A DNA stretch of 64,000 nucleotides from Streptomyces sp. HUAS 15-9. GTDB lineage: Bacteria > Actinomycetota > Actinomycetes > Streptomycetales > Streptomycetaceae. The translations under genes were made by a program, and so were the position numbers. The notes beneath the pieces are model-generated. The model did no database searches, had not been told where the DNA came from, and was given only the letters and a program-made list of their open reading frames with translations. Each line of letters opens with the position of its first letter. Within the stretch, counting starts at the first letter, position 1. The stretch lies in assembly GCF_025642155.1 (NCBI RefSeq), contig NZ_CP106798.1, forward strand, positions 4,588,001 to 4,652,000, in the 5' to 3' direction. Shown in pieces: positions 1 to 64,000 of this stretch.

Positions 1-2
1 AC

Positions 3-107
3 AAGCGGGGCGCCAAGAACGGCGGCAAGCAGGGAACCCCCACGGCCGGCTCCACACCGGGTGCCCCGACACCAGGCCCCAAGTGCCATGGACGCAGGTG
101 CCGTTGA
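3..107 (+). CDS. 3' end of an unidentified upstream gene (partial)
   Basis: An open frame enters from the left edge and ends at a TGA at 105-107. The 34 visible residues are rich in Lys, Gly, Pro and Thr and end in a basic His/Arg/Cys stretch, which looks like a low-complexity C-terminal tail. No family can be named from this fragment. It could also be chance open sequence, because the frame is short and GC-rich. Confidence 0.3.
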   Translation, partial: KRGAKNGGKQGTPTAGSTPGAPTPGPKCHGRRCR

Positions 108-139
108 CCCTGGCGGCCGACACAGGGCAGCGCGGGGGC

Positions 140-145
140 TAGGAT
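140..145 (+). promoter_or_regulatory. -10 box of a probable leaderless promoter for the ECF sigma gene
   Basis: TAGGAT fits the TANNNT -10 pattern and lies 7 bases before the ATG at 153, and there is no purine-rich ribosome binding site between them. This arrangement gives a leaderless mRNA, which is common in Streptomyces. A clear -35 was not found. Confidence 0.4.
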
Positions 146-152
146 CCGGGCC

Positions 153-1097
153 ATGGCCCTGACCATGAACGACGTGGACCGGTTCGAGGCCTCCAGGCCC
201 CGCCTGGAGGCCATCGCCTACCGCCTACTCGGCTCCGCGAGCGAAGCCGAGGACGCCGTCCAGGAGACGTTCCTGCGCTGGCAGGGCGCCGACGTCGACC
301 GCATCGAGGTCCCCGAGGCCTGGCTGACTAAGGTGCTCACCAACCTGTGCCTCAACCAGCTCACCTCGGCCCGCGCACGGCGCGAGACCTATGTGGGCCA
401 ATGGCTGCCCGAGCCGCTGCTCGCCGGAGACCCGATGCTCGGCCCGGCCGACACCGCCGAACAGCGCGAGTCGGTCTCGTACGCGGTCCTCACCCTGCTG
501 GAGCGCCTCACGCCGGGCGAGCGGGCGGTGTACGTGCTGCGGGAGGCCTTCGACTACCCGCACCGGGAGATCGCCGCGATCCTCGACGTCACCGAGGCCG
601 CCAGCCAGCAGATCTTCCACCGCGCCAAGAAGCATGTCGCGGACGGCAAGGCCCGTACCGAGATCGACGAGGCCGCCGCCCGCCGGATCGTCGACGAGTT
701 CCTCGCGGCCGCCACCAGCGGCAGGACCGAACCGCTCGTACGGCTGCTCACCCAGGACGCCGTGTCCATCGGCGACGGCGGCGGAAAGGTCCCGGCCCGC
801 GCCAAGGCGTTCGAGGGCGCCCTCGCGGTCGCCAAGTTCCTGCGAGGCCTGTTCAAGCCCAGCAAGGCCAAGCGCGACCTGGCCGGCGGATCGCCCGAGG
901 TCTACGCGACGACCGCCAACGGCGACCCCGCCGTCGTGGCGGTCCTCGACGGCCGGGTCATCGGCGTCATGTGCCTGGAGATCACCGCCGAGGGCATCGC
1001 CGGGTTCCGCAACCAGGTCAACCCCGACAAGCTCGAACGCGCGACCAGCCGCTGGGCCGCCGCCGACCACGGAGAACCCCTGCTCAACGCCTTCTGA
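153..1097 (+). CDS. sigJ: ECF41-group RNA polymerase sigma factor (SigJ-like) with C-terminal SnoaL-like domain
   Basis: A 314-residue extracytoplasmic-function sigma factor. Residues about 10-75 form region 2 (the stretch around RLLGSASEAEDAVQETF is typical) and about 110-165 form region 4 with the DNA-binding helix-turn-helix. A C-terminal extension of about 130 residues has the NTF2/SnoaL-like fold that defines group ECF41. Both signature motifs are visible: DGGGK at 208-212 and NPDKL at 290-294. In this group the extension contacts the sigma core and replaces an anti-sigma factor. ECF41 genes usually sit beside a redox enzyme that they control, and an FAD oxidoreductase starts 93 bases downstream in the same direction. 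Confidence 0.9.
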   Translation: MALTMNDVDRFEASRPRLEAIAYRLLGSASEAEDAVQETFLRWQGADVDRIEVPEAWLTKVLTNLCLNQLTSARARRETYVGQWLPEPLLAGDPMLGPADTAEQRESVSYAVLTLLERLTPGERAVYVLREAFDYPHREIAAILDVTEAASQQIFHRAKKHVADGKARTEIDEAAARRIVDEFLAAATSGRTEPLVRLLTQDAVSIGDGGGKVPARAKAFEGALAVAKFLRGLFKPSKAKRDLAGGSPEVYATTANGDPAVVAVLDGRVIGVMCLEITAEGIAGFRNQVNPDKLERATSRWAAADHGEPLLNAF

Positions 1098-1128
1098 CCC
1101 CGATGTGAGGTGCTTCACACCACGTACC

Positions 1129-1156
1129 TGTCAGGAAACGGCGGGCCGCCCGGTTC
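1129..1156 (+). promoter_or_regulatory. Candidate ECF41-type promoter for the oxidoreductase
   Basis: TGTCAGG at 1129-1135 resembles the TGTCACA -35 element described for ECF41 targets. A CGGTTC-like -10 lies about 15 bases downstream, in the gap between the sigma gene and the oxidoreductase. The match is imperfect, so this is inference from position and partial consensus. Confidence 0.35.
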
Positions 1157-1189
1157 AGGAGGCGAACCCGCCAAGACAGGAGCACGGAC

Positions 1190-2383
1190 ATGCAGCACCG
1201 CATCATCGTCCTCGGAGCCGGATACACCGGAGCCATCGCCGCCGGGCGCCTCGCCAAGCGGCTGCACCGCGAAGACGTCGCCATCACCCTCGTCAACGCC
1301 GAGCCCGACTTCGTCGAACGCGTCCGGATGCACCAGCTCGCCACCGGCCAGGACCTCAAGCCCCGGCCCTTCGGCGAGATGTTCGCGGACACCGGGGTCG
1401 AACTGAAGCTGGCGAAGGTCACCGGCGTCGACGCCGACCGCAGGACCGTAGCCGTCACCGACGCGAACGGCACCGAGGAACTTGCGTACGACACCGTCGT
1501 GTACGCCCTCGGCAGCGGCTGGAACGACCAGGCCGTCCCCGGCACCGCCGAGCACGCCCATGAGATCGCCAGTCGCCCCGGAGCGCTCCGGCTGCGCGAG
1601 CGCCTGGCCCGGCTCGACGCCGGACAGCCCGTGGTCGTGGTCGGCGGCGGCCTCACCGGCCTGGAGGCCGCGACCGAGATCGCCGAGGCCCGCCCGGATC
1701 TCGACGTCGCCCTCGCCGCCCGCGGCGGCCTCGGCGACTGGCTCTCGCCCAAGGGCCGCCGACACCTGCGGAAGGTCTTCGACCGGCTCGGCATCACCGT
1801 GCACGAGCACGCCGCCGTCACCGCCGTCGAGGCCGACCACGTCACCACCGCCGACGGCACGTCCGTCCCGGCGGTGGTCACCGTGTGGACCACCGGCTTC
1901 GCCGTCCACCCGATCGCGAAGGCCACCACCTTGGAGGTCACCGACAAGGGCCAGATCGTGGTCGACCGGACCATGCGCTCGGTCTCGCACCCGGACGTGT
2001 ACGCCATCGGCGACGCGGCCCTGGTGGCGGGCCCCGGCGACAAGCCGCTGCGGATGTCGTGCGCCTCGGGCGTGCCCACCGCGTGGCAGGCCGCCGACGC
2101 CATCGCGGCGCGGCTGACCGGCGGGAAGCTCCCGAACGTGCCGCTGCGCTACTTCAACCAGTGCATCTCGCTGGGGCGCAAGGAAGGCCTGATCCAGTAC
2201 GTCACCGCCGACGACCGCGCCGTCCGGGCGGCCCTGACGGGACGGCTCGCCGCCGTCTACAAGGAACTGGTCTGCAAGGGCGCGGCCTGGGGCGTCGCCA
2301 ACCCGACGCTCCTGCCGACCCGCCCTCGCCGAGTCGTACACCAGCCGGCCCGGACGGCCACACCGGCCGAGGCGACGGCCTGA
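1190..2383 (+). CDS. FAD-dependent NAD(P)H oxidoreductase (NDH-2-like)
   Basis: A 397-residue pyridine nucleotide-disulfide oxidoreductase-fold protein. The FAD-binding Rossmann motif GAGYTG is at the N-terminus, the NAD(P)H-binding GGGLTG is near residue 150, and the late FAD motif YAIGDAAL is near residue 280. This order matches type II NADH dehydrogenases and related quinone or carotenoid reductases. No transmembrane segment is obvious. An AGGAG ribosome binding site precedes the ATG by about 8 bases. It follows the ECF41 sigma gene, and a co-located oxidoreductase is the usual ECF41 partner, so it is probably the sigma factor's target. The substrate cannot be told from the sequence. Confidence 0.85.
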   Translation: MQHRIIVLGAGYTGAIAAGRLAKRLHREDVAITLVNAEPDFVERVRMHQLATGQDLKPRPFGEMFADTGVELKLAKVTGVDADRRTVAVTDANGTEELAYDTVVYALGSGWNDQAVPGTAEHAHEIASRPGALRLRERLARLDAGQPVVVVGGGLTGLEAATEIAEARPDLDVALAARGGLGDWLSPKGRRHLRKVFDRLGITVHEHAAVTAVEADHVTTADGTSVPAVVTVWTTGFAVHPIAKATTLEVTDKGQIVVDRTMRSVSHPDVYAIGDAALVAGPGDKPLRMSCASGVPTAWQAADAIAARLTGGKLPNVPLRYFNQCISLGRKEGLIQYVTADDRAVRAALTGRLAAVYKELVCKGAAWGVANPTLLPTRPRRVVHQPARTATPAEATA

Positions 2384-2422
2384 GGCGTGGCGGAATGGGC
2401 AGCCCGTCCGCATTGCCGCCGG

Positions 2423-3517
2423 TTACGCCACCGGCAGCCGCGTCTTCGGCACTCGCAGAGTCGCGACGATGCCGGCATGGTCGGACGGCCACAGCCCCGA
2501 CGGCGTACGGTCGCTCTGCTCGTTCCCGACCAGGTGGATGTTCTTCACCTCGAAGTCCCCGCGGAACAGGACCAGATCAATGCGCAGGCTCAAGGTGGAG
2601 ACCGGATTTCTCAGGTCGGGCGCCTGACAGCAGGTGAAGCCGGGATCGCCGGGGTGCGCCGTGCGCCAGGCGTCGGTGAACCCCGAGTCGATCAGGAATT
2701 GATACGTCGGATAGGTCGGGTTCTGCGGATCGTTGGCGGCCGTGTTGAAGTCACCGGCGAACACCACCGGGAGATCGGTGTCCGCCGCACTCGCGACGAG
2801 GTCCCGCGCCTGCGCTCGCTGGACGGCGAACGGCGGCAGCGGCTCCAAGTGCGTGGTGACGAACCGGAAGGTGCGGTCGTCGACCGTGGCGTCGACCGAC
2901 GCCCAGCCGTTCCGGCTGGTGACCGAGATGAACGGCGACTGGAGCACGTGCTGGACGGCGTACGTCTGCACCTGGAGGTTCGACACCTTGACGTGCCGGG
3001 ACGGACCGACCCGGGCGAGGATCACGTTGCGCACGGACAGGCGTACGTCGAAGCCGAGCGTGCTCGGGGCCTCGATATCGTCCTCGGGCACGATCGCCAC
3101 CGCCTCGTAATGCAGGCCGAGCCGGTCGAGCGCGGCGAGGAGCGCCTTGAGCTGGTCCGACTGCACGTCGGTGGCGGGCGGAGCCCCGGTGCGCACGATG
3201 TCTGCCTCTTGCAGGGCGACCAGATCGGGCTCGTTCCGGGCGACTTCGCGGGCCACGGCTGCGGCGCGCTCACTCGGTTGTGACGCCAGGATGTTCTGGT
3301 AGGTCAGCGTTACGGCGGCGAGGAATTGCTGCGGCGTCTGCGCGTTGGCAAGGGCCGAGAAATCACTGCCCACATACATGTTCTGCGTCATGAGGCGGAC
3401 GTTCGCACTGCCGCCCCCGCCCGAGCCCGTGAGTGCGACGGCATCGCTCGGCGACGCGACAACACCGAGAAGCACACTCACCAGAAGTGCGTTGACGGCG
3501 CGAGAAAGCCAATGCAT
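2423..3517 (-). CDS. Secreted endonuclease/exonuclease/phosphatase-family protein
   Basis: A 364-residue protein of the EEP fold (DNase I, sphingomyelinase and inositol-phosphatase superfamily). The N-terminal hydrophobic stretch of about 25 residues ending near SDAVA is a signal peptide, so it acts outside the cell. Motifs in order: MTQNMYVG near the mature start, ALQEAD (catalytic Glu), FAGDFNT (metal-binding Asp/Asn) and the C-terminal SDHAG (catalytic His). The start has a GAGAGGG ribosome binding site and lies 15 bases after the stop of the chaplin-domain gene, so the two are probably co-transcribed. Substrate (nucleic acid, phospholipid or phosphosugar) is unknown. Confidence 0.85.
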   Translation of the reverse strand: MHWLSRAVNALLVSVLLGVVASPSDAVALTGSGGGGSANVRLMTQNMYVGSDFSALANAQTPQQFLAAVTLTYQNILASQPSERAAAVAREVARNEPDLVALQEADIVRTGAPPATDVQSDQLKALLAALDRLGLHYEAVAIVPEDDIEAPSTLGFDVRLSVRNVILARVGPSRHVKVSNLQVQTYAVQHVLQSPFISVTSRNGWASVDATVDDRTFRFVTTHLEPLPPFAVQRAQARDLVASAADTDLPVVFAGDFNTAANDPQNPTYPTYQFLIDSGFTDAWRTAHPGDPGFTCCQAPDLRNPVSTLSLRIDLVLFRGDFEVKNIHLVGNEQSDRTPSGLWPSDHAGIVATLRVPKTRLPVA

Positions 3518-3532
3518 CGGATCGAACCCTCT

Positions 3533-4864
3533 CTAGCGGTTGACGCAGGTGTTGCCCGACGTCGAGTTGAGCAGTCCGACGACGCTCACGGTGTTGCCGC
3601 AGACGTTCACCGGGATGTCCACGGGAACCTGTACGACGTTGCCGGACAGCAGACCGGGCGACCCGGTCGCGATGCCCACGGCTCCCGCCTTGCTGTTGAC
3701 GGTCAGGGTCGCGGCGGCCGGAAGATCCAGCCCGACCGTGGTGATCGCTTCGGGCCGGTTGACGAAGGTTCCCGCCTTATCGGCGGTGACATTCACACTG
3801 ACCGTGCAGGACTTCTGGCCGGCGGCAAGGCCCCCGCCGGCCAGAGCGACGGCGGAACCCCCCGCTTTCGCGGAGACCGTGCCGTTGCCGCAGCTCGTCG
3901 ACGCGCTCGCGTTCGAGGCGACCGTCACTCCGGCGGGCAGGCTGTCGGTGAAGCCGAAGTCGTTCTTCGCCGCCAGTTCACCGGTGTTGGTCACCGTCAT
4001 GGTGAGAGTCGAGGTACCACCCAGGTCGATCGTGGCGGGACTGAACGCCTTGTCCAACTGCGGAGTGGCATCCAGGATCCGAATGTTGTCGAACGCGTGG
4101 TCATTACCGAACGCGTAGCCCTGCCCATTGAGCATCTTGATGCCCAACTCGGTACCGCTGAACAGCACGGCCCGGTCCCCGGCGAACGACCCGGCCATGA
4201 GCCCACTCATTCCCCCGGGATAGGCCTTGGTCTTGGGGTCGGTACAGGGATTGATGGGCGTGGTGAAGGTCGGGATGTCCGGACCGCTGCCGGTGAGGTA
4301 GAACTTCAGCAGCGGATTCTGGTAACGGCAATTGTCCGCCGCCACGTCCACTGCGAAGGTGATGTAGCGGTTCGGCTTCGCGATCGGGATCGGCTGCTCG
4401 GTCCGGAACTCCACCCGGTCGACGCCGGGATCCACCGTGTCGCTGTACGCCGACACCGCGTGGTTGGCCGGCGGGTTCGTCCCGCCGACCTGACCCAGCA
4501 CATCGGCCATGTCCTTCAGATACGACACCCACCGGCAGCCGGGCTGATCAGCACCGGCACGGCTCAGGACGATGCCGTTGCACTGCCCGTGGTCGAGCCA
4601 CGGCGGATCGGCCGTGTACGTCTCGTTCAGCGGCGGAGCCCCGACGTACTTCTCCAGAAAGACCGGGGTGTCACCTGCTTTTTCGAAGTCCTCGACAAAC
4701 ACAGTGACCGGTGCCTTCGGCACGCCAGGAGTACCCGGGGCGTGGATTTGAATTTTGGCCTGGGCTTGTGCCGCGTGCGGAGCACCGGCAATCGCAAGTG
4801 CCGCCAGGGAAACAGAAGCGGTGCGAGCACGCCAGGAGGACTTCACCACGGAAATCTCGACCAC
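3533..4864 (-). CDS. Secreted DUF11-repeat protein with a C-terminal chaplin domain
   Basis: I chose the GTG at 4864 (443 residues) because GAGGG lies 8 bases upstream; a longer frame from 5020 has no such site. After a signal peptide ending near APHAAQA comes a large N-terminal region with several Cys pairs. Then comes one DUF11/CARDB-like beta-sandwich (from about DKAFSPATIDLGG to GTFVNRPE). The last 36 residues carry the chaplin signature: GNVVQVPVDIPVNVCGN, then VVGLLN, then GNTCVN, with the two Cys that form the intradomain disulfide. Chaplins are amyloid-forming proteins that coat aerial hyphae. Here the domain is fused to a large exported protein and there is no sortase signal. It precedes the EEP gene by 15 bases. 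Confidence 0.85.
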   Translation of the reverse strand: MVEISVVKSSWRARTASVSLAALAIAGAPHAAQAQAKIQIHAPGTPGVPKAPVTVFVEDFEKAGDTPVFLEKYVGAPPLNETYTADPPWLDHGQCNGIVLSRAGADQPGCRWVSYLKDMADVLGQVGGTNPPANHAVSAYSDTVDPGVDRVEFRTEQPIPIAKPNRYITFAVDVAADNCRYQNPLLKFYLTGSGPDIPTFTTPINPCTDPKTKAYPGGMSGLMAGSFAGDRAVLFSGTELGIKMLNGQGYAFGNDHAFDNIRILDATPQLDKAFSPATIDLGGTSTLTMTVTNTGELAAKNDFGFTDSLPAGVTVASNASASTSCGNGTVSAKAGGSAVALAGGGLAAGQKSCTVSVNVTADKAGTFVNRPEAITTVGLDLPAAATLTVNSKAGAVGIATGSPGLLSGNVVQVPVDIPVNVCGNTVSVVGLLNSTSGNTCVNR

Positions 4865-4998
4865 CTCTTTTTCCCTCAGCAGGCCGCCCACATTCAAGCA
4901 CGCACCCCAAAGGAAAAATGACCGGCGAGCATGGCGATCACATCTTTCACCACGTTGGTCGAACCCGAATCGGACCGCGAGTGCATCCGCCCATGGTC

Positions 4999-5421
4999 CT
5001 AGAGCTGACCTCGCCACCACGGCACGTCCAGGCTGTCAGCCGGGATGACCTCGGCCCTGGCCAGAATCTTCTTGTCGAGGGCCCACACGAGAGCGCGCAA
5101 CTCACGCGCGCTCTTCCTGGGCAGCGCGTGAAGCACGGCTTCGAGGTGCCCCCGGAAGTCGACGCCGTAACACCCGCACTCCAGGATGCGGCAATCAGGA
5201 CCTACGAGCGGATCCGCAAGTTGTCTGAGAGGGCCATGGGCAAGGGCCTTCCAGTGCCAGAACGCTTCTTCCGTGGCTTCGGGCCAGAAGCGGGTCCGCT
5301 CCAGCCGGCGCAGGTCGGCTGTGCAAGACCCTGAAAGACGATCGATGAACGGATACCGCCGCCGCTTCAGGGTGCGGACGGGGAGAGCGCCCCGCAGGGC
5401 TGACGGGCGCCTACGCGGCAT
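4999..5421 (-). CDS. Hypothetical protein, 140 residues
   Basis: A basic protein with no signal peptide or membrane segment. A short GAAGGGG purine run precedes the ATG. The C-terminal half (…ALDKKILARAEVIP…PWWRGQL) has the look of a conserved Streptomyces cytoplasmic protein, with codon bias that fits coding DNA. I do not recognise a function. It lies upstream of, and in the same direction as, the chaplin-domain gene, separated by about 135 bases. Confidence 0.6.
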   Translation of the reverse strand: MPRRRPSALRGALPVRTLKRRRYPFIDRLSGSCTADLRRLERTRFWPEATEEAFWHWKALAHGPLRQLADPLVGPDCRILECGCYGVDFRGHLEAVLHALPRKSARELRALVWALDKKILARAEVIPADSLDVPWWRGQL

Positions 5422-5727
5422 TGCCCCTTCGGTGGTCGGTCATGGGGGCAAGCTACAGAACCGGGTGCCCGGGAGCCACCGCGTTTCCGCCGGTGCGAAG
5501 GCGCTGCCCAGCTGCCCACAGGAACAAGGGCGTTGTCAGTGGGGGCTGTTGGCTTCAGTGGTGGAGATGAGCCGGTTCGATGTTCCTCGCTGAGGAACAC
5601 GGCGGCCAAGGGGGGTGGCCGGACAGGCGTCCCCGGACCACTGTGTCCCGGGACACCGAATGGCTCCGCACCCACCCCCCTTCCAATCCTGGAGACCGGC
5701 CGAATGCCTCGGCGTAGGCTGCGGCGC

Positions 5728-6246
5728 ATGAGCCTGTGGGACGTCTTGTCGGACAATGAGCGACAGCAGTGGACCTTCGATCCGTTCGTGAGCGTGGGTC
5801 CACTGAGGTTCGGAATGACTTCCGACGAAGCGTCCGCCGCACTCGACGGTGTCCCTGCGGCCGAGCGCCGGCACTGCCGGCCTTGGGACGTCGATTGCCA
5901 CACCTACTCCGAAGCGGGCCTGAAGCTCTACTTCGCGATCGAGGGTTTGTGTGGAGTCTCGATCGATGCGCGTCGGGGACCACAAGTCCGTGCAGACGAG
6001 ACGGCCTTGGTCGGCCAGGTTCCCTCCAAGCTGGAACAGTGGCTGTTCGATCGTGCGGAGAGCCGGGAACCATTCACGGAGCTCTTCTATCTGCCTGGCG
6101 CAGATCCAGGATCACTGACCCTTGGGGTGGCGCTCTGCGTGCAACGAGCCGGCGATCATCTGCTCACGCGTCCTGTCTTCCTGGCCGCCGATGTGATGGA
6201 TGACATCTATCACCGCCTGCCGAGGGAAGCCTGGGCCATCTTCTGA
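5728..6246 (+). CDS. Hypothetical protein, 172 residues, leaderless start
   Basis: I start at the ATG at 5728 because TAGGCT at 5715-5720 is a good -10 box 7 bases upstream; no Shine-Dalgarno is seen, so the transcript is probably leaderless. The protein is soluble and acidic-to-neutral. The N-terminal segment around FDPFVSVGPLRFGM resembles proteins in which a short conserved motif describes how a factor limits catalysis in SMI1/knr4-like or immunity-type small proteins, but this is only an impression. No motif gives a reaction. It stands alone between a minus-strand gene and a 340-base gap. Confidence 0.65.
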   Translation: MSLWDVLSDNERQQWTFDPFVSVGPLRFGMTSDEASAALDGVPAAERRHCRPWDVDCHTYSEAGLKLYFAIEGLCGVSIDARRGPQVRADETALVGQVPSKLEQWLFDRAESREPFTELFYLPGADPGSLTLGVALCVQRAGDHLLTRPVFLAADVMDDIYHRLPREAWAIF

Positions 6247-6588
6247 CCCGGGACGGCTGCTGGATGGCGCAGGTATCGCCTGCCCGAGATCCTGGGGGCC
6301 GGCACACGGCCGACGCCGGTCGGGCGAGTCGCTCTTTCTGACGAACAGCGGTCAGTGCTGGAGCCTCGTCGCCGATCGCGGTGTTGGGCCAGCCGAAGCT
6401 GATCAACGGGACTCGGACGAGAGCGGACCGGTGTTCCATGGCTCAACATGCCGTCGCAGCACGGGCCGTGACAGATCGTCGCGGTGTCGAGCAGGGCCGT
6501 TGGTGGTTGTCCGAATGTTTCCGCAAGTCGGTGGCGCGGGGATACAGTCCGGCCAGTGGCGGATCGGGTACTTGGGGGAAGGGCCGAC

Positions 6589-8715
6589 ATGCTGGAGATC
6601 GTGGCGCTCAGTGCGCTGACCGCCTTCCTCACGTCGGTGGGCAACGGCGCGGCCGGCGAGATGGGCAAGCAGTTGCTGGTGTCAACGGGTGCACTGGCGA
6701 GAAGGGCTACGGGAAGAGACACGCCGTTGCCCGTCGGCCGTGAGGACTTCGAGTCGCTGGCCAGTCACGTGCATGCCCGTCTGGCTGACGACCCGCGGCA
6801 GGCGGCGGAGTGGTCACTGCTCCTTCGGAGTTTCCCCCAGCACGCGGCGGAACTCCCGGCCGGGAGCGGGTTGCCTCCCGCTACACGGCACTTCACCGAC
6901 CGCAGAGACATCGTCAGGCAACTGAGACGGGAGGCGACCCGCCCCGCGGGGGGCCGCCCACGAGTCGCGTTGCTGTACGGCCCGCCGGGGATCGGCACCA
7001 CCGCGGTGGCCCTGCGCCTGGGCGCCGTCTGTCACGACCGGTTTCCCGACGGACAGTTCTACGTCGACCTTCGAGACGGTTCCGGAGAGCATGGACCGGC
7101 TCCGGCGGCCGTTCTTCTGCTTCTGCTCCGGCAGATGGGTGTCGGGCCCGACCGGATCCCGCCTACCGAGGCAGGCCGGGAACAGCTCTATCGACGGCTC
7201 ACCGCTGGCCGACGCGCGATGGTGGTGATCGACCACGCGACCTCGGTCGCACAGGTCCGCGGACTCGTTCCGTCCACCCCCGAGGTCTTTCTGCTGGTCA
7301 TCGTGTCAGGCTCGCCCTTCGCGCTGGAGGCGGAGCCAGTTCCCGTGCCTCGGCTGGGCGACCGGGACGCGCTGAAGATGATGAGGAGGATTGCCGGCCG
7401 GGAGCGGATCGCGCGTGCGAGGCCGCGGATGCCGGACGTCCTTGCCCACTGCGGAGGAAACGCCTTCGCTCTGAGGGCAACGGCGATGCGCCTGCTGAAC
7501 GAGGACCTGGAGCTGGAGCTCCCAGCCCCGGTGACCACGGCGTCAGGGAGCGATCCGGTACGCGCCGCGGCGCGGGCCGGTTGCCTCCGTGTCCGGCCGG
7601 AGACGGCACGGCTCTGCCGGCTGACGGCCCTGGGCGACTGGCCGTCCGTCACGGTCCACCTCGCGGCGGCCGCGGCAGGCGCCACCGAGGAAGAGACCGC
7701 TCATATGCTGGCCGAAGCGGCGGACGCTCAACTGCTTGAAACCCTGCCCGACGAGCGCTATCGGTTCCGGCCTGAGGTACGCCGCTACCTGGCGGACACG
7801 GCGGCACCGGAGCACGGAATCCCCGAGTGCTCCGCAGCGGTCGCCCGAACCCTCGAGGCCTTGTTGCACCGAGCGCTCCACGCGGCCCACGCGGCTCTGC
7901 CCCAGAGCTGGCGCACCGAGTCGGCGCCCGCGCACGGGGAGGCGTACCGCGACGAAGCGGAAGGCGTGGACGTGTTGGCGGCGGAGGTGGGCAACCTCGT
8001 CCGTGCCGTGTTCGTCGCCCGGGAGTACCAGCACACCACCACCGCGCTCCGCCTGGGGCGTGCCTTCTGGCCCCTCCAGCTCAAGGCGGGCCACTGGGAC
8101 GAAGTGCTGCCGGCGCTCCGTATCGCGGTCCGCCTCGCCGACGAGCACCAGCCGGGATCACGCATCGCGGGCGCGCTGCACTTCCAACTCGCCCACTGTC
8201 TGGGGGAGTTGGGCCGGTGGGAGGAGGCCGACCGGGAGGCGGACGCCGCCGTGAGGGCAGAGCGCGATGCCGGACACCTCCGTGGCGAGGCGTCTTCCGT
8301 GGAGTTGCAGGGCCTGCTGAACCTCTACCGCTGGCGATACGAGACGGCACACGAGCGCTTCGTCGCGGCAGAGGTCATCTACGGCGGAATCGCGCCCGGC
8401 CAGGAGGGCGCGGAGGATCTGCCGCGCGCCTTCGCCCTGTCCCGGCGCCACCGAGGACGGGCGCTGCGTGGCATGGGACGGCTCGCCGAGTCACGCAGCC
8501 TGCTGACGGCTGTGGCGGAGTTCTTCGGCGAGCAGGGGGAGGCGTACAACCAGGCCCGTGCTCTCACGGACCTGGCCGAGACCTTGCACGACACGGGTGA
8601 GAACACCGAGGCGCTGGCAAGGATCGCGGAGGCTGAACGTCTCCTCCCGCCGACCGCGACCCCGCACCGGGGATACCTGGCTGCCCTACGGCTGCGCTGC
8701 GAGGTCGCCGGGTAG
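6589..8715 (+). CDS. STAND/NB-ARC-like NTPase with C-terminal TPR repeats; Walker A lysine missing
   Basis: A 708-residue protein starting at the ATG behind GGGGGAAGGG. Residues 1-90 form an N-terminal module (a hydrophobic/Gly segment then helices) often seen ahead of NB-ARC domains in Streptomyces. The P-loop is GPPGIGTT at about 131-138, where the invariant Lys of GxxxxGK[ST] is replaced by Thr. Walker B is the MVVID ending near residue 215. A winged-helix region follows, then about 300 residues of TPR-type helices (repeated LG.A, LG..EEA patterns). Such proteins are signal-sensing switches, like the ATPase part of AfsR. The altered P-loop suggests that it binds nucleotide weakly or not at all. 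Its 3' end overlaps the convergent gene by 30 bases. Confidence 0.8.
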   Translation: MLEIVALSALTAFLTSVGNGAAGEMGKQLLVSTGALARRATGRDTPLPVGREDFESLASHVHARLADDPRQAAEWSLLLRSFPQHAAELPAGSGLPPATRHFTDRRDIVRQLRREATRPAGGRPRVALLYGPPGIGTTAVALRLGAVCHDRFPDGQFYVDLRDGSGEHGPAPAAVLLLLLRQMGVGPDRIPPTEAGREQLYRRLTAGRRAMVVIDHATSVAQVRGLVPSTPEVFLLVIVSGSPFALEAEPVPVPRLGDRDALKMMRRIAGRERIARARPRMPDVLAHCGGNAFALRATAMRLLNEDLELELPAPVTTASGSDPVRAAARAGCLRVRPETARLCRLTALGDWPSVTVHLAAAAAGATEEETAHMLAEAADAQLLETLPDERYRFRPEVRRYLADTAAPEHGIPECSAAVARTLEALLHRALHAAHAALPQSWRTESAPAHGEAYRDEAEGVDVLAAEVGNLVRAVFVAREYQHTTTALRLGRAFWPLQLKAGHWDEVLPALRIAVRLADEHQPGSRIAGALHFQLAHCLGELGRWEEADREADAAVRAERDAGHLRGEASSVELQGLLNLYRWRYETAHERFVAAEVIYGGIAPGQEGAEDLPRAFALSRRHRGRALRGMGRLAESRSLLTAVAEFFGEQGEAYNQARALTDLAETLHDTGENTEALARIAEAERLLPPTATPHRGYLAALRLRCEVAG

Positions 8716-10449
8716 GGCGGCCGGCTCCACAGCCACCGGATGTACAGCACCTGCCACATGCACCCGAAGTGTGATTCCGCTCGGTGGCACCTTGCCGCCC
8801 GTGGCGAACCACGCGGCCAGCGAGGACGCGTACGCCGCCGGGTCGGCGTCCGCGCCCGGTTCGGCCGACAGCCGGAACGCACCGTGGTCGCGCACCCGGA
8901 CGGTGCACGTGTGCGGGCCCGATACGTACGCGGCGACCGGGCAGCGCGGATACCGGCGCAGTACCTCGGCGGTCCAGGCCTCCGGGGTTCCGAGCCGGGG
9001 GTCGTCCGGCTGCCCCTCACGCGTGATCACGTCGGCGGACTCCAGGCTGTCGGGGTCCAGGCTGTCCTCGTGGACGGCCAGGTGCGTGTTTCCGTCGGTC
9101 CGGTGCGGGCGCCCCGTGGAGCGTTCGATGATGACGTCCGTCCCCCGTACACGTGTCCATACGTGCAGGGGAGCCGTGCGCCGCGGTGGGTCGTACGCCG
9201 GCAGCGGCAGTGGCTCCAGGAGAGCGGGAGCGTCGGGCTCCGGGAGGTCCATCAACTTGTAGAAGTGCTGTCGCAGCAGAGCCGCCGAGGCGCCGGGCGC
9301 AGAGGTGGTGAACCCGGCCGGCTCGGCGAGCGGCCGGTGCCCGGTCAGCACCCGTTCGATCTGCTCCCGCAAGAGATCGTGCGCATCGAGACGCGGTGCG
9401 TCCCGCACGAACGACGCGAGCGGTGCCTCGGGATCCAGCCGGTCCTGCGCGGCGGCCGCCAGCATCACGGGGAGGCCCAGGGCCGCGGCGTAGTAGGAGA
9501 CCGCGCCGAAGTCACCCAGAACCACGTCCGCGGCCATGAGGGCCTGTCGCCAGGCATGCACGGGGTCGATCAAGGTGAGCCCGCCACGGCGCGCTCGGTC
9601 CAGCCAGGCACGGATCTGACCCGGGCCGTGCCCGTACCAGATGTTCGGGTGCAGGATCGCGGCCAGCCGGTACTCGTCGGCCGGCAACTCGGCCGTGAGG
9701 CGCGGCAGCAGACTCGGCAGTACGTCTTCCCTGCCTCCGTTCCCGAAGAAACCCTCCTGGTTCCAGGTGGAGTTCAGCACCACGAGCCGCTGGCCGGGGC
9801 GCACGCCCAGGGCTCGCCGGAACCGTTCACGGTAGGGGCGGGCCGCCAGCATGCGGTCGAAGCAAGGGTCCCCGGCGAATACCGCCGAACTCTCGGCCTC
9901 CGGGCACGCGCGGCGCAACCGCGCGAACTGCTCGGGGTGGGACAGGACGAGACCGTCCACGAACGGTTCGCCATCGACGAGGAGCCACTCCCGCGAAAGA
10001 CCGAACGTCGGCTCCCGGCTGCTCCCGGGTGCTCCCGGCTGCTCCCGGCTGCTCCCGGCTGCTCCCGGCTTTGCCAGTTTCTTACTGTAGCCGACACCAT
10101 GCGACAAAACGCTCAATTTGCCTTGCAGGGCGTGCAGTTGTCCCCCGAAACTGGCGGAGACCGCCAGGTCGACCGGTGTTGATCGGGCCTGCTCCCACGG
10201 CAGTACGGGGAGCTCCAGCTCAGCGAACAGCTCGGGGAGTCCCGCTCGGAACGCGGAAGACTCGGTGGAGGTCACGAGCAGCTGTACACGGAAGTCGTCA
10301 CGGAACAGGGGCAGAACGTCCAGGAGGCGTCCGGCGGAGGTGACGTTGTGCACCACCAGCAGTACCTTGCGACGGGTCGACCGGCTGGTCCACAGATGGG
10401 AGCCCTCGCCGACCGGCACCCTCACCGCCAAGGGATCAGCTGACCCCAC
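8686..10449 (-). CDS. CDP-glycerol glycerophosphotransferase-like protein with an in-frame 10-bp tandem repeat
   Basis: A 587-residue soluble protein starting at a GTG preceded by AGGAGG. The N-terminal half has a GT-B-like pattern (VLLVVHNVTSAGRLLDVLP, then SHGVGY). The middle carries FAGDPCFDRML, VVLNSTWNQEG, ILHPNIWYGHG and the DVVLGDFGAVSYYAAALG block. These features are typical of CDP-glycerol:polyglycerophosphate transferases and related actinobacterial proteins often misnamed as translation factors. About residues 127-146 are encoded by six copies of a 10-base unit, giving a ten-residue period (PGAAGSSREQ / PGAPGSSREP). A one-unit change would shift the frame. Role is probably wall polymer or glycan transfer, by inference. 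Confidence 0.7.
   Translation of the reverse strand: MGSADPLAVRVPVGEGSHLWTSRSTRRKVLLVVHNVTSAGRLLDVLPLFRDDFRVQLLVTSTESSAFRAGLPELFAELELPVLPWEQARSTPVDLAVSASFGGQLHALQGKLSVLSHGVGYSKKLAKPGAAGSSREQPGAPGSSREPTFGLSREWLLVDGEPFVDGLVLSHPEQFARLRRACPEAESSAVFAGDPCFDRMLAARPYRERFRRALGVRPGQRLVVLNSTWNQEGFFGNGGREDVLPSLLPRLTAELPADEYRLAAILHPNIWYGHGPGQIRAWLDRARRGGLTLIDPVHAWRQALMAADVVLGDFGAVSYYAAALGLPVMLAAAAQDRLDPEAPLASFVRDAPRLDAHDLLREQIERVLTGHRPLAEPAGFTTSAPGASAALLRQHFYKLMDLPEPDAPALLEPLPLPAYDPPRRTAPLHVWTRVRGTDVIIERSTGRPHRTDGNTHLAVHEDSLDPDSLESADVITREGQPDDPRLGTPEAWTAEVLRRYPRCPVAAYVSGPHTCTVRVRDHGAFRLSAEPGADADPAAYASSLAAWFATGGKVPPSGITLRVHVAGAVHPVAVEPAALPGDLAAQP
10011..10070. repeat. Six tandem copies of a 10-bp unit inside a coding region
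   Basis: Unit GCTCCCGGCT repeated six times head to tail, with one base pair of variation in copy two (GCTCCCGGGT). It lies within the glycerophosphotransferase-like gene. Ten is not a multiple of three, so every gain or loss of one or two units changes the reading frame downstream, while three units add or remove ten residues. Confidence 0.95.
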
Positions 10450-10527
10450 CCGCCACCTCCTGCTGACTGCGCAGCGTTCTCGCCACCCCGGATCACCCTA
10501 GCTGTGTTCTTCAGCGGCGTAAGAGCC

Positions 10528-11050
10528 TCATGGAGGCGTTCCGTCCGACTCGGTCAGGGTGGCCGCACCGCGGCCGATCGTCATGGACCAGCGCACGGCC
10601 GAGGGCGCCTCGACGGCTACGACGCCCCCACGATCCACCCCGCCGACGACCACTTGGTTGTTACGTGGTGCTGACCTCTCCGGCGAGGCAGTTCAGGACG
10701 AAGGAGACATGCACGGATCGCACCGCAACCTCGATCTTCCCGGCACCTTGGCAACGCACCGCGACGATCAGAGCCTCCCCCTTCTTGCCCTTGCTGAATT
10801 CGATGCTCGCGTTCCCGCCGGTCACCTTCTGACGGCCGGCGAGCGTCTCGTCGTCGTCCAGCTCCGGTGGCTTCTGTACCGGGGGCTGTCTGATGCTCGG
10901 GCCCGTCGTCACCGCTGCCGAACCCGGCTCGGACGAACGCGTGGGCTGGGAAGGCCCCTTGGCACCGGAACGATCCGAAGTGCACGCGGCAACAGGGAAG
11001 AGCACTACGGCACAGGCGATGCGCGGTCCTGTGAAGGTTCGGCGGGCCAC
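10528..11050 (-). pseudogene. Secreted lipoprotein gene with one frameshift near 10663
   Basis: It begins at the GTG at 11050 with GGGAGGA five bases upstream. The product has a signal peptide and lipobox (…FPVAAC, Cys about residue 23), a Ser/Pro/Thr-rich linker, and a C-terminal domain starting near QKVTGGNASIEF. The frame stops at a TAA at 10661-10663, just after NCLAGEVSTT. In the next frame the sequence stays open for 44 more codons and encodes a continuation that fits the same domain (NNQVVVGGVDRGG…, then …RWSMTIGRGAATL) up to a TGA at 10528-10530. This implies a one-base indel. Either the gene is newly broken or there is an assembly error. Function unknown. Confidence 0.65.
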
Positions 11051-11300
11051 GTCAGTCCTCCCAGATGGCCCAGCCGACACGATGCGGCGTGTTGTGTTGC
11101 ATCTGCACAGGCATCGCACAGTGCGGAGGCGGGCCGGCGACTTGCCGCCCTCATGCCGGTGTCCTCGTGTGTCGTGTGCCGCCAGTCGAGGGTGAGGTCG
11201 CCGACGGCTGGGTGACGTTTGAGCATGCAGGTGCGCTGGATACCGCGGGCCGGTCTGTGTGCTGTGCCTGAGCCATGTCAATGTGAACCGAGGGATCAGA

Positions 11301-12626
11301 GTGGCACTGCGGGCAGCTCGTCATCGGCGTTCCTGGAAGCGTCGTTTCCTCGCCGGGGCCTCTGCCGCTGCGGCGGCCGGGCTCGCGGTCACCGCGACGA
11401 TGGCGATCAACGCCGAGGCGGCGTGGACGTCGTCGTGGAACGTCTCGGCGTCCGGCTGGTCCGCCGCCGACTCGCCCCAGGTCTCCGTCGACCGCCAGGG
11501 CGACGCCCTGCTGGCCTGGACGGCCGGCGACATGTCGACGACGTACTCCTACCAGCGGGTCCAGACTCGGGTGCAGTACGCGAGCGGCACCAAGGGGGCG
11601 ATCCGCACCCTGTCGCCGGACGGCGCCGCGGTGTCCTGGCCGGAGACCGCCTCTGACGACACCGGGGACTCGGCCGTGGTCTGGCAGCAGGACAGCCAGG
11701 TTGTGGGCCGGCGGGTCGCCGCCTCCGGCAGCCTCGTCGGACCGCTCCAGAAGCTCTCCACGTCGGCCCCCGCGACCACCCCGGTCGTCGCGGTGACGCC
11801 GGGCGGCACCGCGATGGCGGCCTGGGCGGAGATCCGTGACGGCAGCTGGTACGCGGTCGCCCGGCGCATCAAGCTCGACGGCACGGTCGGCGCGCCCATC
11901 ACCCTCGGCTCGGGCTCGGCCGAGAAGCCGGCCATCGGTGTCGACCGGAACGGCCAGTTCGTCGTGGCCTGGGCACGGGCCTCGGACGTCGTGGCCAGGC
12001 GGATCACCTCGACATCCGTCTCCGCCACGAAGGTGCTCACGACGCCGATCGCGTCGTACGGCGGTTTCGGCATGGTGCGGGTCGGGGTGGACCGAGACGG
12101 CGACGCGGTCATCAGTTACCACTCGGGCGGTGGCGCCGTCGCGCAGGTCTGGGCCTCCCGCTGGAGCCGCACCGGCACCCTGGCGGCTCCGCTGCGCATC
12201 TCGGCCGCAGCGGACAACGCGGGCTTCCACCATGCGCTCGCAACCGACCTCGACGGCGACTCGATGATCGTGTGGACCCGCTACGCCAACGGCAAGCTGG
12301 AACTGCTCGGCCGTCGGCTGTCCGCGGGCGGCACCCGGGGCGCCGTCACCACCCTCGGCCTCGGCGACCGGCCCGACCTGGCCCTCGACGACGACGGCGA
12401 CGGCATGCTGGTCTTCCACACGGTCGTGGCCAAGTCGACGCCTCCGTACAGCTACACCAAGACCAGCGCCCGCTTGGTCAGCCGCTCCGGAACGTTCGGC
12501 GCGACGAAGACACTCACCTCGGACGGTCGCGTCCCCCAGGTCGACACCGCCCCGAGCGCCAGGTTCACGGTGGTCTGGCAGCAGGAGAGCTTCCCCTACC
12601 CGATCAAGTCCGTCACCGGACCCTGA
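11301..12626 (+). CDS. Secreted beta-propeller-like repeat protein
   Basis: A 441-residue exported protein. I chose the GTG at 11301, which has GAGGGA 5 bases upstream. A long signal peptide (basic start, Ala-rich core, end near AINAEAAW) is followed by about eight repeats of 45-50 residues. Each repeat contains a short acidic turn followed by two strands, for example VSVDRQGDALLAWT, IGVDRNGQFVVAWA, VGVDRDGDAVISYH and LATDLDGDSMIVWT. This Asp-x-Asp/Asn-Gly pattern suggests a seven- or eight-bladed propeller with possible calcium sites. No catalytic residues are recognisable. It lies just ahead of another exported protein gene in the same direction (66-base gap). Confidence 0.75.
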   Translation: MALRAARHRRSWKRRFLAGASAAAAAGLAVTATMAINAEAAWTSSWNVSASGWSAADSPQVSVDRQGDALLAWTAGDMSTTYSYQRVQTRVQYASGTKGAIRTLSPDGAAVSWPETASDDTGDSAVVWQQDSQVVGRRVAASGSLVGPLQKLSTSAPATTPVVAVTPGGTAMAAWAEIRDGSWYAVARRIKLDGTVGAPITLGSGSAEKPAIGVDRNGQFVVAWARASDVVARRITSTSVSATKVLTTPIASYGGFGMVRVGVDRDGDAVISYHSGGGAVAQVWASRWSRTGTLAAPLRISAAADNAGFHHALATDLDGDSMIVWTRYANGKLELLGRRLSAGGTRGAVTTLGLGDRPDLALDDDGDGMLVFHTVVAKSTPPYSYTKTSARLVSRSGTFGATKTLTSDGRVPQVDTAPSARFTVVWQQESFPYPIKSVTGP

Positions 12627-12691
12627 CCGGCATCAACTGCCCCGCCGTGCCCCTTCGGCGGCTTCTACTCATCGCTCCGTGAAGGAGATAC

Positions 12692-13480
12692 ATGCGCAAG
12701 CGCGCTGCCTTTGCCGTAATCACTGCCGTCGCCGGAGTGGCAGGCTTCGCCGTCCCTGGTGCCTACGCGGACGACAACGTGGGCGACATCCAGGTCGACA
12801 GCGTCGTCGTCAACGGCGGTAAGAACATCGTGGTCGACACGGCTGACAAGACGATCACGGTCTCGGCGACCGCCACCGACCCGTCGGGCATCTGGGACGC
12901 GGACTTCTACCTGTGGCGGGGCCCGGACGGTACCGACCCCTACTTCAGCGCCGACAGCTTCATCGAGCCCAACGAGAAGACCACCCCGGCGGACTGCGTC
13001 GCCTCCAGCAGTACGACGTCGACCTGCTCGAAGACCTTCACCTTCGAACCGGACTGGTGGCTCACGAACGCCGACGCCGGCACCTGGAAGGTCGAAGTCC
13101 AGGTGTCGGCCAACGACGGCAGCTACACCGACCGGTGGGCCTACACCACCACCCGCCTCCAGCGGCACTCCAAGCTGACCGCCAACGCGAGTCCTGAGCC
13201 GATCGCCAAGGGCAAAACGCTCACCATCACCGGCAAGCTCACCCGGGCCAACTGGGACACGCTCGATTACCGGGGCTATGCCAACCAGCCGGTCAAGCTC
13301 CAGTTCCGCAAGGCCGGTACTACGACCTACACCACCATCAAGACCGTGTACACCTCCAGCACCGGCAACCTGACGACCTCGGCCCCCGCGTCCGAAGACG
13401 GCTACTGGCGCTGGGACTTCGCAGGCACCTCCACCACCCCGGCCGTCAAGGCAACCGGCGACTTCGTGGACGTGCAATAA
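12692..13480 (+). CDS. Secreted protein with Ig-like/calcium-dependent beta domains, function unknown
   Basis: A 262-residue protein with a strong GAAGGAG ribosome binding site, a signal peptide cleaved near GAYADDN, and no membrane anchor. The first domain (about 30-150) is a beta-sandwich with an internal Cys pair. The second (about 155-262, from HSKLTANASPEPI) resembles the short exported beta domains that begin with a KGKTLTITGKLTRA-type strand in many Streptomyces proteins. Together with the upstream propeller protein it probably forms a secreted pair. No enzymatic motif is visible. Confidence 0.75.
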   Translation: MRKRAAFAVITAVAGVAGFAVPGAYADDNVGDIQVDSVVVNGGKNIVVDTADKTITVSATATDPSGIWDADFYLWRGPDGTDPYFSADSFIEPNEKTTPADCVASSSTTSTCSKTFTFEPDWWLTNADAGTWKVEVQVSANDGSYTDRWAYTTTRLQRHSKLTANASPEPIAKGKTLTITGKLTRANWDTLDYRGYANQPVKLQFRKAGTTTYTTIKTVYTSSTGNLTTSAPASEDGYWRWDFAGTSTTPAVKATGDFVDVQ

Positions 13481-13787
13481 CCCGAACACCGTCGTCGGTC
13501 TCCCGTTCGTGGTGACCTTGCGGTACTACCTGGCCCACGAAGAGGCAGGCGGCTCTGCTGTCTCCACGGGCAGTAAAGGCGGCGTATCTACAACCGCGCG
13601 CAGTCGGCGCGGTGATCTACGTCGCTTCGACCTGCGTCCCTGTGATGTTCATCGGCCGGGGTGCGCTGGGCAGGTGACCGCTCGCCCCCGCCAGGGCCGC
13701 ATGCACCGGACCGGCGGGTGCGTGCGGCCCTGCGGCATGCGGTGACCGGGCCGTCAGCCGTCCAACGGAGGCTTCTGCGGCCGTGGT

Positions 13788-14172
13788 TCAGTCGTCCGAC
13801 TCTTTGCCCTTCTTCTTGCCGTACTTGCCCTTCCCCTCGTCGCGCTCTCCGTCGTCCCCATGGTCTTCCGGCGCCGGTGTTGTCGCGGACGGGGCCGCAG
13901 CCGTCGGTGAGGCGGAAGGGGTGGCGTCGGCGGGCGCGCCGACCGGTCAGGGGCGCGTGTCTCCCTGCAGTTCCACCGGCATCAGCCACGCTTTCGGGCT
14001 TGTCGTCAACCACAACAAGCGGCGACGGCGGGCCCGTGACGACGGTGTGGTAGCCATCCGCTTGGAAAGCTGCGATCGCCGCTGGGCGGCATCGGGCACT
14101 TCGTGAGGACCAATGTTCCACGCCGTTTGCCTGGGCGACGGTCTCGGGTCGCGGCCCGGAATCACCCGCCAT
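13788..14172 (-). pseudogene. Decayed gene with a Lys-rich C-terminus
   Basis: Three pieces in two frames read like one protein. A first piece includes AFQADGYHTVVTGPPSPL and VVVDDKP. A shifted frame then gives AWLMPVELQGDTRP and a stop (13947-13949). The same frame continues past the stop with a Pro/Ala/Thr linker and ends KGKYGKKKGKESDD before a TGA at 13788-13790. The combination of a frame change and an internal stop suggests a degenerate gene. The protein family is not known to me, and chance open sequence cannot be excluded. Confidence 0.35.
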
Positions 14173-14351
14173 AGCCTGTCAGTAAGGCTTCGTGCGCCGT
14201 AACAGTACTGTCGGCTTTGACAGATACCTCAACACGGGCAGAAGCCCGTTCCTCCCCCGCACAGGTCCAGTCAAGCAATGGGAACGGGTCACTCGGCCGA
14301 GCCGGTGACGGCTTGTAGCTGGCGTCCTGTTTCCCGGTCAAGGAGGAAGCC

Positions 14352-14687
14352 ATGCATGCGAAGCGACTGTGTGTCCTCCTCGCAACCCCGGTGGCTGCCA
14401 CCGCACTTCTGCTCCCGTTGCCGGCGAACGCGCAGGCGCTCACGGCACAGTCTGTTCCGACGGCGGTCGCGGAGCCCAGCTCGCCAAGAATCAGCCCTTA
14501 CGACCAGGGCTACAAGGACGGATACCGGGACGGCCTGGCATATGCCCGCGACTGCATCCGCGGCGACACCCGTGGACGGAGCGGTAAGCCTGGGGCGTCC
14601 GCCGAGTACAACCGTGGCTATGTCGCCGGCGTCATCGCGGCCTACCGCTACGTCCACCGCACCTATTGCGGATTCGGGCCCCGCTGA
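14352..14687 (+). CDS. Small secreted protein with YxxGY repeats
   Basis: A 111-residue protein with an ideal AAGGAGGA ribosome binding site and a clear signal peptide ending near LPANAQA. The mature part contains two copies of a Tyr/Gly motif, YDQGYKDGYRDGL and YNRGYVAGVIAAY, and two Cys that may form a disulfide. Motifs of this GYxxG type occur in small exported proteins that pack as helical hairpins. Function unknown. It lies 170 bases left of the IS701 insertion. Confidence 0.75.
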   Translation: MHAKRLCVLLATPVAATALLLPLPANAQALTAQSVPTAVAEPSSPRISPYDQGYKDGYRDGLAYARDCIRGDTRGRSGKPGASAEYNRGYVAGVIAAYRYVHRTYCGFGPR

Positions 14688-14857
14688 CTGGGAAGGGCTG
14701 CGGCACGTTTGCAGTGCCCCTTGCCGGCCCGAGGTTCTGACCTGAGCCCGCACCTCGATCTGGCGGGGCATCGGTCTGGAGGCAGTGGGGTTGGGGGGCG
14801 TGGTCATGCTTGGCGGGTGTCGGCCTGGTCCTGGTGCTTGGGGGAGCCCTCCGAGCC

Positions 14858-14861
14858 CTAG
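14858..14861. repeat. Target-site duplication CTAG (left) of the IS701 insertion
   Basis: CTAG sits directly outside the left inverted repeat, and an identical CTAG lies at 16300-16303 outside the right one. IS701-family elements are known to duplicate a 4-bp CTAG-like target, which supports a true transposition event here. Confidence 0.8.
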
Positions 14862-16299
14862 TAGGGCTTGGTCATCTTGCTATCGGTGCGGGTATGTCGC
14901 GGCGGCAGGTGGGGCAGGCGCCGGTCCAGAGGGCGAGGAGTGTCTGCAGTTCACGGACGATCTGGTAGAGACTCAGACCGCCGCTGTGTCTTTTGGGGCG
15001 CGAGCCATGCGCCTGAGGGTGCAGAAGGCATGGGCGGCGGAGACGAGGGTGACATGGTGGTGCCAGCCGCCCCAGGTGCGGCCTTCGAAGTGGGCAAGTC
15101 CCAGGGCCTGTTTCATCTCCCGGTAGTCGTGCTCGATGCGCCAGCGCAGCTTGGTCAGCCGCACCAGGGTGGCCAGTGGCATGCCGGAGGGCAGGCTGGA
15201 CAGCCAGAACTGCACCGGCTCGCTCTCGGTGGCGGGCCATTCGGCCAGCAGCCAGCGTTCAGGCAGCTCGGGAGCGTCCGTGGTCTTGCGTAGGCCCCGT
15301 CCGGCGGGCCGGACCCTGAGGGCGACGAACCGCGAGTACATGCGCTTGAAGCCGTTTCGGCCCGTGCCCGGCCGGGAGCCTACCCGCCAGGAAACCGGCC
15401 GTGCAGCCGCCCGGTACCGCGATGACCAGGTCTTTCACCGTCTGCGCAGGGTCGGGGTACTGCGCTTTCGGTGCCGGCCGGTGCCCGCGTAGGGGGCTGG
15501 ACGGGCCGGGCGTCGGCCGGATGGGCGGTGTGGCGGCAGGAGATCCCGACCGCATAGGGCAGGCTGCGTTCCTCCAGCCCCAGACGGAAGGCGGCGGCAT
15601 CGCCGTATCCGGCATCCGCCACGACCAAGGGGACATCGACGCCCCACGACCGGGTTTCGTCGATCATGTCCAGGGCCAGCTGCCACTTCTCCACATGCCC
15701 CACCTGGGCGGGGATGCCGCAACGGCCGCGGCGGGCGACCTTGGCCGCATCCGCCTGTCCAGAGGCCGGATCCCATGAAGCGGGCACGAACAGCCGCCAG
15801 TTCACTGCGGCCGAGGCCTGCTCACGGGCCAGGTGCAGCGACACTCCCACCTGGCAGTTGGTGACCTTGCCCGCGGTGCCGGTGTACTGCCGCGACACAC
15901 ACGCAGACGCGTCCCCGTCCTTGAGGAAGCCGGTGTCGTCAACGATCAGCGCCTCCGGACCGATCGCCTCGTGCATCCTCCAGGCCAGCCGGGCCCGCAC
16001 ATGCGCCGGATCCCACGGGCTGGAGGTGATGAAGTGCGCCAGCGCCTGCCGGTTGCCGTCCTCGCCGAGGCGGGCTGCCATCGGCTCCACCGACTTACGC
16101 CGCCCGTCCAGCAGCAGCCCTCGCACATACGCCTGTCCCCACCGCCGCTGGTCCGCACGGAAGAACCCGTCGAACAACTCCGCCGCGAACGCCTCCAGGT
16201 CCCCCCGGGCCTCGGTCATCTCCTCAGGTGTCACACCACGACAACGCCACCCACGAGGCAACAGACACGCCACTCAGGAGTGAAGATGACCAAGCCCTA
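14862..16299 (-). mobile_element. IS701-family insertion sequence, structurally complete, transposase inactivated
   Basis: A 1438-bp element bounded by 17-bp perfect terminal inverted repeats (TAGGGCTTGGTCATCTT at 14862-14878 and its complement at 16283-16299) and flanked by CTAG on both sides. It contains one transposase gene on the minus strand, broken by several frameshifts. The perfect ends and target duplication mean that the insertion has not been rearranged, even though the gene has decayed. Confidence 0.9.
14872..16234 (-). pseudogene. IS701-family DDE transposase, at least three frameshifts
   Basis: Reading from the GTG at 16234 (VTPEEMTEARG), the first frame carries the first catalytic Asp in IVDDTGFLKDG and the second in VVADAGYGDAA, and is intact to about 15550 (YAVGISCRHTAHPADA). 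The match then moves through other frames: YAGTGR, then KAQYPDPAQTVKDLVIAV, then RPVSWRVGSRPG through MYSRFVALRVRPAGR. This last stretch includes the catalytic Glu region RWRIEHDYREMKQ. Near 14985 it moves again to SLYQIVRELQTLLALW. The order matches a single IS701 transposase. It cannot make a functional enzyme as it stands. Confidence 0.85.
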
Positions 16300-16303
16300 C
16301 TAG
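16300..16303. repeat. Target-site duplication CTAG (right) of the IS701 insertion
   Basis: Partner of the CTAG at 14858-14861, directly outside the right inverted repeat. Confidence 0.8.
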
Positions 16304-16340
16304 TGGTGCGCTAGTCCACTCACGGGTCTAGACAACAAGG

Positions 16341-16368
16341 AACCCCCGGGCCTCTGGCCTGGGGGTTT
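16341..16368 (-). terminator. Terminator following tRNA-Gly 3' fragment A
   Basis: A near-perfect hairpin, AACCCCCGGGCC then a 3-base loop then GGCCTGGGGGTT. It lies immediately downstream (minus strand) of the displaced tRNA 3' half. The same layout recurs at 19784-19810 and 23013-23039. Confidence 0.7.
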
Positions 16369-16372
16369 CACA

Positions 16373-16417
16373 TGGAGCGGGTGACGAGAATCGAACTCGC
16401 GCTCTCAGCCTGGGAAG
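16373..16417 (-). other. Displaced 3' half of tRNA-Gly (attachment-site copy A)
   Basis: About 38 bases identical to the 3' half of the intact tRNA-Gly gene at 23046-23119, from the encoded CCA through the T-arm and variable region into the anticodon stem, then diverging. This is the footprint left when a site-specific element integrates into a tRNA 3' end. As the left-most copy, it is probably the original chromosomal 3' end. Confidence 0.75.
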
Positions 16418-16861
16418 CGACGGCGCTTGGCCGATGGAACGGCCGCTGACCTGTGCGGATTCGTTGTGCTGGCGTCGTTGCACAGGGGCCGAGCGCCCGT
16501 AGTTGACCGTGGGTGTCCGCACTTACGGGCACGGATGGGGCACGTGCGCACCCTCGAAGCGCCGGGCCGTGGTCCCCCCGCAGGGGTGTCGTGGGTGGGC
16601 CGGCGCCTGCCCGCAGTAACCGTGGAAGGCGCACTGGGCGGGGCTCCGGGACGGTTGGCACCCAGGCGTGTGCCGACGCCGTTGTCACCACCCTCGGGCC
16701 GGGGACGGCGAGGTTGCGGAGCTCGCCCAAGGGTCCAAGTATGGGTTCAGGGAACAGCGACAGGGCATGTCGGAAGGCACGTCCCGGGAGGACATGAGAG
16801 CCATGACGTTTCCTGCCCCCCGGTCCGCCGGCCGTCGCAGCACAAGGCGCACTCGACAGGC

Positions 16862-18388
16862 ATGCGTGCGATCGGCATGACCGACGACGACCGGCCGCTG
16901 CGCTGTCTGGTCACCGGTGCCACCGGTTACATCGGCGGCAGGCTGGTGCCGGAGTTGCTGGCCGCCGGGCATTCCGTGTGCTGCCTGGCCCGCGCCCCCG
17001 GCAAGCTGCGGGACCATCCGTGGTTCGGGCAGGTGGAGGCCGTGTGCGGGGACGTGACGGACGAGGGGGCCGTACGTGCGGCCATGGAGGGCGTGGACGT
17101 CGCGTACTACCTGGTGCACGCGCTGGGCACCGGTCGGGGCTTCGAGGAGACCGACCGGCGCGCGGCCAGGATATTCGGCGAGCAGGCGCGTGCCGCCGGA
17201 ATCCGTCGGATCGTCTACCTCGGCGGGCTGAGCCCTTCCGGGGTACCCGAGCACGCACTCTCACCCCATCTGCGGTCCCGCGCCGAAGTGGGCCGCATCC
17301 TCCTGGCCTCGGGCGTGCCGACCGCCGTACTGCGGGCAGCCGTGATCATCGGGTCGGGTTCGGCCTCGTTCGAGATGCTGCGATATCTGACCGAGCGGCT
17401 GCCCGTGATGGTGACCCCGAGCTGGGTGCGCACCCGCATCCAGCCCATCGCCGTCCGCGACGTGCTGCGCCTCCTCGTGGGATGCGCGAGGCTGCCGTAC
17501 GACGTGAACCGCGCCTTCGACATCGGCGGACCGGACATCGTCACATACGAGGAGATGATGCGGCGGTACGCCGTCGTCGCCGGTCTGCCGAAGCGCGTCA
17601 TCGTGCCCGTTCCGCTGCTCACCCCCCGGCTGTCCAGCCTCTGGGTCGGTCTGGTCACCCCGGTGCCGGGCGCTCTCGCTCGCCCGCTGGTCGAGTCGCT
17701 GAAACACGAGGTGGTCTGCGCCGAGCGGGACATCGTCCGTTATGTGCCGGACCCTCCGGAGGGACCGGTCACCCTCGACCGGGCGATCCGGCTGGCTCTG
17801 AGGCGCGTGCAGGACGCGGATGTTGCCACCAGGTGGTCCTCGGCCTCGGTTCCCCGTGCCCCCAGCGACCCGCTGCCCACCGACCCCGACTGGGCGGGCG
17901 GGAGCCTCTACACGGATCACCGCGAGCGCACGGTCGAGGCGTCGCCGCAGGCCCTGTGGCGGGTGGTGGAGGCGATCGGCGGCGAGAACGGCTGGTACTC
18001 CTCGCTGCTCGCCTGGTCCCTGCGGGGCTGGCTGGACACCCTGGTGGGCGGTGTCGGCCTGCGTCGGGGCCGCCGGGACGCGACCCGGCTGCGGGTCGGC
18101 GACAGCCTGGACTTCTGGCGAGTGGAGGAGATCGAGCCGGGCCGGCTGCTCCGATTGCGCGCGGAGATGCGGCTGCCGGGCCTGGCCTGGCTGGAGATGG
18201 CCGTCGACCAGGATCCACAGGGGCGCACGGTGTACCGGCAGCGGGCACTGTTCCATCCGCACGGCCTGACCGGGCACGCCTACTGGTGGGGCGTGGCCCC
18301 CTTCCACGCCGCGATCTTCGGCGGCATGGCCCGCAACATCGCCGCCGCGGCAGAATCGGCCGCCCCCGAACCGGCCCGTACTCACTGA
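16862..18388 (+). CDS. SDR-family NAD(P)-binding protein with C-terminal DUF2867 domain
   Basis: A 508-residue protein with an N-terminal atypical short-chain dehydrogenase (NmrA/complex-I-NDUFA9-like) domain. The dinucleotide motif GATGYIGG is at about 18-25, the helix-turn after DVAYYLVHALG is typical, and no full Tyr-x3-Lys catalytic pair is obvious. Residues about 355-500 form the DUF2867/SRPBCC-like domain that accompanies this SDR type. Two starts are possible (ATG 16862 or 16877); neither has a strong ribosome site. The photolyase gene follows after 15 bases, and SDR-DUF2867/photolyase pairs are common in light-response clusters. Substrate unknown. Both genes lie between two copies of the tRNA-Gly 3' end. 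Confidence 0.8.
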   Translation: MRAIGMTDDDRPLRCLVTGATGYIGGRLVPELLAAGHSVCCLARAPGKLRDHPWFGQVEAVCGDVTDEGAVRAAMEGVDVAYYLVHALGTGRGFEETDRRAARIFGEQARAAGIRRIVYLGGLSPSGVPEHALSPHLRSRAEVGRILLASGVPTAVLRAAVIIGSGSASFEMLRYLTERLPVMVTPSWVRTRIQPIAVRDVLRLLVGCARLPYDVNRAFDIGGPDIVTYEEMMRRYAVVAGLPKRVIVPVPLLTPRLSSLWVGLVTPVPGALARPLVESLKHEVVCAERDIVRYVPDPPEGPVTLDRAIRLALRRVQDADVATRWSSASVPRAPSDPLPTDPDWAGGSLYTDHRERTVEASPQALWRVVEAIGGENGWYSSLLAWSLRGWLDTLVGGVGLRRGRRDATRLRVGDSLDFWRVEEIEPGRLLRLRAEMRLPGLAWLEMAVDQDPQGRTVYRQRALFHPHGLTGHAYWWGVAPFHAAIFGGMARNIAAAAESAAPEPARTH

Positions 18389-18403
18389 GGGGGCCCAAGA
18401 ACT

Positions 18404-19771
18404 GTGCGCGTCTCGGTCGCCCTGTTCACCGCCGACCTGCGGGTGCACGACAACCCGGTCCTCCAGGCCGCTCTGAAGGACGCCGAACGTGTGGTCCCGC
18501 TCTTCGTCGTCGACACCGGCATCCGCCGCACCGGCTTCGCCGGACCCAACCGCGCGGCGTTCCTCGCCGGCAGCCTGACCGACCTCGACGCGGCCCTGCG
18601 GGCTCGGGGCGGCCGGCTGGTGGTGCGCGTCGGCGACGTGGTCGAGGAGACCTGTCGGGTGGCGGCGGAGACCGGTGCAACCGTGGTGCACATCGCGGGC
18701 GGGGTGAGCCGTTACGCGGCACGGCGCGAGGACCGGCTGCGCGCGGAGCTGGCCGGCGACCGACGCGAACTACGCGTCCATGACGCCTCGTTGACGGTCG
18801 TACCGCCAGGAGCGCTGACACCTGTGGGCAAGGGCCACTTCGCCGTCTTCACCCCGTACTTCCGCCGATGGGAGAGCTTCTCCGTGCGCGGCGTCCTGCC
18901 CGCACCGGACGTCGTACGGCTACCGGACGTAGGTTCGGCCGGCCTTGCTCGCGCAGCGTCGCTCGCGTCGGGCTCCACATCGCCGAGCCTGCCCGCCGGC
19001 GGGGAATCCGAGGCCCGTCGCAGGCTGCGGTCATGGCTGGCGGGCCCGCTGTCCGCATACGAGGACCGGCACGACGACCTGGCCGCCGACGCGACCTCCC
19101 GCCTCTCCCCCTACCTGCACTTCGGCTGCCTCTCACCCACCGAACTGCTGCACCGGGCCCGCGCCCAGGACGGTCCCGGTGCGCATGCCTTCGTCCGCCA
19201 GCTCGCCTGGCGGGACTTCCATCACCAGGTCCTGGCGGCCCGCCCCGACGCGGCCGACCATGACTACCGCCCCCGGCACGACTGCTGGCGCCGCGCCACC
19301 AAGGAGTTCGAAGCCTGGCGGGACGGCCGCACGGGTTACCCCGTCGTCGACGCCGCCCTGCGACAGCTCTGCCACGAGGGCTGGATGCCGGGCCGGGCCC
19401 GCTTGCTCGCGGCGAGCTTTCTCACCAAGACGCTGTACGTGGACTGGCGGGTGGGAGCCCGCCACTTCCTGGACCTCCTGGTCGACGGCGATGTGGCGAA
19501 CAACCAGCTCAACTGGCAATGGGTCGCCGGGACCGGCACGGACACCCGCCCGAACCGGCTCCTCAACCCACTCGTCCAGGCACGCAGGTACGACCCCCGC
19601 GGGGAGTACGTACGCCGCTGGCTCCCCGAGCTCCGCCACCTCGACGCCACGGCGGTCCACCGCGTCCCCCATCTCGACGCAGCCGCCCGTGCGGGCCTGG
19701 ACTACCCCGCCCCGATCGTGGATCTCGCCGCGGCCGCCGCCCGGTTCAGGGAGCGACGGGGCGCCGAGTGA
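18404..19771 (+). CDS. phr: Deoxyribodipyrimidine photolyase (FAD/light-dependent DNA repair)
   Basis: A 455-residue class I photolyase of usual length. The GTG start has GAGGGGGCCC upstream and lies 15 bases after the SDR gene. The N-terminal Rossmann domain (ALFTADLRVHDNP, which normally holds the antenna pigment) is followed by the FAD-binding helical domain with all hallmark blocks: TSRLSPYLHFGCLSP, FVRQLAWRDFHHQ, RTGYPVVDAALRQL, GWMPGRARL and NNQLNWQWVAGTGTD. The Trp/Asn residues that line the FAD and lesion pocket are present. It splits cyclobutane pyrimidine dimers using blue light. A hairpin at 19784-19810 ends the transcript. Confidence 0.93.
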   Translation: MRVSVALFTADLRVHDNPVLQAALKDAERVVPLFVVDTGIRRTGFAGPNRAAFLAGSLTDLDAALRARGGRLVVRVGDVVEETCRVAAETGATVVHIAGGVSRYAARREDRLRAELAGDRRELRVHDASLTVVPPGALTPVGKGHFAVFTPYFRRWESFSVRGVLPAPDVVRLPDVGSAGLARAASLASGSTSPSLPAGGESEARRRLRSWLAGPLSAYEDRHDDLAADATSRLSPYLHFGCLSPTELLHRARAQDGPGAHAFVRQLAWRDFHHQVLAARPDAADHDYRPRHDCWRRATKEFEAWRDGRTGYPVVDAALRQLCHEGWMPGRARLLAASFLTKTLYVDWRVGARHFLDLLVDGDVANNQLNWQWVAGTGTDTRPNRLLNPLVQARRYDPRGEYVRRWLPELRHLDATAVHRVPHLDAAARAGLDYPAPIVDLAAAAARFRERRGAE

Positions 19772-19783
19772 CCGGAACCAAAC

Positions 19784-19810
19784 AAACCCCAGGCCGCTGG
19801 CCTGGGGTTT
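19784..19810. terminator. Bidirectional terminator after phr and after tRNA-Gly fragment B
   Basis: AAACCCCAGGCC, three-base loop, GGCCTGGGGTTT: a perfect 12-bp stem 13 bases after the photolyase stop. On the minus strand it follows tRNA fragment B, as at copies A and C. Confidence 0.8.
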
Positions 19811-19815
19811 CTCTC

Positions 19816-19863
19816 TGGAGCGGGTGACGAGAATCGAACTCGCGCTCTCAGCTCGGGAAGCTA
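19816..19863 (-). other. Displaced 3' half of tRNA-Gly (attachment-site copy B)
   Basis: A second copy of the tRNA-Gly 3' half, matching 23046-23093 with one or two changes in the anticodon arm and ending around AAGCT. Together with copy A at 16373 and the intact gene at 23046 it divides the region into two segments of 3.4 and 3.2 kb. The stop codon of the adjacent minus-strand gene (19861-19863) falls on its edge. Confidence 0.8.
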
Positions 19864-20385
19864 GGGGCGTTTACGAGTGGTTGCCGGGCTGATCTGTGGC
19901 GACGCCGTCTCGGAGCTTGGATCTCCTCCTGCCCGTTCTCCGCTGTTCCCCGTGGTTCCCCGCACGATCTGGCACGGGTCTGGCACGGCCGCGTCGTCGA
20001 GCAGCACGGCGAGTTCCCTAAGGTCGTTCGCGACCATGACCTGAGCGAGGCGTCCGGCGATCGCCACGACTTCCGGCCAGGAAGAGGCCTGGAGATACTC
20101 CGCGTCCGTGTCGTTGGGCGCCTCGGCCGCCGCGGCGTTGAGCGCGACACCGAGCTCTCTCATCAGAACGACCTCTTCGTCACTTCGGAGGCTGACTCCG
20201 AGGTACCGGTCCGGCTCGTCGGCGTCACAGAAGTCGTCGAAGAGCGTGTGGAAAACATGGTCCAGGTTTTCGAACGTCGACGGTTCGAGCCACACTTCCC
20301 CCTGCCATGGTGGATTGGCCAAGGCCAACACAACGGGCACGAGGTGAACTCGGTGGTTCGCTAAGAGTCGGGCGTCTTCGCTCAC
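19861..20385 (-). CDS. Hypothetical protein, tail extended through an attachment site
   Basis: A 174-residue acidic soluble protein starting at a GTG that has TACGCT 7 bases upstream and no ribosome site, so it is probably leaderless. The first 130 residues (PPWQGEVWLEPSTF, VFHTLFDDFCDADEP) look like a conserved Streptomyces cytoplasmic protein that I cannot name. The last 40 or so (…CQIVRGTTGNSGER… to …ATTRKRP) are of different composition and run up to the tRNA-Gly fragment. The natural C-terminus was therefore probably replaced when an element integrated or was lost here. Confidence 0.6.
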   Translation of the reverse strand: MSEDARLLANHRVHLVPVVLALANPPWQGEVWLEPSTFENLDHVFHTLFDDFCDADEPDRYLGVSLRSDEEVVLMRELGVALNAAAAEAPNDTDAEYLQASSWPEVVAIAGRLAQVMVANDLRELAVLLDDAAVPDPCQIVRGTTGNSGERAGGDPSSETASPQISPATTRKRP

Positions 20386-20699
20386 AAGTCCGAGCGTAGC
20401 GACCGCAGCAGGTGGAGGCGCTGGCCCTCTTACGACGCCGCTTCAGGAGTTCGGTCCGAGTCTGTTACGACTGCTGCCGGCGGCTGGAGCGGCTGCGGTA
20501 CAGGGCCAGTGGTGTGCGCTCCCGTCCGGCGTCGTCAGCCATGGAGGTCAGAAGCCTTCTGATCCGTAGCTCTACAGAGTTCGATCGGAGACGGTCATAC
20601 AGGTCGCGCATCGGCCCCAAGGGGACGCTACGGGGTGGGACCGGTTGCTGTGGTTGCTGTATCCGGCTGCTGTACAGCAGGATGCCGGTGGGTCACTCT

Positions 20700-20923
20700 C
20701 AAGATCCACGGCTACCAGGGCACCGGACTCGTCATCCCGCACTGAGAAACGAATGGCGAGGAACTCCCCGCCTGGAAGGAGGAACACAACCGCTCCCACA
20801 AGCGAGTTCGCGCCCGCGTCGAGCACACCTTCGCCCGCATGAAGGGCTGGAAGATCCTCCGCGACTGCCGCCTGAAAAGGCGACGGCGTCCATTACGCCG
20901 TGCTCGGCATCGCCCGCCTGTGA
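20700..20923 (+). pseudogene. IS5-family transposase remnant (C-terminus)
   Basis: Reading from 20700, the frame encodes GYQGTGLVIPH, then a stop, then the typical IS5/DDE_Tnp_4 end (WKEEHNRSHKRVRARVEH, TFARMKGWKILRDCRLK). After a one-base shift it ends GDGVHYAVLGIARL and a stop at 20921-20923. The N-terminal and catalytic parts are absent. It is a relic only. Confidence 0.8.
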
Positions 20924-21030
20924 ACCTCATGTTTCACTCAACTGCCGTGACCGGAAGGAAAGTTGCGCCCTAGGGTCAGTTCCTGGCGGTCGACGGGGCC
21001 GCTTTCATCGAGAGAAATACGGGGAAACAC

Positions 21031-21546
21031 GTGCGTTCCATACCCAAGATCGTCGCAGTCGGCTGCGCCGCCACCGCACTTGCCGCTGTGGGTGCTGTAC
21101 CCGCCAGTGCCGGGACGGTCCATCCGATGTCATGCCCGCCCGACAAGGGCTACGACTTCTCGGGCAGCTACACGTATTACAGGGACATGGAACCCCGTTC
21201 CGGCGGCGACAGCGGCACGACGATCAGCATCACCTTCCACAAGGGGAAGACGACGACGTCGACGGTCGGCGGGGCGATCTCCGGCGAAGCCAAGGTGGTG
21301 TTCGTCAAGGCGTCGGCTGAGTTCGACTACCACTTCGCCTGGCAGTGGACGAACAGCACCACCTACACGTGGTCGTGGAAGGTGCCGAAGACGATGAGGC
21401 ACGGTTACCTGCACGCCGGGGTGAAGGTCAGGTACACGAAGTGGAACTACAACAAGACCGAGCCCAACTGCAAAACCAAGGTGCTGCGCAAGGGATCGGC
21501 GCGGCTGGTCTACAAGGGCCGCGAGACGTGGCACGGGAAAAGCTGA
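21031..21546 (+). CDS. Secreted beta-rich protein, possibly pore-forming, paired with a lipoprotein
   Basis: A 171-residue protein with a signal peptide cleaved near VPASAGT. GGGGAAA lies 5 bases before the GTG start. The mature part is rich in Ser, Thr, Tyr, Trp and Lys and shows long alternating strands (TTTSTVGGAISGEAKVVF, then FDYHFAWQWTNSTTYTWSW), ending with a Cys pair. The pattern of amphipathic strands with Ser/Thr reminds me of aerolysin-type or other beta-pore proteins; this is a visual impression, not a proven homology. The stop overlaps the next start (TGATG), so the downstream lipoprotein is translationally coupled. Confidence 0.75.
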   Translation: MRSIPKIVAVGCAATALAAVGAVPASAGTVHPMSCPPDKGYDFSGSYTYYRDMEPRSGGDSGTTISITFHKGKTTTSTVGGAISGEAKVVFVKASAEFDYHFAWQWTNSTTYTWSWKVPKTMRHGYLHAGVKVRYTKWNYNKTEPNCKTKVLRKGSARLVYKGRETWHGKS

Positions 21547-21998
21547 TGCGCAGCGCAGGGATCGTTCTGCTGGTGGTGTCCGCCGCTGTGGTGTCCGGGT
21601 GCAGCGGCGGGAAGAGTACGCCGCCTTCGCCGAGTGCCTCGAAGGCGGCGCTGGTGTCCGATCCGGACAATCCTGACAAGGGCGCTAAGACACCGGGCCG
21701 GCTGGGTCCGGGGACGGTGAAGCTGCCCGTGGCTGCGGACCGGATTGCCGCATTGTCCGTGCGGTACGACTGTCTCGGTCCCCCGGGTGGTCTGCAGGTC
21801 AGTAATGGGACAGCGCTGCGCGCCGGGATCGAAGTGTGTGACGACAGCGCCACCTACGGTGCCTCGATGAAGGCGAAAGACCTGGATGGCCGGAAGTTCG
21901 GCGGTACGGTCAAGATCGAGGCCGACAAGCGGACGCGGTGGCGCGTTTCCGTCAGCATCACCGACAAGGACGGCGTCAAACAGGCAGTCCATAGCTGA
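21546..21998 (+). CDS. Small lipoprotein coupled to the secreted beta-rich protein
   Basis: A 150-residue lipoprotein whose ATG overlaps the previous stop (TGATG). The signal peptide ends in the lipobox VVSGC with the acylated Cys at 19, followed by a Ser/Pro linker. The folded part has two Cys (DCLGPPGG and EVCDDS) and a beta-rich C-terminus (GGTVKIEADKRTRWRVSVSI). Coupling to a secreted partner suggests that the two proteins act together at the cell surface, for example as a secreted factor and its anchor or protector. Function unknown. Confidence 0.75.
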   Translation: MRSAGIVLLVVSAAVVSGCSGGKSTPPSPSASKAALVSDPDNPDKGAKTPGRLGPGTVKLPVAADRIAALSVRYDCLGPPGGLQVSNGTALRAGIEVCDDSATYGASMKAKDLDGRKFGGTVKIEADKRTRWRVSVSITDKDGVKQAVHS

Positions 21999-22091
21999 GC
22001 TTGACTCTGTCGGGGATCTTGGAGTTGCCCGGTGCGTCGGCGTGATTGGTGGGCATGCTCGGGGTGTTCCGAGAGCCTATGCAGTTGTCCA

Positions 22092-22243
22092 GCTCCCATC
22101 CCGTCCGCCGTCGACCCACACACCGTGGAGCGGGCGTGGTTCAGGGGCGTCAAGGTGGAGCGCGCCACTGTACGAACGACCTTGACGCCCCTGGGCCGCG
22201 TCTGCTCGGCTCTGCCTGGGTCGACGGTGGATGGGATGGGAGC
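22092..22243. repeat. 152-bp imperfect palindrome (cruciform-like) upstream of the truncated integrase
   Basis: Two pairs of arms share the same centre at 22167.5. The outer arms are 22092-22118 and 22217-22243 (27 bases, two mismatches). The inner arms are 22142-22156 and 22179-22193 (15 bases, perfect: CAGGGGCGTCAAGGT). A 22-base loop lies in the middle. No gene overlaps it convincingly. It may be a small non-autonomous mobile element, a folded RNA or a transfer/replication site of the integrated element. Confidence 0.85.
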
Positions 22244-22522
22244 ACCCGCGCACGCCACTACGTGCCCGCGGCCGGCGGCGGCGCCCCCTCCATCCTGGTG
22301 CCGGCCGATCCCCCGCCGGAGGCATCGTCTTGACCTTGGGCCGCGCTCCACGGTGCTCGACTCATGGCCACCGACCCTATCCACATGTGAGCGCGCGGAG
22401 GCGGAGCGGGTCGGAGGCAGGAGCGGCGCCCCGAGCGGAGCCGTGAGCGCGCCCGGCGGAGCGGAGCGCAGCCGGGGCTTGACGCCCTGAGGATCCGTGT
22501 TCGCCTCGCCGAGCCGGAACGC

Positions 22523-22996
22523 ATGAACGGGCGACGCGTCCAAGGCGACACCAAGAGCGAGGCCGGAACCCGGACTGTGATTCTTCCCGCCTTCCTCCAT
22601 CGGGAGCTCCGATGGCACTTGGAGTCGTACGCCGAGGAAGGACCCGACGGACTGCTGTTGGTGGGGGAGAAGGGGGCTCCCTTCCGCCGCAGTACCTTCG
22701 GCCGGAGGTGGCGCAGGGCGGGTGAGGTCGTCGGCATGCCCGAGGGCTTCCGGTTCTACGACCTCCGCCACACCGGGCACACCCTGTCCACGCGGTCAGG
22801 GGCCACCCTGAAGGACACGATGGTCCGTGCCGGGCAGTCCTCCGAGAAGGCCGCGTTGATCTATCAGCACTCCGACGACGAGCGACAGGAAGAGGTCGCC
22901 GCCGGCCTCGACGCCACCGTCCGTAAGGCTCGGGCAGCTGCCGCTCAGAAGGGTCCCGCCCAGCGTTCTGGCACGAATCTGGCACGCGACAACTGA
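22523..22996 (+). pseudogene. Tyrosine site-specific integrase, C-terminal catalytic part only
   Basis: About 157 residues of the phage-integrase catalytic domain survive: TKSEAGTRTVILP, then LLLVGEKGAPFRRS, then FYDLRHTGHT (box II with Arg and His). The catalytic Tyr is in AALIYQHS. The N-terminal arm- and core-binding domains and the first catalytic Arg are missing, and sequence upstream of the ATG shows stops in frame. It ends 50 bases from the intact tRNA-Gly, which is the usual place for an integrase beside its attachment site. This fits the former enzyme of the element between copies B and C. Confidence 0.8.
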
Positions 22997-23012
22997 TCAC
23001 GATGGCCAGCAA

Positions 23013-23039
23013 AAAGGCCCGGGTCTCTGACCTGGGCCT
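23013..23039 (-). terminator. Terminator of tRNA-Gly
   Basis: AAGGCCCGGGT, short loop, ACCTGGGCCTT, directly downstream of the tRNA on the minus strand. It differs in sequence from the terminators beside copies A and B, which fits the idea that this 3' end was supplied by an integrating element. Confidence 0.75.
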
Positions 23040-23045
23040 TCTCCA

Positions 23046-23119
23046 TGGAGCGGGTGACGAGAATCGAACTCGCGCTCTCAGCTTGGGAAGCTGATGTTCT
23101 ACCATTAAACTACACCCGC
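23046..23119 (-). tRNA. tRNA-Gly (anticodon CCC)
   Basis: A complete 74-base tRNA with encoded CCA. The acceptor stem is GCGGGTG/CACCCGC with discriminator T. The D-arm contains GTTTAATGGTAGAAC. The anticodon stem-loop is TCAGC-TTCCCAA-GCTGA giving anticodon CCC, and the T-arm is CGAGTTCGATTCTCG. Its 3' half is repeated at 16373 and 19816, so this gene is the attachment site used by past integrative elements. Confidence 0.95.
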
Positions 23120-23389
23120 GTAAGACGCCGACCGAGTCGGTGTCCGAACGCTCGCTCACTGTACCTCATCGCGGACCCCCGGTGCTCTTGCCGTGGGGTC
23201 CGAGAGTGTTTCGAGGGGTGGATCCGGCTGCGGGGGAACGGAGTTGGGGCGTACCGTGGGGGTGTGGGAGAGGGGCCGGGCGAGGCCGGAGTGCCGCCTG
23301 GAGAGTCGTCTCTTTGATCCCGTAATGTGGCTTTTGTCGTCGCGGCAGTAAGCCAGACGCGGCTCTTGGGGAAGGGACTCTAGGACTTG

Positions 23390-23548
23390 ATGGAACGCAC
23401 CGTCGTCCGCTGTGCCGATGGGCACGTGTTCAGCACCGCTTCGTTCCCGATGCAGCAGGCCGAGCGGCTCGGCCCCGGCCGGCTCCTCCGGTGTCCACGG
23501 TGTGCCCGGCTGCGCAGCGTCGTGCCTGTCGCTCTCGAGAAGCGGTAG
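23390..23548 (+). CDS. Small zinc-ribbon-like protein, 52 residues
   Basis: A short gene between tRNA-Gly and dcd. The product begins MERTVVRCADGHVFSTASF and continues with a Cys-x-x-Cys pair in LLRCPRCARLRSVVPV. The two knuckles (CADGH and CPRC) look like a treble-clef or zinc ribbon. I recall closely similar small proteins in many Streptomyces genomes, always without a named function. There is no strong ribosome binding site; a GGGAAGGGA purine run lies about 15 bases upstream. Confidence 0.7.
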   Translation: MERTVVRCADGHVFSTASFPMQQAERLGPGRLLRCPRCARLRSVVPVALEKR

Positions 23549-23622
23549 AGAGCGCCAGAGAGCGATGGGGGACGTAGCAGTCAGTCGCAGCGCGTAGTCA
23601 TGGGCGCGCTGGGTCGTCACGA

Positions 23623-23653
23623 TTGTCACGGCTCCGCGCGCCTTGCGTATCCT
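23623..23653 (+). promoter_or_regulatory. Probable leaderless promoter of dcd
   Basis: -35 TTGTCA at 23623-23628 and -10 TATCCT at 23648-23653 (19-base spacer), with the GTG start only 6 bases after the -10. No ribosome binding site is present, so dcd is probably translated from a leaderless mRNA. Confidence 0.55.
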
Positions 23654-23659
23654 CGGGGC

Positions 23660-24235
23660 GTGCTTCTCTCAGACAAGGACATCCGGGCCGAGATCGACGC
23701 CGGGCGGGTACGGATCGATCCCTACGACGAAACCATGGTGCAGCCGTCGAGCATCGACGTGCGGCTGGACCGTTACTTCCGGGTGTTCGAGAACCACCGG
23801 TACCCGCACATCGACCCCTCGGTAGAGCAGGCCGACCTCACACGGCTCGTGGAGCCGGAGGGCGACGAGCCGTTCATCCTGCACCCCGGGGAGTTCGTGC
23901 TGGCCTCGACGTACGAGGTCATCACGCTTCCCGACGACCTCGCCTCGCGGCTGGAGGGCAAGTCCTCCCTCGGGCGCCTCGGGCTCGTCACCCACTCGAC
24001 CGCCGGGTTCATCGACCCCGGGTTCTCCGGGCACGTCACCCTGGAGCTGTCCAATCTCGCCACCTTGCCGATCAAGCTGTGGCCCGGTATGAAGATCGGC
24101 CAGCTGTGCATGTTCCGGCTCACCTCGCCGGCCGAGCACCCCTACGGCAGCGAGCGGTACGGCTCCCGCTACCAGGGACAGCGCGGGCCCACCGCCTCGC
24201 GCTCCTTCCTCAACTTCCACCGGACGCAGGTGTGA
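23660..24235 (+). CDS. dcd: dCTP deaminase
   Basis: A 191-residue protein of the exact family length, from the GTG at 23660. It converts dCTP to dUTP (some actinobacterial enzymes go on to dUMP), feeding thymidylate synthesis in the cytosol. Hallmarks: [12 protein letters not shown] near the N-terminus, the [11 protein letters not shown] block with the catalytic Arg/Ser region, [19 protein letters not shown] with the active-site Glu, and the C-terminal nucleotide lid [12 protein letters not shown]. The phosphoribosyltransferase gene that follows begins 5 bases after its stop. Confidence 0.97.
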
Positions 24236-24240
24236 GTGCC

Positions 24241-24450
24241 GTGAGCGACGTGCGCGAGAACCTGACCTACGAGCGGTTCGGTACGGCCATCCGCGTGCTC
24301 GCCCAGACCATCGCCGACGACGGCTACGAGCCCGACATGGTGCTCTCCATCGCGCGCGGCGGAGTCTTCGTCGCCGGCGGGCTCGCCTACGCCCTCGACT
24401 GCAAGAACCTGCACCTGGTCAACGTCGAGTACATGGGCCTGGCTGCCTAG
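24241..24450 (+). pseudogene. Phosphoribosyltransferase, N-terminal 67 residues only
   Basis: It starts at a GTG 5 bases after dcd. The protein reads as a normal PRTase N-terminus (NLTYERFGTAIRVLAQTIAD, MVLSIARGGVFVAGGLAYAL, HLVNVEY) and then departs into MGLAA and a stop. The catalytic loop, the DDxxDTG PRPP-binding motif and the rest of the usual ~180 residues are absent. The break point marks an insertion or deletion that removed most of the gene. Confidence 0.85.
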
Positions 24451-24720
24451 CCTACGGCTGACAGCCTTGGCGAATGTGCCGGGGAGGCCGTATATGAAGA
24501 AAGCTGATCTTGTGGTTGCTTGGCCTTGATCACCGCTGATCATGGTCCCCGGGCTGAGTAGGTGCTGAGCCGGTTACGGGGCTCACGACGTGGGCGTCTG
24601 GTCGTTGAGAGGTGGTGATCACCTCATGTGGTGGTCGGTCGGCCTTTCCTGTTTCGGCCTCCGGCGACCGCCGTACTCTCGACGCATGGCTGAGCACCGG
24701 ACGACGCGGAGCACCTTGCC

Positions 24721-25260
24721 GTGTACGCGGCTGACCAGGTTGAGCGTGATCAGGCCGACACGGCCGAAGGCGTGCGCGTGTGGGGTGGGTTGCTCATGTC
24801 GGCGGCGACGAGCGCGGCACGATCAGGCGACTACGACACGGCGAACGAGATGATGTCGACGGCCGAGGGGGTAACAAAGCGGCTGGCCCTGCTTCCGGCT
24901 CCGGCCAACGGGCGGATGGTCTCCGTGTTCAGCCGGTCGTCCGTGCGCATCGAACGCGTCCGTCTTGCCGTACAGCACGGGCGCCCGGAAGAGGCTCTGC
25001 AACTGGCCAAGGGCATGCGCCTCAGCGGTGACATTCCTCCGTCCTGGCGTACATGGCTCCTGCTCGACGTGGCCCGTGCGCACGCGGATCTGGGCAACGC
25101 CGAGGGTGCGGTGAAGGCGCTTACGCGGCTGCGTGAGATCGCCCCTGCGCGGATGCGGCACGACACGCTGGCCGTGGCGACAGTGAGTGATCTATGGGCG
25201 CTGCCGACACGCCCGCCCGGGCTGCGCAAGCTCGTTCAATTCCTTGGGATCGCAAGCTGA
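24721..25260 (+). pseudogene. C-terminal half of a helix-turn-helix/TPR-type regulator
   Basis: About 179 residues of helical repeats (AHADLGNAEGAVKALTRL, RPEEALQLAKGMRLS, PPSWRTWLLLDVARA). This matches the TPR-like C-terminal domain of a family of Streptomyces XRE regulators as I remember it. The frame is closed a few codons before the GTG at 24721, and no helix-turn-helix is encoded upstream, so the DNA-binding domain is lost. It sits between the truncated phosphoribosyltransferase and a chimeric fragment, in a zone of rearrangement. Confidence 0.6.
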
Positions 25261-25354
25261 GCCCGCAGAAGTGGGCCGTTATGTCCCTGTAGCACCTCCA
25301 CAACCCTGCGTGACGATTGCCATTCACAGCTCGTCGACACGAGGGACTGAGGAC

Positions 25355-25523
25355 ATGGCACGGCATGCGGAGGCGGACGCGACGGCTCTGGAGCGCGGGG
25401 CGCTGGTCTACGACCCGGTCAAGCGCAAGGTCGGGGAGTACCAGGGCAAGGCCGGTCCGTACGCCATGCTGCGCCCAGTGGCCGGGGACGGCCCGGTCCT
25501 CTGCTTCGGCCGGCCGATCGCTG
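25355..25523 (+). pseudogene. Truncated small hypothetical gene joined to an IS3 remnant
   Basis: From an ATG with GAGGGACTGAGG upstream, about 45 residues (ALERGALVYDPVKRKVGEYQ, then GPYAMLRPVAGDG) resemble a small protein that often accompanies regulators of the kind found just upstream. The reading frame then enters unrelated sequence where an IS3-type fragment begins. The gene is therefore cut off by the insertion. Confidence 0.5.
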
Positions 25524-25524
25524 T

Positions 25525-25689
25525 TTCCGGCTCGCCGAGCACCTGGTTGCGGCCGGTGGCGCCGCCTCGATCGGATCGGTCGGCGACGCCTACGACAACG
25601 CACTCATGGAGAGCACGATCGGCCTGTTCAAGACCGAGCTGATCAAGCCCCGACGGCCGTGGAAGACGCCGTCCGACGTCGAGCTCGCA
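25525..25689 (+). mobile_element. IS3-family transposase (OrfB) remnant
   Basis: The frame starting FRLAEHLVAAGGAASIGSVG continues DAYDNALMESTIGLFKTEL and IKPRRPWKTPSDVELA. This is the segment around the second Asp and the Glu of IS3-type DDE integrases. It is cut on both sides, with no inverted repeats found. The following 380 bases to 26010 show no gene that I can support. Confidence 0.8.
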
Positions 25690-26010
25690 CCGCCGACATC
25701 CCACGAAGGACGCGACGCATCGCCTGGTTGACGGGACCATGCTCGACACCTCAATTCCATGACGCCGCGATGCACGCGCGCTTCCGGGGCCTCTTCACGT
25801 CGCTCGAGCCGAGTCACTCACGCCAGATGGGTTCGATCAGGTCCGGATCGAACTTCCGCCCGCCCCTGCCCGCCGGATGGATGAGCACCGCCGACAGGGA
25901 GTGCAGGACGATCTCTTGTTGGCGCTCACGGTTCACTCAGCCTGGAGCGTCCAGCCGCCCGTCGTCCAGCGGGCCGGGCAGGTGCTGGACGCCTGACCAA
26001 GGTGAGCACG

Positions 26011-26054
26011 GAAAAGGGCCCCTGCCGCGGAGGCGGACTCCAGGGGCCCTTTCC
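26011..26054 (-). terminator. Terminator of the Yip1-type gene
   Basis: A strong hairpin: GGAAAGGGCCCCTG paired with CAGGGGCCCTTTTC across a 16-base loop, ending in T residues on the minus strand, 16 bases after the stop codon at 26070. Confidence 0.8.
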
Positions 26055-26069
26055 TGTGTCTGCGGTCCG

Positions 26070-26999
26070 CTAGAACGTGCCCAGCTTCACGATCGACAGC
26101 AACGCGATCAGCTGGATCGCCGACGCGCCCAGTGCCTTCGGCCAGGGCAGGTCGTGGGAGCGGCTGACCATCAGGGTCAGGAGCGCGGCGGCCGCGACCC
26201 AGGTCGCCCAGCCCAGCAGCTGCACGAAGCCCGCGTCGCCGCCCATGAACATCGCGACGACCAGGCGGGGGGCGTCCGTGATGGAGGTGATCAGCATGGA
26301 CAGGCCCACCGTGGGCTGCCACGCCCCGTCGCCGCCCAGCTGGCGGGCCAGGGTGTGGGTGACCACGCCAAGGATGAACGCGCTCAGCCCCATCGCGACC
26401 GCCGTCGTCAGGACGATGGGCACCGCGTTGGAGAGGGTGGCGCTGATCGCGTCCTTGCGGGCGCCGTCGAAGCCGAACACCGCGAGGAGGCCGTAGAGGA
26501 ACGTCACGACGAGGGCCGGGCCCCACATCGTGTAGTCCCGCATCTGCAGGAAGGTCTGGTTGGGGGCGAACACGATCCCCCGCAGCAGCTCCTTCCAGTG
26601 CAGGCGCGGCCCGATCGGGCCCGCCGGTGCGGCCGAGCCCGCCCGGTAGGTCCCTCCCTGGTTGTACGGGTCGTCGACCGAGAACGCCTGGGTGTGGCCC
26701 GGGTTGTTGGCCGCGTACGGGTCCGGGGCGCCGCCCTGGCCCGGGTAGCCGTCGTAGTCGTCGCCGAAGTACTCCGGCCCGTCGCCGGGCCGGCCGCCCG
26801 GGTAGCCGCCGTTCGCCTGCGGCCACTGGGCACCGTCGCCGTACTGCGGCCGCTGTCGCGGGTGGGGCTGCGGTGCCGACGGGTAACCCTGCCCCGGTCC
26901 CTGCGGCGCCCGTCCGCCGTACGACGGTCCCTGCGGTCCCTGTTGTCCTTGCGGGGCACGGTTGTCCCGGCCGCCGCGTCCGATCCTGAATCCAGCCAC
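26070..26999 (-). CDS. Yip1-family integral membrane protein with a long disordered N-terminus
   Basis: I start at the GTG at 26999 (309 residues). TACGTT lies 7 bases upstream and there is no ribosome site, so it is probably leaderless. The first 140 residues are low-complexity Gly, Pro, Gln, Tyr and Asp (cytoplasmic, disordered). The C-terminal 165 carry five predicted membrane helices in the Yip1 arrangement, introduced by LHWKELLRGIVFAPNQTFLQ and ending LIALLSIVKLGTF. The role of bacterial Yip1 proteins is not established. It is a single-gene unit with its own terminator. Confidence 0.8.
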   Translation of the reverse strand: MAGFRIGRGGRDNRAPQGQQGPQGPSYGGRAPQGPGQGYPSAPQPHPRQRPQYGDGAQWPQANGGYPGGRPGDGPEYFGDDYDGYPGQGGAPDPYAANNPGHTQAFSVDDPYNQGGTYRAGSAAPAGPIGPRLHWKELLRGIVFAPNQTFLQMRDYTMWGPALVVTFLYGLLAVFGFDGARKDAISATLSNAVPIVLTTAVAMGLSAFILGVVTHTLARQLGGDGAWQPTVGLSMLITSITDAPRLVVAMFMGGDAGFVQLLGWATWVAAAALLTLMVSRSHDLPWPKALGASAIQLIALLSIVKLGTF

Positions 27000-27148
27000 G
27001 TCTTCGAACGTACCTGGTCCTGAAGAGTGACGTGCCGGGCTCAGCTGTCCGGGCCCGGCTTTGCTGCCGAGCTGTGACATCCCCTAGGGGGTGCCGAGGG
27101 CTTCCCTTACGTGCTCCCCGCGGCGGCTGTATGCCTGCGGGACCCGCG

Positions 27149-28486
27149 TTACGGCACCAGGAACTCCGACGTCGAGAAGGTCACCGTGGGCTTCGCCGCC
27201 ACGAGTCCCTTCTCCGTCCCCCGGTACACGGCCACCGTGTCCTTGGTCTCCCCCCGGTACGTCCGCACCACCAGGTCGGCTCGTCCGTCTCCGTCGAAGT
27301 CACTGGTCGCGAGGACGCGGGTGGTCCCCCGGGCGGGTGGGGCGACGGTGACCGTGTCCTCCGGTGAGAGTCCCTTCGTACGGCCGCGGAGGATACGCAA
27401 CCGCGAGCCGCTGGAGACCAGTTCGTCCCGGCCGTCGCCGTCGAGGTCGGCCGCGTCCAGCATCGAGCCGGGCGTGGCGAGGGTGGCGCGGGTGGCCGCC
27501 GGGAGGTCGTAGCGCAGGGACGTTTCCGCCGTGCCGCCCACCGCCGCGTCCAGTGCCTTGCCCCGGCCGAAGCGGCCGAGGACGACATCGACGCCGCCGG
27601 GGAGGACGGCACCGGTGCGCGCCGGTCCGTCCGGACCGCCCAGGAGCAGGGCCGACTTGGCGGTGCCCTCCGCCGTACGGACGACCAGGTCGTCGTAGCC
27701 GTCCCGATCGACGTCGGCGGAAGGGCCGACCGGGACCTCGCCCGGTGACGGAAGCGGCGCGGCTGCCGCGTGCGGAGCGCCCTGGCGGCTGAACGGGCCG
27801 CGCAGATACGACAGTCGGCCGCCCGACGCGTGCAGCACCAGGTCGGACCCGTGGTCCCCGTCGAAGTCGCCGCACACCGGTTGGTCGGGCCAGTCGTTGC
27901 CGAAGCGGGCACGGGCGGGAATGGCCAACTTCACGGCCCTGCCGGTCAGTCCGTTCGGGGACCCGTACAGAATCTGCAGCGGCACCGGGGGTTGGCCCTG
28001 CCCGTCGTACGGCGGATCGGTGGACACGATCAGATCGGTGAAGCCGTCGCCGTCCAGGTCGCAGCTCGCCTCCGCGTCGAAGACGGCGGGGAGTTGGCCC
28101 TTGGTCGGGGCGGCGTGCGTCTTCGGGGCGAGCAACTGCCGTGCGCCGGGCGTGAGTCCGTGGGCGCTGCCGTACACGATGCCGATGCCCGCGTCGTCGG
28201 CGTGGCTCTGCTCCTTGACCAAGTCGTCGAGGACCAGGTCGGGATGGCCGTCGCCGTTGAAGTCGTCCGGCACCTTGCTGCCCCTGCCGTGCGGTACGGG
28301 GATCTTGGCCGGGGCGTCCGCGACGGTCACCGGGGTGTGCTCGGCGGTCCCCATGTCCGCCGTGGGCCCACAGGCGGCCAGCAGCAGCCCCAGCCCGCCG
28401 ACCACCACGGTCACCGTCCCGGCTCTGCCGCCCCTACGCACACGCACCGCCCATCCCGTCCACATCCTCGTCAACGCCTGGGCCAT
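27149..28486 (-). CDS. FG-GAP/VCBS-repeat lipoprotein
   Basis: About 445 residues from the ATG at 28486; other ATG or GTG starts nearby are possible and no clear ribosome site decides. A signal peptide with lipobox LLLAAC is followed by integrin-alpha-like FG-GAP repeats with calcium-binding Asp-rich loops: DFNGDGHPDLV, DLDGDGFTDLI, DFDGDHGSDLV, DVDRDGYDDLV, DLDGDGRDELV and DFDGDGRADLV. Such proteins form seven-bladed propellers on the cell surface. The ligand or partner is unknown. Confidence 0.85.
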   Translation of the reverse strand: MAQALTRMWTGWAVRVRRGGRAGTVTVVVGGLGLLLAACGPTADMGTAEHTPVTVADAPAKIPVPHGRGSKVPDDFNGDGHPDLVLDDLVKEQSHADDAGIGIVYGSAHGLTPGARQLLAPKTHAAPTKGQLPAVFDAEASCDLDGDGFTDLIVSTDPPYDGQGQPPVPLQILYGSPNGLTGRAVKLAIPARARFGNDWPDQPVCGDFDGDHGSDLVLHASGGRLSYLRGPFSRQGAPHAAAAPLPSPGEVPVGPSADVDRDGYDDLVVRTAEGTAKSALLLGGPDGPARTGAVLPGGVDVVLGRFGRGKALDAAVGGTAETSLRYDLPAATRATLATPGSMLDAADLDGDGRDELVSSGSRLRILRGRTKGLSPEDTVTVAPPARGTTRVLATSDFDGDGRADLVVRTYRGETKDTVAVYRGTEKGLVAAKPTVTFSTSEFLVP

Positions 28487-28553
28487 GATGCACGCGTCCG
28501 AGACGACACGACACCCCCGCGCCTCCCGGGGACACGGGGGTGTCCGGATCACC

Positions 28554-28808
28554 TCACCTGCCGGCCGCATCCCACAGCGTCACCGCAAGTGCCGTGCACG
28601 AGGTCACCGCCGCGAGGGATGGCAGGGGCCAGCGGGTGCGTTCGAGGGCGTCGAGTCGTTCCTCGTGGTCGCCGAGGGTCTTGTCGGTCTGGTCGGCGCG
28701 CTGCAGGAGCAGGGCCAGATCGCCCCGGGTGGTGGCGAAGCCGACATCGACGGACCGGCGGAGGCGCTCGAGTTCCAGGGCGACTCCTTCGGCCTCTCGG
28801 GTGGTCAT
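28554..28808 (-). CDS. XhlA-like phage lysis-associated protein
   Basis: An 84-residue protein with AAGGAG before the ATG. A long heptad region (ALELERLRRSVD… to …DHEERLDALERT) predicts a coiled coil, and the last 20 residues (LPSLAAVTSCTALAVTLW) form one membrane helix. This coiled coil plus C-terminal anchor is the layout of XhlA, which works with a holin and amidase to release phage-type particles. It lies directly after the amidase at the end of the tail gene cluster. Confidence 0.6.
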   Translation of the reverse strand: MTTREAEGVALELERLRRSVDVGFATTRGDLALLLQRADQTDKTLGDHEERLDALERTRWPLPSLAAVTSCTALAVTLWDAAGR

Positions 28809-28935
28809 GGAGACTCCTTCTTGCCCTTGCGCGGTGAGGGGGTGTCCCGGCGGCCGGCCCGCCTGCGAGCAGAGGGGCGAGCGTGACGAGGGTCTCGACT
28901 GCCACCCGCAGGGTGCGGCGCATGACATCACTCAT
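28805..28935 (-). pseudogene. Short holin-like gene, apparently frameshifted
   Basis: An ATG at 28935 has a strong GAGGAGG ribosome site and starts 12 bases after the amidase. It encodes MSDVMRRTLRVAVETLVTLA followed by PLLA, the start of a membrane helix. In that frame the protein then reads on through the next gene in atypical sequence. In another frame the segment ends with a basic tail (RRRAGRRDTPSPRKGKKESP) and a stop that overlaps the next ATG (ATGA), which is normal operon spacing. This suggests a one- or two-base shift in a tiny membrane protein gene. Confidence 0.4.
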
Positions 28936-28947
28936 CGGGCGGCCTCC

Positions 28948-29802
28948 TCAACCCGTGCGCGGTACGTGCAGCAGGTCCCAGCTCGCGCGGCCAGGGACGC
29001 CGTCGGCGGCGGGACCCGCGTACCCCAGCTTTCGCTGCCAGACGGCGTACGAGCGCATGTCCGCCTTGCCCCATACCGGGCCGGGGCCGACGGAGTAGCG
29101 GCCGCAGCCCTCGGCCACCAGGCGCCGGCCGATCGCCGTGATGAGCGGGCCGCGGCGCCCGAAGGCGAAGTAGGCGGCGCCGGGGAAGGGCTCGTACGGC
29201 GTCGCATCGGGCGTCGGGCGCGGTCCGAGGCGGGCGTCGATCCTGGAACGCATGCCCGGCATCGGGAAGGACGGGTCGATCTTGCGTCGCGTCCACTCCC
29301 GGTGCCCGATCACGCTTGCCGCGGACCAGCCATGGGCGCGGCACAGAGCGGCCGACAGCCGCTCCACCGCGTCGAGCTGGGCCGGGGGATACGGGTCGTG
29401 GCCGGTGCCGAGGTTCTCGATCTCGAAGCCGTAGAAGTGCGCGTTGCCGTCGACGGCGTCGGGGCCCGGGGCGGGCGGCGGTGTCCTCTCGGCGACCACG
29501 GCGGCCAGGACCGCGGCGGAGCCGGAACCGGCGTGGTTGGTACGGCCCCAGCCCACCAGGTGCACGGTGCCGTCCTTGGCGACCAGCCCGGCGCACAGCG
29601 GGCCGGGCAGCGTGGGAGTGCCCTCGAGACACAGACGGAGACTGTCCGACCCGGCGGTGTGATGGAGCATCACGCCGTGGACCGGGCCCCAGGGCCCTTT
29701 GTGATTGCGGTTGTGCGTCCGCCAGTTGCCGTGCTCGCGGACGACGACGCCCTTGGCGCGCAGGGCACGCACGAGGGCGTCCGGGGTCAGTGGAGTGGCC
29801 AT
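28948..29802 (-). CDS. N-acetylmuramoyl-L-alanine amidase (endolysin-type) of the tail cluster
   Basis: A 284-residue protein with an Amidase_2/PGRP domain: VMLHHTAGS with zinc-binding His at about 47, YGFEIENLG, and HREWTRRKIDP with the later zinc ligands near 167. It cleaves the amide bond between muramic acid and the stem peptide. The C-terminal 70 residues (MRSYAVWQRKLGY, DGVPGRASW) look like a peptidoglycan-binding unit. No signal peptide is present, as expected for an endolysin or tail-associated enzyme. It follows the fibre-like gene by 7 bases. Confidence 0.88.
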   Translation of the reverse strand: MATPLTPDALVRALRAKGVVVREHGNWRTHNRNHKGPWGPVHGVMLHHTAGSDSLRLCLEGTPTLPGPLCAGLVAKDGTVHLVGWGRTNHAGSGSAAVLAAVVAERTPPPAPGPDAVDGNAHFYGFEIENLGTGHDPYPPAQLDAVERLSAALCRAHGWSAASVIGHREWTRRKIDPSFPMPGMRSRIDARLGPRPTPDATPYEPFPGAAYFAFGRRGPLITAIGRRLVAEGCGRYSVGPGPVWGKADMRSYAVWQRKLGYAGPAADGVPGRASWDLLHVPRTG

Positions 29803-29809
29803 GGTGTCC

Positions 29810-30451
29810 TCAACTCACGGGGGTGACGGTCACGAAACGGTTGGTGAACGTCGCCGTGCTGGTCGTGGCGGCCGACTTGTAGGCCAAGGTGGCGGTGTAC
29901 GCACTGTTCACCGTCAGGCCGGTGACCTGGAACTGGGTGGTCGCCGAGCACAGGTCGGTGCCGTAGCAGACCGCAGCCCGGCTGTCCGTGGCCGCGAGTG
30001 TGACGGACGTACCGAGACGGACATTCGCGGAGACATAACAGGCCGTCGCCGCACTGCTGTTGATCCGGGCACCCACCGTGACCAGTACGGATCCGGAGGC
30101 CGGTGCGGTGAAGGTGACCGAGGTCGGGTCGCCGGTGGAGCCGGTCAGCGTCTCGGCGTACGAGGTGGATGTGGTCGTCCCGGTCGCGGTGTTGGCCTTG
30201 TGTACCGGGCCGGGGGCCAGCTGGGCCCAGGCGCCGCCAGTGTGGTACCAGAACTGCTTGGGTGTGGCGAGCCAGACCAGCATGCCGGCCACTGGGGACG
30301 TCACCTTGGCATCTCGGGTGGCGGCGTCGGCGAACCGCAGCACGGTGCGGCCGTCGACAGCCTCGGCGAGGGACTGGATGTGCTGCGGGACGTTCGCCGC
30401 GTCGGCGGGCTGTGGGTAGGGCAGGCTGCCGAGCGGAGTGAGCAGTGCCAT
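29810..30451 (-). CDS. Phage tail fibre/appendage-like protein
   Basis: I start at the ATG at 30451, which has AAGGAGG 8 bases upstream (213 residues). The N-terminal part (MALLTPLGSLPYPQPADAAN, VPQHIQSLAEAVDGR) is a typical structural start for tail or minor virion proteins in actinophages. It is followed by FWYHTGGAWAQL, a surface motif found in tail appendages. The C-terminal 130 residues are a Thr/Ser/Ala-rich beta domain that may bind a receptor. Position between the tip protein and the amidase supports a receptor-binding fibre. Confidence 0.7.
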   Translation of the reverse strand: MALLTPLGSLPYPQPADAANVPQHIQSLAEAVDGRTVLRFADAATRDAKVTSPVAGMLVWLATPKQFWYHTGGAWAQLAPGPVHKANTATGTTTSTSYAETLTGSTGDPTSVTFTAPASGSVLVTVGARINSSAATACYVSANVRLGTSVTLAATDSRAAVCYGTDLCSATTQFQVTGLTVNSAYTATLAYKSAATTSTATFTNRFVTVTPVS

Positions 30452-30722
30452 GGCGGCTACCTCCTTGGGACGTGGGGGGCGCGTCGGGGCGTCGCTGATT
30501 CGGTGTAGGGCGGGCCGACGCGGGTGGGCGCCGGCGCGTGCGATCCGCGCTCGTACGGAAGACGAGCGCACTGGGGGCGACGGGCGGGCGTGCAGGTGCG
30601 GGTGGATGCCGCCCCCCGGGGCGCGAAGGCGGGGGTCGCGGGCGGGTTTCTTGCCGGGTTGGCCTTGCGCACCCACGGTGGCCGCGGGGCGTACTCGCGC
30701 GCGGCCCGACCGGGTGTCGCCG

Positions 30723-30902
30723 TCAGCCGCCGAGTGCCGGTGGGAGGGTGTCGGAGGGGCTGCCGTCGTCGCCGGCGCGCGAGGCCGCGCTGTCGACCGG
30801 CACGGGTACGGCGGTGTCGCCGTCCTGGGCGGGGACGTCCGGCAGCGGTACGGCCGTGCCCTCGTCGTCGGCCGCGAGGCCCTGTGCGCTCATGGCGCTC
30901 AT
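30723..30902 (-). CDS. Small acidic protein coupled to the tail tip gene
   Basis: A 59-residue protein whose ATG overlaps the stop of the 793-residue gene (ATGA at 30902-30899). It is rich in Asp, Ala, Pro and Val and probably disordered, with no motif. The tight overlap argues for a real, coupled gene, perhaps a chaperone-like or minor tail component. Between its stop and the fibre gene (270 bases) I see no further gene. Confidence 0.6.
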   Translation of the reverse strand: MSAMSAQGLAADDEGTAVPLPDVPAQDGDTAVPVPVDSAASRAGDDGSPSDTLPPALGG

Positions 30903-33280
30903 ACCGCACCCCCCGGCGGCTGGAGCAGCTCGCGGTAGGTGAGCCTGCTCTGGGTGAGGTCGTCCAGGGTCGGGAACTGCGCGGCGACCAGGGCGTAGCT
31001 GCGCCGGCTGCCGTACTGCGGATCCACCGGCGGGTCGGGCGTGAGACCGGAGTCCAGGGGGACGCCGTTGTACGAGGTGCCGCGCAGGGTCAGCGTCTGC
31101 TGGGGCACCGAGCCCGCCTGGCAGGTGGTGCGGATGCCGACGACCCAGGCGAAGGTGTCCAGCGCGGCGCCGGTGGTGTCCACCACCCGGACGACGTCGC
31201 CGAGCTGGATGCGCGGGTCGTGCAGGACCTCCACGTCGCCGAGCAGGGGGACGGGGTAGCGGCCCGCGTCGAGCATGGCGTGGGAGAGGTCGGAGGCCGA
31301 TTGTCGCTGCTGCACCCAGTCGGTCGCGGGAGCCTGGTAGACCTGCTTGCCGTAGTACGCCTGGCTGGTGGTGTTGTACCAGGCGAACGTGCGCTGCGCC
31401 GGGTCCGCGGTCCGCTTCTGCGGCACGATCTGCACGGACGGCTTGCCGTCCTTGGTGACCGTCCACACGCTGGCCGTACCGTGGTTGACGAACCGGACGA
31501 TGTAGTTCGGCCCGTCGCGCCGCGAGCTGACCGTCACACCGCCCTTGACCGAGGAGCCGCCGGTGGCCGCGCTGCCGAACCGGACCTTGTGCCCGGTCGT
31601 CACGGCCGCGTCGTCCTCGATCTGCAGCGGGCCGATGTCCAGCTCGTCCTCGGCCATGGCGTACGCCACCTCGACCACCGCGCCGGGCCTGATCTCCCGT
31701 ACGACGGTGTCGGCGGTCGTCCCGGCATAGGTGGAGCGGACGCCGTTGTAGTCCCGGTATGCCTGCTCGCAGTGGTTGCGGCAGGCGTCGATCTCCTCCG
31801 CGACGGTGAGCGCGGCGATGTCACGCCGCGTCGTGACGGTCACGTCCGGCTGGGCCGGCACCTTCTGGAACCGGCCGGGTCCGCGCCAGCGGAAGACACC
31901 CTGTTCGTCGAACTCGGCCGTGGACAGGGTCGCCCGCGCGATCTCGGTGATCACGTCCCACTGGGAACCCGAGACCCGCGGTACGTCGAACAGCGGGACC
32001 GTGACGTCGTCCAGTTCGGCACCCCTGGTCCAGCGGCCCCGCTGCTCCCACTCGTCGGCGGTGTAGGAGGCGAGGTCGGGCCACACCCGGTCGGTGATCT
32101 GGAGGCACTCGACGGCCACGTCCGTCTTCAGGTCGATCCGGAACAGCTCCGAGGGCGGCTGGGTGGACGACGCGGCGCTGAAGGTGACGGGCGCGCCGGG
32201 CACGACGTACTCCCCGTCGGGGGCGGTCAGCCGTGGGATCACGGTCGCCGGTGTGGCGGTGGACGTCGTCCCGGCCCGGGTGTCCACCGTGCAGCCCAGG
32301 TGCCAGGTGCCCTTGAGGGAGGCCAGCTTCGGCACGGTCCAGGTGTAGACCTGACCGCTCCCGTCCACCGTGCCGGAGGTGATCTTCACGGTGCCGGCGG
32401 CGAAGTCGACGTTCAGTGCGTAGTTGCCGTAGGCGCCCGCGCTGCGGTCGAAGACGAGCTTCAGCTCCAGGGCGCTGCCCACGGCACGGGCCGTGTTGAC
32501 GTACAGCTCGGCCTGGAACACCGTGCCGCCCACGACGAAGCGGGAGCGGGGCATCCACGACACCGCCAGTCCCGCGGCGGCCGGCATCAGAGCCATCTCG
32601 TACGGTGCGCCGTCGCGGATCCAGGTGTACGACGCCGGGTCGGGCAGTGTCTCCGGCTGGCCGTGGGTGGCGTTGAAGCCGCCGTGCAGCGAGGCGTACA
32701 ACGCGGTGGACGGCGCCGTGACGTCCGCGGCGGCCGCGGGCGCGCGGGGCGGCGGGCAGGTGTGGATGCCGCCCTGGCGCAGCAGTTCGTCCACGCACCA
32801 GATGGTGCTCGCCACCGGCCGGGCATACATCAGACCGTGGTAGGGCCGTGGTAGCAGGGCCGGTCCGCGCAGCCGCTCGGCGCCGTCCAGCGCCTGGACG
32901 GTGACGGTGTCGGTGCCGGAGGCCGCCGTGCGGGAGCGCACGGTGCCGCGGAAGGCGGGCAGGACCGCGCCGAGCAGGCCCGTGCGGTGCACGACGGACT
33001 GGCCGGGGCGTACGGCGTCGCCCGTGATGCGCCCGGCCCACGCCGAGTACAACCGGGGCGCGGGCACCCCGCTCGCACCGCCGAGCTGCACTTCCAGCTG
33101 GGCGGAGGCGCTGCCGGAGAAGGCGCGCAGAGCCTCGGGCAGGTCGGTGCTGTAGGCGCGCTCGACCTTCCAGGACTGCACCTGGCCGCCGATCTCCCGG
33201 CCGCCGCACCGGGTGGCGTGCGCCGGGGTGCGGTCGGGGGCGGCGAGTGAGCCGGCCAGTGCCGGGTCAGAGCTGAGCAC
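30899..33280 (-). CDS. Large tail tip / tail spike-like protein
   Basis: A 793-residue protein overlapping the distal tail gene by 14 bases. No signal peptide. The N-terminal third (VQSWKVERAYSTDLPEALR, then GASGVPAPRLYSAWAG) looks like the beta-sandwich domains of siphophage tail-hub proteins. The middle (YNVNTAR-like strands, TWTVPKLASLKGTWHLG) resembles a carbohydrate-binding jelly roll. The C-terminal third (EEIDACRNHCEQAYRDYNG, then LLGDVEVLHDPRIQLGDVV) resembles tail-associated hub domains. It is the largest gene of the cluster and the best candidate for the tip that contacts the target cell. No lytic motif was recognised. Confidence 0.75.
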   Translation of the reverse strand: MLSSDPALAGSLAAPDRTPAHATRCGGREIGGQVQSWKVERAYSTDLPEALRAFSGSASAQLEVQLGGASGVPAPRLYSAWAGRITGDAVRPGQSVVHRTGLLGAVLPAFRGTVRSRTAASGTDTVTVQALDGAERLRGPALLPRPYHGLMYARPVASTIWCVDELLRQGGIHTCPPPRAPAAAADVTAPSTALYASLHGGFNATHGQPETLPDPASYTWIRDGAPYEMALMPAAAGLAVSWMPRSRFVVGGTVFQAELYVNTARAVGSALELKLVFDRSAGAYGNYALNVDFAAGTVKITSGTVDGSGQVYTWTVPKLASLKGTWHLGCTVDTRAGTTSTATPATVIPRLTAPDGEYVVPGAPVTFSAASSTQPPSELFRIDLKTDVAVECLQITDRVWPDLASYTADEWEQRGRWTRGAELDDVTVPLFDVPRVSGSQWDVITEIARATLSTAEFDEQGVFRWRGPGRFQKVPAQPDVTVTTRRDIAALTVAEEIDACRNHCEQAYRDYNGVRSTYAGTTADTVVREIRPGAVVEVAYAMAEDELDIGPLQIEDDAAVTTGHKVRFGSAATGGSSVKGGVTVSSRRDGPNYIVRFVNHGTASVWTVTKDGKPSVQIVPQKRTADPAQRTFAWYNTTSQAYYGKQVYQAPATDWVQQRQSASDLSHAMLDAGRYPVPLLGDVEVLHDPRIQLGDVVRVVDTTGAALDTFAWVVGIRTTCQAGSVPQQTLTLRGTSYNGVPLDSGLTPDPPVDPQYGSRRSYALVAAQFPTLDDLTQSRLTYRELLQPPGGAV

Positions 33281-34112
33281 CGCGCACCTCCACCAGTTCG
33301 ACGCCGACGCTCCGGTACGGCAGCGGGGAGGCGGGCACGTCGGTGTACGCCGTGACGCTCATCGCCGGGCAGCCGTCGCCGAGCGCGAAGGCGACCGGGT
33401 CCTCGCCGACGGTCAGGCAGGCCCCGGCGAGGCCGATGGTGCCGGTGGCGCCGGGTGCGCCGAGCGGGGTGACGAAGGCGGCACCGGCCGGAGCGGTCCC
33501 GGTGACGGTCGTGCCGTTCGCGGACGTGGAGCCGAGGTAGGAGCCGTCGACGGCCTTCCAGTCCAGCTGGGCGATGGCGGTCGCCGGGCTCCAGTCGGGC
33601 GGCAGCAGCCACGACACCTGCATGCCGGGCATCACGGGCCAGCCGGTCCACGTGACGTGCCGCCAGCCGATGCGGGTTGCCGCGTCCTGGCAGTCACCGA
33701 CCACCGTGTCCCCGATGAACGGGCTGATGACGACCGTGCCCTGCACGGTGAACCAGTGGTCCGCGCCGCTGTCCTGGCTGCTCTGCGCGGCGGCCTGGTA
33801 GGGGTCGAGCAGGTTCACCGAGGCCGGGTCGAGGACGGCCACCGGGCCGTACGCGGTCCGTGAACTGCCCAGCGTTCCCGGCCCGTTGATCCGGCGCGCC
33901 AGGCGGACCAGATGCTGGGCGTCCGCCGGCGGGAGGGCGTCCCAGGAGAGCTTGAGCCGGCGCGCGCCGCGTGCCGGGGCCACGGTGGTGATGCCGCCTT
34001 CCAGGGACTTGAACTCGGTGACGTTCAGCTCGGCGGTGCGGTCCCAGGCCTTGGCGGCCTGGTCGATCTCCAGCAGCAGACCGGGCTTGCCGATCCACAG
34101 ATTCCTGGCCAT
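33267..34112 (-). CDS. Distal tail protein (Dit-like)
   Basis: A 281-residue protein beginning MARNLWIGKPGLLLEIDQAA. Its first 90 residues (…ELNVTEFKSLEGGITTV…, RLKLSWDALPPADAQHL) match the usual hub-forming N-terminal domain of distal tail proteins. The rest is a beta-rich domain with a possible galectin-like fold. Position directly after the tape measure and before the tip protein is the canonical place for Dit in siphophage tails. It starts 6 bases after the tape measure stop. Confidence 0.75.
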   Translation of the reverse strand: MARNLWIGKPGLLLEIDQAAKAWDRTAELNVTEFKSLEGGITTVAPARGARRLKLSWDALPPADAQHLVRLARRINGPGTLGSSRTAYGPVAVLDPASVNLLDPYQAAAQSSQDSGADHWFTVQGTVVISPFIGDTVVGDCQDAATRIGWRHVTWTGWPVMPGMQVSWLLPPDWSPATAIAQLDWKAVDGSYLGSTSANGTTVTGTAPAGAAFVTPLGAPGATGTIGLAGACLTVGEDPVAFALGDGCPAMSVTAYTDVPASPLPYRSVGVELVEVRGAQL

Positions 34113-34118
34113 GTCGTC

Positions 34119-35006
34119 TCACCTCCGGGCGAGTTGGCGCTGTCCGACGAGGACGGCACGGGCGATGACTTGCGAGTCCACCTGGATCTGAACCGGCCGT
34201 TCGGCGAGCTTCTCCACGGCGGCGGCGAGCCGGTGCATCCCGCCGCCCGAGGCCAGCACCCGCTCCAGCTTCGACAGCGGGATGACTGCCTCGGGCTCGC
34301 CTGCCTCGGCCAGCAGCGCCAGGGTGCCGCCGCGACGGGCGGGCACGACGCCGCCCTTGGCGAGGGTGGGGATGTTGGGCAGCAGCGGGATGTTGACGCC
34401 GAACTCCCGGCCGCCGAAGTGGGGCACCCAGCTCGGGATCTTGACATGGATGCGGTTCAGGGCGCCGATCATGGCGTTGAGACCGCTGATGTAGGAGCGG
34501 GGCAGGGCAGTGAAGGAGTTGACGATGCCCTTCATCACCGACTTGATGGGCCCCGCGTGGTTCTTCACGGCCCCGTAGATGGCGTTCCACGCCCACTTCA
34601 CCCCCTTGGCGAGGGCGGCGGAGACCTTGTCCATGTTGATGAACTGGGAGATGAGCGGGGCGAGCAGGGCCATCACCAGCCCGAGGGCGTTCGCCTTCAT
34701 GGCGGTGTTGAGCCCCTTCTGGGCGAGGGTGGCGCCCTTCAGGCCCGTACCGAAGCCCTTCATCGAGGCCCCGCTCTGGCCCGCCTTCTTGCCCGCGTTC
34801 CCGACTGACTTCTCCACGGCGTCGGACTGGCGCTTGATGTCACGCAGTGCGGTGTGGGTGTGGGTGGAGGAGGACTTGAGGTGGTCCAGGGAGGTCTTGA
34901 GCTTGTCGGTGCTTCCCTTTCCCTTGGCCAGGGCGGTGGAAGCCTGCGCTAGGGTGCTGCTCAGCCGTCGGAAAGCAGCGACGGATTGGGTGACGATACC
35001 GGCCAT
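34119..35006 (-). CDS. Tail tape measure protein, very short (295 residues)
   Basis: The first 90 residues are helical and Lys/Ser-rich (coiled coil). A hydrophobic helical segment (NALGLVMALLAPLISQFINM) and Gly/Ala-rich stretches follow, then the C-terminal signature GGREFGVNIPLLPNIPTLAKGG split across VVPARRGGTLALLAEAGEPE and AVIPLSKLERVL. This last motif is a hallmark of tape measure C-termini (AEAGPEAVIPL type). Most siphophage tape measures have 700-1500 residues. At about 0.15 nm per residue this one would set a tail of only about 44 nm. The ATG overlaps the upstream stop (TGATG). Confidence 0.85.
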   Translation of the reverse strand: MAGIVTQSVAAFRRLSSTLAQASTALAKGKGSTDKLKTSLDHLKSSSTHTHTALRDIKRQSDAVEKSVGNAGKKAGQSGASMKGFGTGLKGATLAQKGLNTAMKANALGLVMALLAPLISQFINMDKVSAALAKGVKWAWNAIYGAVKNHAGPIKSVMKGIVNSFTALPRSYISGLNAMIGALNRIHVKIPSWVPHFGGREFGVNIPLLPNIPTLAKGGVVPARRGGTLALLAEAGEPEAVIPLSKLERVLASGGGMHRLAAAVEKLAERPVQIQVDSQVIARAVLVGQRQLARR

Positions 35007-35626
35007 CAGGTAAGCCTCCCGAGGCTGCTGGAGGAAGTGCGGGTGAGTGTTTCGAGCCGCGCCATTTCGTTGCGGACATGGCCGATTTCCGTACTCAGAT
35101 GGGATGCGGAAACACGGAGTTGAGCTGCTTCGCGGTCGAGTTGGCGGACCTCTTGCATGCGGCGCCGGCTGATGGGGATACCGCTCCTTCCTTGGGCCTG
35201 ATTGGCGCGGGTTTCTGCGGTGGATGCGCTACCGGTGGCCTCGGTCAGTTCCCGTTCGAGGCGCTGCAGGCGCTCGGTCAGTTGGCGCTGAGTGGCGAGG
35301 TTCCGCTGACGCTGTTCGCGGAATTCTGCGCTGAGGCGAGAGTTGTCGATCCCTCTGATCAGCGGGAATTTGTAGATCTCGACACCGAGAAAACTGACCC
35401 CGTGTGCGGTCACCGTTATCATCTCGGGGGAGATGTTGAGAAGGCTTGGATCGGTCTTGAAGGCTTGTGTGCTCTCGTAGATGAGCTGGTTGTTCGCGGC
35501 CACCCATTTCTTCAGGTGCCCGTCGAGCCATTTGGGCAGCCAACCCTTCTCGGGCGGCTTCGGCTGCAAGGTACCTATTTCCGCTTCAAGCTGATGTATT
35601 TTGTCCCAGATTGCCGACTCTGTCAC
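35006..35626 (-). CDS. Coiled-coil protein of the tail cluster, function unknown
   Basis: A 206-residue protein from a GTG with GGAGG upstream. Residues 1-95 form a globular part (PEKGWLPKWLDGHLKKW, MITVTAHGVSFLGVEIYKFP) that I do not recognise. Residues 100-200 are a long heptad coiled coil rich in Arg, Glu, Gln and Leu. Its stop overlaps the tape measure start, so it is co-translated. It occupies the place between the assembly chaperone and the tape measure where no extra gene is expected, so it could be a cargo, a tail completion factor or an accessory sheath for the tape measure. Confidence 0.75.
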   Translation of the reverse strand: MTESAIWDKIHQLEAEIGTLQPKPPEKGWLPKWLDGHLKKWVAANNQLIYESTQAFKTDPSLLNISPEMITVTAHGVSFLGVEIYKFPLIRGIDNSRLSAEFREQRQRNLATQRQLTERLQRLERELTEATGSASTAETRANQAQGRSGIPISRRRMQEVRQLDREAAQLRVSASHLSTEIGHVRNEMARLETLTRTSSSSLGRLT

Positions 35627-35663
35627 TATGCCTCCATGCTTCTCGCGATGTGTTGTGCGGCGA

Positions 35664-35669
35664 TAGGCT
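35664..35669 (+). promoter_or_regulatory. -10 box of a leaderless promoter for the DUF3592-type gene
   Basis: TAGGCT 6 bases before the ATG at 35676, with no ribosome site between. It gives the plus-strand gene inside the tail cluster its own promoter. Confidence 0.45.
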
Positions 35670-35675
35670 CACGGC

Positions 35676-36068
35676 ATGGACACCCTGATTGTTCAGTTAA
35701 TCCTGCTCGCCATGGCAGCAGGATGCCTTGCGTTCGGCCTTTACTGGCCGTGGGCGCTTTGGATGCTGAAGCGGCGAGGGAAGTTGGCTGAGGTGATGCG
35801 GCGCAGCGAGAGCTGGGTCGGAGGTCATTTCAGCTACCTGCTCACATTCATGGATCACAGGGGCGAAATCCAGGTGATCGGCGCCTCGACCATGATTCGC
35901 GAAGGCAAGAAGGTCCCCTTGACGGAATGGGACGCAGTTCAAGTGATCTACGATCCGCGGAAACCTGCCAGGGCAAGGTTGTATCCCCTTGACTGGAGAG
36001 AGGCCGGCCTGCTGGTCTACGGCATGATTCCAGCCGTGATCCTGATCGTGGTCGCCCTGAATCTCTGA
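35676..36068 (+). CDS. DUF3592-like membrane protein, reversed inside the tail cluster
   Basis: A 130-residue protein with an N-terminal membrane helix (LIVQLILLAMAAGCLAFGLY) and a C-terminal one (GLLVYGMIPAVILIVVALNL), flanking a beta-rich extracytoplasmic segment (GEIQVIGASTMIREGKKVPL, then WDAVQVIYDPRKPARARLYP). The motif V.V.YDP..P..AR is typical of DUF3592 proteins. It is the only plus-strand gene within the otherwise minus-strand tail module and has its own leaderless promoter, like a moron gene in a prophage. Function unknown. Confidence 0.75.
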   Translation: MDTLIVQLILLAMAAGCLAFGLYWPWALWMLKRRGKLAEVMRRSESWVGGHFSYLLTFMDHRGEIQVIGASTMIREGKKVPLTEWDAVQVIYDPRKPARARLYPLDWREAGLLVYGMIPAVILIVVALNL

Positions 36069-36094
36069 ACACCGGTCCTCGTCCGCTCACGACC

Positions 36095-36481
36095 TCACGT
36101 AAAGAGCTCGGCCAGTTCGGCGAGAGAGGGACGCTCGGGATCCTGGTCGGGGCGGGTGTCCATGCCCGGTCGCCGCAGGGACTGCGGCGGATCCAGCGGC
36201 TCGCTGTCCTCGTCGCGGTGGACTGTCGCGAACATCCAGTTGGATTCTGCAAGTTGGTCGACGACGGCGGCGAGCAGATGGTCTGTCGTCGTCCAGTCGG
36301 CGGCCTCGCCGTGCAGCTCCCTCAGCAGCGCGCTGTCCCGCGGCAGATGCCGGACCAGCACCGCCAGCCGGCGCGAGGAGAGCCGGCCGCGGTGCCAGTC
36401 CAGTAGGTCGACGCCGTAGTGGCGGAGCAGGTCTGCCTCCAGGGCCTCGGCGTGCTCTTCGACGAGCTCGCCGAGGCTCAG
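36095..36481 (-). CDS. T part of the tail assembly chaperone GT, made by -1 frameshift
   Basis: A 129-codon frame that overlaps the end of the G gene and has no normal start codon at its beginning. It is open from at least 36481 (LSLGELVEEHAEALEADLL…) through HYGVDLLDWHRGRLSSRRLA to the stop at 36095. The next ATG is 40 codons inside a conserved-looking region. The two frames join at a run of five G (CTG GGG GAA GGC TGA). A -1 slip on this run would bypass the G stop and give a fusion …GLGLG-GRLSLGELV…. This is the classic G/GT organisation upstream of tape measure genes (phage lambda G and GT). Confidence 0.7.
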   Translation of the reverse strand: MSLGELVEEHAEALEADLLRHYGVDLLDWHRGRLSSRRLAVLVRHLPRDSALLRELHGEAADWTTTDHLLAAVVDQLAESNWMFATVHRDEDSEPLDPPQSLRRPGMDTRPDQDPERPSLAELAELFT

Positions 36482-36768
36482 CCTTCCCCCAGGCCCAGCC
36501 CCGTCTCCTTGCCGTAGGCCTCCAGGATCGCGGCGACGTCCTGCATGGTGACGTCGTGGCGCTCGAAGCGGGCGAACTGGTCCTCGCCGAGGAGGAGCCG
36601 AAGCAGCCCGTCGACGTCGTTGTCGTCGAGGTCACGCAGCTCGCGCGCGGTCGTGCAGGTGAGTTCGGTCGGGAGCTTGAAGTTGTCGCCGTCCAGTTCG
36701 AAGGACCAGTCGCGGCCGAGCGTCTCCAGACGCTGGGCTCGGGCGGCGTTGACGTCGAAGGCTGTCAT
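36478..36768 (-). CDS. Tail assembly chaperone G
   Basis: A 96-residue acidic helical protein (MTAFDVNAARAQRLETLGRD, then ELRDLDDNDVDGLLRLLLGE). Length, position between the tail tube and tape measure genes and the downstream overlapping frame all fit chaperone G. G and the frameshift product GT coat the tape measure and recruit tail tube subunits. The stop TGA at 36478-36480 follows a GGGGGAAGG run. Confidence 0.75.
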   Translation of the reverse strand: MTAFDVNAARAQRLETLGRDWSFELDGDNFKLPTELTCTTARELRDLDDNDVDGLLRLLLGEDQFARFERHDVTMQDVAAILEAYGKETGLGLGEG

Positions 36769-36795
36769 CTCGGGCTCCTTGTCGGTGGGTCGGAG

Positions 36796-36827
36796 GGTGC
36801 CCGGCGTGCGCGCGCACGCCGGGCACC
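36796..36827 (-). terminator. 32-bp perfect palindrome between tail tube and chaperone genes
   Basis: A perfect inverted repeat with 16-base arms (GGTGCCCGGCGTGCGC and its complement) and no loop bases to spare. It sits after the tail tube gene and before the chaperone. With no T run it may act as an attenuator or mRNA stabiliser, letting the tube protein be made in excess over the later genes. Confidence 0.6.
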
Positions 36828-36844
36828 ATGAGGACGTAAGGGGA

Positions 36845-37438
36845 TCAGGCCAGCGCCGCCGGGTCGTTCACCAGCCAGGTGGCCAGCGGCTTGGTCGGGT
36901 CGTCGCCCGACAGCGCGGTGAAGGTGACGCCCAGCTTGACCGCGCCGGTGCGGGACAGGGACAGCTCCTCCACATCGGAGACGGCGCCGTACGGGATCAC
37001 CAGCCGGTAGCGCAGGTCCTTGGTGCCGTTGTTGTCCGCGAAGTCGATGGCGAGGGCCCGCTGGTCCTGGCCGCCCGGGGCGCCGGTGATGTCGATCTTC
37101 TGCGCGGTGGTTTCCGCCTGGGAGCCGGAGGAGGCGATCGAGGTGGACGGGAGCCCCAGGTAGAACGGGAACGTGTCCTTGTTGATCTGGAGCAGCTGGA
37201 ACTTCAGGGTCAGGTCCCGGTCCGAGAGCATGAAGCGTGCCGGGGCCATGGACTGCCAGGTGTCGACCGGGTCGTTCTTGTCCTTCTTGTTGAACTTCAC
37301 GCCGTCCGACGAGGTGAAGCCCAGATTGACCCACGGGGAGGCCAGCGCGGTGGTGTCCTTCGCGGAGTTGCCGGCCGGGGCCCACCAGACGTTGCCGGCG
37401 CCGGCGATGCGGATCTCGGTGTTCTTGAAGCCTGCCAT
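36845..37438 (-). CDS. Major tail tube protein
   Basis: A 197-residue protein from the ATG at 37438 (MAGFKNTEIRIAGAGNVWWA). The pattern of an N-terminal structural start with WWAP, a DGVKFNKKDKNDPVDTW-type loop, and a C-terminal Ig-like strand set (TGAVKLGVTFTALSGDDPTK, then PLATWLVNDPAALA) fits siphophage major tail proteins. Length is in the usual 150-250 range. It is placed directly after the tail-terminator-like gene and before the assembly chaperone, as in canonical tail operons. No sheath protein is present, so the tail is non-contractile. Confidence 0.8.
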   Translation of the reverse strand: MAGFKNTEIRIAGAGNVWWAPAGNSAKDTTALASPWVNLGFTSSDGVKFNKKDKNDPVDTWQSMAPARFMLSDRDLTLKFQLLQINKDTFPFYLGLPSTSIASSGSQAETTAQKIDITGAPGGQDQRALAIDFADNNGTKDLRYRLVIPYGAVSDVEELSLSRTGAVKLGVTFTALSGDDPTKPLATWLVNDPAALA

Positions 37439-37469
37439 CTGTGCTCCTCGGTGAGAGTGGTGAAGTCGC

Positions 37470-37871
37470 CTACGCGGGGCGGATGGAGAGCCGGAGCGTG
37501 GCCAGGTAGCGGTTGCCGGCCGGTCGGTTGTAGTCCGGCAGCCAGCGGGGTCCGTCCGCCTCGTCGACGTCGGTGACCAGCGCGGTGCCGTAGCGGGTGC
37601 CCTGGAGCTCCAGCGCGCAGGCTCGGGCCGCGTTGGCCGTGGCGAGGGCGGCGGTCTTGTCCGGCCCGTACGCCTCGAGGTCGACCAGCGGCCTGTCGAG
37701 GTTGAGGTCGTCGATCCAGGCGCCACCGGCGCGGGAGACGAGGACGACCTGCTGGGTGCCGTCGAATCCGGCGGGCGGCCTGTTGTCGACCGTGGTCCCG
37801 GCCATTTCGGTCCGGTTCTTCAGGAAGTCGACGACCAGCCGCTCCACGTCGGGGAAATTCAGGGTCGCCAC
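37470..37871 (-). CDS. Tail terminator / tail completion-like protein
   Basis: A 133-residue protein from a GTG with GAAGGGAG upstream (VATLNFPDVERLVVDFLKNR). It has the alpha/beta pattern of siphophage tail terminators (gpU-like): N-terminal helix, PAGFDGTQQVVLVSRAGGAW strands, DLEAYGPDKTAALATANAAR helix, and a C-terminal strand. It would cap the tube after length control. It is the first gene of the tail unit, 31 bases ahead of the tail tube gene. Confidence 0.7.
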   Translation of the reverse strand: MATLNFPDVERLVVDFLKNRTEMAGTTVDNRPPAGFDGTQQVVLVSRAGGAWIDDLNLDRPLVDLEAYGPDKTAALATANAARACALELQGTRYGTALVTDVDEADGPRWLPDYNRPAGNRYLATLRLSIRPA

Positions 37872-38024
37872 ATGGACGCTCCCTTCGTGTCCGGGCAGCA
37901 GAAAGCGGCAGGTCCGCCGCCCGGGACACGGGCGCAGCTCTGCCGCTGCTTCGAGTGTGACGGGAGGGCGCTGCTCCCGCAACTGACCTTGTGACAGGGT
38001 TGGTTGACCACTGAGCGTGCCGAA

Positions 38025-38053
38025 GGGCCCCGTCGCGGTGAGCGACGGGGCCC
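38025..38053. terminator. Hairpin between the regulatory operon and the tail operon
   Basis: GGGCCCCGTCGC, 5-base loop, GCGACGGGGCCC: a perfect 12-bp stem just after the helix-turn-helix gene. There is no T run. It could end the regulatory operon or serve as an antitermination point before the tail genes, whose first start is 150 bases further on. Confidence 0.65.
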
Positions 38054-38070
38054 GATGGCGGACGAGCGGA

Positions 38071-38259
38071 TCAGCGGTGGCCGCGCAGGCGGTGCGTGGT
38101 CCGTTCGGCGGCGAACACGTCCTCCAGGCGGTAGAGCTGCCGCCTGCCCTGTGTTCCGGCGGGCCGCAGATGGCCGCGCTGTACCCACTTGCGGATGGTC
38201 GCCGGGGTGACGCCGGCCTCCTCGGCGGCGAGTTCGGCGGTGATGAGGGCGCCGTTCAC
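38071..38259 (-). CDS. Small MerR/excisionase-type helix-turn-helix protein
   Basis: A 62-residue protein from a GTG with GAGGAGGT upstream that overlaps the previous stop (GTGA). Nearly the whole protein is a winged helix-turn-helix: LAAEEAGVTPATIRKWVQRG, then a wing HLRPAGTQGRRQLYRLEDV. Such proteins act as DNA-bending excisionase-like or regulatory factors. It is the last gene of the three-gene control operon next to the tail genes. Confidence 0.75.
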   Translation of the reverse strand: MNGALITAELAAEEAGVTPATIRKWVQRGHLRPAGTQGRRQLYRLEDVFAAERTTHRLRGHR

Positions 38260-38798
38260 GGTGTGACCTCCTCGTCGACGTCCCGGTCCTGGAGCACCCG
38301 CACGCAGGCGGGGTTCACGCACCGCACCTGTGCCCGCTCCGGGAACGCCCGCAGCGAGACGGAGCCGCAGCCCGGGCAGCGGCCGGGCAGGCGCACCATC
38401 TGCTCCGGGTCGCCGAGGACGCGTACGCAGCGCGCGGCCATGCGCCGTGTCTCGTCCTCGACATGTGCCGCGAGGACGGGATCGGCGGCGATCCGCTCCA
38501 GCAGTCCCGCGATCCGGCGCAGCCGCACGGGCACGGGCGCGGGGCGCAGAGGGCGCAGGCCGAGCCGTTCGCGTACGGCCTCCTCCAGTTCGACCACTCC
38601 GTCGGTGAGATCGCGCAGGACGTCGGAGACATGCAGCCGTACGGGGACTGTGGTGCCGCCTACGGGCCCGCCGCCGCGCCGTTCCCGCAGCCCCCCGTGG
38701 GCCGCGGGCGCCAGTTCGGCGACGAGTTCCGGGTACCGGCGCAGCAGGGAGCCGATCCAGAGCGCGGGCCCTTCGGCGGCGGAGTCCGCCTGGCTCAT
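38256..38798 (-). CDS. Hypothetical protein with C-terminal zinc ribbon
   Basis: A 180-residue protein whose ATG overlaps the WhiB-like stop (ATGA) and whose stop overlaps the next start. The body is helical and Arg/Leu-rich (LRDLTDGVVELEEAVRERLG). The C-terminus has a zinc ribbon CPGCGSVSLRAFPERAQVRC followed by VNPAC. Zinc-ribbon proteins of this size with WhiB and helix-turn-helix neighbours recur in actinophage-derived loci. It probably binds nucleic acid or a regulator. No enzyme motif. Confidence 0.7.
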   Translation of the reverse strand: MSQADSAAEGPALWIGSLLRRYPELVAELAPAAHGGLRERRGGGPVGGTTVPVRLHVSDVLRDLTDGVVELEEAVRERLGLRPLRPAPVPVRLRRIAGLLERIAADPVLAAHVEDETRRMAARCVRVLGDPEQMVRLPGRCPGCGSVSLRAFPERAQVRCVNPACVRVLQDRDVDEEVTP

Positions 38799-39016
38799 AC
38801 GGCCACCTCGCGCCCGTTGCGCCACAGCCGTCCGCCGCTGACGCCGTCGAACCAGGTGTGCGAGGGGTCGACGACGGCTTCGCACTCCCGCCGGATGGGG
38901 CATTGGTTGCATGCGCGCAACGTCCGTCGTGCGTCCGCCCTGTCGCGGGTGAACACGTAGCGCTGTGGAAGGTTGGCGCAGGCTGCTGCTCTGCGCCAGT
39001 CGAGTTCGCTGGTCAC
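38795..39016 (-). CDS. WhiB-like Fe-S regulatory protein
   Basis: A 73-residue protein from a GTG with GGGAGG upstream. Four Cys are spaced as in Wbl proteins (C13, then CNQC, then C after five residues: RRTLRACNQCPIRRECEAVV), which should hold a [4Fe-4S] cluster. The turn WFDGVSGGRLWR corresponds to the Wbl G-[VI]-W-G-G turn but is altered (GVSGG). Wbl proteins bind the principal sigma factor and change promoter choice; phage-encoded ones are known to affect the host. It is the first gene of the control operon and divergent from the XRE gene. Confidence 0.8.
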   Translation of the reverse strand: MTSELDWRRAAACANLPQRYVFTRDRADARRTLRACNQCPIRRECEAVVDPSHTWFDGVSGGRLWRNGREVAV

Positions 39017-39047
39017 GGGTGTCGCCTCCCATCGGATGGGAATATGT

Positions 39048-39064
39048 GTTCGACATGTGCGAAC
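39048..39064. promoter_or_regulatory. Operator-like inverted repeat upstream of the WhiB-like operon
   Basis: GTTCG-N7-CGAAC, 30 bases upstream of the WhiB-like start. A related arrangement (GTGTTCGA … GCGAACG) recurs at 39158-39183. The repeated half-sites suggest binding by the adjacent XRE or LexA protein. Confidence 0.5.
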
Positions 39065-39177
39065 GATCGTCAGCGTGGCACCGTGCGAGCGCGGTCGCAA
39101 GCGGCTTGGATGGTGGGGCGGGGGTGAAGAGGGGTGTGAGTGGCGAGAAATGACGGTGTGTTCGATGAATCCGTATG

Positions 39178-39191
39178 CGAACGTTAGTTCG
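39178..39191. promoter_or_regulatory. LexA-type SOS box between divergent regulators
   Basis: CGAACGTTAGTTCG is a perfect match to the Gram-positive/actinobacterial LexA operator CGAAC-N4-GTTCG. It lies in the 300-base space between the WhiB-like operon (minus) and the XRE gene (plus). DNA damage should therefore relieve repression of one or both units and, through them, the tail genes. Confidence 0.75.
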
Positions 39192-39317
39192 ATATCTAAA
39201 AAGGTGTGTCGAAGGCGAGGTGCGCATGCAAGCGGTCCGGTCACGTTCGTGTGCGCACAGCCGAGCTGCGCGTGCGATCGGTACTCTCTGCTCCCGCGAC
39301 GAGGGGAGAGCAGCACG

Positions 39318-39758
39318 ATGGGAACCGGCCAACGTGCTGAACGCGCGGAACGCGCCGACGCGCTGGAGGAGTTCGCGGCCTGGGTCGAGGACCTCATGCG
39401 TAACCGCGGATACGTCATCGACGGCCCGCGCGGCGGCGGCAAGTCGAGGCTGGCCGACGACGCGGGGGTGCACCGGGCCGCGGTGACCCGGCTGCTGCAC
39501 CGGAAGAGCATGCCGGACCTCGAGACCATGCGCCGTCTGGCCGTGGTGCTGGGCGTGACCCTGCGGGACATGCTCATCCGGTCCGGGCGGCTGTCCGAGG
39601 CGGATCTTCCGCTCGACCCCGACCCGGGCGGGAGCATGGCAGCGGACCGGCGGATCAGCCCCGAGGAAGCGGCGCGGAGGTTGGGCGTTCCCGAGGAACT
39701 GCGCGGCCTGTTCGTGAAGGTGACCCGGCAGTTCCTGCCGGAGGGTTCCCAGCCCTAG
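39318..39758 (+). CDS. XRE-family transcriptional regulator of the tail cluster
   Basis: A 146-residue protein with a GAGGGGAG ribosome site. Residues about 20-85 form a lambda-repressor-like helix-turn-helix (DDAGVHRAAVTRLLHRKSMP, then DLETMRRLAVVLGVTLRDM) preceded by the segment YVIDGPRGGGKSRL. That segment looks like a P-loop but belongs to this DNA-binding family. The C-terminus (RRLGVPEELRGLFVKVTRQF) may mediate oligomerisation. It is divergent from the WhiB-like operon across the SOS box, and is the likely repressor or activator of the tail module. Confidence 0.8.
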   Translation: MGTGQRAERAERADALEEFAAWVEDLMRNRGYVIDGPRGGGKSRLADDAGVHRAAVTRLLHRKSMPDLETMRRLAVVLGVTLRDMLIRSGRLSEADLPLDPDPGGSMAADRRISPEEAARRLGVPEELRGLFVKVTRQFLPEGSQP

Positions 39759-39792
39759 GGAAAGAGCCGGCGGGGCGTGAAGGAGTGCGCAC

Positions 39793-40194
39793 ATGGGGAG
39801 CTACGGTGGCGGCCAGGGCGGTGACGACGCGGAACGGCTCGCCCATCTGCTGGGCGGCCTGCTGATCGAACTCGGCGAGAAGGTCAGGGAGGCGGGCCCC
39901 GAGGCCGTACGCATTCTCACGGACGACGAGGTCCAGCGCACCAACCTGCAGTGGTACCGCACGGGCTGGGAGGAACACGCCAGGGCCGTCCGCTCCTCCG
40001 GCAGGCCCGTCCCGCCCACCCGGTCCCCCGAACCGGCGCGGCCACCCGTCGTACCCATCCGCGCTCCCGATCCGGCGCGCCCGTCGGGCCATCCGGCCGA
40101 CCCCGACACCCTGTCCTCGGCCGGGCGCCCGCTCCGTCTCCCCGAGCACGCCGCCGACCGTCCCGGTCACGATCCGTCGGCCCGGCCGCGCTGA
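39793..40194 (+). CDS. Hypothetical protein with disordered Pro-rich tail
   Basis: A 133-residue protein with GAAGGAG 8 bases before the ATG, 34 bases after the XRE stop and in the same direction. The first 65 residues are helical and acidic (DDAERLAHLLGGLLIELGEK). The rest is a Pro/Arg/Ala-rich disordered tail. No motif is recognised. Spacing suggests co-transcription with the XRE gene. Confidence 0.65.
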   Translation: MGSYGGGQGGDDAERLAHLLGGLLIELGEKVREAGPEAVRILTDDEVQRTNLQWYRTGWEEHARAVRSSGRPVPPTRSPEPARPPVVPIRAPDPARPSGHPADPDTLSSAGRPLRLPEHAADRPGHDPSARPR

Positions 40195-40243
40195 AAGGGA
40201 CCGGGTGAGGGCGGCCGGCCGGACGGACGGGCAGGATGGGGCC

Positions 40244-40567
40244 ATGAGCGTAGTGAAGATCAACGTGCTGACCGTTCCCGCCGAGCAGCGGGAGACCCTG
40301 GAGAAGCGGTTCGCCTCGCGGGCCCACGCCGTGGAGAACTCCGACGGGTTCGAGTGGTTCGAGCTGCTGCGTCCCGTCGAGGGGACGGACACCTATCTCG
40401 TGTACACGCGGTGGCGTGACGAGGCGTCGTTCCAGGCGTGGATGGAGGGGCCGATGAAGGCCGCGCACCAGGGTGGTAGGGAGGGCGAGCAGCCCCGGCC
40501 GGCCGCGTCCGGTTCCACCCTGTGGTCCTTCGACGTGGTGCAGCAGGCGGGACCGAAGGGGGCGTAA
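40244..40567 (+). CDS. Antibiotic biosynthesis monooxygenase (ABM) domain protein
   Basis: A 107-residue protein of the dimeric ferredoxin-like ABM/HmoA-type fold: VVKINVLTVPAEQRETLEKR, GFEWFELLRPVEGTDTYLVY and TRWRDEASFQAWMEGPMKAA. Members degrade haem or oxidise quinones, but many are unassigned. The length and the W-x-x-x-x-x-F-x-x-W motif match the small haem-monooxygenase branch. It follows the previous gene by 50 bases with a weak ribosome site (GGATGGGG). Confidence 0.8.
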   Translation: MSVVKINVLTVPAEQRETLEKRFASRAHAVENSDGFEWFELLRPVEGTDTYLVYTRWRDEASFQAWMEGPMKAAHQGGREGEQPRPAASGSTLWSFDVVQQAGPKGA

Positions 40568-40603
40568 CACCGAGCCGCGCGGGCGCCCCGTCGCCGGACG
40601 GCC

Positions 40604-40864
40604 TTATGCGGGCGGTTCGGTCTCTTCGGCGGGGCGCTTGGCTACGAAGGAGCCGAGGCCGACCTCAGCTCGGACGAGTCCCTCGGACTTGAGGTGGGCC
40701 AACGCCTTCTGCGCGGTCGAGGTCGCGATGCCGAACTCGGTAGAGAGTTCGACGACGGATGGCACTCGGGCGCCCATGGGGTACTCGCCGCTGGTGATCC
40801 GGGCGGTGATGGCCTCGGCTACTTGGCGCCAGACAGGGCGGGTGCGGTCAAGCTCGGGGGTCAT
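40604..40864 (-). CDS. Short GntR-type (YtrA-like) regulator
   Basis: An 86-residue protein holding only the GntR winged helix (QVAEAITARITSGEYPMGAR, VPSVVELSTEFGIATSTAQK, ALAHLKSEGLVRAEVGLGSF). There is almost no effector domain, as in the short GntR proteins common in Streptomyces mobile and regulatory loci. It is divergent from the small gene pair at 40993-41566, which it may regulate. Confidence 0.88.
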   Translation of the reverse strand: MTPELDRTRPVWRQVAEAITARITSGEYPMGARVPSVVELSTEFGIATSTAQKALAHLKSEGLVRAEVGLGSFVAKRPAEETEPPA

Positions 40865-40992
40865 GCAGTTGACGCTAAAACTCTGCGGTACACCGCGCGA
40901 CCGCGGTAGACCGCGAACGAACCGAAGCCCCGGCGACGGTTGCAGCCGTCCCGGAGCGTGGCCACCAGCTGAACCCGACTGGAGCTGATGAC

Positions 40993-41291
40993 GTGACCGG
41001 CCCTATCCGCCGCCTTGTCGCACGGGTGAGCCTCCTGCTCTTCCCGCCGGGACGGGCACGAGTACCGTACGCTGCGCCCCTCGCCGCCCCGTGCCGATTC
41101 CGCCCATGCCCCTCCCGCGGCACCGCAGCCCCTACGGTCTCGACACGCCGCTCGACGCCACCGACACCAGGGCCGTACGACCGTACGTGACCGCTCATGA
41201 ACAGCGGCAGCGGCGCCGGGAGTTGGCCTCGGCCGTGTTGGGGCAGGACATGCCTGGTCCGTACTGGATCCAGGGGCTGGAGGCCGCGTGA
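40993..41291 (+). pseudogene. Small conserved Streptomyces gene, apparently frameshifted near 41040
   Basis: A GTG at 40993 starts MTGPIRRLVARVSLLLFPPG. In a second frame a likely continuation runs PAGTGTSTVRCAPRRPVPIP, HRSPYGLDTPLDATDTRAVR and ends VLGQDMPGPYWIQGLEAA at a TGA (41289-41291) that overlaps the next start. The join falls at the CTCTTCCCGCCGG stretch. Both halves are of the kind that occur as one gene next to GntR genes in other Streptomyces, as I remember it. If there is no frameshift, a shorter gene may start at the GTG at 41091 or ATG at 41106. Confidence 0.5.
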
Positions 41292-41566
41292 GCGAGCCGC
41301 CGCGCCTGCTGCCCTGGACCGGCTCCGAGGGCAAGCCCTGCTATCTGATCACCGACGACCGTGACGGGCCGCTCTCTCGGCTGGCAGACGCCACGGAGTC
41401 CGTCCAGCTCGGTATGGGCGGCCAACTCCTGGCCCACGCCCGTGAAATCCTGCCGGACACTCCGCCCGGCGAACTCCGCTTCCTCGCCGAGTGCTTGACC
41501 CACGCCCTCGACGACGCCCTCCGTGTCGCGGAGAGCCGGGGTCGGCGGCTGGGGCGGCTGAACTGA
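41288..41566 (+). CDS. Hypothetical protein coupled to the preceding small gene
   Basis: A 92-residue protein whose GTG overlaps the previous TGA (GTGA). It reads LLPWTGSEGKPCYLITDDRD, then SVQLGMGGQLLAHAREILPD, then AECLTHALDDALRVAESRGR. Soluble, helical C-terminus, no catalytic motif. Proteins of this kind often follow a GntR gene in Streptomyces. Function unknown. Confidence 0.75.
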   Translation: MSEPPRLLPWTGSEGKPCYLITDDRDGPLSRLADATESVQLGMGGQLLAHAREILPDTPPGELRFLAECLTHALDDALRVAESRGRRLGRLN

Positions 41567-41587
41567 ACGGAGCTGTCCAGTGGCCGT

Positions 41588-41743
41588 GGGGCCGCCCGCT
41601 TCTCGGCCAGTGTCGTGCCTCCGCGAGGCGAGTCAAGGGCGCTCCCGTTCCGCTCCGCTCCACTCCCGCGTCGGCTGACGCCGATGGCCCTCCGGGCCAC
41701 CCTTGACACACCTCGCTCCACCACGGGGGAGAAGCGAGCGGGC
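41588..41743. repeat. Left copy of a ~140-bp inverted element flanking the 62-bp repeats
   Basis: This segment is the reverse complement, with scattered mismatches, of 42797-42931. Shared blocks in order are GGGCCGCCCGCTTCT, CCAGTGTCGTGC, CCGCGA, GGGCGCTCC, GATGGCCCT, CGGGCCACCCTTGAC and GAGAAGCGAGCG. It contains no convincing gene. The 480 bases to the right are also non-coding and very G-rich. Confidence 0.8.
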
Positions 41744-42225
41744 AGCCCGGGGAAAGTGGGCGCCTTACCGGTACCGGTCCCTTGGGCGCGCTGCGTTCAT
41801 GACGTTCGCTACGGGGCGCGGCCGCGCCTCGCCAGCACGCCGGGCGGGTTTGGCGGCGAGCGGCCGGTGGGTGGGTTTGGCGGCCAGCCCCAGGTGGGTG
41901 GGGTCGCGCCCGGTGGGTGGGAGATGGGGCCGCGCCCGGTGGGCCGGATGGGGCGAGTGGGGTGGGAGAGGCGGGGTGTAGGGGTGATTGGGCGTTTTGG
42001 GTCACGCCCCCGAGGGGGGTACCCGTCTGACCGCGCAATTTGCGAAGGGGCCGCCGGGGGCCCTGGCGCAAAACTGCCAATCATCGCCGGGGTGGGGGTG
42101 GTGAGACCTCTGTGCCTGTCGGGGGAGTCGCCGAGCGCGCGGTGTGCGTGTGCGGGCCGGGAGCGCGCAGGCCTCCTGCCGACCGATGGCCGCCAAGCTG
42201 GCCGGGTGCCCCCGCCCTGTGTCCG

Positions 42226-42690
42226 CGCCCCACCTCTCACCGGCCGCGGGTCGCTGGACCGGCCCGGTGTGCCGTCACCTGCCCCTGCGCCCCACCTCTC
42301 ACCGGCCGCGGGTCGCTGGACCGGCCCGGTGTGCCGTCACCTGCCCCTGCGCCCCACCTCTCACCGGCCGCGGGTCGCTGGACCGGCCCGGTGTGCCGTC
42401 ACCTGCCCCTGCGCCCCACCTCTCACCGGCCGCGGGTCGCTGGACCGGCCCGGCGTGCCGTCACCTGCCCCTGCGCCCCACCTCTCACCGGCCGCGGGTC
42501 GCTGGACCGGCCCGGCGTGCCGTCACCTGCCCCTGCGCCCCACCTCTCACCGGCCGCGGGTCGCTGGACCGGCCCGGCGTGCCGTCACCTGCCCCTGCGC
42601 CCCACCTCTCACCGGCCGCGGGTCGCTGGACCGGTCCGGCGTGCCGTCACCTGCCCCTGCGCCCCACCTCTCACCGGCCGCTCGCCGCCA
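42226..42690. repeat. 62-bp tandem repeat, seven full copies and a partial one
   Basis: Each unit begins CGCCCCACCTCTCACC and contains GGCCGCGGGTCGCTGG and CCGTCACCTGCCCCTG. Copies start at 42226, 42288, 42350, 42412, 42474, 42536, 42598 and 42660 (partial). Copies 1-3 have CGGTGTGCC, copies 4-7 CGGCGTGCC, and copy 7 also has a C-to-T change, so the array grew by stepwise duplication. Since 62 is not divisible by three, a reading frame rotates through all three phases without stops; I regard these open frames as artefacts. Confidence 0.95.
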
Positions 42691-42796
42691 ATCCCACCCG
42701 GCGTGCAGGCGAGGCGCGGTCGCGCCCGCCATCCCCGGCCCAGAACGCAGCCAACGCCCCACCGCAGACCCCGTCAGGCGGCCACCGCCCTTCCGG

Positions 42797-42931
42797 GCCG
42801 CTCGCTCGCTTCTCAAGCGTGCTGGAGTGAGCCGAGTCAAGGGTGGCCCGTAGGGCCATCGCCGAAGGCGACGCGGAGCGCCCTTTACTCGGGTCGCGGA
42901 AGCACGACACTGGCAAAGAAGCGGGCGGCCC
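42797..42931. repeat. Right copy of the inverted ~140-bp element
   Basis: Partner of 41588-41743 in inverted orientation. The pair encloses about 1.05 kb that includes the 62-bp repeats. Similarity is high enough (long exact blocks) to suggest that the two copies came from one mobile or duplicated sequence. Confidence 0.8.
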
Positions 42932-42991
42932 TCACAGTCGGCCCGAAGGGCCCTCGGCCCACGTAGACAGCAACGCCCCCAACCGCACGGC

Positions 42992-43080
42992 GACGCCCCC
43001 CACACGCAACGCCCCCCACACGCAACGCCCCCCACACGCAACGCCCCCCCACACGCAACACCCCACACACAACGCCCCCC
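42992..43080. repeat. Short 16-bp tandem repeat, about five degenerate copies
   Basis: Units of CACACGCAACGCCCCC with small changes, next to the terminator of the Fe-S oxidoreductase gene. The repeat unit includes one arm of that terminator (AACGCCCCC), so the array probably grew from it. No gene is seen between 42932 and 43126. Confidence 0.75.
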
Positions 43081-43104
43081 AACCCATCCAGGTCAGGGGG
43101 CGTT
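43071..43104 (-). terminator. Terminator of the Fe-S oxidoreductase gene
   Basis: AACGCCCCC paired with GGGGGCGTT across a 16-base loop, 23 bases after the stop at 43127. Confidence 0.7.
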
Positions 43105-43126
43105 GTCGTGCTCGCTCAGTGGCCGG

Positions 43127-45409
<2,283 letters not shown>

Positions 45410-45438
45410 TTAGGGGCTCCTCGGGCCTGCGAGGGACA

Positions 45439-45452
45439 TTACTAAGCGGTAA
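45439..45452. promoter_or_regulatory. TTAC-N6-GTAA operator upstream of the Fe-S oxidoreductase
   Basis: TTACTAAGCGGTAA is a dyad 30 bases upstream of the oxidoreductase start. Dyads of the TTAC…GTAA kind are bound by TetR-type fatty-acid regulators in actinobacteria, which fits a link to beta-oxidation. No regulator gene lies nearby. Confidence 0.45.
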
Positions 45453-45591
45453 CTTATGCAGTCCGTTCGACACTACCCGCATCATCCCTCGCACTGTAGC
45501 CAGGGGCGAGGTGATCTGGGTCGCTGAGGGACGCCTGAGCCGGACCGGCAATCCGATCGTGTTATTCATACCGAATTGCCTCATTCACCCC

Positions 45592-45597
45592 TAATTT
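45592..45597 (+). promoter_or_regulatory. -10 box of a leaderless promoter for the MraY-like gene
   Basis: TAATTT lies 6 bases before the GTG at 45604 with no ribosome site between, the same layout as several other genes in the window. Confidence 0.4.
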
Positions 45598-45603
45598 AGA
45601 GCC

Positions 45604-46641
45604 GTGCTCTACGGGATTCTCGCGGCCACCTCCGCCCTTCTGCTCACCGCGGTGCTCGCGGCGCTGCTGCGCGCGCCCGCACTGCGGGCCGGGATCGTCG
45701 AGCGGAGGCAGCCGGATCCGGCCCGACGCCGGCGGCCCGTGCCCCTGCTCGGGGGCGTGGCCGTGCTGTGCGCCACCTGTCTCGTCGCCGGGGTGGGCCA
45801 CTGGACGCGGGCCGCGCCGCTGGGAGACGGAGTCGGCAGGCTGCTGTTCGCGGGTGCCGGGGTCGCCCTGCTCGGGCTGGTCGCCGACGTGTGGCGGCTG
45901 CGGCCACGGGTGCTCGTCGCCGGTACGGCGGTGGCCGCCGCGTGTGTCGTGCCGTACGACGGGACCGGCGTGCCCGCGGGGATCCTGGCCGTGGGCTGGA
46001 TCGCCCTCGTCGCCTTCGCCTTCCGGGCGCTGGACCACGCCGACGGGCTCGCCGGCACGGTCGGGGTGATCACCGCCTTCGGGGTCGGCGCCTGCGCCGC
46101 GGCCGAGCTGATGGACGGGCTGGCCGTGCTGCTCAGCGTGCTCGCCGCCGCCCTCACCGGGTTCCTCATGCACAACTGGCATCCCGCGCGGATCGCCCTC
46201 GGCGCGTGCGGATCGTTGTTCACGGGGTTCGTGCTCGCCTCGGCCGCCGTGATCTCCCGGGCCGGGCACGGGCTCGGGGACAGCGCGGGCGTGCTGTTCT
46301 GCCTCACCGCCCTCGGCGCGGCCGACCTCGCGCTGGTGGCCGTGTCGAGGCGCATGGCCCGGCGCCCGCTCCTCAGACGCGGGCCCGACCATCTCGGCCA
46401 CCGGCTGCGGCGCCTCGGGCTCACCCCGCAGGGAACCGTCGTCCTGCTCGGCATCGGCGCCTTCTCCGGAGTGCTCGTCGGGGTGCTCGCCCACACCGGC
46501 TGGGCCGGGGACGGTGCCGTCCTCTGGGTGGCCGGCGGGGCGCTCGTGGTCGTACTTCTACTCCTTCGAATCCCTGTCTACGGGGTCCGTCGTATGGCAT
46601 CCACGCAGGTCACACGGCAGTTGCGTGTAAGGAACGGATAA
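45604..46641 (+). CDS. MraY/WecA-like membrane protein with altered catalytic motifs
   Basis: A 345-residue protein with about ten membrane helices in the order of the polyprenyl-phosphate glycosyl-1-phosphate transferase family. The conserved blocks are recognisable but changed. The DD motif reads LLGLVADVWRL (one Asp left). The NxxNxxDGxDGL block reads RALDHADGLAGT, and GDSGS reads ALGACGS. The final HxHH-type block reads RGPDHLGHRLRRLGL. Loss of Asp at several sites suggests a non-catalytic or altered enzyme. It sits just ahead of dnaK in the same direction, but dnaK has its own heat-shock operators in the gap. Confidence 0.75.
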   Translation: MLYGILAATSALLLTAVLAALLRAPALRAGIVERRQPDPARRRRPVPLLGGVAVLCATCLVAGVGHWTRAAPLGDGVGRLLFAGAGVALLGLVADVWRLRPRVLVAGTAVAAACVVPYDGTGVPAGILAVGWIALVAFAFRALDHADGLAGTVGVITAFGVGACAAAELMDGLAVLLSVLAAALTGFLMHNWHPARIALGACGSLFTGFVLASAAVISRAGHGLGDSAGVLFCLTALGAADLALVAVSRRMARRPLLRRGPDHLGHRLRRLGLTPQGTVVLLGIGAFSGVLVGVLAHTGWAGDGAVLWVAGGALVVVLLLLRIPVYGVRRMASTQVTRQLRVRNG

Positions 46642-46643
46642 GA

Positions 46644-46664
46644 GTTGAGTCGCTTTGACTCAGG
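46644..46664. promoter_or_regulatory. HAIR-like HspR operator 1 upstream of dnaK (imperfect)
   Basis: GTTGAGT-N7-ACTCAGG resembles the HAIR consensus CTTGAGT-N7-ACTCAAG with the outer bases changed. It lies 32 bases upstream of the perfect HAIR. Confidence 0.75.
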
Positions 46665-46672
46665 TCTGTTGA

Positions 46673-49236
<2,564 letters not shown>

Positions 49237-49269
49237 CGTAGACACCGAACGGAAGGAGGGACGTCGGGG

Positions 49270-50454
49270 ATGAGCACCAAGGACTTCATCGAGAAGGACT
49301 ACTACAAGGTCCTCGGCGTCCCCAAGGACGCCACCGAGGCCGAGATCAAGAAGGCCTACCGGAAGCTCGCCCGCGAGTTCCACCCGGACGCCAACAAGGG
49401 CAACGCCAAGGCGGAAGAGCGCTTCAAAGAGATCTCCGAGGCGAACGACATCCTCGGTGACCCCAAGAAGCGCAAGGAGTACGACGAGGCACGCGCCCTC
49501 TTCGGCAACGGCGGCTTCCGCCCGGGGCCGGGGGCGGGCGGCGGCTCCTTCAACTTCGACCTGGGCGACCTCTTCGGAGGCGGCGGCGCGGGCGGCGGCG
49601 CCCAGAGCCAAGGGGGCTTCGGCGGAGGCTTCGGAGACGTCCTGGGGGGCCTGTTCAACCGGGGCGGCGGCGCGGGCACGCGCACGCAGCCCAGGCGCGG
49701 CCAGGACATCGAGTCCGAGGTCACGCTGAGCTTCACCGAGGCCATCGAGGGCGCCACGGTCCCGCTGCGGATGTCCTCGCAGGCCCCGTGCAAGGCCTGC
49801 TCCGGCACCGGCGACAAGAACGGCACACCGCGCGTGTGCCCGACCTGCGTCGGCACGGGCCAGGTCGCGCGGGGTTCGGGCGGCGGCTTCTCGCTCACCG
49901 ACCCCTGCCCCGACTGCAAGGGCCGCGGGCTGATCGCCGAGCACCCCTGCATGGAGTGCAAGGGCAGCGGCCGCGCCAAGTCGTCCCGGACCATGCAGGT
50001 CCGCATCCCCGCGGGGGTGACGGACGGTCAGCGCATCCGGCTGCGCGGCAAGGGAGCCCCCGGCGAGCGGGGCGGCCCGGCGGGCGATCTGTATGTCGTC
50101 GTGCACGTCGGGGAGCACCCGGTGTTCGGACGCAAGGGCGACAACCTCACGGTGACCGTCCCGGTGACGTTCACCGAGGCGGCGCTCGGCGGCGAGGTCC
50201 GGGTCCCGACCCTCGGCGGCCCCGCCGTCACCCTGAAGCTGCCCGCGGGCACGCCCAACGGCCGCACCATGCGGGCGCGGGGCAAGGGCGCGGTCCGCAA
50301 GGACGGCACGCACGGGGACCTGCTGGTCACCGTCGAGGTGCGTGTCCCCAAGGACCTGTCGGGGAAGGCTCGAGACGCGCTCGAGGCGTATCGCGAGGCG
50401 ACCGCGGGCGAGGACCCGCGGGCCGAGCTGTTCGAGGCCGCGAAGGGAGCTTGA
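49270..50454 (+). CDS. dnaJ: Hsp40 co-chaperone DnaJ
   Basis: A 394-residue type I DnaJ with AAGGAGGGA upstream. The J domain carries HPD at 38-40, which activates DnaK ATP hydrolysis. A Gly/Phe-rich region (about 78-135) is followed by the zinc-binding domain with four CxxCxGxG motifs (CKACSGTG, CPTCVGTG, CPDCKGRG, CMECKGSG), then the two beta-barrel client-binding domains. 33 bases separate it from grpE. Confidence 0.98.
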   Translation: MSTKDFIEKDYYKVLGVPKDATEAEIKKAYRKLAREFHPDANKGNAKAEERFKEISEANDILGDPKKRKEYDEARALFGNGGFRPGPGAGGGSFNFDLGDLFGGGGAGGGAQSQGGFGGGFGDVLGGLFNRGGGAGTRTQPRRGQDIESEVTLSFTEAIEGATVPLRMSSQAPCKACSGTGDKNGTPRVCPTCVGTGQVARGSGGGFSLTDPCPDCKGRGLIAEHPCMECKGSGRAKSSRTMQVRIPAGVTDGQRIRLRGKGAPGERGGPAGDLYVVVHVGEHPVFGRKGDNLTVTVPVTFTEAALGGEVRVPTLGGPAVTLKLPAGTPNGRTMRARGKGAVRKDGTHGDLLVTVEVRVPKDLSGKARDALEAYREATAGEDPRAELFEAAKGA

Positions 50455-50459
50455 GAGTG

Positions 50460-50909
50460 ATGGACGGCCGTCGGCGTAACCCGTACGAACTGACCGAGGA
50501 GACCCCGGTCTACGTCATCTCGGTAGCGGCCCAGCTCTCCGGACTCCACCCGCAGACGCTGCGCCAGTACGACCGCCTGGGCCTGGTCTCCCCGGACCGC
50601 ACCGCGGGCCGGGGCCGCCGCTACTCGGCCCGTGACATCGAGCTGCTCCGTCAGGTGCAGGCGCTGTCCCAGGACGAGGGCATCAACCTGGCCGGCATCA
50701 AGCGCATCATCGAACTGGAGAACCAGGTCGCCGCACTCCAGTCCCGCGTCGCGGAACTGCAGGCGGCCCTGGACGGCGCGGCGGCCACGATGCAGCAGCG
50801 CGAGGCCGCCGTCCACGCCTCCTACCGCCGGGACCTGGTCCCGTACCAGGAGGTCCAGCAGACCAGCGCGCTGGTGGTGTGGCGGCCGAAGCGGCAGCAG
50901 AAGGACTGA
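50460..50909 (+). CDS. hspR: Heat-shock repressor HspR (MerR family)
   Basis: A 149-residue MerR-type repressor, starting at the ATG 5 bases after dnaJ (a GTG at 50457 is also possible). Winged helix: YVISVAAQLSGLHPQTLRQY, DRLGLVSPDRTAGRGRRYSA. A coiled-coil dimerisation helix follows (IIELENQVAALQSRVAELQA). The hydrophobic C-terminus (TSALVVWRPKRQQKD) is the part that contacts DnaK in this family. It represses the dnaK operon and clpB through the HAIR sites at 46696 and 56219, releasing them when DnaK is occupied by unfolded protein. Confidence 0.97.
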   Translation: MDGRRRNPYELTEETPVYVISVAAQLSGLHPQTLRQYDRLGLVSPDRTAGRGRRYSARDIELLRQVQALSQDEGINLAGIKRIIELENQVAALQSRVAELQAALDGAAATMQQREAAVHASYRRDLVPYQEVQQTSALVVWRPKRQQKD

Positions 50910-50922
50910 CGGACACCGATCC

Positions 50923-50962
50923 GCGAAAGGGGCCCGGAGGACATCCTCCGGGCCCCTTTCGC
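50923..50962 (+). terminator. Terminator of the dnaK operon
   Basis: GCGAAAGGGGCCCGGAGG, 4-base loop, CCTCCGGGCCCCTTTCGC: a perfect 18-bp stem 14 bases after the hspR stop. Confidence 0.95.
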
Positions 50963-51212
50963 ATGCGGGAGCGCGACAGCCGTGGCGGTCGCACGTCTGG
51001 CTGGGTTTATTCGGTCCTCTGATCGAGCCGGAAGGCGGTGCACGGCCGCCGTTGATCACGACTCGTGAGGATTGGGGTTGGTTGTACTGATCTTTGCCCT
51101 GCCGTGAACTTCCGTTGGGTGGAGGGTCCGTAAAGAGTGTTTGGAGGTGATTCCGCTCCACCTTCACAAGCGAAGCGGAGCGTGGTGTTGCGCACTCGTT
51201 AAGTAGTTCGGC

Positions 51213-51242
51213 TTGACGCCGGGTGTTGCGGCCGCGTTGTCT
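51213..51242 (+). promoter_or_regulatory. Putative promoter of the sugar-binding lipoprotein gene
   Basis: TTGACG (51213-51218), 18-base spacer, TTGTCT (51237-51242), 60 bases before the ATG at 51304. The -35 is good; the -10 is weak. Confidence 0.4.
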
Positions 51243-51303
51243 TTTCAGACATCTGGGTCGCAAGCAGCCCTACCTCCGGAACGCACCTGAAGTGAGCCCC
51301 CGA

Positions 51304-52410
51304 ATGCGTCGTATCGCCATATCTGTGGCAGCCTCCACGATGACCCTCTCGCTCGCCGGCTGCGGCGTGCTGAACGCTTCGGGGAGTTCGACCGACGCAA
51401 GCCCGACCAAGGGCAACGACCTCACGGTGGGGCTTCTGCTGCCGGAGACGGCGAACACGCGGTACGGGAAGTTCGACTACCCCATCATCAAGGACAAGGT
51501 CGCCGAGCTCACCAAGAAGCAGGGCAGGGTCGAGTACGCCAACGCCGGCGCGAGCGCCGACAAGCAGTCTCAGCAGATGCAGCAGATGATCGACGACAAG
51601 GTCGACGTCATCCTGCTCGACGCGGTCGACTCGCACGCCATCGCGGGCGATGTGAAGAAGGCGAAGGACGCGGGCATTCCGGTCATCGCGTACGACCGTC
51701 TCGCCGAGGGTCCGATCGACGCGTACATCTCCTTCGACAACGAGCTCGTCGGCGAGGTGCAGGCCCGCACCCTGCTGGACGCCCTGGGGTCGGGCGTCGA
51801 CACCTCCGACAAGGTCGTCATGGTGAACGGCTCGCCGACCGACCCGAACGCGAAGCAGTTCAAGCAGGGTGCCCTCTCCGAGCTGAACGGCAAGGTGACG
51901 ATCGCGGAGTCGTACGACACCAAGGACTGGAAGCCGGAGAACGCCACGGCCGAGATGACCGAGGCGATCAACAAGATCGGCAAGAACAACATCGCCGCCG
52001 TCTACTCCGCCAACGACGGCATGGCGTCCGGTGTCATCACGGCCCTCAAGGCCGCGGGCGTCACCGACATGCCGCCGATCACCGGCCAGGACGCCGAGCT
52101 GGCCGGCGTGCAGCGGATCGTCATCGGCGAGCAGTACATGACCGTCTACAAGTCCTACCCGGCTGAGGCCGAGAGCGCCGCCGAGATGGCCGTGGCCAAG
52201 GTCCAGGGCAGGGACATCCAGTTCGACGCCCTCACCCAGGACCGCGTCGACAGTCCCACCAACAAGGACATCCCGGCCCAGCTCGTCACCGTGACCGCCC
52301 TGACGAAGGCCAACATCAAGGACACGGTCATCGCGGACGGCATCTACAAGATCTCCGACATCTGCACCCCCAAGTACAAGGCGGCCTGCGCGACCGCGGG
52401 CCTCAAGTAG
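51304..52410 (+). CDS. Sugar ABC transporter substrate-binding lipoprotein (XylF/RbsB-like), orphan
   Basis: A 368-residue lipoprotein from the ATG at 51304 (MRRIAISVAASTMTLSLAGC, acylated Cys at 20). The mature protein is a type I periplasmic-binding fold: LTVGLLLPETANTRYGKFDY, IDDKVDVILLDAVDSHAIAG, AGIPVIAYDRLAEGPIDAYI, then YSANDGMASGVITALKAAGV with PPITGQDAELAGVQRI. This order matches xylose/ribose-type binding proteins. No permease or ATPase gene is adjacent, so the transporter must be encoded elsewhere, or the protein works as a sensor. Confidence 0.92.
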   Translation: MRRIAISVAASTMTLSLAGCGVLNASGSSTDASPTKGNDLTVGLLLPETANTRYGKFDYPIIKDKVAELTKKQGRVEYANAGASADKQSQQMQQMIDDKVDVILLDAVDSHAIAGDVKKAKDAGIPVIAYDRLAEGPIDAYISFDNELVGEVQARTLLDALGSGVDTSDKVVMVNGSPTDPNAKQFKQGALSELNGKVTIAESYDTKDWKPENATAEMTEAINKIGKNNIAAVYSANDGMASGVITALKAAGVTDMPPITGQDAELAGVQRIVIGEQYMTVYKSYPAEAESAAEMAVAKVQGRDIQFDALTQDRVDSPTNKDIPAQLVTVTALTKANIKDTVIADGIYKISDICTPKYKAACATAGLK

Positions 52411-52721
52411 CCGACGGTCAATGCGGCGGCGCGTGAGGCGTTCACCCGCGCGGGTGGGGCGCGCACGCCGGGGCGTGCCCTTCGCCGGAGGTCCGGGCCG
52501 GATCGGTTCCGGCCATATGGCTGCGTACCGCGCCGATGCCACCCGTGACCATGGGCTCACCACCGTCAGCTTGTTGCAACGGGAGGGGAGGAGGCCGGGA
52601 GGGAAGGGGTGATACCGGCGGTTTACGGCGGCCATGGCGTGGAGAGCCGTGTTGCGGAGCCGGATCCGTCCGCGCATAGTTGCGCCACGGAAGTGGCAGC
52701 AAACCGGGGGTGGAATGGGCG

Positions 52722-53768
52722 ATGGCCGGGCACGGAACGGAGGAGCATCCACACGGTGCCGACCGACTGTGCGAGGCCGGGGATCGCGTGTATTCCCGGG
52801 CCGTACGGCGGGGCCGGGTGCCGCGCACGGACGCCGGGCCGGTGCCCTGCCTCCTTGAGCTCGCCCTGCTCCACCCCGACCCCGACGACATGGACTGGCT
52901 GGTGCCGACCTCCCCGCAGGAGGTCATGACCCGGCTGCTGCGCGGGGTGTACGACGAGGTCAGGGACAGCCAGCGGCGGGTGGGTTCGGCGGTGGCGGCC
53001 GTCGAGTGGTACGCCGGTCTCGGGCGCCAGCTCCAGGCCTCGGCTGCGCCCTCGACGGAGGGCACGGCGATCCGTGTGCTGGACGGGCTGTCCCGGATCC
53101 AGGCCGCGATGGACGAGGCGACCGAGGCGTGTACGACCGAGGTGCTGACGGTGCAGCCCGGCGGCATCCGGCGGGAGGCCGAGCTCACCGAGGGCCTGCA
53201 CCGCGCGGTGGCGCTGCGCGGCCGGGGCGTGCGCATGCGCGACCTGTACACGCACGTGGCCCGGCACGGCCAGGGCCTGCTCAACTACCTGGAGCTGATG
53301 GGCGACGCGGTCGAGGCCCGTACCCTCGACGAGGTCATCGACCGGCTGATCCTCTTCGACCGCACGGTCGCCTTCATCCCGGCGAACGCCGACCGCACGA
53401 TGGCCCTGGAGCTGCGTCACCCGGCGGTGGTCGAGTACCTGGTGACGGTCTTCGAGCGGCTGTGGCGCCTCGCGGTCCCGCTGACGGCCGCGCTGCCCGA
53501 CACCGGTATCGAGGGCATCTCCCACCGCGAGCAGTCCATCGCCGCGCTGCTGGCGGAGGGCCACCAGGACGCGGTGATCGCCGAGCGCCTGGGCATCAGC
53601 GTCCGCACCTGCCGGGCCCACATCGCCCGCCTGTCGGAGACTCTGGGCGCGGTGAGCCGTACCCAGCTGGGCGTACGGATAGCCCAGGTCGGCCTGGACG
53701 GCCCCCCACGCACCGTCGACATGCCCGCGGTCCCCGTTCCGGACCAGGAATCCCCGAGTGTGCGCTGA
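52722..53768 (+). CDS. LuxR-type regulator with TrmB-like sensor region (paralogue 1)
   Basis: A 348-residue regulator; GGGGGTGGA precedes the ATG by 9 bases. The last 60 residues are a GerE/LuxR helix-turn-helix (ISHREQSIAALLAEGHQDAV, IAERLGISVRTCRAHIARLS). The N-terminal 280 contain a helical region and a segment (VLTVQPGGIRREAELTEGLH, RDLYTHVARHGQGLLNYLEL, VAFIPANADRTMALELRHPA) like the TrmB/phospholipase-D-type sensor fold. No phosphoacceptor domain. It faces the paralogue at 53948 tail to tail. Confidence 0.85.
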   Translation: MAGHGTEEHPHGADRLCEAGDRVYSRAVRRGRVPRTDAGPVPCLLELALLHPDPDDMDWLVPTSPQEVMTRLLRGVYDEVRDSQRRVGSAVAAVEWYAGLGRQLQASAAPSTEGTAIRVLDGLSRIQAAMDEATEACTTEVLTVQPGGIRREAELTEGLHRAVALRGRGVRMRDLYTHVARHGQGLLNYLELMGDAVEARTLDEVIDRLILFDRTVAFIPANADRTMALELRHPAVVEYLVTVFERLWRLAVPLTAALPDTGIEGISHREQSIAALLAEGHQDAVIAERLGISVRTCRAHIARLSETLGAVSRTQLGVRIAQVGLDGPPRTVDMPAVPVPDQESPSVR

Positions 53769-53947
53769 GACAACGGAGTTGGGGGATATGCATGTCCCTG
53801 TGCAGCGGCTCGTACTGCCGCACCAGCCCGCCCCCGCACCGGAGCTCGTCCGTGACACATGCCCGGGAGACGCGCACCAGACCTTCAGGGCGCCGGGCAA
53901 CCGGCCCTGGTGCAGCGCCAGTTCGTGCACGTGCCGTCAGGCCCCGC

Positions 53948-54985
53948 TCACCGGTGTCCGTCCCCGTCCGGGAGTGGGGTGTCCTGTTTGAGGATGCCCG
54001 ACTGGGCTATGAGGTAGCCGAGTTGGGCGCGGCTGCCGCTGCCCAGGGCCTGGGCCAGCTTGGCGATGTGTGCGCGGCAGGTGCGTACGTTCATGCCCAG
54101 TCGGCGGGCGATGGCCTCGTCGACGTGGCCTTCGATGAGCAGCTTGGCGATGGAGTGCTGGATCTCGGTGATGCCGTGGGAGGCGACCTCGTAGGGCCCG
54201 CCCATGCTCAGCGGGACCGCGCGGCTCCACATGAACTCGAAGACCTTGATCAGGTAGCGGACCAGGCCCGGCTGGCGGAGTTCCAGCGCGACCTGCTGGT
54301 CTTCGCGTATGGGGATGAAGGCGACGCTCTCGTCGCAGACGATGAGCCGCTCCACGAGTTCGTCGATCGTGCGGTACTCCGCCTTGCCGTCGGCGAGATG
54401 GGCCGCGTAGGCCAGCTTCTCCGGGCTGTAGCGGGCGGTGTGCTGGTACAGGGTGCGGATCCTGACGCCCCGTTCGATGAGCGGTCTGTCGCGCTCCAGC
54501 CCCCGCAGCACGCTGGCCTCGGAGATCCGGTCGCTCGGCTGGATCGTGAGCACCTCGCTCTGGCACTGCCCGGTGGCGAGGTTGAGGGCCGCGTTGATAC
54601 GGTCACCGCCCTCGAGGATGGTGAGCGCGTCGCTGGTCGCCATCACCTGCGTGCTGAGCGACATGAAAGGCTCGAACACGTCGGCGAGTTCGATCGACAG
54701 ACGCCGGCGCTCGGTTATCTCACGTTCGATCGGGTTGAGCCGGTGTGCCAGGGCGATCGCCGGGGGTACCGGGCGCAGCCAGTCGGCGTCGTCCGGATCC
54801 GGATGGAGCAGGGCGAACTCCATCAGGCAGGGGGCGTCCACGACATCGGCGCGAGCGACGCGTCCCGTGCGCAGGGCGACGGCGTAAAGTCTGCGTCCTT
54901 CCTCGCATAGATCCGTCACCGAGTGGGGATGTGTCGCTTCCGCCCGATTCGTTGCCAAATCTCCACCCCCCAGGGTCCTGAACAT
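53948..54985 (-). CDS. LuxR-type regulator with TrmB-like sensor region (paralogue 2)
   Basis: About 345 residues, same architecture as the gene at 52722: LEFALLHPDPDDADW-type N-terminus, EVLTIQPSDRISEASVLRGL, RIRTLYQHTARYSPEKLAYA, then the helix-turn-helix (LLIEGHVDEAIARRLGMNVR, TCRAHIAKLAQALGSGSRAQ). Start is uncertain: ATG 54985 is used here; a TTG at 54958 has a purine run close by. It is divergent (87 bases apart) from the small membrane peptide gene at 55072 and may control it. Confidence 0.85.
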   Translation of the reverse strand: MFRTLGGGDLATNRAEATHPHSVTDLCEEGRRLYAVALRTGRVARADVVDAPCLMEFALLHPDPDDADWLRPVPPAIALAHRLNPIEREITERRRLSIELADVFEPFMSLSTQVMATSDALTILEGGDRINAALNLATGQCQSEVLTIQPSDRISEASVLRGLERDRPLIERGVRIRTLYQHTARYSPEKLAYAAHLADGKAEYRTIDELVERLIVCDESVAFIPIREDQQVALELRQPGLVRYLIKVFEFMWSRAVPLSMGGPYEVASHGITEIQHSIAKLLIEGHVDEAIARRLGMNVRTCRAHIAKLAQALGSGSRAQLGYLIAQSGILKQDTPLPDGDGHR

Positions 54986-55071
54986 GCAGGAACATGATGC
55001 ACCGATTGTGTGGCCACCACGTGCCCGAATGAGCCATCGTCGTACCTGACGGGGGAAAAGGGGACCTTCAA

Positions 55072-55284
55072 GTGAGGACGAAGCCAAACATGTGGAACAA
55101 AGTGCTTCGCTCGGTACTTGTTGCCGCTCTCTCCGTCATAGCTGTTGCCGGAGTGTGGAGTGGCTACTCCGAGGCGAAGAGTGACGTTCGCGCCAACACC
55201 TCGTGGCCGATTGTCGTGGCGGATGCGGTGACCACGGGTGACACCAATGGGCAGATCTCGATGACCGATGGAGCCGGGAGCTGA
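55072..55284 (+). CDS. Small membrane or secreted peptide, 70 residues
   Basis: A GTG start with GGGGA 8 bases upstream. The product has a basic start, one hydrophobic segment (VLRSVLVAALSVIAVAGVW) and about 40 polar residues (…SYSEAK…, NTSWPIVVADAVTTGDTNGQ). It could be a signal peptide plus short exported peptide or a membrane-anchored peptide. It is divergent from the LuxR paralogue and directly precedes the Rieske-like gene, overlapping its ribosome site. Function unknown. Confidence 0.65.
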   Translation: MRTKPNMWNKVLRSVLVAALSVIAVAGVWSGYSEAKSDVRANTSWPIVVADAVTTGDTNGQISMTDGAGS

Positions 55285-55285
55285 A

Positions 55286-55621
55286 GTGACCACTCCACCC
55301 GACGACCGATCCTTCCGCCGCGAGATGGCCACCGCCTACCGCTCCGGCTGGCACTTCATCGACCTGGTCACCGCCATCCCCCACAGCGGTGACTCGTTGA
55401 TGGTGACCGTCTTCGGAGAGCCGGTCGTCGTCACGCGGGACGAGGACGAGGACGTACGGGCCTACCGATGCCTGCGCAAACCCCGAGGCGCGCCGCAGCC
55501 CGTGCGATGCGCCATCCGGTACGGAATGATCTTTGTGAATCTGGACCAACGGGATCACCGGCTCACCGAGCCGGAGATCCCGGACGTAAGGACCATCTCT
55601 GCCACCCCCCGCAGTGCCTGA
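55286..55621 (+). CDS. Rieske-like domain protein lacking the histidine ligands
   Basis: A 111-residue protein; I use the GTG at 55286 with GGGAGCTGAA upstream, 1 base after the preceding stop. The sequence follows the N-terminal Rieske region of ring-hydroxylating oxygenases (SGWHFIDLVTAIPHSGDSLM, VTVFGEPVVVTRDEDEDVRA). Where CxH and CxxH ligands are expected it has C-L-R and C-A-I-R within YRCLRKPRGAPQPVRCAIRY. The loop between them is very short. It therefore cannot bind a normal [2Fe-2S] Rieske cluster. It may be a degenerate oxygenase fragment or a domain reused for binding. Confidence 0.6.
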   Translation: MTTPPDDRSFRREMATAYRSGWHFIDLVTAIPHSGDSLMVTVFGEPVVVTRDEDEDVRAYRCLRKPRGAPQPVRCAIRYGMIFVNLDQRDHRLTEPEIPDVRTISATPRSA

Positions 55622-55664
55622 CGCGATTCCCCCGTCGTAAAAGATCGCTCAGGTACTTCCCCCC

Positions 55665-55705
55665 GCAGCGGCGTCACCGTGACCTGAACACGGTGACGCC
55701 GCTGC
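55665..55705. terminator. Bidirectional terminator between the Rieske-like and PPOX genes
   Basis: A perfect 17-bp stem (GCAGCGGCGTCACCGTG / CACGGTGACGCCGCTGC) with a 7-base loop, lying between two convergent genes. Confidence 0.9.
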
Positions 55706-55766
55706 AGTTTGTGGCGACATTTCAGGGTATGGGCGCGCTTCCACAGTGACCGAAACCCGCCGTGTG

Positions 55767-56180
55767 TCAGCCCCGCCCCAGCGCCCGCTCCACCTCGATC
55801 TCGATGAGCACCCGGTCCGGGTTCGGCGAGGGCGTTCTCTCGTAGCGCTCGGCATAGCGCCGCTCCGCCTCCGCGATCAGTTCCGGGTCGGTGCGCACGA
55901 AGGCCCGCCCCTCCAGCGTCGCCCAGCGGCGGCCGTCCACCTGGCAGACGGCGACCCGCGCGCCGAGGGGATCGGCCGCGAGGACATGGGTCACCTTGGT
56001 GCTCGTCCGGTTCGTCAGCACCCGAGCCAGTCCCGCCCCGGGGTCGTATGTCACTCCGACGGGGACGACGTGCGGGCTGCCGTCCGGGCGGAGCGTCGTC
56101 AGTGTGCACAGATGGCGCTCGTGCCAGAAGGCGAGGTACGACGCGTCAGGGGCGACCGGGTCCACGGAGTAGGTACTCAT
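55767..56180 (-). CDS. PPOX-class (FMN/F420-dependent) oxidoreductase-like protein
   Basis: A 137-residue split-barrel protein of the pyridoxamine 5'-phosphate oxidase superfamily: [20 protein letters not shown] and [20 protein letters not shown], a [20 protein letters not shown] block and [18 protein letters not shown]. This set resembles F420-binding FDOR-B enzymes of actinobacteria. The substrate is unknown. It is divergent from clpB across the HAIR site. Confidence 0.85.
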
Positions 56181-56218
56181 GGCCCGGAAGCTAGCCCCCG
56201 AAGTCCTCCCGGACCCAC

Positions 56219-56239
56219 CTTGAGTGGAATAGACTCAAC
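56219..56239. promoter_or_regulatory. HAIR HspR operator upstream of clpB
   Basis: CTTGAGT-GGAATAG-ACTCAAC, one base from the consensus. It lies 82 bases before the clpB start, so clpB is a member of the HspR regulon with the dnaK operon. Confidence 0.92.
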
Positions 56240-56321
56240 TTTGTGTACGTTGGTTAAGTCAGCACTGGGAGACACCGGGAGACATGGCCGACGAGCCGAC
56301 GCCGAGGAGGAGAACGCGAAC

Positions 56322-58919
<2,598 letters not shown>

Positions 58920-59032
58920 CGGCAGACGGACGCAGCCGCTCGCCCCGGACCACCGGGACGGGCGGCCGCGTGCGACGGACGGCTCCGAAGCCCCTCGTCA
59001 GGACCTTGGTGGGACCAGCGGGATCAGCGGGA

Positions 59033-59158
59033 TCAGTAGGACTCGGCGGTCCGGAACAGGACATACACCTCCCAGAAGATCCACAGGGAGAACGCCAGAC
59101 AGCCCAGCCACATGGCCCACAACACCCACCGCACCGGTCTTGGTATGCGCACGCCCAC
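59033..59158 (-). CDS. Small membrane protein, 41 residues
   Basis: A short frame from a GTG at 59158: a basic start (VGVRIPRPVRW), one or two membrane-spanning aromatic helices (VLWAMWLGCLAFSLWIFWEV) and YVLFRTAESY at the end. High Trp/Leu content and the basic start suggest an inner-membrane protein with its N-terminus inside. The ribosome site is weak (GGGG 11 bases upstream). It is convergent with clpB. Function unknown. Confidence 0.55.
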   Translation of the reverse strand: MGVRIPRPVRWVLWAMWLGCLAFSLWIFWEVYVLFRTAESY

Positions 59159-59276
59159 ATCATCGCCCCGACCGGACGGATCATGTCAGCCGAGGGCTGA
59201 CAGGCCCCGTCGGGGCTTGCCACCCCCCTCCCCGGATGAGGGAGGATGGCGGAATCCGCATGAAGGGAAATTCACG

Positions 59277-59807
59277 GTGACCATCGACCCGTCCTCGATT
59301 CCGAACTTCGGGGGCCAGCCCGAGCCGCAGCCCCAAGGACCGGCGGGCCCCGTCGTCCCGGATCAGGACCTCGTGAAGCAGCTCCTCGACCAGATGGAGC
59401 TCAAGTACGTCGTCGACGACGAGGGTGACCTCGCGGCGCCGTGGGAGCAGTTCCGTACGTACTTCATGTTCCGTGGGGAGGCCGAACAGGCGGTCTTCTC
59501 GGTGCGCACGTTCTACGACCGCCCCCACAAGATCGACGAGAAGCCCGAGCTGCTGGAGTCCATCGACGACTGGAACCGGCGGACCCTGTGGCCCAAGGTG
59601 TACAGCCACACCCACGACGACGGCACCGTCCGCCTCATCGGTGAGGCGCAGATGCTGATCGGCACCGGCGTCGACCTCAACCACTTCGTCTCCTCCACGG
59701 TCAGCTGGGTGCGGGCCGCGATCGAGTTCGACAAGTGGCTGGTCGAGCAGCTCGGCCTCGAGGAGGAGGTCAACGAGGCCGAGGAGCCCGGGGACGACGA
59801 GGAGTAA
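59277..59807 (+). CDS. YbjN-domain protein
   Basis: A 176-residue acidic soluble protein from a GTG with GAAGGGAAA upstream. After a Pro/Gln-rich N-terminus (about 28 residues) the YbjN fold follows: VKQLLDQMELKYVVDDEGDL, FRTYFMFRGEAEQAVFSVRT, ESIDDWNRRTLWPKVYSHTH, VDLNHFVSSTVSWVRAAIEF. This fold is related to type III secretion chaperones; the bacterial role is not settled. The C-terminus is very acidic. Confidence 0.85.
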   Translation: MTIDPSSIPNFGGQPEPQPQGPAGPVVPDQDLVKQLLDQMELKYVVDDEGDLAAPWEQFRTYFMFRGEAEQAVFSVRTFYDRPHKIDEKPELLESIDDWNRRTLWPKVYSHTHDDGTVRLIGEAQMLIGTGVDLNHFVSSTVSWVRAAIEFDKWLVEQLGLEEEVNEAEEPGDDEE

Positions 59808-59826
59808 TACCCTCGGCTCCGCGGAG

Positions 59827-61047
59827 CTACAGCGGGGTGTGGGCGATCACGACCAGATACGCCCCGTACACGAAGGAGAGCCCGGCCAGGGCGCAGACCA
59901 CCACGGTCGCGTGCCAGGGCCGGGCTCTCGCCGTCCGCACCAGTGCGCGGGCCAGCGGCAGCAGCAGCGGGAAGGCGGGCAGCAGGAAGCGCGGCTTGGA
60001 CTCGAAGAAGCCGGAGCCGCCGAGCGCGATGAGCAGCAGCACACCGCTGTGGACGACGAGCGGGAGCGGGGCGCGGTCGGCGAGCAGCAGCGCGTACATC
60101 AGCACGGCCACCGCCACGATCACCATGGCCATGGGGAAGACGAAGCGGTTGCCGTGCAGCAGCAGCTGGCGCACGAAGTGCAGCGACCCGTGCCCGAAGT
60201 CGAACCGGGACCCCCACAGCCGCTGCACCTCGAAATAGCCGCCGAGCAGGTTGCCCTTGCGCCGGCCGACCCAGAGCACGTACGCCGTCCACCCCAGCGG
60301 AGCCAGCGCGGCGCCCGTCCACAGGCTGTGGGAAACCCGGCCGGTGCGCCGGCAGGTCCGGTACGCCTCGCAGAGGGCCGCGGCCAGGACGGCGGCGGCG
60401 ACCGCGAAACCGTTGGGCCGGGACAGCCCGGCCAGCGCCGCGAGGCTCCCCGCCCACAGCCAGCTCCCGCTCAGGACCGCGTACAGCGACCAGGCGGCGA
60501 AGGCGGTGAGCACCGGCTCGGTGTACGCCATCGACAGCACGACGGAGTGCGGGAGCAGTGCCCACAGCAGCACCAGTGCCGTGCCCACGGCCCGCCCGTG
60601 CAGCCGCGCCCCGATCGCGTAGATCCCACCGGCGGCGATCCCGGCCGCGGCCCACGACACGATCAGCCCGGCGGCGCCCCCGCTCAGCGGGGTCAGGGCG
60701 GTCATGAACCGCACCAGTGCCGGGTAGAGCGGGAAGAACGCCAGGTCGCTGTGGATGACGGTCGGGTGGAAGTACAGGGTGCGGCCGTAGCCGTGCGCGG
60801 CGATGCCCAGGTACCAGGCCGAGTCCCAGGACCGGCCGAGCAGGGCGAGCGGCTGCTTGCCGGTGGCCCAGGCGGCCACGGCGAGTACGGCCGTTCCGGC
60901 GAGCCGGGCGGCGAGGAACAGCCCGACGGCCACCGCGCTCGCCGCGGCGAGGGACAGCGCGGTGCCCGTGGACAGCCCGGGGCGCGCACGGTGCAGCGTC
61001 TCGGGCTCGGTGGCGGTGGGCGTTGCGACGGTCGTGGCGTGGGTCAC
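59827..61047 (-). CDS. GT-C mannosyltransferase-like membrane protein (PIG-V type)
   Basis: A 406-residue protein with about ten membrane helices. I use the GTG at 61047; CAATGT lies 6 bases upstream, so it may be leaderless. The first extracytoplasmic loop has the WDSAWYLGIAAHGYGR motif (catalytic Asp in the WD pair), and the segment FFPLYPALVRF is typical of PIG-V/GPI-mannosyltransferase-related GT-C enzymes that use polyprenyl-phosphate mannose. A transfer to lipid or wall polysaccharide outside the membrane is likely, by family. Confidence 0.75.
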   Translation of the reverse strand: MTHATTVATPTATEPETLHRARPGLSTGTALSLAAASAVAVGLFLAARLAGTAVLAVAAWATGKQPLALLGRSWDSAWYLGIAAHGYGRTLYFHPTVIHSDLAFFPLYPALVRFMTALTPLSGGAAGLIVSWAAAGIAAGGIYAIGARLHGRAVGTALVLLWALLPHSVVLSMAYTEPVLTAFAAWSLYAVLSGSWLWAGSLAALAGLSRPNGFAVAAAVLAAALCEAYRTCRRTGRVSHSLWTGAALAPLGWTAYVLWVGRRKGNLLGGYFEVQRLWGSRFDFGHGSLHFVRQLLLHGNRFVFPMAMVIVAVAVLMYALLLADRAPLPLVVHSGVLLLIALGGSGFFESKPRFLLPAFPLLLPLARALVRTARARPWHATVVVCALAGLSFVYGAYLVVIAHTPL

Positions 61048-61235
61048 ACCCGCACATTGCAGGAGGAAACGGGCTGTCGCGAGCGTTGGGCGGCCGTGCG
61101 GGTGTGATTTCGCGGCGCTCGGCGTGGCTGCGTGACAAGGGGCGGCGTGTCCATCGTGCCCGCACGGCCGCGGTTCGGCGAAGATCGACGATGACCGGCA
61201 CACCGACCGACACATCGACCGACCAAGGGGGAAGA

Positions 61236-61550
61236 GTGTTCACCAAGAAGGAAACGCACTTCGTCGTACTGAACGATCTGGACGAGGCGCGTGCCGCGAT
61301 CCAGCGGGCACTGAACGACGCCATCGGCAGCGACACGGCAGCCGGCCTGCGGCAGGCCCTGGACATAGTGGACGGGATCGGCGACGGCAGGGACCCGCGC
61401 GTGCGCTGGGCCGCCCAGGTGCTCGCCGAGGCCGAGCTGGACGCCCGGGAACAGGAGATCAAGGCGATCAAGGCCCTGCGCGAGGCCCTGCCGGGACTGG
61501 GCCTCGCCGCGGCCGTGGACCTGATCAGGCAGACCCAGGCCGCGACCTGA
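61236..61550 (+). CDS. Hypothetical protein, 104 residues, helical
   Basis: I take the GTG at 61236, just behind AAGGGGGAAGA; an ATG at 61191 would add 15 residues without a clear ribosome site. The protein is helical and charged: THFVVLNDLDEARAAIQRAL, DTAAGLRQALDIVDGIGDGR, WAAQVLAEAELDAREQEIKA, ALPGLGLAAAVDLIRQTQAA. I do not recognise the family. It may be a small binding protein. Convergent with a minus-strand DUF3515 gene. Confidence 0.65.
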   Translation: MFTKKETHFVVLNDLDEARAAIQRALNDAIGSDTAAGLRQALDIVDGIGDGRDPRVRWAAQVLAEAELDAREQEIKAIKALREALPGLGLAAAVDLIRQTQAAT

Positions 61551-61624
61551 GTCAGTAGGCGACCGGACTCGTCGTCGGGGTACGACCGGGGCGGGGCCGT
61601 GGCTGTCGTCCCCGTCGGTGTGAT

Positions 61625-62107
61625 TCAGTTCCCCTGGGAGTCGAGGCACTTGCGGTGCTTGGGCAGTACCGAAGCCGCCTTCGTCAGTTCGACCAGTGCC
61701 GCGTCCGACGGTGCGCCGCGCTGAACCGTCACCTCCAGGCCGGGGGAGCGTCCGTAGGTGACGAGCAGGTCGTGGTCGTCGCCGCCCTGCCGGTAGTGCC
61801 ATACCCAGTCGACGCCGTTCACGGTCGCGCACGGGTCCGGTGTCTTGGGGGGCATCGGGATCCCGCACCGGGCGACGATCTTCCCGTCGCCCCACACCGT
61901 GACTCCGGCCGTACCCGAGTGGCCGCGCTCCAGTCCGGCGATCTTGTCGGGCAGCTTCCCGGCCGCGGCCCGACAGGCCGCGTCACGGGCGTGCGGGGCC
62001 GCCTCGGGGCCGCTCTCGCCGCCCGTGACGGCCATGTACGCGCCCAGCACGGCCAGCGTCGCGGCGCAGGGCAACAGGACCCGGTTACGCACAGATCGGT
62101 TCACCAC
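61625..62107 (-). CDS. DUF3515-family membrane-anchored protein
   Basis: A 160-residue protein with one N-terminal membrane helix (VLLPCAATLAVLGAYMAVTG). The outer part has the DUF3515 pattern: AACRAAAGKLPDKIAGLERG, VTVWGDGKIVARCGIPMPPK, DPCATVNGVDWVWHYRQGGD, LEVTVQRGAPSDAALVELTK. Cys residues are conserved for disulfides. DUF3515 proteins are found throughout actinobacteria, often near D-Ala-D-Ala ligase genes, but the function is unknown. Confidence 0.82.
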   Translation of the reverse strand: MVNRSVRNRVLLPCAATLAVLGAYMAVTGGESGPEAAPHARDAACRAAAGKLPDKIAGLERGHSGTAGVTVWGDGKIVARCGIPMPPKTPDPCATVNGVDWVWHYRQGGDDHDLLVTYGRSPGLEVTVQRGAPSDAALVELTKAASVLPKHRKCLDSQGN

Positions 62108-62207
62108 GTGATGAACCGTAAGGCAGCCGCCGAACCGTCAACTCACCGGGGCGCGAAGCCGCCAGGCCCGGAAGGGAGTCGAGACCGGCTTGCCCTACTC
62201 ACGTCCC

Positions 62208-62768
62208 ATGACGATCAAACGGACCGGCTGGGCGGCCGCATGCGCAGCGGCCCTCGTCTCCGGCTGCACCAGCGCCCACTCCTCCACCAACGACGCAACG
62301 GTGAAGGACGGCGTCAGCAGCTGGCCCGTATCGAGTCGCCAGGCCATGCCCGTACTCCAGGGCGACGGGGCTGATGGCCGTCCGGTACGGCTGGACGCGT
62401 TCAAGGGGAAGGTCGTGGTGCTGAACGCGTGGGCATCCTGGTGCGGGCCCTGCCGTGTCGAATCACCCGGACTGGCCCGGATACAGAAGGCCCTGGGCAA
62501 GCAGGGCCTTCAGGTCGTCGGCCTGGACGGCGGAGACTCGGCGTCCAACGCGCTCTCCTTCATCCGCGACCACGACCTGAACTATCCGACCCTCATGGAC
62601 GAGCACGGCAAGCAGGCGCTGCGCATCCCCCGCGGAACGGTCAGCCAAGTCGGCCTCCCGTACACGGTGTTCCTCGACCGCAAGGGCCGTATCGCCGCCT
62701 CCGTCTCCGGCGGCATCACGGAACAGCAGGTCAGGAAGATCGTCACGCCACTCCTTGCGGACCGATAG
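62208..62768 (+). CDS. TlpA/ResA-type thioredoxin-fold lipoprotein
   Basis: A 186-residue lipoprotein from the ATG at 62208 (a TTG at 62190 is a possible longer start). The lipobox AALVSGC precedes a thioredoxin fold with active-site WCGPC in VVLNAWASWCGPCRVESPGL. It also has the TlpA/AhpC features VVGLDGGDSASNALSFIRDH and cis-Pro in GLPYTVFLDRKG. It probably reduces or exchanges disulfides outside the membrane, as in cytochrome c maturation or oxidative stress defence. Confidence 0.92.
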   Translation: MTIKRTGWAAACAAALVSGCTSAHSSTNDATVKDGVSSWPVSSRQAMPVLQGDGADGRPVRLDAFKGKVVVLNAWASWCGPCRVESPGLARIQKALGKQGLQVVGLDGGDSASNALSFIRDHDLNYPTLMDEHGKQALRIPRGTVSQVGLPYTVFLDRKGRIAASVSGGITEQQVRKIVTPLLADR

Positions 62769-62829
62769 AACGTCCCATCGGTCCGCACGCGTCAGCCGAC
62801 ATTCCTCAAGGGATACGCCTTGGGCTGGT

Positions 62830-64000
62830 TCAAGCCGCCAGGCGTTGCAGACGGTCGGCGGCTTCGTGGAGGACGTCGTCCTTCTTGCAGAAGGCGAAGC
62901 GGACCTGGCTGCGTCCGGCGTCCGGGTCGTCGTAGAACACGGAGTTGGGGATGGCGACGACGCCGCAGCGTTCGGGGAGCGTGCGGCAGAAGGCGAGGGC
63001 GTCCTTCTCGCCGAGGGGGGTGATGTCGGTGGTGATGAAGTACGTGCCCTGGGGCTGGTAGACCTCGAACCCGGCCGCCCGCAGGCCGTCGCCGAGCAGG
63101 TCGCGCTTACGACGGTGGTCGGCACGGAAGGTGTCGAAGTACACGTCCGGCAGGCGCAGCGCTTCGGCGACCGCGTACTGGAAGGGGCCTGCGCTGACGT
63201 ACGTCAGGAACTGCTTGACGGTCCGGACGGCGGTCACGAGTTTCTGGGTACCGGTCACCCAGCCGACCTTCCAGCCCGTGAAGGAGAAGGTCTTGCCCGC
63301 CGAGCCGATCGTGACCGTGCGCTCGCGCATGCCGGGGAAGGACGCGAGGGGCAGGTGCTCGGTGTCGTCGAAGACCAGGTGCTCGTAGACCTCGTCCGTC
63401 ACCACCAGCAGATCCCGCTCCACCGCCAGCTCCGCGATCGCGGTCAGCTCGGCACGGGTGAGGACCGTGCCGGTCGGGTTGTGCGGGGTGTTGATCAGCA
63501 GCAGTCGGGTGCGGTCGGTCACCGCCGCGCGCAGCTCGTCGAGGTCGAGGCGGAAGCTCGCCCCCTGCTCACTCTGCGGGCGCAGGGTGACCGGGACACG
63601 GATGCCGCCCGCCATGGCGATGCTCGCGGCGTAGGAGTCGTAGTACGGCTCGAACGCGATGACCTCGTCACCCGGTTCGAGCAGCGCGAGCAGGGCGGCG
63701 GCGATGGCCTCGGTGGCCCCCGCCGTCACCAGGACCTCGGTGTCGGGGTCGTAGGACAGGCCGTAGCGGCGCAGCTGGTGCGCGGCGATCGCGGTGCGCA
63801 GTTCGGGGATGCCGGGACCGGGTGGGTACTGGTTGCCGCGGCCCTCGCGCAGGGCGCGTACGGCCGCCTCCCGGATCTCTTCGGGTCCGTCCGTGTCGGG
63901 GAAGCCCTGGCCCAGGTTGATCGCCCCGGTCTTCACCGCCAGGGCGGACATCTCGGCGAAGATCGTCGTGCCGAACTCGGCGAGCCGGCGGTTGAGGATC
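62830..64000 (-). CDS. Class I/II PLP aminotransferase (5' end outside window)
   Basis: At least 390 residues; the N-terminus continues beyond position 64000 (the last bases read ILNRRLAEFGTTIFAEM in frame). Motifs: GAINLGQGFPDTDGP, NQYPPGPGIPELR, VTAGATEAIAAALLAL, NTPHNPTGTVL, DEVYEHLVFDD and the PLP lysine region SAGKTFSFTGWKVGW. Closest in look to kynurenine/methionine aminotransferases and actinobacterial N-succinyldiaminopimelate aminotransferase (DapC). The amino donor cannot be told. Convergent with the TlpA gene. Confidence 0.92.
   Translation of the reverse strand, partial: ILNRRLAEFGTTIFAEMSALAVKTGAINLGQGFPDTDGPEEIREAAVRALREGRGNQYPPGPGIPELRTAIAAHQLRRYGLSYDPDTEVLVTAGATEAIAAALLALLEPGDEVIAFEPYYDSYAASIAMAGGIRVPVTLRPQSEQGASFRLDLDELRAAVTDRTRLLLINTPHNPTGTVLTRAELTAIAELAVERDLLVVTDEVYEHLVFDDTEHLPLASFPGMRERTVTIGSAGKTFSFTGWKVGWVTGTQKLVTAVRTVKQFLTYVSAGPFQYAVAEALRLPDVYFDTFRADHRRKRDLLGDGLRAAGFEVYQPQGTYFITTDITPLGEKDALAFCRTLPERCGVVAIPNSVFYDDPDAGRSQVRFAFCKKDDVLHEAADRLQRLAA

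Follow-up and report, generated by a model that had tools for sequence, protein, structure and literature searches.

The gene cluster at positions 28554–39758 of the analyzed stretch of Streptomyces sp. HUAS 15-9 DNA (NZ_CP106798.1; 64,000 nt, referred to below as the window) codes for a non-contractile tail set and a WhiB/zinc-ribbon/MerR/XRE control block. It can be read, with a probability of roughly 0.7, as a phage tail, headless and non-contractile, that Streptomyces has domesticated and employs as an F-type tailocin, probably as a weapon against related bacteria. Judging by the genome comparisons, such a headless tail cluster is kept in about one in five of the Streptomyces species sampled. 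Few F-type tailocins are known, the F-pyocin, monocin, and rhizoviticin being named in PMC10811719, and no publication describing non-contractile tail clusters in Streptomyces was found in the open-licence PMC literature, among the matches listed.

Organization of the tail cluster

The features are listed below. Group A is the window's subfamily (30 loci), and group B is a second, larger one.

28554–28808 (−): small 84-aa protein, hydrophobic segment at the C-terminal end; phrog_5225 (function unknown), 5e-24
28858–28935 (−): truncated holin-like remnant, beginning only, by comparison with group A loci
28948–29802 (−): N-acetylmuramoyl-L-alanine amidase (endolysin); PF01510, 1.2e-20; phrog_880, 2e-61
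29810–30451 (−): fibre-like/minor tail protein, 213 aa; phrog_16452, 8e-13; phrog_7565 (minor tail protein), 8e-10
30723–30902 (−): small ORF in the tip–fibre gap, 59 aa, from gene calls; several relatives have small ORFs there
30899–33280 (−): tail tip protein, 793 aa, by position and partly by structure model; lectin-like jelly-roll insert
33267–34112 (−): distal tail protein, 281 aa, by position/synteny; in 30/30 group A loci
34119–35006 (−): short tape measure protein, 295 aa; phrog_991, 5e-12, and other tape-measure PHROGs
35006–35626 (−): cassette gene 1, coiled-coil protein, 206 aa; TGATG stop/start overlap with the tape measure
35676–36068 (+): cassette gene 2, DUF3592-like membrane protein, 130 aa; PF12158, 16.5 bits, under the 25.3 cut-off; slot profile enrichment
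36095–36483 (−): GT extension of the chaperone, −1 frame, kept across loci
36484–36490 (−): slippery site GGGGGAA for predicted programmed frameshifting; GGGGGAAG conserved across loci
36478–36768 (−): tail assembly chaperone (G), 96 aa; phrog_10551, 1e-24
36845–37438 (−): tail tube protein, 197 aa; PF25681 (Phage_TTP_17), 4.5e-45, 154 bits
37470–37871 (−): tail terminator, 133 aa; phrog_123, 6e-20
38071–38259 (−): MerR/HTH_17-type regulator, 62 aa; PF12728, PF00376, and PF13411 above cut-offs
38256–38798 (−): zinc-ribbon protein, 180 aa; Zn_Ribbon_TF, 0.0066, under cut-off; in 29/30 group A loci
38795–39028 (−): WhiB-like regulator; PF02467, 7.7e-7
39048–39064 (unstranded): inverted repeat GTTCG-N7-CGAAC, candidate operator in the divergent promoter region
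39178–39191 (unstranded): perfect LexA-type (SOS) box, CGAACGTTAGTTCG, exact match
39318–39758 (+): XRE/Cro-type regulator; PF01381, 1.1e-8
39793–40194 (+): accessory gene accompanying window-type clusters, in 17/30 group A and 0/65 group B loci; no match in the Pfam scan

The siphophage tail order proposed in the first-pass annotation held, the named genes being found by PHROG/Pfam matches and the rest by position (the distal tail and tip proteins matched no family in either scan). The tight gene overlaps described there are also present (14 nt between tip and distal tail, TGATG at 35006, and 4 nt between whiB and the zinc ribbon). The coiled-coil gene and the plus-strand DUF3592-like gene lie inside the tail run. 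The control block was recovered for the most part: WhiB, the MerR-type HTH protein, and XRE passed the Pfam cut-offs, but the zinc ribbon did not. The label "XhlA-like" for the 84-aa protein is that of the first-pass annotation; this protein, present in 27 of the 30 group A loci, matched phrog_5225 and no XhlA family. ORF 36765–37454 (−), considered as the tube gene, was rejected as a shadow frame, and its matches in 28/295 genomes reflect DNA conservation.

The chaperone carries a predicted programmed frameshift, a trait of F-type tailocins: GGGGGAAG occurred in 111/113 loci, in 110 of them at an identical offset, and the GT extension lay in the −1 frame in 111/112. The tape measure ORF had a median length of 354–399 aa in the cluster loci versus 1490 aa in a headed relative. 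Tail length follows a rule of approximately 1.5 Å per tape-measure residue, and the 295-aa protein of the window would thus give a tail of perhaps 45 nm. In the proposed assembly, frameshifting would set the G/GT chaperone ratio, the tube protein would polymerise on the short tape measure, and the terminator would close the tail.

The structure model of the tip protein was poor overall (mean pLDDT 57.5), so only residues about 178–427, a predicted lectin-like jelly roll, were interpreted. The structural matches of this insert covered many jelly-roll kinds, e.g., calreticulins and binding domains of clostridial neurotoxin complexes, and indicated no function; the tip profile had no match among PDB sequences, and the tube profile had a single weak one (9d93, E 0.017). 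The tip module is swapped among group A loci, in agreement with the variable tip or fibre anticipated for a conserved particle. Through the tip and fibre, the particles would attach to a glycan on the surface of related strains and damage the membrane.

Absence of head genes, distribution, and selection

Portal, HK97-type capsid, and large terminase models (PF04860, PF05065, phrog_9, and phrog_104) matched nothing in the strain's own genome, and the same four models found no head genes near the cluster in any of the 57 cluster-bearing genomes, some of whose assemblies are fragmented; the nearest head-gene match on the cluster's contig was approximately 0.54 Mb away. By these four models, the earlier description of a tail without capsid, portal, and terminase applies genome-wide, and the head and packaging genes of a complete prophage were not found with these models. 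The cluster could supply tails to heads whose genes lie elsewhere (on a satellite, a gene transfer agent, or a helper phage), in line with the retained terminator gene and with the large terminase found somewhere in 21 of the 57 genomes; with none of the searched head genes in its own genome and a tape measure far shorter than that of the headed relative, such a donor role is very unlikely. Headless by four models and with a siphophage tail order, the cluster resembles the F-pyocins of Pseudomonas and the rhizoviticin of Allorhizobium, which are described as chromosomal non-contractile headless tails (PMC10811719). Their hosts are Gram-negative. Rhizoviticin is further described there as keeping an early phage region including an integrase, whereas none is seen among the genes named in the present cluster.

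The PHROG and Pfam scans of the cluster proteins revealed no sheath or baseplate family, and a contractile injection system is therefore disfavoured. The contractile injection systems of Streptomyces (CIS/SLP) are likewise domesticated tails of the same genus, but they possess a sheath.

Strong chaperone matches were obtained in 57 of 295 Streptomyces genomes, the own one included: 20 with regions from the shadow-frame search (L032–L051), refound by the chaperone, 36 more, and the window. Weak matches (8e-5 to 9e-4) in G189 and G016 and a second one in G201 were left out. Beyond the genus, the chaperone was found in at least 29/200 genomes of the family (at least 7/17 genera sampled) and at least 2/396 of the phylum (the own genome and one weak match), counts that come from scoring some of the preliminary candidates (e.g., 12 of 69), so that misses are possible.

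The headless gene order is conserved among many Streptomyces species, and the six core tail genes are intact in 28 to 30 of the 30 group A loci, as scored from the best tblastn piece only; shorter matches (tape measure of L146, tip of L127 and L194) counted as not intact, and the distal tail match of L044, in two pieces approximately 400 bp apart, was still scored intact. The synteny and intactness expected of a maintained cluster were thus observed. The dN/dS values relative to a close relative were 0.09–0.45 (Nei–Gojobori, nine chosen pairs, with dS probably underestimated in G+C-rich DNA), indicating that selection on the group A core tail genes is mostly purifying. Values well below 1 had been predicted, and this is mostly so, but they rose to 0.5–0.85 in swapped modules, which counts against the tailocin reading. 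A common chromosomal site was confirmed only in part: the window's regulator-side flank is shared with four other loci, and a different one is common to 54 loci of group B and four of group A.

The tube is 34.6% identical to that of the Streptomyces phage Kromp, and the chaperone is 47% identical to that of contig IMGVR_UViG_2574179795_000003, which shares the terminator–tube–chaperone–tape measure order but carries a terminase, a portal, and the 1490-aa tape measure. This distant kinship of the tube to actinophage tubes and of the chaperone to IMG/VR contigs, the truncated holin-like gene, and an integrase-like ORF fragment noticed by eye near 22.5 kb are what a decaying prophage remnant, retaining tail genes by chance, might show. 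Such decay is nevertheless very unlikely in view of the identical headless order in many species, the intact core genes, the conserved frameshift site, the dN/dS of mostly 0.1–0.45, and the lack of any match to the chaperone and tip in 50,697 phage records. On the genomic checks (order, intactness, dN/dS, tip variation, and headlessness), the first-pass view of a cluster that is maintained rather than decaying appears justified.

Control region and lysis genes

The LexA-type box at 39178–39191 is the sole exact match in the window and one of eight exact sites genome-wide. Boxes with at most one mismatch were found upstream of XRE in 15/27 group A loci, against a background of 0.064 per 900 bp. 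In group B, only 4/64 loci had a box with one mismatch, which is not above background and counts against the tailocin reading; SOS control is therefore not a family-wide trait. The earlier suggestion of SOS control thus gains from the perfect box and its recurrence in group A, but does not extend to group B, all of these being predicted sites. The strain's own lexA locus has a one-mismatch box; at two other LexA-domain loci of this genome, no exact or one-mismatch box was seen. Inspected by eye, some of the other exact genomic sites lie within ORFs, and one adjoins a MazF/PemK-like gene; these sites were not used as support. Also against the tailocin reading, the box could instead be an XRE operator. 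Inverted repeats like GTTCG-N7-CGAAC adjoin the box in several relatives. In the proposed scheme, LexA would come off this whiB/XRE control-region box upon DNA damage, and expression of the tail operon would follow.

The amidase is intact in the window. A hydrophobic holin-like ORF occupies the neighboring place in 18/27 group A loci; none was found in the other nine, which counts against the tailocin reading, and the suspicion that this gene is broken in the present strain proved correct, as only its beginning remains, a further point against that reading. The amidase and associated membrane proteins would lyse the cell and release the particles. Listeria monocins, encoded by the ftb clusters, are F-type tailocins of a Gram-positive host made under SOS-inducing conditions; like the present cluster, they have a siphophage-type tail cluster, theirs ending in a holin–lysin cassette, and here the lysis end holds the amidase and the truncated holin-like gene (PMC7076858 for the monocins). 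They belong to another phylum, the likeness is one of described gene content, and the WhiB/zinc ribbon/MerR/XRE control block is a difference of the Streptomyces cluster.

The same genes could be taken to indicate an intracellular or developmental tail machine acting on its own cell, with a role like that of the Streptomyces cytoplasmic contractile systems: the WhiB and MerR-type regulators suggest developmental ties, the holin is lost in some loci, and there is a precedent in S. coelicolor (PMC10066040, PMC10020575). This role is unlikely, since the amidase, the variable tip, and its lectin-like insert point outward and the box is of the SOS type.

The variable cassette between the chaperone and tape measure genes

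Between the chaperone and tape measure genes sits a newly recognised hypervariable cassette; the source on monocins, to the extent available, mentions no cassette with a membrane gene (PMC7076858). It consists of the coiled-coil gene and the small DUF3592-like membrane gene, the latter present in 46/108 loci and usually on the opposite strand (57/65 profile matches); the profile search did not find it in the slot of the other 62 loci, which counts against the tailocin explanation. The profile is enriched in the slot, with an upward bias because it was trained on slot proteins, frames and not genes were counted, and the slot includes GT/tape measure matches. No recognised toxin domain was found in the coiled-coil gene by PHROG/Pfam, which gave only weak coiled-coil-type matches and thereby also weighs against this explanation; the mean pLDDT of its model was 65.6. 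A simple motif for the first-gene proteins was abandoned, as it matched only 15/84. The slot had a lower G+C content than the backbone in 29/30 group A loci (59.3 versus 68.7% in the window) and in only 31/62 group B loci, so low G+C is no general mark of the cassette.

The two cassette genes vary together: their partial correlation (partial Mantel) was 0.66, reached by 0/2000 permutations, whereas that of gene 1 with the tape measure was only 0.02. At tube identities below 70%, the Fisher test for co-inheritance gave 6e-10, with pairs that are not independent. The automatic extraction of gene 1 produced doubtful frames in some loci (e.g., L134, L152, and L153), adding noise to both results. 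Such co-inheritance of neighboring variable genes, independent of the backbone, is the pattern that an effector and its immunity protein should show. In the proposed division of roles, the coiled-coil protein, whose synthesis would immediately precede that of the tape measure and which would be loaded with it, is the variable part acting on the target membrane, and immunity would come from the DUF3592-like membrane protein, whose gene is transcribed divergently. That Streptomyces F-type tailocins carry swappable effector–immunity cassettes, with a membrane-active coiled-coil protein and a separately transcribed DUF3592-like protector against own and sibling particles, is a tentative proposal, with chances clearly below even.

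The slot may otherwise hold one piece of a two-piece tape measure that varies with tail length or assembly, the opposite-strand membrane gene hitch-hiking without an immunity role. This is a serious possibility, not far short of even chances: gene 1 overlaps the tape measure start (TGATG) and is modelled as a coiled coil, an additional tape-measure-like gene is present in one group B locus, and most loci lack the DUF3592-like gene. Moreover, seven pairs of loci share a cassette but have divergent tubes; their tape measures were 61–80% identical versus a median of 52%, so that part of the tape measure may travel with the cassette. The contrast between the two partial correlations and the shared opposite orientation of the membrane gene argue against it.

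Tailocin producers are usually described as self-protected through receptor specificity. HK97 gp15 and TP-J34 Ltp mediate tape-measure-directed superinfection exclusion and, by description, share with the DUF3592-like protein a small size, an association with the membrane, and a gene on the same element as the tail to be blocked; unlike them, the DUF3592-like protein would shield the producer from its own headless tail. If the cassette is an effector–immunity pair, tailocin self-protection would become testable by gene deletions in laboratory Streptomyces. A tailocin family of this breadth, in roughly one-fifth of the Streptomyces species sampled, would give the best-known antibiotic producers a protein weapon as well, which in one subfamily would stand under the DNA damage response.

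Gene content and distribution of the tail cluster

According to protein families and gene calls, a siphophage-type tail set is encoded on the minus strand of the window (28554-38798), together with a block of regulator genes and two genes lying between the chaperone and the tape measure:

28554-38798, minus strand: tail genes for terminator, tube, chaperone (G with its -1 frame extension GT), tape measure, proteins at the distal tail and tip positions, fibre-like protein, amidase and a small membrane-type protein
35006-35626, minus strand: coiled-coil gene, between chaperone and tape measure
35676-36068, plus strand: small membrane gene, between chaperone and tape measure
36845-37438, minus strand: tube (Pfam Phage_TTP_17, 154 bits)
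38795-39028, minus strand: WhiB-like gene; like the zinc-ribbon and MerR-type genes, it precedes the tail genes
39318-39758, plus strand: XRE gene, facing away from these three regulators and the tail genes

The tape measure of the window is only 295 aa long, and tail length follows a rule of approximately 1.5 Å per tape-measure residue, by which this tail would measure about 45 nm.

Of 295 genomes in the window's genus, 59 have a chaperone match (a strong one in 57); the corresponding figures are 29 of 200 genomes for the family (7 of 17 genera) and 2 of 396 for the phylum, where the second match, besides that of the own genome, was weak. In the scan of a species-genome collection, 78 of the best 80 of 170 relatives were labelled Streptomyces; a locus carrying the label Microtetraspora glauca duplicates that of G076, a genome placed in the window's genus. 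After merging, 137 loci gave 113 distinct ones: group A, with the window-type tip (30 loci); group B, with the same regulators and a different tip (65 loci); and group C, without recognised regulators (18 loci), for some of which a contig end is the explanation. Seven loci (L109-L115) carry relatives of the terminator, tube and chaperone (chaperone identity 60-65%) without recognised regulators or amidase and may represent a third cluster variant or another element. One further locus, L117, has the regulator block and a gene of the 28554-28808 type, with tube and tape measure not recognised; possibly, its tail genes were lost or are distant ones.

Headlessness, phage relatives and conservation

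The first-pass annotation had claimed that no capsid, portal or terminase genes accompany the tail genes, and this was confirmed by a search with four models (portal PF04860, HK97-type capsid PF05065, large terminase phrog_9 and portal phrog_104), none of which was found in the own genome. Among 57 cluster-bearing genomes, these models matched in 12, 16, 21 and 14, respectively, and never near the cluster; the nearest match on the same contig was approximately 0.54 Mb away, with matches on other contigs of fragmented assemblies having no placeable distance. In one genome (G201), a terminase, a portal and a distant chaperone were detected together on a contig other than that of the cluster, which shows that these searches pick up a headed arrangement when one exists. 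A headed relative is a 42.6-kb IMG/VR contig (chaperone 47% identical), which has the usual gene order of terminase, portal, terminator, tube and chaperone; its tape measure, at 1490 aa, compares with median ORF lengths of 354 aa (group A) and 399 aa (group B) when each ORF is measured from its earliest possible start. A second tape-measure-like gene in one group B locus means that tails of this group may be longer.

The chaperone and tip proteins had no match among 50,697 phage records, nor did the tip protein among 72,556 plasmids. The tube had distant matches in 95 phage records, none reaching 60% identity (34.6% for the top-ranked, Streptomyces phage Kromp), and the amidase was closer to phages than the tube, matching 408 records, four of them at 60-80% identity. 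Chaperone relatives occurred on eight IMG/VR contigs (44-69% identity). This pattern points to a tail of phage origin but with a long separate history. The IMG/VR record with the 69% identical chaperone (L210) is only 11.3 kb long; although catalogued as viral, it may be a headless cluster.

Six core genes counted as intact, by the best tblastn piece, in nearly all group A loci (terminator, tube, chaperone and distal tail in 30/30 each, tape measure in 29/30, tip in 28/30), which bears out the earlier view that the tail genes are kept open rather than decaying. The expectation of dN/dS well below 1 held against the close relative L120 (S. rhizosphaerihabitans), where cluster genes gave 0.09 to 0.45; the host iron-sulphur gene used for comparison gave 0.41 (737 codons). 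It did not hold where distant alleles had replaced modules: against L133, distal tail, tip and fibre gave 0.51-0.85; against L122 and L167, the tube gave 0.79-0.80 and the tape measure 0.66-0.70, the latter range also including L119. These raised values also reveal exchange of the tip module, tube and tape measure as blocks. The motif GGGGGAAG stands at the chaperone gene end in 111 of 113 loci, at the same offset in 110, and a -1 frame GT is present in 111 of 112. A conserved headless tail cluster is well supported.

The expected synteny at one chromosomal site was found in part. The window's regulator-side site is common to 5 of 88 usable loci and its lysis-side site to 4 of 24, the window included, but 58 of the 88 (54 group B, 4 group A) share another regulator-side site. 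Approximately 5 kb from the cluster, an integrase-like ORF fragment recognised by eye (22523-23119) adjoins a tRNA-Gly gene; this may once have been an integration site. A 62-bp tandem repeat (42225-42681; 7.4 copies, 99% matching) is followed by 16/32-bp repeats at 42970-43081.

Control region and release

The sole exact LexA-type box in the window, CGAACGTTAGTTCG, sits between whiB and the XRE gene. The own genome has 8 exact sites, against 1 for a control pattern, and a one-mismatch box is present where its best LexA match is encoded. Allowing one mismatch at most, the stretch upstream of XRE carries a box in 15 of 27 group A loci, 7 of them with an exact one, where the background is 0.064 per 900 bp, but in only 4 of 64 group B loci, none exact, where it is 0.114. 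In several relatives the box is overlapped by a second inverted repeat, GTTCG-N7-CGAAC, which in the window (39048-39064) is separate from the exact box. LexA, the XRE protein or both may bind in this region. At locus L203 of the own genome, an exact LexA-type box adjoins a gene judged by eye to be MazF/PemK-like.

The amidase is intact in the window. The suspicion that the holin-like gene is broken proved justified: a holin-like ORF separates the amidase from the 28554-28808 gene in 18 of 27 group A loci, and the window retains only its beginning. Release in the window strain may be impaired or may proceed via another membrane protein.

The variable cassette and the likely function

The slot between GT and the tape measure, with a coiled-coil first gene and a DUF3592-like membrane second gene, is hypervariable. 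L032, a duplicate of the L120 locus, has a tube 91% and a tip 88% identical to those of the window, yet neither slot gene matches its counterpart there. Among 5.8 billion proteins, the window slot protein matched itself and two others, one of them partially; more distant relatives lie in the slots of fetched loci. A profile of the DUF3592-like protein gave 65 matches within slots (381 kb), 57 on the opposite strand, against 5 outside (1,697 kb), and the gene is present in 46 of 108 loci (20 of 30 in group A). It points away from the tail operon and could therefore be active at times when the operon is not. Two hydrophobic segments were seen, by a simple hydropathy rule, in 35 of 45 second-gene proteins, and at least one in 45 of 84 filtered first-gene proteins; the window's first-gene protein is predicted to fold into helices, with a small region of strands and, at its C-terminus, a long helical hairpin. 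In L035, L036 and L041, the slot holds an extra gene that repeats the fibre protein's N-terminal domain.

Among 45 two-gene loci, pairs with tubes below 70% identity shared both genes in 7 of 839 cases, against approximately 0.3 expected (Fisher 6e-10, the pairs being non-independent). With tubes at least 85% identical, the first gene was similar in 13 of 91 likewise non-independent pairs (18 at a laxer threshold). The two genes correlated at 0.66 with similarity of tube, tape measure, GT and chaperone held constant, a value reached in 0 of 2000 permutations. The main rival reading takes the first gene as a variable partner of the tape measure and the second as a hitch-hiker. The first gene showed no correlation above 0.08 with the tape measure, tube, GT or chaperone. 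A cassette of effector and immunity factor would fit the slot data and is put forward as a testable proposal.

Among the matches listed in the open-licence PMC literature searched, no such headless tail system of Streptomyces was found. The cluster most likely functions as an F-type tailocin, a non-contractile headless tail weapon.
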